Source of the DNA: Lytechinus variegatus | Taxonomy: Eukaryota > Echinodermata > Echinoidea > Temnopleuroida > Toxopneustidae | Assembly (NCBI RefSeq): GCF_018143015.1 | Contig: NC_054756.1 | Location: forward strand, 30,129,940 to 30,193,939 | DNA length: 64,000 nucleotides | Direction of reading: 5' to 3' | Part shown: positions 1 through 64,000 of the stretch, in pieces | How the letters are laid out: each line of letters begins with the position of its first letter | Numbering within the stretch: position 1 is the stretch's first letter | The notes under the pieces: generated by a model | Databases searched by the model: none | Seen by the model: the letters and a program-made list of their open reading frames with translations, nothing else | Told to the model about the DNA's origin: nothing | Program-made: the position numbers and the translations under genes

Positions 1-521
1 CTATGTGTAATTTCCCCATTCTCCAACGCCAACCCCCAGGGATTGGGAAAATCATGATTTCAAGTTCGGTGTTGGTGTTGGCAATCTTAAGCTTGAGAAC
101 AGGTGGCGAACACGATGAAACTGTAAATTAGCTTTACAGTTAAGATGAGTACAAATCATTAGAGCTTTATTTATTTTGATGAAAAATAATGTTCACTCTT
201 TCGAATTCTTGAATTAATTAAAGCATTTGTATTCTGTACTATGAGACTTTAATGCATTTCTTTCCGATTTCATTTTCGTCGTCTGGACTTCTCGTGTGAA
301 GTTGAGATGATTTAGCAGCGAAGCGCAGAGGTGTGACGTCATGTGCTATTGATAAACGCAACCGGTATCGTTCCTCTGAACCCAGCTCGGTGTTGGAGCT
401 CGGATCAGAGGCCTTTTTACACTCTCAACACCAACACTGACCACCGTACTTGAAATCACCCTCTCTCTATTTCCTTTTATTGTACTCTGAACTCAGTTTT
501 CCTTTAAACTCTGGTCTAAAG

Positions 522-1897
522 CTGTGGGCTAACTATGAATAGCCAATTGGAACAGGTATCTGTAGTAACAACACAAGTTTAATTCATCAGATCATTTGAT
601 ATTCCAATCATTCATAACTGACAGTGAATAAAGTGTTAAAGGCTTGCTAGGGAACTTTGATATTATAGATATACATGTAATTTCTGACTTGCACACAGTA
701 TAAGGTTGCGTTTTCGATCTGAAAAATATGTGAGAACAAAATTCTTGAAACCAGCGACGTTTGAACCTCATCTACTGATTGCCGGTTAGTGACATTCCCA
801 CCAGGCATAGCAGAATTACAATATCATTACCCCTGTCATCAGATTCTTGCATTCCCTCCACTCTCTGGGGATCATTTAAACGAGAGTTTCAACTTCAATT
901 GCTAGGCATACAGCATTTAACACCTGGGTGGAGAGTGGCAAAGTGTGGATTAACCCATATTAAACGGGGGGGAGGGTCGATTTGACATCCTTCCTCGACG
1001 CTACACCGCTTCACAAATTTTTTTTACCGCACTGCTTGCTGACTTTTTACTTTTAAGTCTTGTGCATCTTTTTGAGGCCAGATTTGCGACACGCGAGTAC
1101 GTGGTTATGAAATGAGTAAGCTCATGTCAGTCCTAAAATTGCTCAAAAACAAGATTCCGTGTACAAAGTCAATGCAAATTGTATTTTTCAATCAAAAATC
1201 ATAAATGTATGATTATTTTTACTTTTGTTGTTTTAGATGGATTTATTTTATGTTATTCATGATCACAAAAGGGTATCCCGACAAAGTTCATCCAGAAAAA
1301 CAATAAAAATCAAAGGCTTGAAAAAACAGAGAAATAAAAGAATTAAAAAAAATTAACAATAAAATACGTGGGAAATGAATAATTTTTTTGGAGATTTTTG
1401 TTAGAAATTTGTTTGAAAAATATTGATATGTTCACCAAAAATTAGCATTCTACTAGCTTTATACATGTAAAGTGAGTTAAAGGCAAAAACATACACAAAA
1501 ACAAATTTAAGACAAATTTCATACGCTTATTTGCATAATTAATTAATAGAAAAATATAAGCGATCAATTTTTTTGAAAATGTTACCATGTACAGTTTTGG
1601 AGTTTACATCTGGCTCTACGTGCGTACAAATTTTCGCGTCATGCAACGAGATCTGAGGTGGTTCAAATTGACCCCCCCCAGTGTATGTTGGTCCGAAATA
1701 GCCCAGTTAAGATAGTGTTAATGCCTTGCCAAAGAATACATGGTGGGATTCAAACACATGAATATCTGATTACAAGATGAAAGTCAGAACACTACACCCC
1801 AATGCTTCCACATAATAACCATCTTCATTTTTTTCTCTCTCTTTCATTTCAGGAGATGAACCTTGTGCGTGATTTCATACAAAAGACCCTTCCGTAG
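522..1897 (+). CDS. Probable last two coding exons of an unrecognised plus-strand gene (partial)
   Basis: Exon 522-555 follows a pyrimidine-rich tract ending in AAAG and stops at a CAG|GTATCT donor. Exon 1853-1897 follows a strong acceptor (TTTTTTCTCTCTCTTTCATTTCAG) and ends in TAG. In the one frame open through the first exon the junction is phase 0, and the joined C-terminus reads MNSQLEQEMNLVRDFIQKTLP-stop, which resembles a short amphipathic or coiled-coil tail. Earlier exons would lie left of the window. I do not recognise the protein. The case rests on splice signals and a consistent frame over only about 26 codons, so a chance match is possible. The intron between the exons holds a SINE split by a MITE. 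Confidence 0.4.
780..1811 (-). mobile_element. tRNA-derived SINE, interrupted by a piggyBac-like MITE
   Basis: Read on the minus strand from about 1811, the sequence has a pol III A-box-like stretch (TGGGGTGTAGTG) and a B-box (GTTTGAATCCC), typical of a tRNA-like SINE head. The body continues to about 1722, is broken by the MITE at 950-1721, and resumes from 949 down to about 780. The two halves meet cleanly at a TTAA. It ends about 40 bases before the acceptor of the downstream exon. The 3' limit is approximate. Confidence 0.6.
950..1721. mobile_element. piggyBac-like MITE, copy 1, inserted in a SINE
   Basis: TTAA target duplications lie at 950-953 and 1718-1721. The ends are degraded versions of those of the copy at 60429-61150. 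Internal stretches are shared with the copies at 33398-33620, 36540-36985 and 60429-61150, including GCTGACTTTTTACTTTTAA, a ...GCGTACAAATTTTCGCG... segment, and GAGATCTGAGG near G/C runs. There is no transposase frame, so it is non-autonomous. Confidence 0.7.
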
Positions 1898-2193
1898 TAT
1901 TTTCACCCAGCCAGATAGCATTCAACCTATCTTTGAATTATTCTTCATTGCAAATTATTTCATACCTAATCACCACTTCACAATGGAAATTATAGAGCTT
2001 GGAAAAAAGGACGAACAATTTATTATTTTTTCGATTATAGTGATTGGTTGTTATTATTGGTATAGTGTAGGTTTTGCCCTTTATTTTATGAAAGAGATAT
2101 GAAGTCCCTAAATCATAAAGGGTGAGGATAGATATACATAGACCAAAGATTATGTGTCTATTACATGTTTGGTACCAGTGGGTGTTTTACAAA

Positions 2194-2434
2194 GGCCCGT
2201 ATACAAAAATGGTTACAGTCACTATGATATCAAACCATGGTATATGCAGATTTCTCCTATTAATGTACTTCAATTAGGTGCCCTGTGCCAAAAGCACACA
2301 TTTATAATCAGACTTTCCTTTAGTGTATAAAGCGATGAAGCAGGTGAAGTAATTGTAATTATGTACACAAATCTGCATAGTCCTTGGTATGGTACAATTG
2401 AAACCTCTTTTGAGAATACAGGCCTAGAGTTTGA
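2194..2434. mobile_element. Degraded MITE, same family as 53710-54086
   Basis: The ends are imperfect inverted repeats (AGGCCCGTATACAAAAATGG and a matching ...TTTTGAGAATACAGGCCT). The inner words CATGGTATATGCAGATTT and AAATCTGCATAGTCC match the copy at 53710-54086. It has no coding capacity. Confidence 0.55.
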
Positions 2435-2879
2435 TTTTCATCCCAAGTTTATCATCTTGTTTTTCAAGAGCTCCCTATGCCATGCAGTCCCATGTATAGC
2501 ATTCACTGCAGGGAAGATTTATATCAGCTAAAAGATTCTAGAATTGTCACGTTAATAGAGTATTAAGAGAGCTCATTGAATGAAGGTTAATAGACTTTTC
2601 AATATGCGCTATTCAAGAACAAATATTTCAAATTTATTTTGGACTATATATAGATATACTAAATGTAATATCAAGGGCTATTGCGATATTATTGTGACAT
2701 AGAGGTCAATGATTCATGTAGGTTTATATCCAATTTTTTGACAATCAGTGCCCCGTCTTACAAAGAGTTACTAATTGATCCTATCAACCGCAATTGTGGA
2801 AAGCCAGCAATGTCAACATCTAAAATACATGTTTGTTCAAAATATTTCCTAGATATGAACGTATATAACGTATAACACC

Positions 2880-3145
2880 GGTGTGTGGCTCAGTTGGTAG
2901 AGGGTCCGTCTCACAACCGGGAGGTCGGGGGTTCAAACCCCGGTCGCGTCAGACCAAAAGACATTAAAAAATGGGAGTTGCTGCTACCCTGTTTGGCGTT
3001 CAACGATTAAAGGGATAGACCCTTGTCGATCTGGTGCTGCACAGCGGCTGCCGGGCCCACGATCAATTGGGCAAAGCAAATTTTTGGATTATTTTATTTC
3101 ATGTCTATTTCGAACAAAAAATTATGGATTTTTCATTTTTTCATA
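2880..3145 (+). mobile_element. tRNA-derived SINE, family A, copy 1
   Basis: The head has an A box (TGGCTCAGTTGG) and a B box (GGTTCAAACCC) in tRNA-like spacing. A non-tRNA body follows, with CTACCCTGTTTGGCGTTCAA and GGCTGCCGGGCCCACGATCA, and an AT-rich tail. A second copy lies reversed at 43590-43840 and shares head, body and tail. It is a SINE rather than a tRNA gene because the tRNA fold is incomplete and the long body is repeated elsewhere. Confidence 0.75.
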
Positions 3146-4600
3146 TTCATACATTCATTGTTTTTAGTGTGCTTCTCTTTGTGTACAAAGGACATTGTTC
3201 AAATTTCTTGTAGAAAATATTATAGCCATGATGTATTTCCATAGCATTGAGGTTGATCAGATGTAGCTCTTTGTAAGATGGGCCCCTGTTGTTCTAGTCT
3301 CAACCATATTATATATTAAATTATTAAAACTAATTTGAAGTCTGATGTTCAAAATGGTTGTTTCTTAGGGATATATGTTACTCCTATAAATCAGGTCATG
3401 GTATGTCTTCATTTTTTTTGTAGTTCTTTTGTTTCTTCCATTCATTTTTTGTAAATTCATTTCAAATTCCATTTACATGGATGTATACCTCTAGCCTGGA
3501 TTCAAGGCACTAGTCTATTTATTCAATAGCACTGTGTATAATTGCTCACCCTAGGGTAAGTGGTTTTCTATGTGAAATAGTTATGAAGTGATATTTATTT
3601 GATCACAGATCATTAAAGACTTCTCATTTACATGTATGTGGAAAATGAATTTGGTTTGGAATATACTATAATAATTAATAGATGATATTTTATGAGAATT
3701 GGACTTTCATGACAAATGAAAGCAAACTTGTTAATACTAGTTTTGACTTTGGAATTTGTTGTTAATTTCTAGAGTGATAATCACTAGTATCTTGAATCCA
3801 GACTAATGCGAGTCCTATGGACTTCTTGAATATGTATATAATTCTTATTTCTTATTAGAGTATAAAATTATCAGTTCTAATCTTTGATGTAGAGCACTGA
3901 TAAGTGTAATGTGGCAATTGTATGAATGCTTCGAAGAAAAAGAATAGTTTTGAAAGAGCAGTGTTCAAATATTTTTTTCTTGGATAGGAAACGAGAATTA
4001 CAGACAATGGCACAATTTCTGATACATCTGAATATTGATTTATTTGAATCAAGGTCATGGACAATCAGATATCCATGTGATCTACCCTTGATACGTTGTT
4101 TGATTATCACAAGTACCGGTATATTGATCATGATTACATAATCTACAACACAAATTGATACTGTCCTACGTCAGCGCCTCTTTTTGTTATGTTTTTTTTT
4201 TTTATTAAAACCCTGAGAAATTGCACTTCTGTAGACTAAAAAAATGAGGTTTAGAAGAAGAAGCATCACTTTAAGAAACCGTCCAAGGCATGAATTTGTT
4301 TGTATGCCTCTGATCAATCTAACAATGGTATTTAACAATGTTGTGTTGCTAGGTTCCTGAAAGGGGGAGTCTTGTATAAATGATTGTCTACAGTTTGTAT
4401 TAATTGTCAATTCATACTTTAAAAGAAACCATCAAAAGGGCAGATATAAATACAAAACATTGTATATTCTTAACAAAAATCTTTATAATTGATTTGGGAG
4501 TGGGGGGGAAGAGGGTGACAATATTAAATAGCATGTTTTTCAGTGAGGTATGCCGATGGGGAGGTAACAAGCATGATCGTTTTAGAAATAATACACAGTA

Positions 4601-4894
4601 GGGCGATTCCATGCTAGAAAAAAATCAGCCATTTTCACATTTCTCAACATGCTGTCCAAAAGAACGAAGAACTTCAATTTGCTTTGTGGTAATATTAAAG
4701 TACTACTGGGTAGACATGCAGAAAAACTGACAACCAACAAAGATATGTGGTCCATAGGTGAATTAGAGCTTAAAATGTTGCGTGTCGTACAGGACATTTC
4801 TGCGTCCCGTACGACACCCAACATTTTCACCTATTATTTACCCATAATCAATGTTTTTGTGTGTTGGTTATTACGACATGTATGGAATCACCCA
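4601..4894. mobile_element. Fold-back MITE with a miRNA-sized central hairpin
   Basis: Outer arms start GGGCGATTCCATGC and end GTATGGAATCACCC. Intermediate arm pairs (CCAACA/TGTTGG, ATAGGTGAA/TTCACCTAT) lead to a central 22-base stem at about 4769-4826 (AAAATGTTGCGTGTCGTAC pairing with GTACGACACCCAACATTTT). The terminal sequence resembles that of the larger element at 32861-34465. Confidence 0.6.
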
Positions 4895-5039
4895 ATCCTG
4901 GATGTGTACGATTGTCTTTGTAAGGGTTTTTGTTTCAGGTCTCGGTTATGTGCATGTCATTTGTTACTGTTTGTATTTTATAAATATCAAATAGATTTAA
5001 TCTCTGATATAGGAATAAACATATCATCTGAATCTTAAA

Positions 5040-8000
5040 CAAGTATGATGCTCGCATTTCATCAGATTTTTTTTACAAATAAGATTTGTGAACAACTTGT
5101 TGTCAATAGTGGATGAAACTCGACTCAGATGATGTGAATGACATGTTTTGCATCTTCTGGTCTGAAATGTTTGGAGTTAGGCAATCATTCAACTTATGCA
5201 GAGTGTTCTCTGTAATTGAACATTAGAATTAATTGTTATTATGAACGCCTTAAGCACTATTTCCTACAGAAGTAGTTTCTATGGATGCAAAGCTTTGTTG
5301 ACAAAATTTGTATTCCTGTTTGGGTATGATGTTTTAGAGTAATAACCTTAAGCCTCGCTCTCACATTTGAGTTCTAAGCTGCATATTGTTGTATTAGCCC
5401 AAAACAGCATCACACAGCCAAACACATCTTACTACCCACACTTCTTTGAGGTACATCAAACACAAACCGAACGCTTCCTTAATTGTCTGCCTTAGCCGTT
5501 TGGATTTTTTGGCGCTCGGTTGCACATGTTTGGAAATGTTTCAAACTACCAAGTTAGTTTGCAAACCCTCTGAATTAGTCTGCGTATTGAACTCGTATTA
5601 GCTTCTTTTATTGTGTAGTGTTGGGTTTGAACACAAGCCCAAAACTCAAAGGTGTGAGCCAGGCTTTAGAGGACATTGAAATAATTATTAGACACACAAG
5701 ATCAAGCTACATGTATGGGAAAAGGAAAAAGAAGTTGAAGAGAGAAAGAAAGAGAGGGAGGGAGAGAATGAAATCAGATGATGGAAAGAGCTGAAGTTAA
5801 ATGTAGGAAAGATATTAGAAAAGACAGAAAGAGAACAATTGATAGAAAATGAAATACTAGATTCCAGCGTAAATAAGTATTATTTTAAAAAGCAGAGACA
5901 CAGTATGTTAAGACGTCAAACTTTAAAGTGAAAGACAAAATATTTAATATTTCAAATTTCAAAAGTTACAGGCAGTGGACAACAATTTCATTAAATGCTG
6001 TAAAGATAAAAACAGAGAAACATCAATTAATGAACATAACAAATCCACAAGAATTACATTCAAATCTAATGAATAAAATACTGTTTCTAACAAGTTAGCA
6101 CATCTAACAACATTGATTAGAAGATAATTTCATTTCAATCAAGAGATGATATACATGTATACATGTAATTATCTCAATACTATTAAATTAATCTAAACAT
6201 ATTTGGCAATTAGCATATGTACACAAAATAAATAAAATGGGTTTAAGTTACATCCATAAAGGCTTATATATCTAAACTTAAGGGACAAGTAAATACTCAA
6301 GTATATAAAAACTAGTGGCCAATGGATTTTTTATGTCCAATGAAATTAAAATTGAAAATTGTTTCGTATCTAGCACCTGATCTCTCAGTAATGTTTCCAC
6401 TTTTCTTTTCAGAAGGCTCTTTGAGCAGATTTATTGACTGGAGATACAAAAATCATATCTTTGTGCGCAAAGATAACATATCGAGATAAAAGCCAACTTC
6501 CTCGCAAAATACAAGAAAATTTTACAAGATGTAGGGGGCTATTGTGACTTTGTGGCACATACAATATTTTTAACGGTCAAAAATAATTTCTTGCTGCATC
6601 CGGCAAGAACATCTTGTTTTACAAAAAGAGACATTACATAGACGGATTGGTAGACTTTTTAGCAATTAAAATTTAGTATTCAAGATGAAACTTTCCAAAG
6701 GAAATATGACTGGGAGAACGGCCACTTGTATTTTTAGCTCAGCAGCGCTAACGCATAAGGTTCAAGGACGCAAGGATAATTACACCTCGTGCCAACAACG
6801 TGCTTTATTATTTTTCAGAGGAAACAATTCTATTGGTTGACCTAAACATATAAAAAGTTTAATCATTGGTTGATGATGAATTATTGGGCATGTCAGAGAT
6901 AAAATAGGGGACATCCTTACAGAGACAAGACAATTTTCATAGCACCAGTTTAAGAGAATTTTAGAGAGCTGTTATCTTGCTGAGTTATAAAAATATTTAC
7001 AAGAATAAACTTCAGAATACCACCAAAGGGATTTACCAGACGAGGTTTAATCAACTTTGTAGTTATATGTCACTACAGATGCTCGAAAGTGTGTTTTCTC
7101 CATTATTTGAAATAATAAGTCTTCTTTAAATTCACAGAACAATAATTCAATAAATTCAACATTAATGAGTTCATTCGACTCATGCTAAGACATTTAGCTC
7201 AAGTCATAAGACACAAAATTGTATTAACAATTTTGCCCCCAAAAGCTGTTGCAAGACACCAAATTTAATAAAATGGCCCTCACTCTGACCAGCTTTTTAT
7301 ATTTTTGATACATTCATAGATTTGTTCATTGAAACATAAAAAGTGTTATCTTTATGAAAGAAAATTAAATTTCTTAAGTCGATATCCCTTGGTACAATAT
7401 CAAACTCTTGGGGCAAGAATTGAGAAATGTTGATCTTTTTCTCCAAAAAATGTAAAATCAGGCCATTACATTATTTAGGTATATATAATGAAAACATGCA
7501 CTGACTTGTAACAATTTTGAATAGTTTCCCCAGCAACATTCATTCATGTTCAACTTTTCAAAAGAAGCTGAAAACCAATTTACTTTCTTAATGACATTCC
7601 CTTGACATGTATTGTAAGCAAAATTTACTGTTATGTTATATTAATTGTAAAGCACATAATGCACGTTCATGAAAAAAGTGCTATGTAAAAAGAGCTACCA
7701 AGTCTAACGCATTATGCGTGAGACTCAAGCATTTTGGACTCTTGTTCATCCCCTCAAATCTCTGTCTCACGCAACTATCACAGCCTATCCCCATATACAT
7801 TGTACACAATGTCTGTGATCTCACTCAGATTCACAGAAAATCTCACGCATAGCTGGTCTTTGAACTTGGCATCTCTGTAAATGCTCTATGTATGTATGTT
7901 AGAAATCTTAAATTTCAGAAAAATCAATGACAATCATAAAATGCGATCATGCTTTCTAAGACATTTGAATTATTTGATACCAGCATTGCTTAACACACAT

Positions 8001-9300
8001 TTCAGTCTACATGTAGTTTACAAACATTGCACTACTACATAAAATAATAACAAGACATCAGTGATATTTACAACCTACAGGTATAGTAAATCACAACATT
8101 TTCATGAATCACCTTTTTTTCCAATGTAAGGCCCTGCTGTATAATTCATAAAGGCAAAATTTGATCTAATTCTATTCCACAAATCATTTCTGTTAATTAC
8201 TTTTTACATGAGCCATAAGTTGGATCATTGCAAAGGCGAGATCATTTTGTACATATAAAGATATTAAGAATGTGTATTTCTATTGCAAAATGCCCAGGGT
8301 AAGAAAATGAAAAAACTGTGTGTCCGTTGCAGTGTACTGCTATTACGTCATATGCGCTCTACATGAAAGGGCATTATACACGTACTACAGTGTACTAGTA
8401 AGAAGAAGAATAATGTACTGAAATGGAATTAGAAAAATTTGCTGGTATAGCAAGGTAGAGAGAAGAGAAAATAGAAATTATAATTTGGCATAAGATTGAC
8501 TTAAGGTACATGTACACCTACACACTGTACTGTCTGCTTACCTGAGAAGAAACCATTATACGGCACTTCATATTTTGATCAACATTTTAAAGAATCTACT
8601 AATACAGTTTTGTTGTTCATTCAACTGGCATCATTTCTATGGCACTTTTAAAAAAATGTAATGTTCAAGATGAGAACAAAGAATGCCTTTGATTGAGAGA
8701 GGAACTGTTTCATAAAGCTGTGCTGTATGATTTCATGCACAACTAGTGATCCATAGGAAGCTGAAAACACCTAAGAACATCTTCCAGTCATTGATAAAGT
8801 TGGGCATAACTTTATCAACAGTTTTATGAAACACCCTCCAGGCCTGATATACATTCAAGTCGGTCTAATACCACTTTCCCATTTGGTCTCATTCAAGTTG
8901 GTCCATTTTGTATAATTCCTTTTTTTATCTAGAAGTTCATGTATAATCATTTTGGTTTGTAACCATTTGGTCTGTTGCTTATATAAGGTCATTGTTGCAT
9001 GTGCATTTTGTTCATCAAAACCTACCGATCAAAACCATTGTTTGAAAGTTGAAACTGCTCACTAGTTACACATTCATTTGATCTAATTTGGAAAATAGAC
9101 CAACTGAGATGACATCAAGTAGCTAGATACAAAGTGAATGAAAGAAATCACTGTTAACTACAAGAAATCTTTGATGGAATGGTAAATTACTAAACAGCAT
9201 ATGCATTGCAAAAATTGCTAAATAAGATAGGAATGATAATAATTATCAATATCATTCACCTATGCTGTAATTTACTCAACAGAGGGACAGAGCTACTTGC
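5040..9300. other. AT-rich non-coding interval
   Basis: No exon, RNA gene or long open frame can be supported here. A short fold-back is at 8704-8834, and there are purine-rich stretches near 5720-5850. Part of it may be 3'UTR of the TMEM244-like gene, which is transcribed leftward, but no poly(A) site can be fixed. Confidence 0.5.
8704..8834. mobile_element. Short fold-back (MITE-like) repeat
   Basis: ACTGTTTCATAAAGCTGTGC near the left end pairs with ACAGTTTTATGAAACACCC at the right end. The theme resembles the element at 11982-12120 (CATTTCATAAAAGCTTG / TTTATGAAACAGG). No coding sequence. Confidence 0.4.
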
Positions 9301-9309
9301 ATCAATTCT

Positions 9310-9548
9310 TCCAATTTATGTGACCATGGCACCCTGCTTCCTTCCGTGACACCATCTCCTTCAATTCATGTGATGCTATCTCCTTCAAGTCATGTGATGC
9401 TATCTCCTTCAAGTCAAGTGTCCATGCTTCCTTCAAGTCATGTGATGCTATCTCCTTCAAGTCATGTGTCCATGCTATCTCCAAGTCATGTGATGCTATC
9501 TCCTTCAAGTCAAGTGTCCATGCTTCCTTCAAGTCATGTGACCTTATC
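9310..9548. repeat. 24-bp minisatellite at the 3' end of the TMEM244-like gene
   Basis: About nine units of about 24 bases alternate between TCATGTGATGCTATCTCCTT and TCAAGTGTCCATGCTTCCTT types. Because the unit is a multiple of three, frames stay open on both strands by arithmetic alone. Its right edge overlaps the TGA stop of the minus-strand gene at 9534-9536, so most of the array is 3'UTR. Confidence 0.85.
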
Positions 9549-12500
9549 TTCTTCCTTTGGTAGAGGTCTGAAGCTTCCTGTCTTCTTTTTCCTGATGAGG
9601 GCGGTAGTCATTTCGCTGATCCCGATACTAAGGACAACACTTATGATGATCCACACCCACCACTCCCATACCAAAGGGAAAGCTAAATTAACTGGGGGAG
9701 GAGGTACAGATGGATATTATTAGTTGTTTAATGTAGCTTCCAAAATGAGAATTGTGTGAGACAGCTCTCAATTTTCACTTTAATATTGATACACCCCAGA
9801 AAAATGTTGATTTGAATAAATAGAGAAAAATCAAACTAGCACAACACTGAAAATTTCATCAATATCGGATGTAAAATAAGACAGTTATGACATTTTAAAG
9901 TTTCACTTCTTTTTCACAAAACAGTGATATGCACAACTCAGTAACATGCAAATGAGACAGACGATGATATCCCTCACTCACTATTTCTTTTATTTTTTAT
10001 TGTTTCAATTATACAATATTTCATTTTTTACAGATTTGACAATACGGACCAATTTGATTGAACCATATGGTACTAAACAATGCTAATTCCACATGCTCAG
10101 GGAAGGATTAATCGTTTCACTTGACAATGACTAGAAAATTAGAATATTTCATTTAATGAAATACAAAAGAAAAAGTGAGTGGATGACATCATCAGTCTCC
10201 TCATTTGCAGACTGACCCAGATGTGCATATAACTGATTTGTGAAATTAAGCAAAATTTTAAGATGTAATAACTTTCTTATTTTACATCAGATTTTGATGA
10301 AATTTTCAGTGTTATGCTTGTTGGACTTTTCTCTTTTTATTGGAGTGGACCTGTCCTTTAAGTACCCGAAAGGGTCTGAAAGGTTGGCAAAGCAGCTCTT
10401 CTATGCCATTTTGAGCCCCCCTGAAAAACATAATAATGCCATTTTGAGCCCCCCCCAAAAAAAAAATATATTAATAACAATACATGTAATAATAGCAACC
10501 ATATTGTCCTTAACATTGACTTTATTCTATACTAATAGAGCATTACAGTGATAGCTTTAGCAAGGCTGTCAAACGTGTTTCAGGGAATGTATTCCTGCTA
10601 GGTCCAAATTTACTTCACCGAGGTTTGAATCAATTACTGGCTAAAAATGAAGAATCAACCTCTAGTGTAGAACCCAAATCATTCTGGTTATTGTACATCA
10701 GAAACACTACATCAACCATGATGCTTCTAATATAGGTCTTAAAAATATACATTTAACATTTTAAAAATTCATGAACAATAATCAATTAAAACCAGTAAAA
10801 ATTCAAAATCATACCTAAACAGACAAGAATACAGTGTAGAGCTGTGATGGTGATTGTATAATCCCATAGCCGTGATCTCAGGAAGATGAAGAACACAAAT
10901 GGAATGATTGCGTATGTGCATTCTAGTGAGATGAAGTCAGCTGAAAAATGAAGAGCAGTTATAATACAGGGTCAAAATGATGAATATAACAACAAAATTA
11001 TATTGACATGAACTCTCATCCACTCTAAGGGAGAAGTTGTCATCATTTTCCTTTATGAAGCCAGATGCAGACAATCCCAGCATATATGTAAACATTTCAC
11101 AGGATGACTATCTTCAAGAACTTGTCCAAAGTCATAAACCCAAGCGTAATCTCTGTTCTGGCTCACAAAATCTTCTCTCTGAAATTACTGTCAAGACCAA
11201 ATCATATGGTGATTAGGCTTTCCAAAAAGCTGCACCAGCACAATGGAATTCTCTATCACCTACTTTATGAAATATTACCCATCTTGAGTTATTCAAAGTA
11301 AAATTAAAAACCCACCTCTTTCAGAATGTTTAACTTGGTCACATGTGAGTTAAATCCATATTTGATATTCTTTGATGTTATGTATAATAATTTGATGTCT
11401 AATTTTTAAATTTCCAAATCCAACCACACTTTCCTCACACATAGAGACCTGTAAGTGTTATGCATATTAAGAACTATACTATTATTATTATCATTACAGC
11501 AGTACTGGATTACAGTGCCTGAATCATACAGCCCTCCCAACTTGGTGCAAATTAAAAAAACATTAAACCTGGAACAATCAGAGCTCTTTATACGGGTTTA
11601 AATCAAAGACAATACATATATGGGGAAGAATAGACACCTAATGGAAGGCGTACTGAAACACTGGGCCAGGGCGTCGAATGACATAGGGTATAGGTAAGCG
11701 TTTGCATATATCCAGGAAAACACATGGGGGGAATGAGAGACGGGTAAGGGCAGCGAGGGGGAAACTTTAACATTTTGGCAATTAAAAAAAAAGAAAAGGA
11801 ATGCTAACAACAATAAACATAAGCCACATGAAGACAATCATAGTTTGTTTGTTTTATATATATTTCTGGGAAAGGAGCTGAGAGGTTGAATAATCACCTT
11901 GTTCTGACCCTCCTCCATCCCCCATAATCATCTACCATTAATAAAAACATTTATGACAGGCATTAAAGAAGGTCAAGGGCAGGGTCCCATTTCATAAAAG
12001 CTTGTTATTATTAACAATGCACAATTTCTATTACAAGTTTACTATCAGCCAATCAAATCAAATGATTTCTGTAGCTTTAAACTGCATCTTTTTTATAACA
12101 AGGTTTATGAAACAGGCCCCAGACTCTTCAGTTGAAAACTCACCTATGAAAACACTATCATTCCATCTCGATGAGTTGGTGAATATTTGATCAAAACTTT
12201 GGTAGTGAAATGGGATAGTGCCATCAAAATTATCAAGTCTGTTTATGGAACAAAAAAATCAATAATAGTTGATTGCATATTTATATAAATCTAGGCACAG
12301 GCAAGAAAATAATAATGTCAGAACCTTCTAGATCTGCACATAACCATTCATTTCCTGATTTCTTTCTTAAAATTAATGTTCTCCTCAACTTCTTGACTAC
12401 ATAAGAATATACATGTAGACCTGGAAGCTGCCACGGCTTTCTTCCAAAGGTAAGGTATTAGGGATGACTTCTTACCTGAGAATTCCATGAATGAGTGAGG

Positions 12501-12561
12501 CCACTATGTAATACACAGCATAAAAGGAGAAGATTGTCCCAAGAAGTTTCAGTACAATTTC
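9534..12561 (-). CDS. TMEM244: TMEM244-like multi-pass membrane protein (5' coding end not found)
   Basis: There are four coding exons on the minus strand, in order 12476-12561, 12144-12238, 10815-10940 and 9534-9691. All have GT-AG borders and matching phases (2, 1, 1) and give 154 residues to a TGA. From memory, the pattern matches vertebrate TMEM244: EIVLKLLGTIFSFYAVYYIV against VVLQKFLLCVILFYTVYYV, then RLWDYTITITALH against WVWDYAISVTILH, then FPLVWEWWVWIIIS against FPLTSHWWAALGIS. About four hydrophobic segments are visible, with a basic cytosolic-type tail (RKKKTGSF). TMEM244 has no known biochemical function, so none is assigned. The first exon seen starts in frame with no ATG, so a short upstream exon of about ten codons is missing from this model. 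The tail, about 20 residues, has its last codons and stop at the edge of a 24-bp minisatellite. Confidence 0.8.
9779..10361. mobile_element. MITE, family B, copy 1
   Basis: Left-end words (CACCCCAGAAAAATGTTGAT, then AATAAATAGAGAAAAATCAA) are mirrored at the right (TTTTCAGTGTTATGCTTG, GGAGTGGACCTGTCCTTTA). The same sequence, with better ends, is at 42781-43330. It lies in an intron of the TMEM244-like gene. Confidence 0.7.
11982..12120. mobile_element. Short fold-back MITE
   Basis: GGGTCCCATTTCATAAAAGC at the left is mirrored by TTTATGAAACAGGCCC at the right. The interior TATCAGCCAATCAAATCAAA recalls the repeat at 45487-45592. It lies in an intron of the TMEM244-like gene. Confidence 0.5.
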
Positions 12562-12742
12562 CTGCAATGTTAAAGATGAAATTTATGACATTACATCAAA
12601 TTACAAACATCAGATCCCTGAATAAATTCATAAATATGGGAAAAGTCAAATTCAAGAAATATATCGGTTAATGGTGGTGATTTTTTTACCTAATTGCTAG
12701 AAAGCATGAATGGCTGTAAGCAAGCAACCAGAGGACCGACAT

Positions 12743-13414
12743 CTTAAAGGACTGGGCTATTTGAGATATATTGAGGGCAGGGGTCCATGATGCCCCCATT
12801 CTGATCTCGGCCGCCATTCGCACTATTCGGCACGCACATTCTTTAACACATAAACTACAAGCCAGTATCACAAAAAAAAGGAAAATAATTATTTTTTATT
12901 CCTTATGAATAAAATATTATTTGCATATTTAACACCCAATTTCACTTCAAATTTTTCCAGATGTTATCTTTGTAATCTAATTTAAGGGTTTCCGCAAAAG
13001 AAAAATTGCGAAAGCCAATTTTTCCTTATGTATATCTTTGTTATTGTATTAATAATTTCTTATGTATTTCTCTATTTTTCATCTTTTGTTTTTTATGTTT
13101 TTCAATGGAATTACAGTCAATTGATTCAACAACTTAATTAAACCCTAAATTAATCAAACAGACCAATTAGAACAAAAAATAATCACCATTTAATGAATTT
13201 GATCTCCCATAGACTTTGTACAAAAGGTACAAAAATGAGCTATTTTTTGCATGACATCGTCCTGTACAATGTAAAAAGTCATATGGCGTCGCAATGCTAT
13301 ACCCATACATGTGGCAGATTTGGTCTCAAATTCATTTTGCATTTCGGAAATATCGCATGAAGCGCTGACGGGGGCCATCATAGCTACCACCCCCCTCCCC
13401 CAGTCCTTTTAAGG
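12743..13414. mobile_element. Fold-back element with CTTAAAGGACTGGG ends
   Basis: CTTAAAGGACTGGG at the left pairs with CCCAGTCCTTTTAAGG at the right, and inner GGTCCATGATGCCCCC pairs loosely with GGGGGCCATCATAGC. The minus-strand frame inside it is not a gene. It directly abuts the hAT-like element that follows. Confidence 0.5.
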
Positions 13415-13420
13415 TTAAGG

Positions 13421-13854
13421 CAGGGTGCAACATAACTTTTAAGAAGTGCTTGCCCAGTCGGGCAAGTACATTTTTAAATAGTTGGAACATACTTGCCCAA
13501 AATCACTTGCCTGAAAAAATCCTTGAAAAAGTTTTACCTCTTCAAAAGAAAGTTTTGAGGTTTTATAAACCATTAACCCTTTTACATCTTTTGACATATG
13601 AACTGATCTACCTTGTTATTGCATTTCTTTTTCCAAAGTGATTTTACCTTGCCTGCCATGGCCAAAATCAGGGTCAATATCATAGCACATGGACCCTAAT
13701 TTTGGTTATTCTGCTGTGAGAATTTTGCTCTCTACAGTGTGAATTTTGCTTGTTCAATTCGGGCAAGTAATTTTGGTCTTTACTTCAAAACACTTGCCCG
13801 ACTCTAACTTTTACTTGCCCCGGGCAATCGGGCGAGTGCTTATGTAGCACCCTG
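13421..13854. mobile_element. hAT-like non-autonomous DNA transposon
   Basis: Inverted termini CAGGGTGCAACATAAC and CTTATGTAGCACCCTG are flanked by a direct repeat GTTAAGG at 13414-13420 and 13855-13861. The subterminal sequence is rich in CTTGCCC/GGGCAAG words. The CAGG-type ends and a duplication of 7-8 bases fit the hAT superfamily. No transposase frame. Confidence 0.65.
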
Positions 13855-14329
13855 GTTAAGGTCCTTAAGGGACATGGTAATGAGATTTTTACCAAGTGAA
13901 AATTGAACCCTGGTCACCAGAATCAGAAACCTTGCTTTATCCACTAAACTATTGCAACCTCATAAAAAAATCAACTAAAAATAAGAAAACAGCTTTTATG
14001 ACTTTCTATTTATCATCATGGCGTAAAAAAAAATTGACAGCTGAAATCTGCTTGGTCTTAGACATAGGAGTTTTAATTATAAAACATCAGACTACTAAAT
14101 CTTTGAATTAATTCTTTGGTTAAGTTTGGTTTCATTCCTACACAGACAGATGAACAGCTAGCTTGTTTGCTAGCTAGCCATCTTGCACAAAACACTATGA
14201 CATGTGGGGGACCCATTCCCTATATACTCAATGTAATTGTAATCCCCTAATTAAACCAGAGACTGTCTAAGAGAGGCACGAGACAGATGCCTAAGTTAGA
14301 TCTAGAGCATTTTTAGACGTGTCATTGGC

Positions 14330-14490
14330 GTCCATCTGAACCATCGTATCAGTCAATTTTGGTTAAAAAATTGATTTTGAGATCTTTGCAGAAAATGATC
14401 AAGTACAACTACAAGTCCTATTCTATTCATAACTTAATTTCTATGCAGCAATCTATTTTAGTTTTTGAGATATGAGGGGATTTTCACGGA
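14330..14490. repeat. Unclassified interspersed repeat, copy 1
   Basis: About 160 bases, beginning ACCATCGTATCAGTCAA and ending near TTTTTGAGATATGAGG, recur at 54180-54335 at high similarity. No termini, tRNA boxes or coding frame are visible. Confidence 0.6.
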
Positions 14491-14616
14491 GATGCCATAC
14501 AAAATTAGATCTTCAAACTTTTAATTATTTTTTCAATTATTATCATATTATAATTAATTATAATCAAAATTCAAATTTTATTATTTGAGCTCAGACACTC
14601 GCATAAGCGCATGCAA

Positions 14617-14742
14617 TGTTTTGAAATCGGCAACAAATTATTTATACTTGTGTGAGGAACTCCATGTTGGCTCTAATTTCTGTTTTGAAATCGGCAGCAA
14701 ATTATTTATACGTGTGAGGAAGTCCATGATGGCTCTAATTTC
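14617..14742. repeat. Tandem duplication of about 62 bp
   Basis: GTTTTGAAATCGGCAACAAA with its following ~42 bases is immediately repeated with few changes (CAGCAAATT for CAACAAATT, CATGATGGC for CATGTTGGC). Confidence 0.8.
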
Positions 14743-15077
14743 TAAATCACCAATTTTTAGGCTACCCGGAGGATGGATTTGGAGTGAAATTAAGGAGTAA
14801 AGTAAAAAATTAAGCTTTTAAAGTTTTTTGATGCAGTTTTTACGTCTTTTTTCTTCAATAGACTCGCTTGGAGTTTGAGGTTCTGGTACAACGTAGATGG
14901 AGCGTAGCGGTAGTGAAATGGACATGGTGCAGGGTGGGGCCTGCACGAACATCACTTGAGATAATTTTCACTTAAACAGCTCAAATAACAAAAAAAAAAC
15001 CTAAAGAAAACAAATATTTTGGAGCAACAGCACGTCAAAGATATTATGACATTAATCCCCAAGAGCCTCCTGGCTAG

Positions 15078-15097
15078 TCTAGAGTCTAGACTCTAGC
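15078..15097. other. Perfect 18-bp palindrome
   Basis: CTAGAGTCTAGACTCTAG at 15079-15096 is its own reverse complement and sits in a CTAG-rich patch. No function is assigned. Confidence 0.6.
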
Positions 15098-15349
15098 CTA
15101 GGCCTATTAATCTCTAGACCAAAAGATTCAGTCTCTGTATTTTGGTTGTTCCGCTGAACTGCGTTGGCTCACTCACCAATACATAGACTGAAGAACTTGG
15201 AGGCCTGTACGTACAGACAACGTAATAGCAGTCGGCGGAAACCCGATTTTCCGATTGTTTTTTTTGTACATGAAATGTCACATTATGAAAAAGAAATCAC
15301 ATCCATATTTAAGAAAAAATGTTTAAAATTAAGAAATATCGTACCTTAG

Positions 15350-15840
15350 ACCGCAGTTACCGCTAAGTTTCAAATGATGATCGAAACATCGTCATCTTCG
15401 ATCCTTTCGTTGGTCAACGTAAGTTGCCATCTTGGATGACATCATCATCCTTACAGACCTATTTTACCAGTCGCTATATATCGCGATTTGTGCCGCTGAT
15501 TTGCACCATGCTTTGCGCTTGTATTTGTAGATGTGTATGCGTTCGGAACTTGTCGCTCGCATTAATTGGCCAGTACTGCACTGTGCTTCACTGCACTTGA
15601 CCAGTACGACAATACACCAGACGGTGGACTGTACTGTTTCCAGAAGAAGAAGCCAAGATATCGAAAATTTAATCGGAAAGCCTTGATAAAAGCACAACTT
15701 GTTGACGGCTGCCATATTTTCCTCTCCGGCAGAAAATTAAACTCGCACATCAATGATGTGGAGCTCATCCGGCATCTCGCTACACAATTTAAATTTCAGC
15801 CCAGTTGACACTGTAGTGAATTATACTGGTGACATAAATT
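15350..15840. other. Non-coding interval, possible 5' region of the TMEM244-like gene
   Basis: A GTACGA donor preceded by CTAAG on the minus strand near 15352, and a relative lack of repeats, could mark a non-coding first exon of the TMEM244-like gene, but no link can be shown. The plus-strand frame at 15566-15808 (containing GLYCFQKKKPRYRKFNRK) has no ATG at its start and resembles no family I know. I do not call it a gene. Confidence 0.25.
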
Positions 15841-15844
15841 GAGG

Positions 15845-17615
15845 ATATAGAATTGAAATTGATGAAGAAATGACATAGAAGCATTTTTTGTGATCTATGA
15901 AAAAACTTCATATGAATTAAGTATTAATTATTATCTAATCAAAGTTTCTTAACTTTGTGTAGAACCTTGGTGAACCTAATGTAGCTCTCAGATGGAACAA
16001 AAATAACCAAAATCAATCAACAAATACGTAAGCAATTTTTGTGAGTTTTGAAAATATATGAATAAATAGCAGATTCAATGAGTTTCAAAATTCTATGTTT
16101 AAATTTTGTATCACCACCTCGAGCTATCATATAAAGCAAACAAAACTGAAATTGATCAACAAATGAAGAAGAAAAAACATTTTTTGTGATTTATGAATAA
16201 ATTTTTCATAAATTAGAATAAATAATTTTCCAGACAAAATTTCAAAATTTTGTGTACAAGTTTGGTGGGCCTCATGAAGTTCTACCGGATGGAAGAAAAA
16301 ATATCAAAATCTGTCAACAAATAATGAAGAAGAGGCATTTTCTGTGATTTCTGAATAAATTTCGCATAAATAAGCATAAGTAATTTTCTACTGAAAATTT
16401 TCAAAATTCTGTGTAGAAGTTTGGCGGGCCTCATGAAGTTCTACCGGATGGAAGAAAAAAATTCAAAATCTGTCAACAAATAAAGAAGAAGAGGCATTTT
16501 CTGTGATTTCTGAATAAATTTCGCATAAGTATGGACAAGCTGCATGGTCACCATATAAATTGAGTGAACAAAGAAAGTTAGAAAGTGTACAGAGGCGAGC
16601 CACAAAAATGATTCCAGGTTTTAGAAATCTGTCTTATATGGAACGTCTCATGAAACTAAAATTACCGAGTCTTGCTCATAGGCGAAGGAGAGGTGACATG
16701 ATTGATGTCTACAAGTACATGACTGGAATATATTACACACAACACAACCCTTTCACTAAGTCACAGAGGAGGTCTAGAGGTCATAGGTTGAAGTTGGAGA
16801 AGAAATTTTCTAGGCTTGATATTAGAAAGTACTTTTTCAGTAACAGGGTTGTAGATGTGTGGAATAGTCTTCCTGACAGTGTTATTTCAGCCCCTTCAGT
16901 CAACTCCTTCAAAATTCGTCTAGATAGGCACTGGTCAAGGAATTATGATTTGCTCTATAAGCCAGTGTAGGCAGTATTGTCTTTGTCTTTCCACGGTTTC
17001 TAGCATACATGTACACACTTCTGTCAGTCCTTTCTCGTCTTAAGTACCGGTATATATATTTTGTTTTAATACAATGGATACTGTACTACCACCAGAGGAG
17101 ATACTCCGATCGATGAACAGGCACTCAACTCAAGCCTACAGCATCGAGGACTTAAAGTAAAGTAAGTAAGTAAGTAAGTAAAGTAAGTAATTTTCTACTG
17201 AAAATTTCAAAAATCTGTGTAGAAGTTTGGTGAACCTCATAAAGTTCTACAAGATGGAAGAAGAAAAAAAGTTAAAATTTGTCAACAATTGAAGAAAAAG
17301 CATTTTATGTGAAATTTTAAAAATATGAATAAATTAATTTTGAATAAATTAGCATAAAAATTGTTTTAGTCAAAATTTCAAAATTCTGTGTACAAGACTG
17401 GTGAACCTCATTAAGCTCTACCAGATGGAAGCTAAAAAATCAAAATCAGTCAACAAATAAAGAAGAAGTAGGCCTACTGTAGGCCTAGCATTTTTTGTGA
17501 ATTTTGAAAAATGCGCATAAATTAGCATATCTAATGAACTTTAAAATTCCGTGTAGAAGTTTTGAATGCCCCACCTAGTGCTATCATATAAAGCAAACAG
17601 AATTGAAATGGCGAA
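15845..17615. repeat. Satellite-like tandem array, about 150-170 bp monomer, split by a LINE
   Basis: About seven monomers share AAAATTCTGTGTAGAAG, a GTGAACCTCATGAAGTTCTA-type stretch, ACCAGATGGAAG, and CAACAAATAAAGAAGAAG followed by CATTTTTTGTGA. Similarity between neighbours varies, and the monomers at 16155-16475 are closest to each other. The array ends near 17610 and runs into a GACGGACGACAGACGACGGA tail. A LINE 3' fragment splits one monomer at 16529-17186. Confidence 0.75.
16529..17186 (+). mobile_element. LINE 3' fragment (CR1/Jockey-like reverse transcriptase tail) with a GTAA-repeat end
   Basis: A frame runs from 16529 to the TAG at 16968, through WSPYKLSEQRKLESVQRRAT, KMIPGFRNLSYMERL and FFSNRVVDVWNSLPDSVISA. 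This is the usual C-terminal region after the reverse-transcriptase domain in CR1/Jockey-type LINEs. About 150 bases of 3'UTR follow, ending in (GTAA)n-type repeats at 17160-17186, a typical microsatellite tail. It is 5'-truncated, as expected from aborted target-primed reverse transcription. The satellite monomer resumes right after it. The last coding part is still open, so the insertion is fairly young. Confidence 0.8.
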
Positions 17616-17629
17616 GTATTAGCATTTTG

Positions 17630-18780
17630 AAATTGTGGACGGACGACAGACGACGGACGCCACGCCACAAGCTCATCTTGCCCTTCATGCCTTCTTCGGG
17701 CTGGATGAGCTAAAAATAAGGTCAAGGATAACCCGGGGAATAACTCATCAGTAACATGTATTTTCGATATTTTATAGAGTTTACATAGTATCAATAAAAA
17801 ATTAGAGTCTAACGAAAATAGTGGGTATTCATTTAAGATAATAATGTCATTTAAAATCTAAATTTTTCTAAAAGAAATTAAAAATCTGGACAAAACCTGC
17901 CCTCCGAATTGTCGACCCAGATTACACATGCAGGCTCGCACTAACACACTACCGTCGGTGAATGGAGATTATAGTAAAATGTCAGAAACTGTTGAATAAA
18001 AATACCCAGAAACGACGGTTATTCCTGTCTAATTAATCTCGAGCTCCACCGCCCCGCGGCCTTCGGCTTCGCCAACCCCTTCCCAGAGGCAGAGGCCACG
18101 GCTCCCGCGTAGGCGTAGCTTCTCCCGATGCCGATGTGAACGTTGCTGCAATGCAAAACATCCGCCGCAACGGGTTTCGCTTCACTAGTTTTTTTATATG
18201 AAAATACCTGTATTACAAATTAAGCATGATTATTCAACTTTTACCCCACATACCTTTCCAATGGCAGAAAATGACACCATTTTTATGAAATTGCAGCGAA
18301 GAGCCGCCGATGATGTTTACTAAAAGGTACAAAAACAATTAGAGGCATAAGCCATAACGTTTACTCATTAGCCAGGTAGTGTAAGCTGCAGGTGGCAAAA
18401 TGAAAAAGAAAAGAAACTAAAAAATCACCAAGATGTTCAGATAATGATTTCTTTTGCACAAGGAAACATACACTCTTCATCAAAATCGCAATGGTTATCA
18501 TTTATTAAAAATATTTTGGATTATGTAGGGCTAGTGAATTTGTTGTTGGCGCAAGGGGTGGATTTAGTGCAGCATGGATTCACACACTGCTAAGGCCTAA
18601 GCTGCTAAAGTTAAACTATTTTTAGAGACGGTGGAGGGAAGAGATCCCAGAGAGGCAGAGATCTTATGGTCAAATAGAATTTCTACAATTATACTTTGAT
18701 GTTAGCTTACAGGCCCTGTGTAAGATATATCATTCAACTTGTAGGTAAATTCAGCTGTCGAACAAATGGATTGCGTGTTT
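17630..18780. other. Non-coding interval with a GC-rich patch
   Basis: No exon or RNA gene is supported. A GC-rich patch at about 18040-18180 (CCGCCCCGCGGCCTTCGGC and following) stands out from the AT-rich surroundings but contains no clear reading frame. Confidence 0.4.
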
Positions 18781-18789
18781 TAATAAGGG

Positions 18790-19285
18790 GAGGTTTCTGT
18801 AATGAATGGCACTATAGACCTATCTCGATCCCTTACCTCTACCATCTGTAAGGTTGCAGAGCATATTGTACACAGCCAAATCATGCATCATCTGGATACA
18901 TGCAACCTCCTATCAAACTGTCAGTTTGGCTTTAGAAAGAGACGATCTTGTGAGTCGCAACTGTTATTAACAGTTCATGACCTTGTGACAGGACTCAGAG
19001 ACAAGCAACAGCTCGATGCCATTCTTCTTGACTTTTCAAAGGCCTTCGACCAAGTGCCTCATGAGCGTCTCCTTCTTAAACTTACTTTCATGGATAAAAG
19101 ACTTTCTGACAGGGCGTACAGGGCACGGTATACTTGATGGAAAGATGAGCAACACCATTTCTGTCACATCGGGCGTGCCCCAAGGTACAGTCCTCGGTCC
19201 GCTTCTGTTCTTGATTTTCATCAATGACCTAGCCAATGTTCAGGAATGGGAGAGGAAATGGCTCGTGTCGTTTAATGCTGACATG
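18790..19285 (+). pseudogene. LINE reverse-transcriptase relic, cut by a DNA transposon
   Basis: It contains Y-R-P-I-S, then LTSTICKVAEHIVHSQI and NCQFGFRKRRSCESQLL, then motif A (LLDFSKAFDQVPHERLL), then in another frame motif B (SGVPQGTVLGPLLFLIFIND) and WERKWLVSFNAD. At least two frame changes are present. The segment that should carry the catalytic [YF]ADD motif is absent, because INDL runs straight into NVQEWERKW. It is a dead CR1/Jockey-type fragment that ends where the hAT-like element starts at 19286. Confidence 0.85.
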
Positions 19286-21891
19286 CAGGCGCGTACGCAG
19301 GATTTTTGAAAGGGGGGGGGGGGTTTCGAGCTGATTATTTTTTTTTTAAATCTCCCGCCCAGTCTCTAAAAAGTGATGAGCGGGGGGGGGGGGGAGGTGA
19401 TGATTTTTTTCTTTTTTTATCAGCGCTGCAAATAAGACAATAACATTTAAGTGGGGATGGGTATGTAACAGTGCGGTCATGAGTCATGACCCGCGAGCGA
19501 GCAGAAATGTTCTCTTTTTGCGTTGAAAACATAACCTTTTTGTCAATAGTTTGTTGGTATCATAGTCGATGCTACATGTCCTTCGGATCGTAGCACTCAT
19601 GATATGGCCGCGCGTAGCCAGGATTTCATTTTGGAGGGGGCGGTAAATGCACGCGAAGCGTGCCAACACTTACAGAGCGCGCGAAGCGCGCTCCCTAGAG
19701 GGTGGGTGCAGGGAGGGGAAGCTTTTAGTGTTTCATAAATTAAAATGAAAAGGAGCCGTTTCTCTTGTCTCTAGTACCTCCGATTCAGTTGACTATATTG
19801 CGATTTTGAACCTTGTTTTCAAAAGTGATTGTAAACACACAGAAGAGGTATAAAATGGAGGAAATTAAAATGATAATAACTCCGCGCGAAGCGCGGAAGC
19901 TAAAGTGATTTATCAAATTTTCTTGCCATAAAAAGGGTCCCGAGAAAAGGGTATTCTCAAAGATATATTGAAACTTTCTTTGGAAAGATCAGATTTGATT
20001 ACAAACAATTTAGCATCAGTGCATATTTTTAACTCGCAAAACAGAGGAGAAGATTGGTAGAGGAAGATATTCCTCCCCGCGATGAGCAATGAAACTCTGA
20101 AATTTCAAAGGGCGGACGTTTCATCAAATGTAGATATCTCTAATACCCAATCGTCTCTAATTCAATTGATTTTCTAAGATTATTGAACTTCATTACAAGG
20201 AAAATAGTGCGCATAAAGTTGAAACTTCTGTGATTTATTGAAATTATCTATCTATATAATAAAGGATGATTATTTTTTTTTAATTTATCCTGAAGCGCTT
20301 CATTTTGAATAAAGAGAAACTTAAGTGTCATTCATAATTTCAAACTGAGGGCGCCAAACAGGACAGGAGATGAATGTATACAGGGAAATGACATGAAGTT
20401 TAATACAATTTGATAAAAAAAAATATTGTACTTTTTTATTTAATACGACACGAATTCCATACCTTCCTCTTTTTAAATTAGGAACCTGTTTGTCCCCAAA
20501 TTATGGTTGTTTATAGTAATGAGCTGAAAAGCGGGAGAAGCTGACTTTATGGAGGTGACGGCAGAAACTGATATAAAGATTTTACCCGCTCGGAGCCGAC
20601 CAGACCAGAAGTTGTGCGATCAATTGAAAAAAAAAGATAACTTCATACATTTACTTCGGCCTAACCTTACTCAAATTCATGCCCTAATGTATACAATTTT
20701 AACTTTAACTGGCAAGAAGCACATAGCTGAGGTGGAAAAACAGGGTTAGAGAAAAGGTGGGGGAACAATGGAGAACTGCAATATTGTCATTTAACCGCGC
20801 GCAGCGCGGAAGCAAAATTCATATATGAATTTAAAGCAAGAAGAGTGAAGGAGTTTCTCTTTTGAGAAAAAAATAAAGAATAAATAGAAAAAACACAAAG
20901 CTACCTTTCTTCCCTTTCCTTCCTTCCCTTTTCCTTTTCTCCTCTCCTTTTTTCCCTTCTTTTTTTTTTCTTTTTGGGGACGTTTTTTTTTGGGGGGGCG
21001 ACCGCCCCCCTGGCTACGCGCCTGGATATGGCCTTGTTCAGAACACTAGAAACTTGAGAAATGTCATGAATAATTACGAGCGAGCGGAGCAAGCGAGCCG
21101 AAATGTTTGCGTTTTTCCGTCAAAACATACAATTCTTCTCAATAGCTTGTTGGTAATGATTACATATTAGTTGATGATACATGTCCTTCTGCTCGTAAGT
21201 CTCATGATATGGCCTTGATCAAGAGACTAGAAACTTAAGAAATTTCATAAATGATTACGAGCGAGCGGAGTGAGCGAGCCGAAATTTTCGCGTTTTCCCG
21301 TCAAAACATACATTTCTTGTCAATAGTTTGTTAGTAAATCAAGTATTAGTCGATGCTACATGTCCTTCTAGTCGTAACACTCATAATACGGCCTTGAACA
21401 AGAGACTAGATACTTATGGAATTTCATAAATTATTACGAGCGAGCGGAGCGAGCTAACCGACATTTTAGCGTTTTCCGTCATTTTGGTTTTTATATTGGT
21501 AAAACATATTTTGTAAGAAAACGTATGTCTTTGTCTTGGTTCACTTGTATTCATAAGTATACATCATGATAATCATGTATGGCCTTGTTAATGGCGATAC
21601 CGTGATCATGTCGGCGACATGCGGAAATAAAAGATATAATAAAATGGAGCGAGCGAAGCGAGCGGAAATTTTTTCTGTGTTTTTCGTCGGAAACATGAGA
21701 TTCTGTTCATTATTGCTGTCATATACATTATTGGGTAGGGGAACTGTCCGTAACCAGACCAAGGAGTTATCAGGCGCTTGCCCGATAACTCCTTGACCAG
21801 ACCGACCTCTGGGGAGACAAGCAAAAAAAAAAAGGAAATGAAAAGGGGGGGTTTGAACCCCCGAAACCCCCCCCCCTTGCGTACGCGCCTG
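19286..21891. mobile_element. hAT-like non-autonomous element containing ~180-bp tandem monomers
   Basis: Ends CAGGCGCGTACGCAGGATTT and its mirror CCTTGCGTACGCGCCTG, each followed inward by a long G or C run. Inside, ~180-bp monomers repeat ACGAGCGAGCGGAGCGAGC, CGTTTTCCGTCAAAACATAC, CATGTCCTTC and TCATGATATGGCCTTG. One monomer is broken by a second element at 19609-21025. No transposase frame is visible. It sits in a LINE relic on its left side. Confidence 0.65.
19609..21025. mobile_element. Nested hAT-like element inside 19286-21891
   Basis: Termini GCGCGTAGCCAGGATTT and its mirror CCTGGCTACGCGCCTGG are each backed by a G or C run. They are flanked by ATATGGCC at 19602-19609 and 21026-21033, an 8-base duplication of the hAT type. 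Sibling monomers outside read GATATGGCCTTG uninterrupted, which shows the empty site. The interior has several GCGCGAAGCGCG palindromes and no gene. Confidence 0.7.
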
Positions 21892-22059
21892 GCTCAGGGC
21901 TCATGTCTTTTTTCGGAATACTCTAGTTTTCAAGTATATCAGAGAGATGTGACGTTGTCAAATCCAGTCAATATACACCAAATAGGTTTCCTCGCACTTT
22001 GAGCTATTATTGTTTTATGTAGTGACATATGCTTCTTTTTCATGACTACTTAAAGTGAT

Positions 22060-23043
22060 CGCCCAATTTTAAGGTCTTAATATAAAACATTTCCTGTCCC
22101 TTTTTCTGATCTGAATATCAAAAATTTTCAGCTCGCGCTTCGCGCTCGCATCATTTGGTTAGTGAAATACGTACTATGGTCTTAGTGAATTCCTACAAAC
22201 AAGCATTAGAATGTCCCTCCTCAGGTCTGAATTACTTATATTTTCAGCTCGCGCTTTGTGCTCGCAATATTTCATTAGTGAGATGCGTATAATAATCATG
22301 ATTACACTGACTACAAAAAGTGCTTCATGTGTTTAGATGTAATTCTCACTAAATCAGCAAGCGCTTGGCACTCGCATTAGATGACTATGGTGAGATATGT
22401 ATACTCTTAATGGATTCCTTAAAAAATAGTTCTCAAAATATCATTTTTTCTTATCTCAATCTCAAAAATTTGCAGCTCGCGCTTCGCGCTCGCATCATTT
22501 GGTTAGTGAAATACGTAAGGTCTTAGTTAAACAAGCCTTAGAATGCCCCACTTCAGGTCCGAATTTCCTAAATTTCAGCTCGCGTTTCGCGCTCGCAATA
22601 TTTGATTAGTGAAATGCGTATGTGAATCATGATTACAATGATTGCAAGTGCTTCCTGTGTTTAGATATAATTCTAACAAAATCAGCAAGCGCTTGGCACT
22701 CGCATTAGATGAATATGGTGAGATATGTTAAAGTCCTTAAAATGTCCCTGTTTGGGGTCAATTCAAGCTTGTGCTCGATCGCGCTCGTATTGTTTGTTTA
22801 GCAAGACAGGTATGTAACATGATAACAAAAATTTGCTTATAATGTCCCTTCCAAGGTCTAAATGTCAAAAATTTTCAGCTCGCGCTTCGCGCTCGCATGA
22901 TCAGTGAGATACATATCCGTTTAATGGCACTGTCCTTAAAATATCAGTATACCTGGCAACTGAGCGCGCTTTGCGCGCTCACTAGGTGACTCAAAATTTT
23001 TTATGGTGCCCACCCCCATGCCGTGACCCACGGTACGCCACTG
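22060..23043. repeat. Tandem array with CTCGCGCTTCGCGCTCGC palindromes, ending in a hAT-like terminus
   Basis: Subunits of about 120 bases group into units of about 380 bases. Each subunit carries TTTCAGCTCGCGCTTCGCGC or a variant, then a TTAGTGA(A/G)ATACGT-like stretch. The right end at 23020-23043 (CCGTGACCCACGGTACGCCA then CTG) looks like a CAGTGGCGTACC-type transposon terminus. I could not find its left partner. Confidence 0.65.
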
Positions 23044-23062
23044 AGTACGTTGATGGGATAAA

Positions 23063-23508
23063 GGTCAACAGAACATTTAGCAACCCCTCCCTCCATCTCT
23101 ACCCCCACTTCTCTCCTCCTGAGAGACTAATAAGCTCGGCTAGGCTGGGCAGGAATTACCGTTTTTGAGTGGTTAGTTATTGGAACTTGCAAAGCTAAGG
23201 GTGTTATTCTAAATTAATGAGTGATATAAGTTTTGGTTTCTTATAGGCAAATTTCATGAGTTACTAAATTGAAATTTAATGCATGAGTGAACAGGAATTA
23301 CAATTTTAGTGAAGCATATCTTGTGTCCCTCAGCAGTGTGTTCGTGAGAGCCAGAGTAATGTGATGGTACCTGTTACAAGCGAGAAGACGAGATATGGTA
23401 AGACTTGGTTAAAAGGGCATTCCTCTTCTTTTCAGGACTTCACACGCATACATGACAATAGAAATTCTCTCAACAGGAGGGGGGGGGGTGCTAAATGTTC
23501 TGTTGACC
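23063..23508. mobile_element. Fold-back element with 25-bp arms
   Basis: GGTCAACAGAACATTTAGCA and following bases at the left are mirrored by GCTAAATGTTCTGTTGACC at the right, with C- and G-rich stretches just inside. The interior shows no coding signal. Confidence 0.55.
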
Positions 23509-23509
23509 C

Positions 23510-26500
23510 TAATTCTATCAACCTATACTTCTCCCACTTAAGTCCTATCTCACCCCCTATTCTCACGACTCCCTCGAACACATTGAGATCCACAAATTGA
23601 AATGCTACCCAAAAGTGTAATATGTGTTGAACTTCACTCGTGCATTAAAGTTCAATTTGATAATTTACGAAATTTGCTTAAACAACAAAAGCTGGTCAAG
23701 GTTGATCATTAATTCATAACGCCATTAATTCCGGCCCAGCCTAATTTTCATACCCTTTGTTTCCGATGGGCAGTGCTCGCTCAAACATGAATAGTTTTCC
23801 AATTGTGTAGTGTCATTCGAAAGTTGACTTTATTGGCTTCCATATATGTAAGTGTTTTTCCCCAAATGTGCTATATTTTAATTTTATTTGGCAGACATTT
23901 CAAAAGTGTTATGTGTATAGACTTTATTGGCTTCCATATGATTATTTAAGTGTTTTTCCCCAAATGTGCTATATTTTTGTTTTATTTGGCAGCCATTTCA
24001 AAAGTGTATACTTTTTCTTGTGACGCACTGTAGAATTAATATTGAGGATACGACAATCTGACCTAAATAGGGACATTTCGATAATTTTATGGAATACAGG
24101 AAAATAATAAGTACATATCAATTTGTTTGCGCTTCTTTTTTGCAGTGCGTAGCGTGTTAAATTATTTCCCAATGGAGAATAATAGAAAATACGCCGTTTT
24201 TGAGGGATTTGCTAAGATATCTCCCAAACGCGTCAACAAGGTGATCTATCAAAACAGAATAGAATAGAGCAGATTCTCACCTTGAACATAATATGATTTT
24301 CATTTAATTTTAGTCAAATTAAGTTCTGTCACTTTTGAGGTTTTTGGAACCTTTCTTGATGATTTTGGAAATCCATTTGTACATGAGCCAATGGGCAAGT
24401 GCGGGAAACGAAACGCTTGGTGCGACTTCACATTGTTGTAATAAAATATACGTCACAATAGACCCTATCAAAAAAAGACATTTTGCAGAAAATGCTGTAG
24501 ATTGCGAATACCTAAGAATGATTTTGATTGAATAAAAAAAACCTCTGTCACTTTTCACATTTGCAAAAGCTTTTGCAATAATTGGTCACTATAGTTTGGC
24601 GGGTTCAGCCGATGGCATTGTGTGTACACAGTACACACGCATAGCTAGGCAACGCAGCGCGTGAAGAATTTTGCACGTTTTCACTATTCGTACCACAGAG
24701 ATACGATCTTACGTATACGTAAGCTCCCGAAGGGAGCTAGAGAGGCAACTCTTTTCGCGCGTTTTTGATTTTCCATAGGTTTTGTACATAACAAACATGG
24801 CTGCCATTTGTCCAATTTGAAGGTTGATTTTGGAAGGTCAATGTTTAATTCATGAGTAATGACGTCAAAATACGCACAATGCACTTGTATGATTGGATAA
24901 AACGCTAATGTTTTATTCATGTCCTCATGCATTAAACATTTTTTTCCGTCCCACAATTCCCTACGATATCTGTGCGAAGTGTCGTTCTTTTTGATTCTGC
25001 GAAATTCAACTTTTTGAAATACAATAGCAAGTCTAGTTATCCGTTTTTAGAATTGATGTTTGAAATCATGATTTCTAAGTGAACTTCAAAGGAGCAGAAA
25101 ATCTTGGAGGAGACATTAATATCAATCTAATGACATTCCATAGGAATAAAAGTAAGTTAAGTTCAATTCCTTACTTTGATCTTAGTTGAAATTGTAATGT
25201 GTTTGCTGGGGTTCGGCGTCGCATGCATGGCTTTATGTGCAGTTTACAACGCAAACCACAATTTCCATACTTCCATTTCTTTTTCCTGTCTGATCCTAAA
25301 TAAGTCTGAAATCTGACTGACATATTTTCTCAGAAAATAACATAGTTTTTCGTAGAACTAAGTTGGTTAATTGGGATGCTTCATGTCCGCCCTTATTAAA
25401 TCTGTATTTCAGTTCTTATTGTCAAATATCAGGGGTAGATGTGGACTTGTTTACGGCAAAGCTGCATCAAAATTAAGCCAAATACCGTATATAGCCAGAG
25501 CGGGATGCGGACTTGATTATGATATCGCCGGTGCCAGCCGGCTGCGAAATTGCCGATGTAGGCTAGGTCATTAGGTGTTGGAAATTAATTGTCAAACAAG
25601 CTTGAGTTGAAATTTGAAGTTATAGGCCATGGGCCTAGTACTGATTTTTCGACACCGCTATTTCAATATAATTATCTGCATTTAAAATGAAATGAAATGA
25701 AATCTAAATGAACTGAATCTGTTTGGAATGATATTGGTAGATTTTGCCATGCTCAGCCTCATGGAATGATTTGAGACAGATGTTAACGTTTTTCTTTTTT
25801 TAAATAAAAGTAAGGCCCTAGGATAGGTCTAACTTAGATATAGATTTCTAAAAATAAAATTCTAGACCTGTCTGGTTTCACTTTTTTTCTACAAAGATTT
25901 AAGTTAACTTTATTTTAATTCCTGGCTGGACCATTGGACTAAAATATAATTAGCCTAGCAACGGAGTTTAATGATTTTTTTTTCGGGGGGGGGGGGGGGG
26001 TAACATTTCTTTGTCAGGGTTCAAACTGCTCAATTGTTTTTTGGAAGGGTTGAGAAAATTTATAGTGCCCTATTTTGAATTGTTTAAGTATAAGGCTAAG
26101 CAAAGAGAGCAGCTGATCCAATTGATTTATCTTTATTGTCCTCACTTGGTGTTATTTGTGGTGAAAGGCAAAGGGTCATTTAAACCTGCCAGCAAGTGAG
26201 CTAACCCTATTTTAAAATAAAAATCAAACTTAAGAGGAACTCACTTAACGTAGAGATTCAAATCAGACATGTTTATAGACTAGTGCAAAAAATTTAATGA
26301 TTGTATCGCACTGATGAATGAGCGAGAGCCATATTATCACACAAATGATAATTATCCTACATCTGTCAAAGCTGGCTTGGTGTATATATATATTGAAGAT
26401 TGACAAAAGACCTCACTATAGTAGGCCACGTATGCTTGAACCATTTAGTTTTTGGTCAAGACCTGCTTTTTTCTAGTTGGGAATTGTGAAAGCTGGAAAC

Positions 26501-27735
26501 TCTGAAAAAAATTGTTTTAAGAGAGGAATTTTGTTTATCACTTTTGAAATTTTTAACTGTAAAGTATTGTATGTATATTGAATTGCAGATCCAATGGGAT
26601 CCAGTTCTTAGCAGTCCCAGCCTAGTCAGAAGTACAAAGTCAAATACCATTTGCACATCACCAAGAGGTACAATCTGATGAGTAACAGGATATCTGATCT
26701 AAAAGCTTGCCAGGTATGCTTGTTTTCATAAAAATATAAAAAAAACTATTTTTTCTGAATCATGTTATCCCATAAAGTAAAGCTCCATGATGAGATAATA
26801 TTCTTTTGGATTCAAATTCACCAGTATTTCCATTATCATCAATGCATACTTATTGTCCATGTCTCTTAGCTATATTAATCATACATAAAATCACTTTAAA
26901 ACTCAGTTACTCTGAAGACAGAAATAAAAAAGGACAAAATATTGAGATTAATCTTTCGATATATATTTGAATGGGTTTTCACACTTAATAGAAAAAAAGT
27001 TATATGAATAATGATCTATAATAGTGATCTATGATTTTTATCTGGCAACATAAGTTACTACATGTGCATTTTCTAAATAATATTGCATGGAAGAGTAGGG
27101 GCTCATAAAAAGTTTAAAACTTCTAAATAAACTGGACTAGATGAGTAAGAATAATTTATATCAGCAGCTCATTTGGTTCCTTTCTCTTTTTGTTTACTAT
27201 GCAGGTTTCACAAGCTGTTTGAGTATCACCAGGGCAGATCAAGAAGAAATATGAAGGCCAGGTTCATAAAAAGCAGTTTCTTCATTGCAATTACAGATTT
27301 AAAAACTTGAATGAATTTAAATAAATGTGTCAATACATATTGAATGCTGCTTAAACTACACATCTGTTGAAAAAAAAGATTAATTGGAGTATAGATATTT
27401 AGGTCCATAGGTTTCACACAAGATTAAAATATTTTTCCAAAGGGCACACTTACCCCCCCCCCCCTTATTAATGTTCTAATCATCTACATGTAGTACTTAT
27501 AGTAGTGAAAGCACTTTGAATAATATTAGTAGTTTGAAAGGGATAGGTTGTATTCTGGTAATCTTAACAATGCAGAAAGGGCCTTTACTGAGGTCTGGGC
27601 TATGTAACATACATGCCTACAGACATATAAAAGGTGATAAGAAATAATGGATTTTCATTGAAAAAATTTGAATAATAAAAACAATGTGACAGAACAAAGG
27701 GCGAAGAAATCACTCTCAGTCCTGGACCCCAATTC
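23510..27735. other. Non-coding interval
   Basis: No exon is supported. It holds a tandem duplication of about 93 bp (23828-24010, sharing GACTTTATTGGCTTCCATAT and GTGTTTTTCCCCAAATGTGC), small palindromes (TTACGTATACGTAA and GCTCCCGAAGGGAGC near 24712-24735) and a G16-type run near 25985. The short open frames look random. Confidence 0.45.
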
Positions 27736-27739
27736 ATTA

Positions 27740-28238
27740 AAGGGGAAGTTCACCCTGAAGAAAACTTTGTTGTAAAAATAGCAGAAAAATTAGTAAAAAA
27801 TATTGGTGAAGGTTTCAGGAAAATCCGTTAAAAAGTAAGAAAGTTATTAGAGTTCAAAGTTTTGGATTTGTGACGTTATAGACGAGCAGCTGCCCCATGT
27901 GTTATGTAATATAACATGCATGAATTTCAAATTTTGTATGGTTCCTGATGACTTAATTTTGTTTTCTATTCATGATCGGGTATGAAGTGATTTGTCTATT
28001 GATACACAAAAGGTAGAGTGAAAACCATTTTCAATTTTCTGAGAAAATGACATTTATTTGATTTTTTACCATTCGCTATGTATGAATGCTGCTCGCATAT
28101 GACGTCACAAATCAAATAATTGAAATTCTAATAACTTTTTAATTATTTGATGAATTTTTCTCAAACTTTTGGAAATATTTTTTATTATTTTTTCTGCTAT
28201 TTTTACAATAAACTTTTTGTCAGGGTAAACTTCCCCTT
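27740..28238. mobile_element. Fold-back MITE with TTA target duplication
   Basis: Arms begin AAGGGGAAGTTCACCCTGA and end TCAGGGTAAACTTCCCCTT. Further inside, TTGTAAAAATAGCAGAAAAA pairs with TTTTTCTGCTATTTTTACAA. TTA flanks both sides (27737-27739 and 28239-28241), which fits PIF/Harbinger-type insertion, though other 3-bp duplicators cannot be excluded. Confidence 0.7.
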
Positions 28239-28241
28239 TTA

Positions 28242-31200
28242 GACTAACCACTATTCTAACTTTGAAATTCTGGTAATTACTATGGAAACATTAAAGCAAC
28301 AGATCAAAATTGGGGTTCCCATGCTAGTTGCTAGTTACATTTGGGGCCAATTTACCATAATTGAAGTCCTTATGAAACAAGAACCTCTATGTATTGCTGG
28401 ACATTAAGCTGTTGAATTCATTTTCTGGGGGAAGTGAAAAGTTGCACTATTTTTTTTCGTTTTAATCTCTTTGTTTTTGTAACACTGTATTGTCGATGTC
28501 CCATATAATGAACTAGATTAGCTCTGGAAATAAAAGAATTTGTTGGAAATAGAACACAGCTCTAGCAGCACTTCACAACAATAGACAATAAGCAACTTTG
28601 TTACTGATTTTCTAATGTGCAGATTTGGGAAGGCACTCTTTAGAGAAATGTGGCAATGTGCTCCCCTTTTTTATGAAGTGTCCCCGATTAGATTAGCATG
28701 CTATTTCTTGTCAGCAAATGCTGTAAGTGAATATACGTACTTATTTTTTTCAAATTTTTTTCTCTAGATTTTACCAAAAAAATACATCCCCTCTCTTGTA
28801 ATATCCTTGCAATTTCTGTTGCACTCATTATAGGCATTTTGCTGATGTAATTTGATGCTTTGGTGAGAAAAAAGAGAAAAAATATTTTCATCATGTATTC
28901 AAAAATTTATTAATTAATAAACATTTTGATTTGAAATATTACTTTCTAATCTTGATATTCGTGATTTAATTAATCCACCAATTTATATTCCGTGAAAGAT
29001 ATGTGATGATGATGTTATTGCTACCAAACTGTGTTGTGATGAAATGGCACTGAAGATTACTTCTATATGACTGGAATATGATGGTGCTACTGATTGATTG
29101 ATTGATTCTGTATGTCGGGTATCCATGCATGGGTATAATACTAGTACAACAGGTATTTAGTATCAAAATAACATGCGTGGCAAGATAGCCCATAAAAGCC
29201 ATTGCAACATGGCATACTGTGACATTCAGGTGCAGCTGAATTAAAGACATGAATGAGTTTGATTTTAAAAGTGGGATAGAAATTAAAATGAAATGAGAAT
29301 AATTGTTTGCTCGCATGATTATGTGGAATGTGTGTGTGTGTGTGGAAGAAAGAGAGGGGGGGAGGGTGGAATCGATAGAGAAATATAGGGGGTGGGCAGG
29401 TACAAAATTTTTATTTTATTTGGAAGTGACCTTTAAGATGAAGGGATCATTAGTGATAGCCTTGATGAGAGCAAATACATGGGGGGGGGGGTACTGGGCT
29501 CTCTTTTGTTCCCATCCCAAACTCAGACTTTAAAAAACAAATCTTCATAAGATTTGCACCAGATTGTTCATTTCAATTTCAAAATAAAGACAAAATGACC
29601 TGATTGCTCTCTTGCTCAGATTTTTCTCATCATTTTAAGTATTTACCCCACCCCCCAAAATAATAAACAAATATTTGTGGCTATTCATGAAGTGTAATGA
29701 AAATAATGGGCAGTGATGAACACCAATACTATAGAGCAAGCAGATCCCTAAGTTCAATCCTACTAATGAATCTCTTGTAAGCTTCCAAAATGTCTTCCAG
29801 GGAAATATCTAGCAAATAAATAAGTGAATTAATTGATGTAGTAATAATCGCGAAAGAATTAAAAATATGTAAACAAGAAAAGATGAATAAACAACTGAAT
29901 ACCTTGAGGGGGGGGGGGGTGAACGGGGAATGATCAATGACATGAATTTACCAAAGACGCAGCTCTATGAATACATTTCATATTCAATCACGTCGCGCAT
30001 TATGCTAATTTGTGACAATTTGCTTATTTGCATATTTTTCCGCTGTGCGCGCAGGCCTATTTATGACCACGCCTCTGTTTCGCTGATGTGCCATGACGTT
30101 GCGGTGTCCATAGCCTTGTACGCGAAAAATGGGAGCAGTGTGCACTTTTGACCTTCCAAAATTTCCCCATGTCTGACCGGATGCAGAAGCGGAGTTCGTA
30201 CAGCGACGACTTGAGTGTATGTTGGATAGGACCGTACCATTTTTGACCGGGGGGTGTGCCAATGAATACAAGTGATCAAGAAGAGTTACAAAACTGAAGG
30301 GATCAGTGAGAAAACAAGGAAAGTGAGAGGGAAATTTATGAAAACAAGTAATGCGAGGAAAAATGACAAGAAAAGGAGAGAAAGGAGAAGAAGTGAAAAC
30401 ACGCAGCTGAGTGTGCTCACGATATGTAAGTTGAACACCCCTGCACCGCAATGTAGCAGCCCGCCACTATACACGTAGACTGCCTGCACGATGCGGAGAC
30501 AGCGGCGCGTATTAGTGACTGTGCGTTAACGTCCCATTTCTATGCCTTATAAAAGGAGCGTTTTTTGTACACGACAAAATAATAAGTACCTGACAAATCA
30601 AATTTTGCGAACGTGCAGCGCGGGCAGAAAATGTCAAGATTCAGACCATAAAGTAGAATTTTTTACAGAACACTTTTATCAATTTGTAAATCAAACAAAT
30701 TAATAAAAGCTTGATTTCCGAGTTGAAATATGTTTTGTACATTCAATATTCGATATTTTAAGCTCCATATTGAGTAAGATATGCAAATCGCCCAAAAGGC
30801 AGTGCGATCGCGAACCCTAGCGAAAATTTTATAAAGTGACATGAAATAAGTTTTTTTTTAATTATTTTCCAAGTCTTCCCATCATTTTATTATATTCACT
30901 CGTCTTCCTCCTCTTATGTTTCTCCTTTTTTCTCCTCTCTTTTCCCTTTTTTCGTCTCACCCTTTTGTCTTTTTTTCTCTCCGCCAATGGGGGAGGGGGG
31001 GGGGGGGCGGGGGGCCAGTCGCCCCTCTGGATCCGCCTATGCTGCGTTTCACTTAAAAAAATTGGGGAATTTTCTTTGACAGTGATATGACGAGCCAATT
31101 GAACTTCTTTCTTTCTCTCTTTGCTTCTTTCCTCTTTCTTTCTTTCTTTCTTTCTTTTTTTTCTTCCTTCCTTTCTTTCTTTCTTTCTTTCTTTCTTCAT

Positions 31201-31270
31201 CCATCCTTTCTTTATTCCTGTGGGATCCGTGACTGATGAACCTTCCCAAACTCCCGAGCGCTGATTGCTC
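28242..31270. other. Intergenic interval upstream of the xylose isomerase gene
   Basis: No supported gene. It includes a short TG repeat near 29332, G-runs near 29488 and 29908, and a hAT-like end reading CTCTGGATCCGCCTATG at 31025-31041 without a visible partner. A polypyrimidine tract with TTTC repeats is at 31105-31200. The minus-strand frame at 30005-30451 has no family resemblance and is not called. Confidence 0.4.
31100..31212. repeat. (TTTC)n microsatellite
   Basis: Repeated TTTC units with TTCC interruptions. The minus-strand K/E/R-rich frames through it are artefacts. Confidence 0.9.
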
Positions 31271-31273
31271 TTA

Positions 31274-31436
31274 TACCTTGGTCACATTTGTTCTACGGCG
31301 GCCGTACGGCGAGTCGAAACCAGCCGTTTTAACATTTTTGTACCAGCTACATGTCGGTGTTTATAATAAAAAAATGAATAAAACGACTGTTTCCGACTCG
31401 CCGTACGGCCGCCGTAGAGCAAATGTGACCATGGTA
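31274..31436. mobile_element. 163-bp fold-back MITE upstream of the xylose isomerase start
   Basis: Inverted arms of about 55 bp, starting TACCTTGGTCACATTTG and ending CAAATGTGACCATGGTA, include the GC-rich core CTACGGCGGCCGTACGGCGA. TTA flanks both sides (31271-31273 and 31437-31439), which fits a PIF/Harbinger-like MITE. It ends 325 bases before the ATG of the xylose isomerase gene. Confidence 0.75.
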
Positions 31437-31761
31437 TTACTGTCCACTGTCCAGGGAAGTCGCTCTCTCACGTCCCTCCTCTTACGTAATCACAAAGCTC
31501 AAACTTGATCAGGGAGCTAGTTGGGGGGGTTGGGGGTAATAAAGCCACGCCCCTCTACCTACCACGTAAGATCGTACTTCTGTGGCCGGGCGGGGTTACC
31601 GGTTCAACTAGATAAGAGTGCCGACGTCGTCAAGAACCGCTAGCCCGGAAAAGCCAAACTCTTCTTCTGTTCCTCGTTCTGGAATTAGCTGTGCTATTCT
31701 TCAGGATCTACCACAGGTTCGAACCTTAATTACTCTAAAAAGGAATCTTCACAACGTGGTC

Positions 31762-34700
31762 ATGTCTCAACACAAGTCAAAAAGAGCGAGAACAGATGAA
31801 AACAACGGGTCAAATGAATTCTTCCCAGGTAAGTTTCAGAATCAGGGTATAAATCTAGCTAACCCGATCGCACCGTGTGTTTGCTGTGTACGGTACATGT
31901 ACAGTAATAATTGATGCAAAAAATGACATTTGCTAACATTAACTGAAACATATGTACAAGGCATCAATAATAATTGTACTCTAAACAATAGGCAACCAGT
32001 TCACTTCTTTTCCTTGGTTCTATCAGTCTCAAAATCGATGAAAACTTTTATTTCTTCATGCGATAATAATTCACCGCCGATTTGAAAACATCACATTCGC
32101 AATTGCAAGTATCAGTGTTTTGAATCTTTAGAAATACATGATACATTAGGTTTATGAAATACGACAAAAGCTGTCAAGGGTACTGCGATCAAAATGGAAG
32201 CCAGACCTATTGAAGGTTCCCTTTTGAAAGGCAACAGACAAGCATATAGTGTTGACTTCGTGATTTAAATTACCCCCTTAATTCTCCTTCCATGCACCAA
32301 CAGTCGATCTTCAAGTCTTTTCTTTAATGGCCATTGATTACTGATAAACTCATTCAGCCTGCACCTCATGTGAGGGGAAATGGTCAATATCCTTGAGTCA
32401 TTTGTAAAGTCTGTGAAACAAATACATGAGGATAATGACAGGAAATGATTTGCAGACACTCATTTGAGGAATAGTTTACCTTTCTCAAATTTGGTTTCAG
32501 CATTAATTATTGTATTAATGTTATTATTATTGTTGTTAATCTTTATTAATATTATTATTATTGTTGTTGTTATATCATTATTATCATAATTTTTGTTTTT
32601 ATTATTATTAGTAGTACATTTCTAAATTCTTTATTGTTATTTGTTTATATGAAAGTAGGGCCTATATTCTTTGGGAGGTTCGATGGGGAGTAAAGTCTTT
32701 TAATTGTGCATGATCTGTTTACTGACAAATAGAAACAATATTATTTCCATTTAATGATTTCAAAGATACCTTGATAGGTATGTGTTGTGATGATTTATCT
32801 GACCATCACAATATTTTAATAGTAAAAAAATTACATCACAGAGAAAAGACAAATATAGTCTAAAAGGGCTATTCCACGGTTACTCACGTTACATTTGGAG
32901 ACACCTTGACTCATACTTGGAGCTGTAACTCCATTATTATTGATAGGAACTAAACATCTCCTTATCACAATAAAGTACACAGTCTGACTATCCTTTGTAT
33001 AAAAACAAAACTTGGGAAATTTTATTATGCTCCTGGCAAATCTTTGGAACGTGTCGGTTACTCACGTTACATGATTTGGACATGCATAAAATGAAAAGTC
33101 TCTTCATACAAGGCTTTTATGAAAGTTGATTATATCCATTTCAAAGAAGTATATTAGGGACACAAACTTTGTATATAATTAAAAAAATAAAGAACACATG
33201 GTTTTTACTTGGGGTGCAGATAATATGGTTACTCACGTTACGGTTACTCACGTTACATTTTGTCTATGTATGGTTAACAACACACGTCATTAAAAATTCA
33301 ATAATGTGTGTAAAATTCATTGCTAGGAACATCAAAAAGAGATTTTATACCAAAAATTGGAACAATTGGAGCTTTATTAGGGAGTAGGAGGGAAAAGTAT
33401 GATTTTGCTTACTAATTATGCATAAATTAGCATAATCACTTAATACCAATTTGCATGAAATAAATTACTGTATAGTATTGTAGATTATGTCCAAGACAAC
33501 CTGCGCGCAAATTTTCGGCGTGATCATGCGGCCAATGGCCGAGATCTCAAGGGGGGCCTGGGAGGCCCACCCCCCGGGCCATATCAACTCCCGAAATCCC
33601 CGGCCTAGATAGGGTTACAGGTATAAAGGGCATTCAATGTGTTGTTCGAACACTCTTTGAAGTCTGGTTAATCGAAACAAAGTCTTACTAATGCACTCTT
33701 GCATTGTGAATACTTCTACTAATATTCAATTTTTTTGTGATTGTATGACCACTGATATTTTGATGAACAAAGAGTCACATCAAAGAGGTGTACCCTCATT
33801 TTGCTTTTAATTAATCAAAAATAACTTCACAACTCAACATGAGACTTAAAACTTGACATCCCACAGAAAATGGTACCTAACTGAATAATTTTTACTGGTT
33901 ACTCACATTACATGATGGTTACTCACGTTACAGTTTTTCTTCATCATTTTTATAAAAAATTGTACTTTTTAATGATTTTGATAGTCATCACTGTGTCAAA
34001 GATTGTTTGAAGGAAGAGAATTTAAAATCCCACCAATTAACTGTGAAGAATTTTTCTCTCAGAAAACAAAGTCATTTTTTTTGGTTACTCACGTTACATC
34101 ACCTGAGCAGGTTGCAATATTCATTTTTGAATGAGTAATACAAATTTACTTGAAAAGCTGTTGTGTATTTTAAGTAATTTGACTTTTCTAAACTTCAGAA
34201 ATATATAAAGTGGTATGTTGTTTACAATAACAAAATGGTAATAAGGCATATTTCATTTTTCACTATTTTTCTTGTATTTTGGTACAGAATGGAAGACACA
34301 ACTTTTGACCATTTTTTTCCAAAGTATACATATGAAAATAAACTTTTTATTTCTTGTTCCTGAAACTATAATGTATGAAGGACTTAAAGTATTAAGAAAT
34401 TCAAGAAAATATTGAATTTGAATTTTTAAGCTCATGTCCACCAACCTGTGGAATTGCCCAAAAGGTTTTTATTTCCAAATGTCATTATGTTTTGGTGCTC
34501 TCAGACACTTGCTCCAGTGATAATAAATTTCCACAAACTAATCAAATGACTGACTTCAACCTTGTATTCAACACTTTACACTATCCTTAACATTACTCTA
34601 AACCTAACATAAAACCCTATTGCAACCCTAAACCTACATCTTAGAGGAAATAAAGCCTGGAGCGATTGTCGTAAGCTTGTGTCATGTCACTGTTCATCAA

Positions 34701-37700
34701 AACAGTTCTGTTCTCAGAAAATGACAAAAGCAGATTATGATATTGACAGACTTCTGAGATTTTTAATTAATTTTTATAAGTCAAATAAAAAAAAATCAAA
34801 CTGATTCTTGCAGTCTTAAAAGATTCAACTTCAACAGAGTCATCGGTAATTAATTCTTTCTTTCTCTCTCCCTTCATTTTCAGGCATTAACCAGATAAAG
34901 TACAAGCCAGATGCCAAACCAACTGATTTGCTGTGTTATAAACATTACAATGCAGATGAGGTATAAAGACAGTGGTTGTGTGAGCGGGAGTTATCTTACA
35001 TTGACTTAATTTTAGAACTTTACATTAGATCTAGGAACAAATGTTATTCTTTTCCCCATACTCTTCTATCTTTTGTTCTTGATCTTTCTTTCTCTCTCTC
35101 TTTCTTTGTCTAGATTTTTCCTCTTCCTCTCTCTTCCCTTCCCCCTCTTCTCTCTGTTAGTGTAGGATATTGCAGCTAAAGTCACAATCACAAACTTGTA
35201 CTGTACATACCAGTATTCATTGTAATATTTTGGCAGAAAAGATTACTTTGGTTTTACCATTAATTACAGTAAATATGCTGTTTGAAATTTTATACAAAAC
35301 TGTTTACTATGTCTATTTTAAAGTAGTTATGTAACAACCTCGCTTTAAGATTTTGAACACTACAATCCTTCGGCTTTCTCCTTGATAGGTCATTTTATTG
35401 ACTTGCCCAGGATTGTCCCTTAAATCATTTGGCGTGCTGCTTACCTCGCCAAACCTTCAAGTGGTTCCTATCTTTTAATTGACATATCGATCCCTACAAC
35501 TCATTTGCTACAATCATCTTGCATCATCGTAAGTCGTAACCCTTGTCTGATCAAATTATTCTTTTCTGCCTGTGTTCCTCTCTTCCGTGCTGCCATCAAT
35601 TCTTTTACTAATTTTTCATGCAAACAATTGTTAGTTTTAAAGTTGCCATAATGCATGATACATTATTTTGTTCTTATCAGGAGGTCCTTGGAAAGAGCAT
35701 GGCCGACTGGCTTCGGTTCTCTGTGTGTTATTGGCACACATTCAGGGGTGTAGGTCTGGACCCCTTTGGAGGACCAACTATCAGCAGACATTGGGATGAT
35801 GGTAAATATTCCACCCTATGCCCTGACCTTTAACACGAGTTCAGAATGCCACGCACATGAATTTCCATAAAGACCTCAACAGTTAATAGAAATACAAACT
35901 GTTTGCTTGTCCTTTATGGGGATCGAATCATGGTAATCTTTAAAAACTATTAATGAACTTGTGAGGATTTTAATTCTTTGTGCACTGGGCCATGAACCCC
36001 TCTGTGCTGAATTGTTTTCAGGGAGGGAAACAATGGATTGTTTGTTTAAATGCAGAGTTTGTACGCATGGAAAGGGTTAAATGTGAAAATCATGATGAAT
36101 TTCAAAATATCATTTACTTGAATTAATATACAATGGTTTGATTTATTTTGTATCAGTGAGTTCTCAACCCCTTGATATCTATATGTTTGGTATATCTATC
36201 ATTCTGTGTTTGTAGGTAGTGAAAGCTTAGAGAATGCCAAGAGACGATTAAGGGTAGCTTTTGAGTTCTTCACCAAACTAGGTATCAGATACTGGTCATT
36301 CCATGACAGGTTAGTTCAAATAATATTTACTGTGAACTTAATAATGCATTGAACAGTCTATATCCCTACAGAGATACTGGAATACTACTCACTGCAGTAG
36401 AGTATGTGGGAAAAAGTCAAGTAATTTGCACTTTTTTGATTAAAAATACTGTTAGATAACATGATTGTTTAAGAAATGGACTGACAATTATTCTTTGGAA
36501 ATCACAAGCCAAAGGGAACTGTTTCTTAAAAAATCTGCCGCATTAGATTTTTCAACTGGGCCCCTCGCTGACTTTTTACTTTTAAATATCACGCAAGACC
36601 AAATTTGTGATGCGCGGGTACATGGTTATAAAATAATGTACCATTATGTAAATTCATGTCAGATCCAAAACTGCTCAAAAACATGAATTCATGTACAAAT
36701 CCAATGAAAATTGTGAATTTAACCAAAGTTCATAAATGTATAATTATTTTTCCTTTCACTGATTAAACTAAATTAATTTTGTCTTGTTAATGATCAGAAT
36801 TAAGTCTGCAGCAATTTCATTAGAAAAAAAAATAAAAAAGTAAAAAAAAACAAGAAATACCGGTACATAAGAAATTATTTTTAAGAAAATTCCTAGGAAA
36901 AAATATTCACCCTTGAAGGCCAAGATCTCAGGGGAGGTGGGGGGCGGATTCTGCCCCTCCCCGGCTGTGAGATGGGCGCAAATAAACCGGCTCTGTTGAG
37001 CCATGTTACTGTGGTTGCTTAGCATGATTCATATTGATTGATTATACTCTCTTTAAGTCTTTATAATTGAAAGGAAATCATGATTAATATAATCACATAT
37101 AAATATCAGACTTATAAAATGCTACAATTACCGGACTATGGTATTATTTACATGTGCTCCAATAGCAATGTCTTTAATTGGAAGACTACGGTATTACATT
37201 GCATATACAGGTACATGAAACTAGTAAAAATAAAAGCACTTTAAAATGTTAGCTTAGATATAAAGACCCCCCCCTTCCCTGATAAGCAATCAGAACAGTA
37301 TCTCAGGCATTAAAAATCTAAGATTTCTACAAGTATGTCTAAGTTTTAGAGTAGACTTTATTCATGTATCTTGTAAAAAGTAATTATATTAATTTATTTC
37401 TACCCTCTATTTGATTTTGCTAATCCTACTGGATTGATATCACAGAGGTATGTTTGCATTATCTAACAAAGATTTATTTATTCTTTGTACATATACTCTC
37501 CAAGTAGCTCAGCAAATATTGTGTATTGGCTCAGCAATACATTTGGTTATCTGATTGTATAGATGACATGTACCTACATCTATACGCTGTACTTCTGATT
37601 CATCTGACAAAACTTGTACTAGAGCATTCTGCTACTGTATCAAGACATTTCATAGATTTTTATGAATACCCAAATGCTAAATAATTATGTCATTTTTTCA

Positions 37701-40700
37701 ATTCAATTCATTTTATTCAATCATTTAGAGATCAACAGACATTTACCTGAATGCACAATTATTGAAAATATAGTTTAAATGATTAGGTACACTCATAAAA
37801 GCAGAAGCTTGCTGAGTGGGACACCTATATGCTGCCATTAGTTCTTTTGATATAAAAATTTAAATGAATGAAAACTTGATCTAAAAGAAGACAATGTGGA
37901 GATAAATGGACTAAAATGTTTTTTCTGTGTTACCTAAAACTTTCAGAATTTGTTATTGATTGTTTTTAGTCAGAATATTTTATTGGTTATTGTAAAGATG
38001 TTGTTTTCTTCCTAATTGGCAGAGATATAGCACCAGAGGGCGCTACAATAGAAGAATCTAATCGCAATCTTGATGAGATTGTTGATCTTGCTCTGGAACT
38101 CCAGAATAAAACAGGAGTCAAGCTACTCTGGAACACTTGTAATCTGTTCTCACACAAAAGGTAATATGTGATGAAATTATTTTTGTAACATATTCAGGTG
38201 ACTCACTATGTAAGAAATGATTATTATCAAACAATGCTAGGCTGTATTGTTATATATTGGAAGTTTTTCTTCAAATGCATGTTCGCTCCTTGTTAATGTT
38301 ACCATTTTTTGTGTTTTGTTCTTTTGTTGAATTATGTATTTCTCTTGTACATGTAATCCCACATTTGTTATATGTACATGTATACCTTGTACCTTTCTGC
38401 TTACACAGAAGGTATCCTAGCTTATCTATTGTAAATTTGCTGGCATTAAAAAAATAAAGTATATTTGCGTGGAAAAAAAAGTGTATAGATTATTTTTAGA
38501 ATTTTATGCAACAGATATAAAACCCTCAATAGCCTCAGTTCCTATGTGTGCAGGCTTCATGTATGATTGCATAACAGTTGTGTAGTAGCAATATAAATAC
38601 ACTGTAATTGAATTAGCTGTGTTAATCCGGTTGTTTATCTAGCAGGTTTTTTTTTTCCTGAATTTAAATTTCATGATTGATGAAAGTGAGTCATATTTTA
38701 GAGCATTTTCCTGTGCTATAATATGCTTTTTACACTGCACTTTTTGTCAGATATTGGTGGGGTTAAGGGGGGGTCTTAGCCCCACCAATTTCCCGGGGTT
38801 AAGCTTAGCCCACTTCGTTTTCACACTATGTTTTAGCAAAGTGGGCTAGCACGGTACTATCTGGCCCTGCAAATAAGCAGGGTTAGCCGGCTTATTGTGG
38901 TGCTAGCACCACATTTGCGGTGCTAAGAGATGCAGTGTGAAAACGAAACAGGGCTAAGGAAAGTAGGGCTAAGCATCAACCAATCACAGTCCGGGGTTAA
39001 GGCATTAGCCACGGTTGAGCAGATAGTATGGGGTTAAGAAAGACAGTGTGAATCGAAAAAAAGATAGTATGGGGGTTAAGGATAGTCCGGGGATAAGGAT
39101 AGTTTGGGGTTAAGGAAATGCAATGTGAAAAGCATATTAGGGTGAGTGTTCTGCATTGAATTCATGAATGTGTCAATTATTGAATTATTGTGGATTCCCA
39201 TACAATCAATTTGCTATGAAAACACATTTGCATGAGAGCATACCAGGTCTGTATAGAGGCCATCAGCTGTTTATGATGAATATTTGGTCATTCATCTAGC
39301 CTGCTTGGCGTGTATTTACAAATTTTAAACTCAAAGTCTGACATAGAATTAGTACAATATAATCTGGAATGGGCAATAATCCCAATTTACTCCCCTGCTG
39401 TATAAGTATCCCTCAATTTGAAACATGTCGTTGACCATTTTCCTACAGTTGAATGTCACCCTCCAAAAATTGTTCTCACCTTATTTTAAAGATTCCATTA
39501 TTTTATACTCTGTGTAAATCAAGCTCTTTGTATGTATTAAGACTTCTAGAGTTATGCTCTCTGTCAATTGAATAAAGGATATCCTAATCAGTGACACAAT
39601 GCAAATACTTCACAGATAATGTGTTCTCAATGTACAGTTGTGCTCAAAAGTAATTTAGTAAACCCCACCATAAAATGCACTCCTCAATGCTGAGTGTTGA
39701 ATGTAGACAACACTACAATGTAGGCGAGCCCAGAGAAACAAACTTTTATTGAATGTAAGATTCAATCATCTAAATTCACTCCTAATCTGGCAAAACAGTT
39801 TACATATGTTCATGTTCAGGTCGGGTTATTGAGAACCCTGTAGATTTTTTAAAGAAATAGTTAAAAGCAAGTTGATGATGAAATGTGAAGCTATTTTATT
39901 TTGAGCTGCTGCTAGTGAATATTTTTATTTACAAAACCTCAAGAGAACTTCTTTGTAATTTGACTATAGATACATGAATGGAGCAGCCACCAACCCAGAT
40001 GCTCATGTTGTAGCATACGCTGCAGCAGCTGTCAAGAAAGGACTTGAGATTGGAAAGAAACTTGGTGGAGAAAACTTTGGTGAGTTCTTCATTCGTAGTT
40101 GTATGATTTGTTTTAAAGAGAGGGGAAATGAGAAGGAAGAAGAAAAGGAAGAAATACCAAACAGGAAAATGTTAATTATCATGATAAGAATAATACACAA
40201 ATAGCGGAATAGGCATGAGTGCAATGGTGTGAGATTTTGCATGAGGTGAAAGAAAGATGCTCTATTCAACGAGGCGTTAGCCGAGTTGAATAGAGTGTTT
40301 CTTTCTTTCACCGAATGCGAAATCTCGCACCATTGCACGAATAAGAATATTCGCTATTTGTGTTGTACAACGCCTCGGAATCTAGCGAAAATATGAAATA
40401 AACAAGAGTTTTTCCCTCCAGTAATCTATGAAAAGGGAGCAAAAATATTGAAAACAAAAAGCAAAATCCCACAAGCTGGGCCCACAAGCGCACATGATCT
40501 TGGACAGCATTGCGCATTTAGCCAGCGGGCTGTACGCGCATTGTCACCTTATTCAATGAAATCGCATTGTGACGTCACCTCCTAAAGCCGTGCAATGGTA
40601 CATTTTGGATGGTACGTCTTGTGTGCAACGGTACGAATGTGTGACATTCAGCCTCCCATTTGATCGCGTACAACAAGATAAGTAGGCGTTGTACAATAAA

Positions 40701-43700
40701 GAATAGGAAAAGTAATAATGAAATGTATTTAGAATAAGAATGAAAATAAGAATATAAAGAATATGAGAATATAATATTATAAGAGTATAAGAATAGAATA
40801 TAACATAACAGAATATTAGATTATACTACTCCAAATCAAATCACATGACATTCAGCGAATTGCACTATTGCATCCAAAATACACTATCCTGCACTCTGAC
40901 GTCAGAGTGCGGAATAGAGCAAGTTTTGGAATTATCTAGAATTTAGATCAAATATACATGTAGCATTCAGGGCAACTCAGTTACATGGGGGGGGCCCCGG
41001 GGGGCCAGTAAAATATTTTGCTGTACACACGCGTGACCAAAAAAACACGTTTAAAGGGGTGTTTTTTCAGTTTTGGACGCGGTCCGCGCTTGGACTCGTT
41101 AAGGGTATAAAAAACACAGATTTTCAAGAAAAAGGGTGGTTTTGAAAGACTGGTAAATGGTCAATCGCGGTGTCCAGCGTATTTAGGGTATGTTCTTTTT
41201 CCCCAAAAGCTTTCTTTAAAAAGACTAGCCAAACGTGTTTAGGGTATGTTTTTTTCCCCAAAGTTTTTTCCCCTGAGGTAATATTTTGGCGACAACTTGT
41301 TTAGGGGTCAAAATATGTAAATAAAGCCTGCGAAAAACTTGTTTAGGGGGTTATTTTTTACACAGAAAAAACTTGTTTAGGGGGTGTTTGGAAATTCCTT
41401 GGTCACGCATGTGTACAGCAATATATTTGACTGGCCCCCCCCTGGGGGGGTGTATAAAAAAAACAATGCAAGCATTCTTGTGTGTATAAAAAAAACAATA
41501 CAAGCATTCTTGTGCATAGAGGACCTAAATAATGAACTTTTTGCTCGACTCACCAAATGGATATACCGCACTCGGTCCTGGGGACCTCGGTGCAGTATAT
41601 CCATTGGCTCTTCTTACACATCATTCATTATTTGGCCCTGCATGCACGCACTTACATGCATTATTTACAAATGAAAAAGAAGAAGGAGGAGGAGGAGGAG
41701 ATTTCACATTTTCTTTTGGTTTTATTTGTAGTATTCTGGGGAGGAAGAGAGGGCTACCAAAGCCTACTCAATACTGACCTACAGGGAGAACTCTCTCACA
41801 TGGCTAACTTCTTTAAGATGGCTGTTAGTAAGTATATATTCACTAGATCAAGCCAGAATATAATGAATGAATATGTACCAATCATTTTGGAAACATTTAT
41901 CAATATTGCATTTTTTAATTAAGATAAAGATTATTATGAACATTTTATGTGTAAAGAAAGAGGGGTGCAATACGAGAATGATAATCGTCATATTAGATGA
42001 AGATGAATGCAGGTAATAAATAGGAGACAGAAGTAGTAAGTAGATAGATCAATGCATTGGTAGAAAGAGACAATGGCCCATATTCTGAAGTCAGGTTTAA
42101 CTTAGACCATGGTCTAACTCTGCTAAAATTATGGGAAGCCCTAAGTGTCAACATTTTTATCAAGTTGTATGCTTCTTAGGTTTACTGTGCTCTTTCCTGA
42201 TTCATCGATGGTGAAGACAATCATCTATTTATACTTCCTAGACAATTATGAATGATTTGAGAGCCAAATGAGCTGAAATGTATCTCTACTGTTATTTATT
42301 AAATGTAACAATTGGCTATCCATACTTAAGCAACATCTTTAAACCTAAGTTTAAGTTAAACCAAACTTCAGAATATGGGCCAATATGTTTTTGTATTGTT
42401 TTGCTACTTACTAGATAGATGTATGCTAATGATAGTGATGTGGAGATTATTTTATGTACGTCATAATGCTAGGACAGATTATTGTCAGGATGTACATTGT
42501 CTCACCCTGAAGTTAAACAGATCTCATTAAAATGTCAAATGTTATCAAATTCTTTTATAATGCTCTGTGGGATATGAATTTAATTTGAATGCAACACACG
42601 ATCAATGTTTTGGACAGAGTTTTAATATTTTGTCTTTAGTATATGATGTTTGACGTTAGTATTTTGAGGTCATTGAAATCTAAAGAGCTTTAAAGGTCAA
42701 ATATGATTTGTCTGTCTTGGAAACGAATCTCATGGCATGCACTAGCAAGCAGAGAAAATATGATTCTCAAGTCATCATTTAAAGGTCAAGTCCACCCCAG
42801 AAAAATGTTTATTTTGATAAATAGAGAAAAATCAAAGTAGCATAACGCTGAAAATTTAATCAAAATCGGATGTAAAATAAGAAAGTTACAAAAATTGAAA
42901 GTTTCACTTTGATTCAGTGACGTGGAAATGAGAGAGTTGATGATGTCCCTCACTTAATATTTCTTTCGCTTGTTTGAATTATACAATATTTCAATTTTTA
43001 CAGATTTGACAATAAGAACCAACTTGACAACACCACAAAATGTTAAAACAATGGTAATAACACATGTTCGGGGAGGAATAAAAATTGGAAAATTGGAATA
43101 TTTCATGTAATAAATATAAAAGTAATAGTGAGTGTGTGATGTCACCAGTCTCCTCATTTGCATACCGACCAGGATGTGAAAATTACTGTTTTGTGAAATT
43201 AAGCGAAAATTAAAATTTTGTAACTGGTAATATGTTACATACATCCGATTTTGATAAATTTTCAGTGTTATGCTTGTGGGATTTTTCTCTTTTTAGTCAA
43301 ATCAACTTTTTGTTGGGGTGGGTGTGTCCTCTACATGTAAATATGTTGTTTTATTGTAGAAAATTGACCTATATGTATGGTGTGCATTTTTGTGACATCA
43401 CTGATTTTTATCGAGAATTTGTGGGATATTATTTTTCTTTTTAACAGAATACAAGAATGAGATTGGATTTACTGGACAGCTTTTGATTGAACCCAAACCT
43501 AAAGAACCTACCAAACACCAATATGATTATGGTAAATATGCTTGATATCTTGTTTTAGAGTTTTAAATGTTAGAATTTAATTTTAAATCTCTTAAAATCC
43601 ATATTTCATTGTTCGAAATAGCACCAGAAATGAAATACTCAGAAAATTTGTTTTGCCCAATTGATCTTGGGCCCGGCAGCCACTGTGCAGCACCAGATCG

Positions 43701-46700
43701 ACGGGGCTCTATCCCTTTAATTGTTGAACACCAAACGGTAGCAGCAACTCCAATAGCGTCTTTTGGTCTGACGCGGCCGGAGTTTGAACCCCTGAACTCC
43801 TGGTTGGGAGACGGACACTCTACCAACTGAATTATTGTCCTTTAGGAAACATTTGTCTAAAGCCTAAGTGGGATGTAAAGCTAGTTTGTCCATATTCATG
43901 TATTTTGATATATTTCCATGATGCTTTCATCATATTTTATGAAATTTTTGTGATATGTTTATTATCCATATATTTTAATAATAATAATAATGCAGTTCTG
44001 TATAGCGCATATCACATTAGGTCACAACGTCCCTATGCGCTTCCAAAGGACTTGAATATTATTACCCTGGCTTTAGCCCCGCAGCCTTTTTACAGCGCGG
44101 TGGTATTTCAAGGAATAAATTCCTTCCAGATACCCATTCACCTCATCCGGGTTGAGTGCAGCACAATGTGGATGAATTTCTTGCTGGAGGAAATTACGCC
44201 ATGGCTGGGATTCGAACCCATGACCCTCTGTTTCAAAGACAGAAGACTAATCCACTGGGCCACAACGCTCCATATTTTGATATCATGTAGATAATTGTTC
44301 ATATTTGGATTCATTATATGGTTCTTCTGCATTTGTACCCTTTTCATCATATTTACCTTTTATAGAGATTCAGTTTATGTTTAAACATGTATTAATGAAT
44401 ATAACAAAGGTCAGATTTGGATGGAGGTGCTGGTCCACTCTCATATTTTATGATATTATTCAGTCATTGATAGTGAGATGATTTATTTTTGTTATTATTT
44501 TTTTTAGATGCAATGACTGTGATCGGTTTCTTGGAGCACTTTGATCTTGAAAATGATTTCAAACTGAACATTGAACCAAACCATACCATGTTAGCAGGAC
44601 ATGCCTATGAACATGATATTGTTATGGCTTCTGCGTAAGTATGCTTCTTTAATATCCCCCCCCCAGTATTCTAGTTTGAGAAATCTCACCCCGGTCAAAT
44701 CTTCATTCAGGTGCAAACATTGCCCCTACCATTGAGTTCTACTGTTATGTAGTATGTATTTAACTTCATGTTATCCTTTCAGCCATTCACCTTCACTTGT
44801 TTACAAACTCCCCCAATGTCATCTAAGAATTCCCCAAAACTCATTACCATTTAACTCCTAAACACTGACCGTAACAGACCAACCCTCAGTGACGTCAGCT
44901 AACTTCAAGGAACAGAAGTTCTAAGAAGTATGACTCACACTTCCAGCCCCAGTCACTTGCACAGAGCATCACCACACCCCTTATACCAGAGAAAGTTTGA
45001 TAGGGGTTACCTGTAGACACCAATCAGATCAAGTTTAGATCTCTCCCACCTTAAATAGTTACACCCCTAAAACTGATGATATAGATAAGACTTCTTGATT
45101 ATTAGAGATATAATACTAGACCCACACTCATCCATATAGACTGACTAACGTCAAGACTTAGACGTCTATCCAATATTATTTTAACTTCATTCCAAATCTT
45201 AATCTTAGACTTCAAAACTCTCATATTCATCGTCCTATTCACAACACTACACCATCCCATTCTGCTCAGGCTGTATACATCCACTACTGATTCGACACAA
45301 TTAATATTCTTTCAATCGATGTAGATTTCACTCTAAAAGCCATTGCATACAAGCATAAATTATTCTCTGCTCAGATGGAAAATTTGATATGTGTTTGGTT
45401 AGATTATTTCTGAGATGTTGTCATTGGTACTGACTTGTAATGATTTTGAAAATACAGGTCACCTTTCATTAGTCAACCTGAATCACAGGCCCATTTAAAG
45501 CTACTGAAATCTTTCAATTGATTGGCTGCTAGTAATCTTAGTATAGAAGTTGTGCATTAGTTATTATAATAAATCTTAATGAAATAGAACCCAGATCAAA
45601 ACATTTAATGTATCGCTTCTTTTTTTTCCTGATAAATTCAAACAGATATCTTTGATCCCAAATAACATAAGTACTGACAAGTGTTTTTGGATGTTATTAC
45701 CAACAATTTGAAGTAAACTGTTTTATGTCTGTAATATTCTTTTAGTCTTCGTATGCTTGGATCTATTGATGCTAATACTGGATCACCTGATCTTGGTTGG
45801 GATACTGATCAGTTTCCTATGGATATCAGAGGAGCTGCTGCTATATGCAAGGTAACTACCAGACAATTATTAGTCTTTAATACATCAACAACTTACACTG
45901 TAAATCACTGATATATCAAAAATATTACAAACCTATGAGTAGAAAGCTTGGGCAATTGAAGCAACTGTATAGCATGAAAAAAAGAAGAGAATGAATACAG
46001 TTGTAGGTCCAGTATTTTATGATGATGGTGATGGTGATGGTGATGATGATGATGATGGTGATTATGATGATAATGATGATGATGATGGTGATGGTGATGA
46101 CTATGATGATGATGAAGATGATAATGATGATTGTGATGATGGTGATGATGATGATGGTGATGATGATGGTGATGATGATTATGATGATGATGGTGATGAT
46201 GATGATGGTGATGATGATGATGATGATTATGATGATAATGATGGTTATGGTGATGGTGATGATTATTATGATGATGATAATGACCTTAATGATGATGGTG
46301 GTGATGATGATGATGATAGTTATGGTGCTGGTGATGGTGATTATCAATTTGATGATACATTGAGTTTTAATGATAACGGATGATTGGGATGATGGTGAAC
46401 ATCTTTACAGAGATTAGAATGATGAAGAGGAGAACCTTGGGCTTTAAGTAGACTGTTGGTTTAATTTTGATGTTGGTATAAAATTATTTCTGAATGAATT
46501 GATTTGACTCCTTACAGTGCATTATAGATCAAGGTGGTTTAGCTCCTGGTGGTTTAAACTTTGATGCTAAGGTACGTCGTGAATCTACAGACTTAGCAGA
46601 TATGTTCTATGCTCACATTGGAGCAATGGATTCCTTTGCTAGAGGACTACGAATTGCTGCTAAGCTCATCACCGATGGACATCTTCAAAAGATGGTAGAG

Positions 46701-48387
46701 GTGAGGTGCAAGGATTCTTAAGAATATTTTTCAAAAGATATATTTGAATTTACCTTTAAAGGGATGGTCTGGGCTGAAAATATATCTTAATATGTAGAGT
46801 AGAATTCACTGAGCAAAATGCCGAAAATTTCATCAAAATCGGAGAACAAATAATAAAGTTATTGAAGTTTGAAGTTTAGCTATACAGTCGTCGTGAATAT
46901 TCATTAGATGGGCTGATGATGTCACATCCCCACTTTTCTTTTTGTATGTTAGATAAGATCTTAATTTTGTCAATATTTCATACTTGTGTGAATAATATGT
47001 TTCCTTTATAATGAAATAAGTTGCAGCAATAAATATCTAATGTACTAAATCAGTTGTCAATCCAATTTTTCTAGTTCTCGGAGGAAAAAAATTGGATAAA
47101 CCTAATTTCATATAATAAAATACAAAAGAGCAAGTGGGGATGTGACATTATCAGCCCACCTAATGAATATTCATGATGACTGTTTTCACAAAATATTGCT
47201 AAACTTTAAAATTCAATAACTTTGTTATTGTTATTTGATATCCGATTTTGATGAATTTTTCTGCATTTTGCTCAGTGAATTCTACTCTATTTATTAAGCT
47301 ATGAATACTTTCAGCCCGGACCATCCCTTTAAATTCATTTATGAAAACTTCTTTTCTCATATTACATTAAAGCCTTTGGCAGTGGCATACCTTGAAAACA
47401 TTGTCAGGAGTGACAAAGATCAACACCATTAGTTGTAGCACTTTCTTGAATTATCTTTGTAAATATTAACTCCTTGTGTGCTGGGCCATGAGCCCCTCTG
47501 TGCTGAATTATGTTCAGGGAAGGAAACAATGGATCTTTGTTTGAGCATGAAATGTGAAGTTCGCGCGGCACTGAGTGTTCTTTCGTGCGAAGTACACATT
47601 GAAAGGGTTAAAGACTTTATTCCAGACACTACTGTATATGCAGAGGTCCATTTCAACAAGCAACATAGTATACATAAAGACACGCACACATTTCTGAAAT
47701 AAACAGAGAACATAGAATAATCTACAAAGAAAGGAACAGGGAAGATGCTATCAGATTGCTATTTGATAATACTAAAAATAAACAAAGGAAAATACAAAAG
47801 GGCGTATTGTCAGATAAGTACATGTATTATGAACATGTGGCAAGGTAAATAATTTATTTAATTTACAAAAAAAAAACTTATTACATGTAAGTCCATGACT
47901 TATAAAAAGTTCTTTTCATTTGATATTTAGGATCGTTATTCCAGCTTTACTCATGGCCTTGGACTGAAAATAGCAGAAGGAACGGCTACTCTTCAGGAAT
48001 GTGAGGTAGGATACGAGGGGAATGAAACCTTTGGAATAAGTAGGCTTGTGTTGAAATTTTTTTTTAAAGAAACAGATCAACGACAGTGAGAAAAATCAAA
48101 CAAACAATGAGAAAGTTATGAGCATTTGAATATTACAATCACTAATGCTATGGAGATCCTCCTATTGACAATGCGACAAGGAAGTTTGATGTCACATGTG
48201 AACAACTTTCCCTCTGATGGACTGTAAAATAACCCCAAAATGTCTCTTCGTTTTTAATATAGAGTATATTTGTAATATTCCCTCGTTTTCTTTCCTTTTC
48301 CAGGCATTCATCAAGAAAGCTGGAGAGCCTTCTGTCACCTCGGGTCAACAGGAGAAATATGAATCGCTTGTCAATCGCTATGTTTAG
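31762..48387 (+). CDS. xylA: Xylose isomerase, class II, 13 exons, complete
   Basis: This is a metal-dependent D-xylose/D-xylulose isomerase, probably cytosolic because no signal peptide is seen. Coding exons: 31762-31828, 34884-34960, 35681-35801, 36216-36309, 38023-38160, 39970-40079, 41732-41827, 43448-43531, 44508-44634, 45746-45851, 46518-46700, 47931-48005 and 48304-48387. All borders are GT-AG, every phase matches, and the total is 1362 bases: 453 residues plus TAG. Catalytic His118 is in YWSFHDRD, and Glu249 and Lys251 are in [18 protein letters not shown]. Glu285 and His288 are in [12 protein letters not shown], Asp313 in GSIDAN, Asp324 and Asp326 in GWDTDQFP, and Asp356 in GGLNFDAK. 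Each sits 17 residues after its E. coli counterpart, so spacing is kept throughout. Length fits class II enzymes (about 440). The ATG at 31762 is the first in its open frame, and the N-terminus KSKRAR is basic. The symbol is the family name, not an official gene name. Confidence 0.97.
32861..34465. mobile_element. 1.6-kb terminal-inverted-repeat element with seven internal 16-mers
   Basis: The left end, about TAAAAGGGCTATTCCACGG, is mirrored by the right end CTGTGGAATTGCCCAAAAGG. Inside, GGTTACTCACGTTAC(A) occurs at 32878, 33056, 33227, 33242, 33917 and 34081, and once with a single change (CACATTACA) at 33897, all in the same orientation. Another MITE fragment (33398-33620) is nested in it. 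No transposase frame is visible. It lies in intron 1 of the xylose isomerase gene. Confidence 0.65.
33398..33620. mobile_element. piggyBac-like MITE fragment, copy 2 (right part)
   Basis: It shares ATGCATAAATTAGCATAAT, GCGCGCAAATTTTCGGCG, GGCCGAGATCTCA and CCCGGCCTAGATAGGGTTA with the end of the copy at 60429-61150. The left half is missing. Confidence 0.6.
35974..36076. mobile_element. Short TTAA-flanked MITE, family C, copy 1
   Basis: TTAA lies at 35970-35973 and 36077-36080. The ends TTCTTTGTGCACTGGGCC and CGCATGGAAAGGG match the second copy at 47470-47607. It lies in intron 3 of the xylose isomerase gene. Confidence 0.6.
36540..36985. mobile_element. piggyBac-like MITE fragment, copy 3
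   Basis: It shares GCTGACTTTTTACTTTTAA, GTTCATAAATGTATAATTAT and CCAAGATCTCAGGGG with the copies at 950-1721 and 60429-61150. The ends are eroded. It lies in intron 4 of the xylose isomerase gene. Confidence 0.6.
38723..39135. mobile_element. Fold-back MITE rich in GGGGTTAAG words
   Basis: The left end ATGCTTTTTACACTGCA is mirrored by TGCAATGTGAAAAGCAT. The interior repeats GGGGTTAAG and GGATAAGG words many times, plus AGTGTGAAAACGAAAC. It lies in intron 5 of the xylose isomerase gene. Confidence 0.6.
40190..40369. repeat. Long imperfect hairpin in intron 6 of the xylose isomerase gene
   Basis: ACACAAATAGCGGAATA, GTGCAATGGTGTGAGA and GGTGAAAGAAAGATGCTCTA on the left pair with the reverse-ordered partners on the right (TAGAGTGTTTCTTTCTTTCA, TCTCGCACCATTGCAC, TATTCGCTATTTGTGT). 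The loop is only a few bases near TTAGCC. It is probably a fold-back transposon. Confidence 0.65.
40891..40910. promoter_or_regulatory. Perfect 20-bp palindrome with a CRE core
   Basis: GCACTCTGACGTCAGAGTGC equals its own reverse complement and contains TGACGTCA, the full cAMP-response-element consensus. It is intronic and next to fold-back elements, so a regulatory role is only a possibility. Confidence 0.4.
40983..41455. mobile_element. Fold-back MITE with G/C-run ends
   Basis: GGGGGGCCAGTAAAATATTT and TGTACACACGCGTGACCAA at the left are mirrored at the right by TTGGTCACGCATGTGTACA and TTGACTGGCCCCCC. The interior repeats (A/C)TTGTTTAGGGG(T/G) words. It lies in intron 6 of the xylose isomerase gene. 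Confidence 0.65.
41452..41517. repeat. Tandem duplication of about 33 bp
   Basis: TGTATAAAAAAAACAATGCA plus AGCATTCTTGTG is repeated once with a single-base difference, directly after a MITE end. Confidence 0.8.
41520..41640. repeat. Near-perfect hairpin in intron 6
   Basis: CCAAATGGATATACCGCACT then CGGTCC (41551-41576) pairs with GGACCTCGGTGCAGTATATC then CATTGG, leaving a 3-base loop. Weaker outer pairing is AAATAATGAAC with ATTCATTATTT. It is probably a very small fold-back element. Confidence 0.65.
42075..42381. mobile_element. Fold-back MITE with GGCCCATATTCTGAAGT ends
   Basis: The left arm GGCCCATATTCTGAAGT and following AGGTTTAACTTA is mirrored by TAAGTTAAACC and ACTTCAGAATATGGGCC. 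AAT flanks both ends. It lies in intron 7 of the xylose isomerase gene. Confidence 0.7.
42781..43330. mobile_element. MITE, family B, copy 2
   Basis: It begins AAAGGTCAAGTCCACCCCAG and ends with the eroded mirror TGTTGGGGTGGGTGTGTCCTC. Inner arms AAAATCGGATGTAAAATAAG and CATCCGATTTTGATAAATTT pair. It is the same family as 9779-10361. It lies in intron 7. Confidence 0.75.
43590..43840 (-). mobile_element. tRNA-derived SINE, family A, copy 2
   Basis: On the minus strand it reads TTCAGTTGGTAGAGTGTCCG, then a B box GGGGTTCAAACTC, GTCAGACCAAAAGACG, GGCTGCCGGGCCCAAGATCA, and the tail TATTTCGAACAATGAAATAT. It matches copy 1 at 2880-3145 throughout. It lies in intron 8 of the xylose isomerase gene, antisense to it. 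Confidence 0.75.
43978..44271 (-). mobile_element. tRNA-derived SINE with an ATT-repeat tail
   Basis: The minus-strand head GTGGCCCAGTGGATTAGTCT and B box GGGTTCGAATCCC are tRNA-like. The body ends GCGCTATACAGAACTGCATT and then (ATT)n. Possible imperfect target duplications are near ATATTTTA and ATATTTTGA. It differs in body from family A and lies in the same intron, antisense to the gene. Confidence 0.8.
45487..45592. repeat. Short fold-back-like repeat in intron 9
   Basis: It shares the ATTGGCTG(C/A)TAGTAA theme and overall layout with 11982-12120. The ends are GGCCCATTTAAAGC and ATGAAATAGAACCC. Confidence 0.35.
46018..46395. repeat. (GAT)n microsatellite in intron 10
   Basis: About 370 bases of GAT units with GGT, TAT and AAT variants. 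The Asp-rich, Met-rich and Ile-rich frames through it are artefacts of the 3-base period. Confidence 0.95.
46760..47328. mobile_element. Fold-back MITE with AGGGATGGTC ends
   Basis: AGGGATGGTCTGGGCTGAAA at the left is mirrored by TTTCAGCCCGGACCATCCCT at the right. AGAATTCACTGAGCAAAATG and ATTTCATCAAAATCGG pair with their mirrors further in. TTAA lies on each side (46756-46759, 47329-47332), though a TA or TTTAAA duplication is equally readable. It lies in intron 11 of the xylose isomerase gene. Confidence 0.75.
47470..47607. mobile_element. Short TTAA-flanked MITE, family C, copy 2
   Basis: TTAA lies at 47466-47469 and 47608-47611. CTCCTTGTGTGCTGGGCCAT and CACATTGAAAGGG match copy 1 at 35974-36076. 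The open frames across it are not genes. Confidence 0.6.
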
Positions 48388-50998
48388 ATCTCGTCAGAGT
48401 GCTTGCATTCCTGCTTGCCGCCCATTTATTGGTTTGGCCTTATAACTTTTGATGCAGAAATTGTACAAATCATTAGTATATTTTGTTCAATAATAATGGT
48501 TAATGTGCTTATTTTCTTCACTTTATGTTATTTTTGAAATGTCCAAAAAACATTTCCAGTATAAATCATGTCTGATGGTAGATATACCTGCAATTGGCAT
48601 AGAGAATTGTTTGATGCGGTGTGATGGATATATGTTTGTGGATTATATGTATATATGCAATTAGTATTCATTTTGCATGAATTGATTGAAATTAATTATG
48701 GACTTAACATTTTTTTTTCTTTTCCCATTGTTTGTGTGCTCATTGTTAAAGCAAAGCATTGAAGAATTTTGTGCGAGCTTCTTTTTTTTAACATAATGTG
48801 TAAGTTTACCATTAATTTGAATCTCAAAACAATATTTGATTACGACTGTATTTTGATATTGAGATAATTGCAGATATTCACAATCAGTTATATCGATCAT
48901 TTATTTTATTGATAATTGAACTGTCATGATTGCATTCATGGAAATTTAAAAAAATGAATAAATTCCTCTTTTGTCATATTTGCATTCGTGGAAACTTAAT
49001 AAAATGAATAGATCAATTCCTATCAATTATGATACTTGATATAAATGATTATTAAACTGTATATCGCAATTTAATTTAAAAAAATTACATCTATATGTGA
49101 AATGTGGGTCAAATATCCATATAATATATTAAATTAGTCTTTTGAGTTATAGCTATATCAAAGCAAAAGTTGGTATTGACTTTGTTTTCTGTAAGACATG
49201 CATTATTGAAAAACTCTGCATCTGGTGCTATATGTTTAGATAGATTAATCTGATATCTCATATGTGCCCAGTCCTGAGAAGGGGTCATTAACTCTCCTTA
49301 CCCTTTACCAATAGGAGTTATAGAATTTACTAGTCAACAGGTTTACAATGAATTATATACCATGTTATATTACCTCCGAAAGCTCAGGTTGAAATGTATG
49401 GGATACTCGATTGATGGTAACAAATAGAGTGTGAAATAATTATTTTCTTCCAAGGTAACATATGCTTTAGCCTGTCTACATTGTTGGTAAAGGATCATTA
49501 ATATGTTAATATGAACTAGAGTCAAGTATCATTTAACATTTTCCATATTACAAAAGTGTTGAAGGTATGGAATGTGTTTAAAAAAACATGAGAATTTAAA
49601 TTTTGCAATTTTATCATCTGCGAGAGTTTGAATGTGCCATCTAGCGCCCTCTCTTGACAATGTTTTTATTTGAAACAGCTCTTTGAACACTTACTAGTGC
49701 TTTTCCAATTTAGTAATTGAATATAGAATACTGAAGTGATGACATCAGTTGCCATGGTATCATGGAATGAAAGCGTGTTTCTCATAGGAGAAAATGGTTG
49801 CTATCGGAATGATCGCTTGCAACCTATTTTTTAGACGAGCCAAAATGTAAGCAGACGATCATCAGGTGCGGCTCTGTTTAGAACCAGCCCACCATGATAC
49901 CATGGCAACTGACATCACGCTTCGGTACTTTATTAAAAAGATACTGACAATAATCATATCCTGACATTCAGTGTTTGAGTGGGGTTTTATGTAAATAAGA
50001 TATAAACAGGCACCTGATTGAATCATGTTTTGATGTAAAATTGCTGGTAAATTTAATCCCAATAACACATTTTATCTGATATCATTGTTATCATGGCTGT
50101 TTTAATTCAAGCACATTCAATATTAATCTAGGAATGAGTATCAGTGACACTGATATTTTGGAGATTTACCAAAACTAGAGATAGGCATAAAGTGAGAATT
50201 GTTTGCTTAAAGTAATCTTTTCATATCTGTTAGAGATCTTTAGATAATAGATATGTCTGTAAAATTTGTATTATTCTTCTTAGTGATTATGAAAGCTTGT
50301 TTTTAACCAATGCTTCCTCATTTGTATAAATTTGATTTGTATCACCATGAGGAAGGTTATACTGTGAGTGTGAAACTGCCTTAGTGTAATCATGGACTAG
50401 GTCCATGGTGTAATAGAGATAAATTACTTTGTGTGTGAGGGGGGGGGGGGCTTTTCCATCAAACTTTTAGATATTACCTTTTTCCCTAATGGCTTTCAAA
50501 AAAAGTTCAAATTTCTGAGTGTAATTGATTTATATATTTAAAAAAAGGAAATGTCCTTCAATTTTTTATGATTGAATCTTGCCTTATCAACTCAAAGAAA
50601 TGATTTTACATAATATGTAAAATCATTTATTATTATTTTATGCAATCCAGATATTCTAGAATTCGTGCAGTTGGTGCACCTAAAAATCCCTTTTATACTC
50701 TATACATTATTTTTCTATACATGTATTTCATTCTAGTGTTCATGATAGCCTGTTTTATTAATCTCTTACCTTTTACGTCAGAATTTTCTATGCATTGGTT
50801 TTGTATAAACAAGAAGTGAATTAGTAATAGTAAATTAACTGTCAAACAGTCAAAATTCTATGTGTGTGCATTGGTAAAAGTAGGTATATTAAATTCAGTC
50901 ATCTAACATCAAAATATAATTCTAACTGTAATTGTTTGTTTTGAGTTCATTTGTTGTTTAAATGAATTTATATTTTCCTTGGCATTATTTTATGAATA
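48388..50998 (+). other. 3'UTR of xylose isomerase and convergent intergenic DNA
   Basis: Candidate poly(A) signals AATAAA lie at 48957-48962 and 48998-49003, in two tandem copies of a short GCATTC(A/G)TGGAAA segment. T/G-rich sequence follows. Beyond about 49.1 kb I see no exon. A pair of inverted segments near 49740-49925 (ATGGTATCATGG, TGATACCATGGCAACTGACA) looks like a small fold-back. Confidence 0.5.
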
Positions 50999-51009
50999 TT
51001 GTTAGAGTA

Positions 51010-52260
51010 TTTGTCTCATCTCTTGTCTTACTCTGTCTCTCATCTCTGTATTACTCTGTCTCTCATATCTGTATTACTCTGTCTCTCATCTCTTGTCTTA
51101 CTCTGTCTCTCATCTCTGTATTACTCTGTCTCTCATCTCTGTATTACTCTGTCTCTCATCTCTTGTCTTACTCTGTCTCTCATCTCTGTATTACTCTGTC
51201 TCTCATCCCTTGTCTTACTCTGTCTCTCATCCCTTGTCTTACTCTGTCATTCTCTTGTCTTACTGTCTCTCATCTCTGTATTACTCTGTCTCTCATATCT
51301 GTATTACTCTGTCTCTCATCTCTGTATTACTCTGTCTCTCATATCTGTATTACTCTGTCTCTCATCTCTTGTCTTAGTCTGTCTCTCATATCTGTATTAC
51401 TCTGTCTCTCTTGTCTTACTCTGTCTCATCTCTGTATTACTCAGTTTCTCATCCCCTGTCTTACTGTCTCTCATCCCTTGTCTTACTCTGTCATTCTCTT
51501 GTCTTACTGTCTCTCATCTCTGTATTACTCTGTCTCTCATCTCTGTATTACTCTGTCTCTCATCTCTGTATTACTCTGTCTCTCATCCCTTGTCTTACTC
51601 TGTCTCTCATCCCTTGTCTTACTCTGTCATTCTCTTGTCTTACTGTCTCTCATCTCTGTATTACTCTGTCTCTCTGTATTACTCTGTCTCTCTGTATTAC
51701 TCTGTCTCTCATCCCTTGTCTTACTCTGTCTCTCATCCCTTGTCTTACTCTGTCATTCTCTTGTCTTACTGTCTCTCATCTCTGTATTACTCTGTCTCTC
51801 TGTATTACTCTGTCTCTCTGTATTACTCTGTCTCTCATCTCTGTATAACTCCGTCTCTCATCCCCTGTCTTACTCTGTCTCTCATCTCTGTATAACTCCG
51901 TCTCTCATCTCTGTATAACTCCGTCTCTCATCCCCTGTCTTACTCTGTCTCTCATCTCTGTATTACTCTGTCTCTCATCCCTTGTCTTACTCTGTCTCTC
52001 ATCCCTTGTCTTACTCTGTCTCTCATCCCTTGTCTTACTCTGTCTCTCATCCCTTGTCTTACTCTGTCTCTCATCCCTTGTCTTACTCTGTCTCTCATCC
52101 CTTGTCTTACTCTGTCTCTCATCCCTTGTCTTACTCTGTCTCTCATCCCTTGTCTTACTCTGTCATTCTCTTGTCTTACTGTCTCTCATCTCTGTATTAC
52201 TCTATCTCTCATATCTGTTTTACTCTGTCTCTCATCTCACTCTGTCTTTCATCTCGTCTG
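51010..52260. repeat. 23/24-bp tandem array (minisatellite), about 1.25 kb
   Basis: Two main unit types: a 23-mer TCTCATCTCTGTATTACTCT+GTC and a 24-mer TCTCATCCCTTGTCTTACTC+TGTC, with shorter variants. Units at about 51970-52160 are eight nearly identical 24-mers, so that part was amplified last. Higher-order blocks recur (for example the ...CATTCTCTTGTCTTACTGTC segment at several places). The long Leu/Ser/Cys-rich frames on plus and the RDRVRQGM repeats on minus follow from the period. Confidence 0.95.
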
Positions 52261-52501
52261 TCTCTGATCTCTATTCCTTCTCTTCTATTGTTCTATCCTT
52301 AGAGGCGATGCAAACAATCTTGTAAGCAATTGTGTAGATCAATCTTAATCATAGTATACCAATCAATTGTAAAGTGAAATACAATTTAAAGACTTAATGA
52401 TGAAGGGAGCTAAATTGACATGTCCTTTATAACTCCTCTCTCAATATTGCACCATGGGGCAGGGCATTACAAGTTTGACACCATGCTCATACACCAAAGC
52501 A

Positions 52502-52696
52502 AGCCGGGGCGGATCCAGGATTTTCCAAACGGAAGAGGGCACATTTGACAAGCAAAAAAAAAAGTTTTCGACCCAGAAGTAAGGACATATCATAATTTGT
52601 TTAAAAAAAAAGGTTAAAAAAAAGGTCCTCACTTTCAATAGGGGGGGAACTACATTACAAATTTTAATTGTGCCTCTCTCCCTGGATCTGCCAGTG
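52502..52696. mobile_element. hAT-like MITE
   Basis: Ends GGGGCGGATCCAGG and CCTGGATCTGCCAGTG. A direct repeat CACCAAAGCA flanks it (52492-52501 and 52697-52706). The GGCGGATCCAG terminus resembles the orphan end at 31025-31041. Confidence 0.65.
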
Positions 52697-53709
52697 CACC
52701 AAAGCACTTTATTTCCATGGCAAGGTGGTGTACGCAAATACATGTACAGAGAAAATAAATTGCCAAGCCTGGGGGGGATGGTATACTTTCATCCTATCAT
52801 GAAATAGTTGAGGCATTATTCAGGGAGGGGAAAGTCCATGACAAAATACTTATCGATCCTTGAGATCAAATGATCATTACTTCATTAGGGTACATATTAA
52901 TAGTCCATGAATGAACATAATATCCATATTGTAATGATGGTGCCCATCGCCAGTTAAAATTCATTTCAAATATTTTTCAAACCTACATGTAATATTGCCA
53001 CATCTGAACTACATGTAACCTTGGTTTAAGACTCCTTTGGAATTCAAAGTTTGTAAGAAAACAGAACATTTCATACTTTTATAAAAACATTTTATTGAAA
53101 AAAATCTTTCACATTGACAAAATAACTAGCACTTCTTGTGCTTCCTTACACATAATAATCTTTTCACTCTTTACAGAGTGAATGATTTAAATGGCAAATA
53201 CAATTCACAGATTATTAACATGCACCACAAATATAAAACAATGTGCTAATAATAATAATAATACTATCAATGTATCATTAAAGAGAAAAAAACATTTCAG
53301 TGAGGACATAGCATGAAACAAAAAACATTCAAATCTAGAAAGACCACACATATAATAATACATACATATATCAATTATATTCTACCAAGATTTCACTTGA
53401 TTTTTTTCTTTGAATACTCTTCTCAATTTTCTTCTCCTTTTTTCGGACAAGAAAGTTTCATGATTCCTTCAATTCAAAAGCTTTATCAACCATCCTTATT
53501 CATTGAGCCATTTTATTACTGTTTTGTTGTGTTTAAAAAACTCAATAATACAAAATAACAAATGCAAACATTATTGAATATTCTTTTTGCTTATCTAGCA
53601 TTCGAATTAGAATTTCATGATTTCATGGCCAACACAAAATATTTACAATACACCTCTGTAGGCATTCTCTGTCTTTCTCTTCACAATCTGATATGTTATC
53701 AAACATGTT

Positions 53710-54086
53710 GGCCCGAATTCACAAAGGTGGTTTTGAAAACCAATGGTTGAGTCCATGGTTTATGCAGATTTCCTGTATAAACTACGCTTAATTTAGCACG
53801 TATCGGGAACGTGTATAAAGAATGTCCTATGCTGATGCGCGCTTTTGTCACAGTGCACCAAATTAATGCCTGTTACCATGGTTAGATATGCTATTTCATT
53901 CACGAGTCCACTGTTTGAAGAGTGGACTCATGAATAAAATAATGTGGATACTTTGGCACACTGTGACAAAAGCGTGCATCAGCACTGGACATTTTTTAAC
54001 ATATGCGATAAAATAAGCGTAATTTATACAGGAAATCTGCATAAACTCTACCATGGGTTTTAAAAACGGCTTTGTGAATTTGGGCT
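53710..54086. mobile_element. Fold-back MITE with GGCCCGAATTCACAAAG ends
   Basis: GGCCCGAATTCACAAAGGTG pairs with GGCTTTGTGAATTTGGGCT. GTTTATGCAGATTTCCTGTA pairs with TACAGGAAATCTGCATAAAC. An inner pair is near TTTTGTCACAGTG. A degraded copy is at 2194-2434. Confidence 0.75.
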
Positions 54087-54179
54087 TAAAGTAGATTCAT
54101 AAGGATTTATATCCATTCTAGTTATGTGAGTATACAGACTTAAGAATACAATAAACATATAAATGGGTACAAATCATCG

Positions 54180-54335
54180 GCGTTCATCCGAACCATCGTA
54201 TCAGTCAACTTTGGTCAAAAAATTGATTTTGGGATTTTTGCAGAAAATGGAAAGTACAAGTCCTACTCTATTCATGACTAAATTTCTAGGCAGTAATTTA
54301 TTTTAGTTTAGTTTCTGAGATATGAGGGAATTTGC
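54180..54335. repeat. Unclassified interspersed repeat, copy 2
   Basis: It matches 14330-14490 over about 155 bases (GAACCATCGTATCAGTCAA, TTTTTGCAGAAAATG, CTGAGATATGAGG), with small indels. Confidence 0.6.
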
Positions 54336-56910
54336 AAATGAGCAAATCCCATTGGAAACGTGTTCTGTATTAGAGCAACAGAGTGATACATTTTGACTGA
54401 CTGCGATTTCAATTTGCGCGGTCAGTCAAACCATTGTATCGGCACTACATTGACTTTGCACATGAAAAAGCGATACGTTTTGACTGATCACTTTTTATTG
54501 AATCGCTTTTTCCCTAAGACGCTTTTGTACAGGGAAAATTTAAGCCGCTCAAACCGAAATTACAAACATGTAGCCCTTTCGCGAGATTTTCTCAGATCCT
54601 TGGTTTTATGTAAAAATAAGGATACCAATGTCGAGTAATTGTCTTGGTCTTTCCAAAATTACAGTAAACTTTAGAGTCTATTTTCTCGGAAATGGGTTTG
54701 CACTGTCACATGTGTGGTTTTGATGACCACTGACAAAATTATTAACCAAACGGGAGATGATAAGTTTCAATATCCCTGTTACTACTTGGCACCATTTTGC
54801 CAACCATGTCTAGAAACAGATTTGGTCAAGAAATCCAAATAGTCTATTTGTATGTATAAACATGGAGCTATTAACCCTGCCTATACACATTTAAAAGATA
54901 ATTGGACCAAGTTTTGGTTATACATTTAGTAGCAAATCACAAGGGCATGCAAATCATGTTATTTTGACACATGAATTCTGAAATCCAATAGTCTTAATAC
55001 AGGGGCTATTTCTGATGCAATAAGAATAACTTTCATCAAGGTGATAAAAAAATAATCAAATACAACAATGTCACCGCTTCTTTTACATCATCCATTGATA
55101 AGCAGATAATAGCCTATTCAAATGTTCAGCTTTCCCCCTTGAAGTTGAACAGATATTTACTTTAATTTAGATTTAATTCAACCTCTTATCAATTTCCAAT
55201 ACAGTATCTTAATCCCAAGACTTAGATTGTTTTTCAGTATACAAAGGCCGTACAAAGTTTGGTGTCAACCATTCAGTGTTATTGTTGTGATAATTTTCAG
55301 CACTGCACAAATTTTGAAATGAAGCCGGTATTAGACAAAACCTCAAGATGTTGAGCTAATGTAATTTGGACCATTTCTGTAAACTATAATTTGCCATAAA
55401 AGCAAAGGAAAGCGATCTGAACTATGCTGCCAATGTCAACACCAGAACAACAACAAAAAATGATATTAACCAATGTCTAATGACTGGCTTTGATTGGGGA
55501 ACATTCGGCTTCCATGGAAAAAGCATTATGATTTTCTGACACCAGAATTTTGAAGAAAAAAAAGCTGAAAATAAGTGCAATAACATGACATAAGAGGTGT
55601 GTCAGCTGAAGTAGCTGTCCAAGTGAAAGACATTCATCACCTCATCCTCAGTCTCTTGAAGACTAATATGTGTGGTATATACATTGTACAGTGCATAACA
55701 TGTGTTATATTGATTCTGTCCTGGGAATGTAAATCAAGCCGTTCATAATGTTATGCATGAAAGTCAGCGATGTATGAATTTGCAGGGAATAATTTTCCTG
55801 GTATTACATCACAATTTGCTCCACATGTTTGAAAGACTTTTGTATAGCATATTTTTACATAGGACTGTACATTACTTAATTGAAAGTGTTTCTTTTTTGA
55901 CCAAAAATGCTATTATAATTTATAAAACAAAATTATTCCCTGATATGACATTCAGTATAAGAGAGGGTCAGAAGTCATACATGCACAGCTATGGTCCTCT
56001 GGGCAGATATACTGCAGGGAACAGTTTTGCTTTACAAATTCGAATAGCATTTTTGGTCATAAGAGAAAAACTCTCAACTACAGTAAGTACCGGTTATGTA
56101 CAGTCCTATGTAAAAATAAGCTTTACAAAAGACTTTATGCATAGCAGTCTTTCAGAAATGTGGAGCAAACTGCAATGCGATACCAAGAAAATTATTCCCT
56201 GAACTTCCAAATGAAAACAAATTCTCTGATGAAAGTTTCCCATAAACTAAAAATGAATACCCAAATGATATTGACCATGATGTACATGTATCATGATTTA
56301 CTGTCCAGTTATGGTTATTATGATACATGTAAGTTTGCCATCATTAATTAAAGAGCATAGGCATCTTTGTACTTTGCCATTGTTCATGTAAGTAGCAAAT
56401 CATAATCACTTACACAAGGGCAGTATCAGGATGTTTTGATGAGAGGGGGTGGGGGGAGGCAAGATGCCCTCAAAATTAGAGTTACATGGCCGGACCTATA
56501 TTCTGCTTACTTCTTACATTCTTTTTTTTTATGAGATTTTTTTTTTAACAACTTGAAAAATAATGGGGGGGGGAGGGTGGTTGCCCGTCACCACTGGTGC
56601 CACCCCTGCAGTTTCTTAATATTCTAATTGATTGTCTGGATAAGCTTTTAGGCAATATCAAAACTTTGCATTTAAAATTCAATCCATCATCTTATTTGCA
56701 GGAAATTTCTTTTGAAAAGATTCCACATCAGTTAAGTGTCTTGACCTCTGCACTTCATCCTCACAAAAACACCTTGGGACTGGTTTCACAAAAATGAAGT
56801 CTTACAACCCACAAAAAGGTGTGCTATAATTAAAATGCATTTCAAAGGGATGTGAAAACGGTGTGAATGTCCGGGTCCTCAGCAATACAGCCTCATCTTG
56901 AAACTTGTAT

Positions 56911-59900
56911 TCATTTCTGATTGGTCTTTCTTCTCTTGTAAGCAGGGATAGGCCCATAGTACATCTCCGCTGTTATAAAGAAAAGAAAAATATGACAGTT
57001 TAAACACAAATAAATGCCAGTTGAAGGAACACGCTAAAAATGGGTTCGAAGATAATTCTATCAAATGTCCACCAAACTAGTCGTATCTATTTCATAAAAC
57101 ATGTGTGCCAAAATATTTTTGAAGAAAATGTGCAACTGAGAATTTGAAAAAAAAAACAAGCGTGGCATTCCAGCCTGATATTGTTTGTTTACCAGCAAAT
57201 AGTACACTGTCCCACATGTGTTAATTTGTGTTGGTGATCTGCAGTGTGGTCATTTTTTTTCAGCTTTATTCCACAATTTCACAGGATTAGGTTTACAAAC
57301 CAGGTCTAGATCAACCATAATATGGTGACAAAAATTTTGATTTTAAAGACTTACTCATGAAATAAGTGTTTGCAGAACTATAGACACTGAAATGCTAAAT
57401 CGTACCTCATACTAACATAATTAGGCCATGACTGTTAATTTGTTGAAATTATAGAGAAACACATCAATGAAAAGCAAAAGCTTTATTATGTACAACTTTT
57501 TAAGAAAAAAGTTCATGATTTTTTAAGGGATTTATTTTGTGACGTCACATGTCAGCTGTACCCACATATTCTGCACAATTCCATAATAAATTACCATATG
57601 AAAAAAAATTGTTTCCCCTTTTTTTCAAGTTAATAAAAATAATGTCATGTATAAAAGCAAGGATGTGTTTAGCTGTCAGGCTGCGATGCATTCAATATTT
57701 CATAAAACAAGTTTCAAGCAGGTTTTTTTTTGTAAGAAATTAAAACTTATGAAGAGGATTCCTGTACATGTAAGTACAAAATCTGTTCAAATTGAATATT
57801 CTTCATCCTTCCTTAAGCTATTCAATTTGATGGACAAAAATTGTAAGTTAGAATGTCCAGTTAATTTAATAAAAAAGATAGAAACAATGGACAATAACCG
57901 AACAACAACAAATGAAATAATCATTTATCAACAATGAGGAAAAATAAACAATGTTAAACATTGCGCTGAGTCATGAAAAAAAGAGAATGGCTCTGTAAAA
58001 CTGAAATGGCTCCCTGAAAAAAAAAGGTGGTTCATGAACTAGGCCCAAGTCGTGTCCGAATGTTTTTGTTCCGGAATACGCTGGTGTTGCGCCGGTCACA
58101 ATCCGGTATCCCAATAAATGAATTCACAGACAGGGAAGTACAAAAAAGTCATAGATTTAAGAATATTGATTTCATTTCTAAACAAACAAAAAAAACGAGA
58201 AAAATATCATGAGAAGACAGGAAAAAACTTGCCAATGTTTACGTGGCAATCTTGTTCTCTTTGTTAGTAGCTCAGCTACGAGACGCATAGAGTCTGCCCC
58301 CTCTATATGCGTCTCAAACATGTAGCTTAGCTACTAATAACTTAGAGAACAAGATAGCCTCATAAACATTGGCAATTTTTTCTCCATCTTCTCAAATTAT
58401 TTTTCTCGGTGGTCACCTGAAATGTAACTAAGAAACCTGGTATATTATTGGTAAGACTGAATAAAACGTACTCGATAATCATGTAAGATATTCAGAAGAA
58501 GAAAACGTTAAACTATATGTTATGTATTACCTTTTTTATTGGAATACCGGAAAGGAAAAAATAAAACTGGAACCTGCACACATCGGACGGATTCTGGTAT
58601 TCCATCCGTTTCGACCCAGACCTACATGAACCATGAGTCTTGTCTAATATCACAATTGAAAAATATGCTATATGATCTTTTGACCTTATCATCCTCATGA
58701 ACACATGTGTCGTATTACCCAATGGTTATTTGTACAAAAGTAAACACAATTTATGCAGAAATAAAGAAATAAGAGCATTTGAACAACTTGACCTTTTGAC
58801 CCCTAGATGACCATTGACCCATCACCCTCATGGACACATATGTTATATTCCCCAAGGATCATGTAAACCAAGTGTCCACATAATCCAGAACTAAAGAAAT
58901 AAGAGCAAGTTGAACAAAAATTCTCACATAATCATTTGACCTTTTGACCCCTAGAAGACCTTTGACCCCATCACCCTCATGGACACACAAGTAGTATTAC
59001 CCTAGGATAACATGTACCAAGTGTCAACATAATTGACGCACAAATAAAGAAATGACAGCAAGCTGAACAATAACCAACATTTTTGTAAGATATAACCTCA
59101 TATCATTTGACCTTTTGACTCCTACATGACCTTTGACCCCATTACCCTCATGGACACACATGTGGTATTAATACCAAAGGATCATATGTATCAAGTATAA
59201 AAATAAATTATGCAGAAGAAAAGAAATGAGAGCAAGTTTAACAAAAACTTAAACATTTTGGAACAGACTAACAGACCAACAGTACTCGGTCTCTACTAAA
59301 CTTTGTTGCAGGCGAGACAAAAGGTAATTTTAACACTGCAAAATAGAACTTTATCCTATACCAATGAAAGTAAAATTACCTTTTGCATTGTGTCTCATAC
59401 TCCTTTTCCGTGTAGTCACACCATCCTGATCAGACATCCCATCACCATCTTTATCAGAAGTAGAAACTAAAGATCCACTTGAGCTTCTGGTTCTCGTTCC
59501 CATTGGACCACCTTCTACACCTGGTGTGGTGGCCGCCCCTGGAGACTTTCGACCAGACCGCCTTGTCCTAATGCTTGGAGAAGTATCCTCGGTAGTTGGT
59601 TCGGACAGGTGTGATTTAGGCGTTTCTGAACGTGAGCTTGTAGAATCTGTGTCCTCATGGTCTGGAAGTGGCACTTCCTTAAGTATTAAACCCTCACTGG
59701 ATGATGCTGTATCTTTGGCTCCAGGAAGCTGTATCTCTGGTGCTTTGGCAGATTCCTCAGACATCTCAAGGGATGTAGGTTTTGGAGTGTCAAATGGTGT
59801 CTTTGAATCATCTTTGTCTTTGCTTTCTGATGATAAGGTAGGTATTTCAGGGGTTCCACTACCTTGCACAGAGGTGGATGCTTTGGATTGAGTGCTCTCT

Positions 59901-62900
59901 TTATCACCACTGGAACCTTTATAAAGTAAAGAATGTCCATAAACATGATCAAATACAAATCAAATAATGAAAACTGAGTCAAAATTTTGGATTAGGCTTT
60001 CAGGCCCCATGAATACCTGTAAACTCTACGAACAGCAAATTATATGTTCTCAAAATTCAGTGACAATGACTCACAAATGGAAAAAATAATGAGTATAATC
60101 AATACAATAATGACTACAGGTTGGTTCACTACGTAATATGAATTTTTTCTCATTAAAAAACATTAAAAAAAATTACTGCACTATACAAGATCAATATATC
60201 TCCTAACATCTCAAACACACACTAGGCCTGTGATGTATCATGAACCATGATACTCTGTTGTTTTTTTTTCGTACGATAAAATACAAAAGAGTTTCAATAA
60301 ATCTCAAAGCAAAGTAAAAGTTTTGAATTATATATTCAAACTAGAATCCTACATAATAGAAACCTTAGAAATCATAGGGCTGACTTTGAAAAAGAAATCA
60401 GGCCCATGATTAACAGCTACAATTGATGTTAACCCTAAAATGCCAGGAGGGGGGGGGTTGAATCAACCCCCCTCAACATTTTCTGCAATCATTCCGCCGC
60501 GCAAATTTTTTTGACCGCGCCACTCACAGAGTTAATAATTTTAAATCTCGCGCATCTTTTGAGACCAAATTTACGACACCCGGGTATGCGGTTCCGAAAT
60601 TACGTAACATTTTGTAAGTGCATGTCAGACCAAAAATTGTTCCAAAACGTGATTTTGTGTACAAAGTCAATGCAAATTTAGTTTTCTCATCTTATTCATA
60701 AAGATATGATTATTTTTACTTTAAACAGCTGAAATCAATTGATTTAAGCATAATTATGCTTCAAAAAGGTTGTGCAATAAATCTGGTGAAAAAAAAAGAA
60801 AAACAAAATTTTGAAAAACAAAGAAATACATAAGAGATTCATAAAACAATAAAATACATAAGAAATTGATTTCCAAAACGATTTTTTTTTCAATTGTGAT
60901 TGTTAAGAATGCTACAAAGAATATTTTCAGCTTTATTTAGTGAATTAGAGCAAAAAGTATGATTTATGCATAAATTAGCATAATTAATTCATATAAAATA
61001 AAATCTCATTATTTTGGAAAATTTTACCATACAGCCTTGCAGATTACATCGCACACTACCAGCGTGCAAATTTTTGCGGCGCTTGCGCAATCGGTGGCCG
61101 AGATCTCAGGGGGGGGGGTTGAATCAAAAGCCTGGCCTAGTTAGGGTTAAAGGGCAAAGATGCATACTTCAAGATAATACTCACTAGGGTCACTCATCTC
61201 TCTTGTCAATACTGGTAAAGTTGGCTCTTCTTCACATTTACTGACATTTGTGATGGCAGGCTGGTCCTTTCCTAATTCCATATGGACAGGGGTTGGTGGG
61301 CCATCTGACTGTAGCACTGGAAGCACAGGTTGTATTGCTGCTTCAGAAATTGGTGTACTCGTCACTTGAGTTTCTGGACATATGGTGGTGGCTGTGGTTT
61401 GGGAAGTTGGTGGAAAGAGTTCTTGAGTGACCTGGGCTTTGTTGATGGCATCTAGAACAGTACTTGCAGAACTGAGAGTTCCTGAAGTCTGATGATGCTG
61501 AGCAGGGGCTGATGTACTACTTGGAATAGGTTTGGTATCTTGTCTTGCTGTTGCAATGTTTTGTTGAACAGAAGACACATTAGGATTTGGAGGCAAAGCA
61601 GATGGATGTACTGGAATGTTCTCAGTAATTTTCACAGAAAATGCAGTAACTTGAGAAGTAACAGCAGCTTCTGGAACTGTACTTTGTACAGGATTCACAG
61701 ATGAATGAATTGCTGAACCTGATGTTGCAACAGGCGCAGCATTAATAGCTGGTCCTTGCTGATTTGATTGAGTTGACATAAGCGTTGAATTGGCTACAGG
61801 CAAAGATCTTGGCATCTGGACCTGGGCTTGTGTGGGAAGTTGGCCTTGAACACCAAGGCTTCTACTGGAATCACTTTGCTGGGACCAGTCCTGTTGCATA
61901 ACACTCTGCTGTTGACCGATGTTACTTGCCAGTACCTCATTTTGACTTTGTAAATGCATGGCTCCACTCTCAATATTTCCTGGAAGCTGCTGTGAAGTGT
62001 GAGAACCCCCCGGAGGTACTGACGATGGATCGAACTGGACTGATCTCGGACTGCCTACAGGTCCTCTAGCATATGACTGGTGTACATTTGAAGGATGGCT
62101 TTGTATCATTCCTTGTGTGGTCACACTTGGATGACTCATTGTGGCAGGCTCTGTCACATTTGACACAAGCTGATTTGGAGCAGCTTGTCCTTGCTGCAGT
62201 GAGGTTGTGACAGGCTGAGAGGAGTGGTGAACATTACTTCCAGGTAATCCACCTCCCATGAAATGTGGAGACATGGGATGCTGTCCTTGTAATTCCATTA
62301 AGCCAGGTGGAAGATTTGAAGTACCATGCATCTGCCCAGTAAATTGTTCTTGAAATGAATGATGTTGATGGATATTCTTCATCATATGTCCGCCATAAGG
62401 GCCATATTCATTAAGAGGGGACATCATTCTCTGAGATACTGGCATCAAAGACCTCATACCATGCGCAGGACCACCCATGACTTCTCCTAAAACTGTAGGT
62501 GAGTGTCTCCTATCAGTCTGTGCAGGAGGTGTACCCCCTCTCATCAGAGTGGAACTACCCATTATCCCTTGTCTGTAGCTTGAAGGAGGTGTTCCCGATC
62601 TAGGTGGGGTCAATGATCTACCACTGGATGAGCGCCTCCTACGCTGCTTCAAAGCAGGAAAGTCCAATGTGTGTTGAGGGGGTGGTTTGATTTCTTCCTC
62701 ATGAATGCGGGGTGGACTCAAACCACGAATGGCAGATGTGGCAAGTTTAGTTAAGTCAGCTGAGTCGGGTATACTTCCAAGAGCTTCAGCAAGTTGAGGC
62801 TGCAAAATTGGCATAGGTGAGGACACTGATGGTGCTTGAGTTGGAGATGAAGAAATACTGAGTGGCTCAGAAATAACAGGCGATTGTTTTCCACCACCAC

Positions 62901-64000
62901 TTCCTACGCTGCTTCCCGAGGAAGAGAGTTTTTCTGTACTTCCAGAAACTGTTCTACCACTGGCAGACTTTGCAATAGAACTCAATAATGCGCTTGCACT
63001 GCTGAAGGCTCGATCACTCTGGGGGCTGATACTTCTTTGACGTCTTACATTTCGCTCAGCTGATGCCCCAGGGGACTTTGCCTCTGAGGATTGCACTTTA
63101 GAAACCTGTTCCATAGAAGGATCTCCCACATGTGACACACCAGAGATTGTTGGAAGCCCACTTTGGTTGGTTGGTGACACCCCAGGAACAGGGTGAATAT
63201 CTTGACCCTGCACTTTTGGCTGCTCAGCAGTAGAAATGTGAAGGCTATCTGAAGGGGTCAATGCAATTGTTGCTGGGGGTGTTTTCCTCATTTGCTGATT
63301 GGGAACAGGAGATTGTAAGGGGACAGAACCTGATATTGTTGCAGGCACATTTGGTAGAGATGCTATTTGTTGAACACCTTGTGTTATTGCTTGGTTTGAA
63401 CCAGAAGACCCAGTTGCTGTTCCTGCTAATTTAGGCATCTGTATGGTATTCTGCATTTGACTTGACAAGTCTCCATAAGGCTTTAGGATAGGCATTTCAT
63501 CTTGTTTGAGGGTTTGCTCATGACCTTCTTTTTTAACAACTACAGTTCCCAAATCAGATGATCTACTAATGGATGGTCCTTCAACAGCACTTCCTGTGGT
63601 ATTTGCAGAATCTACTTGGGTTGGTGCTACCATTTGTCCAATATTCATCATGATGTCTTCTTGTAATAACTGTTTAACTTCAGATCTGCTCTCAACTTTA
63701 TGTTGGCTTTCTGTTGGTCTCTGCATGGGGGCTCCTACCCTTGATATTACAGGCTGCATACTCTGCCCTTGTACTGATGAATAAGCTGTTACACATGTTA
63801 CAGGTTGTTGCGCAGCTATTGATGTAGTTGCAGCACTCTGTACTTGTGGGAGTACATTGATTTCACTCAGCAAAGCCTTCAGATGAGATTTATCATCTTT
63901 CTTCTCAATCCCTCCTGGTTCACTCACTTGTGTGCCATACACAGGAGGATTTGATGATGTCCTCACCAACTGGCTTTCTCTTGGATTATTGGCCAGTTTT
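56911..64000 (-). CDS. C-terminal part of a large low-complexity nuclear-type protein (unrecognised, open at window edge)
   Basis: There are three coding exons on the minus strand: 61185-64000 (runs off the window), 59380-59916 and 56911-56969. Donors GTGAGT and GTAATT, acceptors after TTCTTTACTTTATAAAG and TTTTTCTTTTCTTTATAACAG, and both phase-1 junctions agree. The visible part is 1136 residues to a TGA. It is rich in Ser, Pro, Gln and Thr with many SP/TP sites. It carries basic patches (RRQRSISPQSDR; KQRRRRSSSGRSLTPPRSG; RTRRSGRKSPG; TTRKRSMRHNAK) and ends AEMYYGPIPAYKRRKTNQK, a likely nuclear localisation signal. A His/Met/Gly-rich stretch (GGHMMKNIHQHHSFQEQF) is central. No folded domain is visible. 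This composition is usual for chromatin or transcription coactivator scaffolds, but I cannot name a family. It is convergent with the xylose isomerase gene. Confidence 0.85.
58103..58550. mobile_element. 448-bp fold-back element in the last intron
   Basis: CCGGTATCCCAATAAA (58103-58118) pairs with TTTATTGGAATACCGG (58535-58550). Inside, GAAAAAACTTGCCAATGTTT pairs with AAACATTGGCAATTTTTTC, and TTGTTAGTAGCTCAGCTACG then AGACGCATA pairs with its mirror around a centre at about 58305. There is no gene inside, and the plus-strand frame over it is chance. Confidence 0.65.
58670..59325. repeat. Tandem array of ~150-170-bp units with TGACCTTTGACCCC motifs
   Basis: About four units repeat ATTTGACCTTTTGACCCCTA, ATGACCTTTGACCCCAT, CACCCTCATGGACACACA, a GGATCATGTACCAAGTGT-like stretch, and AAGAAATAAGAGCAAGTTGA. 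The array ends in ACAGACTAACAGACCAACAG and GGCGAGACAAAA, a terminal motif of the kind seen in other invertebrate repeats. It lies in the last intron of the minus-strand gene, 55 bases before its penultimate exon. Confidence 0.75.
60429..61150. mobile_element. piggyBac-like MITE, best-preserved copy
   Basis: TTAA at both ends (60429-60432, 61147-61150). Inverted ends CCCTAAAATGCCAGG and CCTGGCCTAGTTAGGG have the CCC...GGG start usual for piggyBac-type elements. G-runs and GAATCAA words lie just inside both ends. No transposase. It lies in an intron, 34 bases from the donor of the long exon. Confidence 0.8.

Follow-up and report, generated by a model that had tools for sequence, protein, structure and literature searches.

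Animal xylose isomerases are already in print, from a tunicate and from molluscs. In the available portion of PMC5591498, the Ciona intestinalis enzyme was functionally expressed in yeast, as the one chordate entry among 69 enzymes tested. The available text of PMC4436767 places enzymes active in yeast in three branches, one of which is that of higher eukaryotes (Ciona, Arabidopsis). Both excerpts (PMC5591498, PMC4436767) describe an animal (chordate) enzyme functional in S. cerevisiae; it comes from a tunicate, not an echinoderm, and is likened to the protein studied here by family name and description. Molluscan xylose isomerase-like proteins share the same family name. In the accessible part of PMC12357810, a CdS-precipitation experiment with scallop midgut-gland extract, the protein of Mizuhopecten yessoensis (XP_021350524.1, 51.1 kDa) obtained the top LC-MS/MS score with 41.3% coverage, and the authors suspected that this match was contamination from adjacent bands. 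A table entry for a xylose isomerase-like protein of the snail Pomacea canaliculata (XP_025110989.1) appears in the portion of PMC8533556 at hand, and that of PMC10142993 contains a Crassostrea gigas xylose isomerase-like entry in an octopus ink proteome, with peptides derived in silico. These oyster, scallop and snail proteins come from protostomes and are known here from excerpts of proteomics reports only.

No sea-urchin xylose isomerase was treated in the titles and abstract openings found under sea urchin, Strongylocentrotus and echinoderm. The sections obtained of PMC4772301 do not treat one either, a word search of the available text of the ctenophore HGT paper PMC6005172 found no mention of xylose, and the excerpt of PMC6011409 contains nothing on xylose isomerase. 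The preliminary description of this DNA had called animal copies rarely discussed, which is too strong a wording given the Ciona enzyme active in yeast and the published mollusc proteins. With such enzymes reported before, surprise at the present gene is justified only in part. Xylose isomerases have precedents in animals; the sea-urchin gene adds a member to a known kind and overturns nothing known.

The window, by which we mean the whole 64,000-nucleotide stretch of DNA that was analyzed, contains a xylose isomerase gene of 13 exons on the plus strand, running from 31762-31828 to 48304-48387. The gene was rebuilt from the window DNA with the following parts:

31762..31828, plus strand: coding part of exon 1 with the start codon, encoding 22 residues
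34884..34960, plus strand: exon 2, from the spliced-frame rebuild
35681..35801, plus strand: exon 3, carrying Trp66 and Phe77
36216..36309, plus strand: exon 4, carrying the catalytic His118
38023..38160, plus strand: exon 5, carrying Asp121 and Thr158
39970..40079, plus strand: exon 6, from the spliced-frame rebuild
41732..41827, plus strand: exon 7, carrying Trp205
43448..43531, plus strand: exon 8, carrying the metal ligand Glu249 and Lys251
44508..44634, plus strand: exon 9, carrying the metal ligands Glu285 and His288
45746..45851, plus strand: exon 10, carrying the metal ligands Asp313, Asp324 and Asp326
46518..46700, plus strand: exon 11, carrying the metal ligand Asp356
47931..48005, plus strand: exon 12, from the spliced-frame rebuild
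48304..48387, plus strand: exon 13 including the TAG stop, from the spliced-frame rebuild
48957..49003, plus strand: two AATAAA polyadenylation-like signals (48957 and 48998), a motif match only, about 0.6 kb past the stop

Splicing gave a coding sequence of 1362 nt, in which 453 codons free of stops precede the TAG. All 12 introns were GT-AG, with lengths from 298 to 3055 bp, and GC content was 42.7% in exons vs 33.8% in introns. The start ATG of exon 1 has a purine at -3, and the exon 1 frame holds no other ATG between this codon and the preceding upstream stop. The rebuild returned the same coordinates, length and exon count as the preliminary description, which had reported 13 exons and a frame closing at 453 codons. 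As far as DNA can tell, this confirmed a real, intact gene for a predicted xylose isomerase.

Several other features of the window were recorded. Upstream of the gene, 18787-19134 on the plus strand encodes a reverse transcriptase fragment (PF00078, E 3.4e-10) of a retroelement. Within intron 1, the 15-mer GGTTACTCACGTTAC is repeated across 32880-34110, in single copies and, at 33227-33256, as two copies in tandem. Just 3' of the gene, a 24 bp unit is repeated about 54 times in a minisatellite at 51014-52238. On the minus strand, a Ser/Pro/Gln-rich open frame of 950 aa (61150-63999) runs to the window end and a further frame of 202 aa occupies 59354-59959; neither has a Pfam match, and together they are possibly a gene for a large regulatory protein.

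The window protein matched the XylA model TIGR02630 at 654.6 bits (cut-off 533.25), with residues 20-453 covering positions 1-435 of the 435-position model. A full-length match of this score built from 13 exons cannot be explained by chance. TIGR02631 (xylA_Arthro), which we take to represent the class I type, scored only 104.8 bits against a cut-off of 447, and the closest solved structures were class II enzymes (1a0d, 498.9 bits; 1a0e, 487.5 bits). By these scores the protein falls in class II, with its longer N-terminal part, and not in class I. The preliminary description had placed all catalytic and metal-binding residues at a constant offset of +17, and this held at every position tested: 14/14 active-site and metal-site residues (catalytic His and Asp; Glu, His and Asp ligands) were kept at the E. 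coli number + 17, with the customary E. coli numbering as the reference. The same 14 functional columns were invariant across all 46 aligned enzymes. Four residues of the window protein (K30, D32, D37 and T289) differ from columns that are otherwise at least 97% one residue. Position 289 adjoins the metal ligand His288 and is Thr in the window protein and Ala in 44 of the 45 other rows. Family and residues together support the gene as encoding a class II D-xylose isomerase, with isomerase activity predicted, and the protein is probably cytosolic. A search of the genome with the Pfam TIM-barrel profile PF01261 gave three matches, none at the xylose isomerase gene; they sit on contigs C10 and C11 and were absent from the protein search with the xylose isomerase itself. 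The exons of the gene may be too short for this profile to detect.

Copy number was examined across the 869.6 Mb assembly of 33 contigs. The protein search gave 13 matches, every one an exon of this gene on contig C17, which ruled out a multi-copy family. Two elements with inverted repeats were delimited within the introns:

42776..43337, unstranded: second inverted-repeat element, in intron 7, with arms of 83 nt that are 77% complementary
46755..47335, unstranded: palindromic MITE-like element in intron 11, with arms of 75 nt that are 89% complementary and ends set by eye

In all, 31700-48500 holds seven inverted-repeat pairs of at least 30 nt, three of them within the intron 11 element. A DNA search of the genome with the latter (46755-47335) gave 6320 candidates; scores were obtained for 40, the window copy among them. 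The 39 other scored copies were 86-89% identical (better orientation) and lay on 16 contigs. Introns had been described as transposon-laden, and the inverted repeats and the multi-copy element bear this out in part, with genome copies established for the intron 11 element only. Bindin is a sea-urchin sperm protein. The Pfam Bindin model scored four matches above its cut-off, distributed over two C13 loci with a best E of 4.0e-66, and the 14 genomes searched as controls, each from a bacterium or an archaeon, gave none. The two bindin loci identify the host of the gene as a sea urchin.

These results bear directly on whether the locus could come from contaminating bacteria or from a bacterial gene inserted recently. 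Its closest relatives in the trees described below are indeed bacterial. Against this stand the 12 canonical introns, the genome-wide repeat inside intron 11, a position 30.1 Mb along a 31.2 Mb contig (the window spans 30.13-30.19 Mb of C17) and an identity of at most 62% to any bacterium sampled. Contamination is excluded because the intron 11 element recurs on many contigs, and introns, host repeats and chromosome position together refute this explanation, to which we assign next to no probability. The earlier claim of a long-resident nuclear gene was thus upheld by the 12 introns, the host repeat and the single C17 locus.

Relatives were sought in genomes representing 84,980 species of bacteria and archaea. 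Six short stretches of the window protein served as seed peptides, an approach that can miss lineages. Relatives were encoded by 222 stretches, and the best 80 of the 222 were taken on; the best named matches among these 80 came from two MAGs, one of Chitinivibrionales (61%) and one of Fibrobacteres (57%). Phylum-wide searches covered the phyla of two matches. In the phylum of the Fibrobacteres MAG, 17 of 150 genomes matched at E 1e-3, and in six of the 17 a match reached 60% identity or more. In that of a Planctomycetes MAG, 66 of 392 genomes had a match at the set threshold of E 1e-150, the best at 57%. The Fibrobacterota search also returned a 57% identical xylose isomerase stretch with two in-frame TGA codons (L112, G090:C51:269-1261), reflecting either decay or recoding. 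A scan of viral contigs as a source gave three pattern matches, none encoding a relative.

Thinning the 80 loci at 80% identity left 27; these, four sequences from PDB and the window protein formed a 32-row tree. Here, the window protein joined L004 and L005 (98/95). Adding 14 proteins from the 150-genome Fibrobacterota search gave a 46-row tree, from which animal and database plant sequences were left out. In this tree the window protein grouped with seven Fibrobacterota rows (L004, L005, L094, L095, L097, L098 and L100, the last incomplete at 361 residues; 98/97). These seven are 58.6-61.9% identical to the window protein and form one clade with it, but their genes are intronless whereas the window gene has 12 introns. 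The branch of the window protein is long (0.61 in the 46-row tree), and its placement within the group has no firm branching order. Only five of the 14 added rows fell inside the group; the other nine lay elsewhere, so xylA evidently moves between bacteria and the name of any donor is weak. As far as these sequences go, the tree indicates the nearest bacterial lineage, not whether transfer was direct. The preliminary description had held that a position inside a bacterial clade with no other metazoan relatives would count against its reading. The protein does sit in a bacterial clade, that of the Fibrobacterota, but the tree was built without other animals, and metazoan relatives have been published.

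A plant enzyme, its sequence approximate and used as a lead only, fell inside the same group (9 rows, 97/96); with this sequence, pairing of animal and plant was not recovered, nor was it rejected (p-AU 0.38). A close relationship to the enzyme of the fungus Piromyces was rejected. The Piromyces and Bacteroides enzymes (5yn3, 4xkm) are class II and have the 14 functional residues in common with the window protein, but they are about 51% identical to it and pair with each other in a distant, separate clade (100/100). By this placement, the fungal (Piromyces) gene has a different origin from the window gene.

Short peptides allowed a limited comparison with the oyster entry, as far as its partial source goes. 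One residue separates the in-silico peptide FSVCFWHTFR from the corresponding window decapeptide, and the peptide FCCLYIFNK has no evident counterpart in the window protein when read by eye. Motifs were counted over 98 non-animal proteins (the 80 loci, the 14 Fibrobacterota-search proteins and the four PDB sequences). WHTFR, common to the oyster peptide and the window, occurred in five of the 98, all in the tree group of the window protein, and FSVC[FY]WHTFR in one. ENFVFWGGR, common to the window and another oyster peptide, occurred in seven, all from outside that group. The oyster and window enzymes may belong to one type, although motifs this short do not amount to proof.

The genome also points to a kinase acting after the isomerase. 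The FGGY_C profile picked up a near-identical pair of exons on C3, spaced about 2 Mb from each other:

G000:C3:43639054 (L135): xylulose-kinase-like exon, FGGY_C match
G000:C3:45654987 (L136): xylulose-kinase-like exon, FGGY_C match

The only PDB match of the stretch common to both was human xylulose kinase (4bc2, 6.2e-17), and the evidence for XYLB in the genome consists of this one exon type. Their near-identity reflects either a recent duplication or assembly redundancy. A genome search with TIGR01312 (XylB) gave nothing above its cut-off and two lower matches, L092 and L093. The only PDB match of L092 was xylulose kinase 2itm (2.8e-06); L092 and L093 presumably resemble sedoheptulokinase-type and FGGY-type kinases, and on this likeness they were not counted as XYLB. 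In bacteria, L004, the nearest named homologue, adjoins a kinase with XylB as its best model (306.3 bits, below the cut-off of 380.25), which fits an origin in a xylose pathway. GH10 xylanase had no match in the genome at E 1e-3, which speaks against a complete pathway of xylan digestion encoded by the urchin itself; xylose would then come from other enzymes, gut microbes or proteoglycan turnover. Given the XYLB-type exon, conversion of D-xylose to D-xylulose and on to xylulose-5-phosphate is the likely route in the urchin.

Taken whole, the best explanation, which we consider probable, is a single-copy nuclear D-xylose isomerase serving a dietary xylose route and of ancient bacterial xylA origin. 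The enzyme would use divalent metal ions to isomerize D-xylose to D-xylulose, an XYLB-type kinase of the urchin itself would phosphorylate D-xylulose to xylulose-5-phosphate, and this product would enter the pentose phosphate pathway. The diet would probably be the main source of D-xylose, through algal or plant xylan and oligosaccharides that gut microbes largely break open. Ultimately, the gene would go back to a bacterial xylA like those that some Fibrobacterota have today, and its 12 introns together with relatives in tunicates and molluscs would place the acquisition long ago. A digestive role for algal or plant pentoses, as suggested in the preliminary description, is plausible but unproven, and the glucose/fructose exchange it also raised found no specific support.

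The source of the xylose could instead be the animal itself. Xylose is a constituent of proteoglycan linkers, and an enzyme mainly salvaging D-xylose from degraded xylosyl-serine linkers and O-xylosylated EGF repeats would be in keeping with the missing GH10 xylanase and the xylulose kinase exon. Vertebrates make proteoglycans too, yet they are not known to carry a xylose isomerase gene. The occurrence of the scallop protein in the digestive gland, as given in the excerpt cited above, also fits diet better, and salvage as the main role appears unlikely to us. A still less probable reading, which we would be very surprised to see borne out, is a pseudogene, or an enzyme with an altered substrate (e.g., glucose/fructose exchange) or a non-catalytic role. 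The long branch in the tree and Thr289 beside His288 point in this direction. The 453 codons free of stops and frameshifts and the complete set of 14 functional residues argue against it, and class II enzymes can isomerize glucose, usually less well than xylose.

The clean single-copy gene model belongs to a group for which good laboratory tools exist, and this makes the unsettled role of animal xylose isomerases, be it in diet, use of gut-microbe products or proteoglycan salvage, directly testable. The gene also anchors the question of a common bacterial source for the animal and plant copies. Tentatively, and with more doubt than conviction, we suggest that animal, and perhaps plant, xylose isomerases may stem from a Fibrobacterota-type xylA acquired once in the distant past. 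Sea urchins, tunicates and molluscs would have kept the gene, and vertebrates and other lineages would have lost it. If so, some animals would have been left able to channel D-xylose directly into the pentose phosphate pathway.
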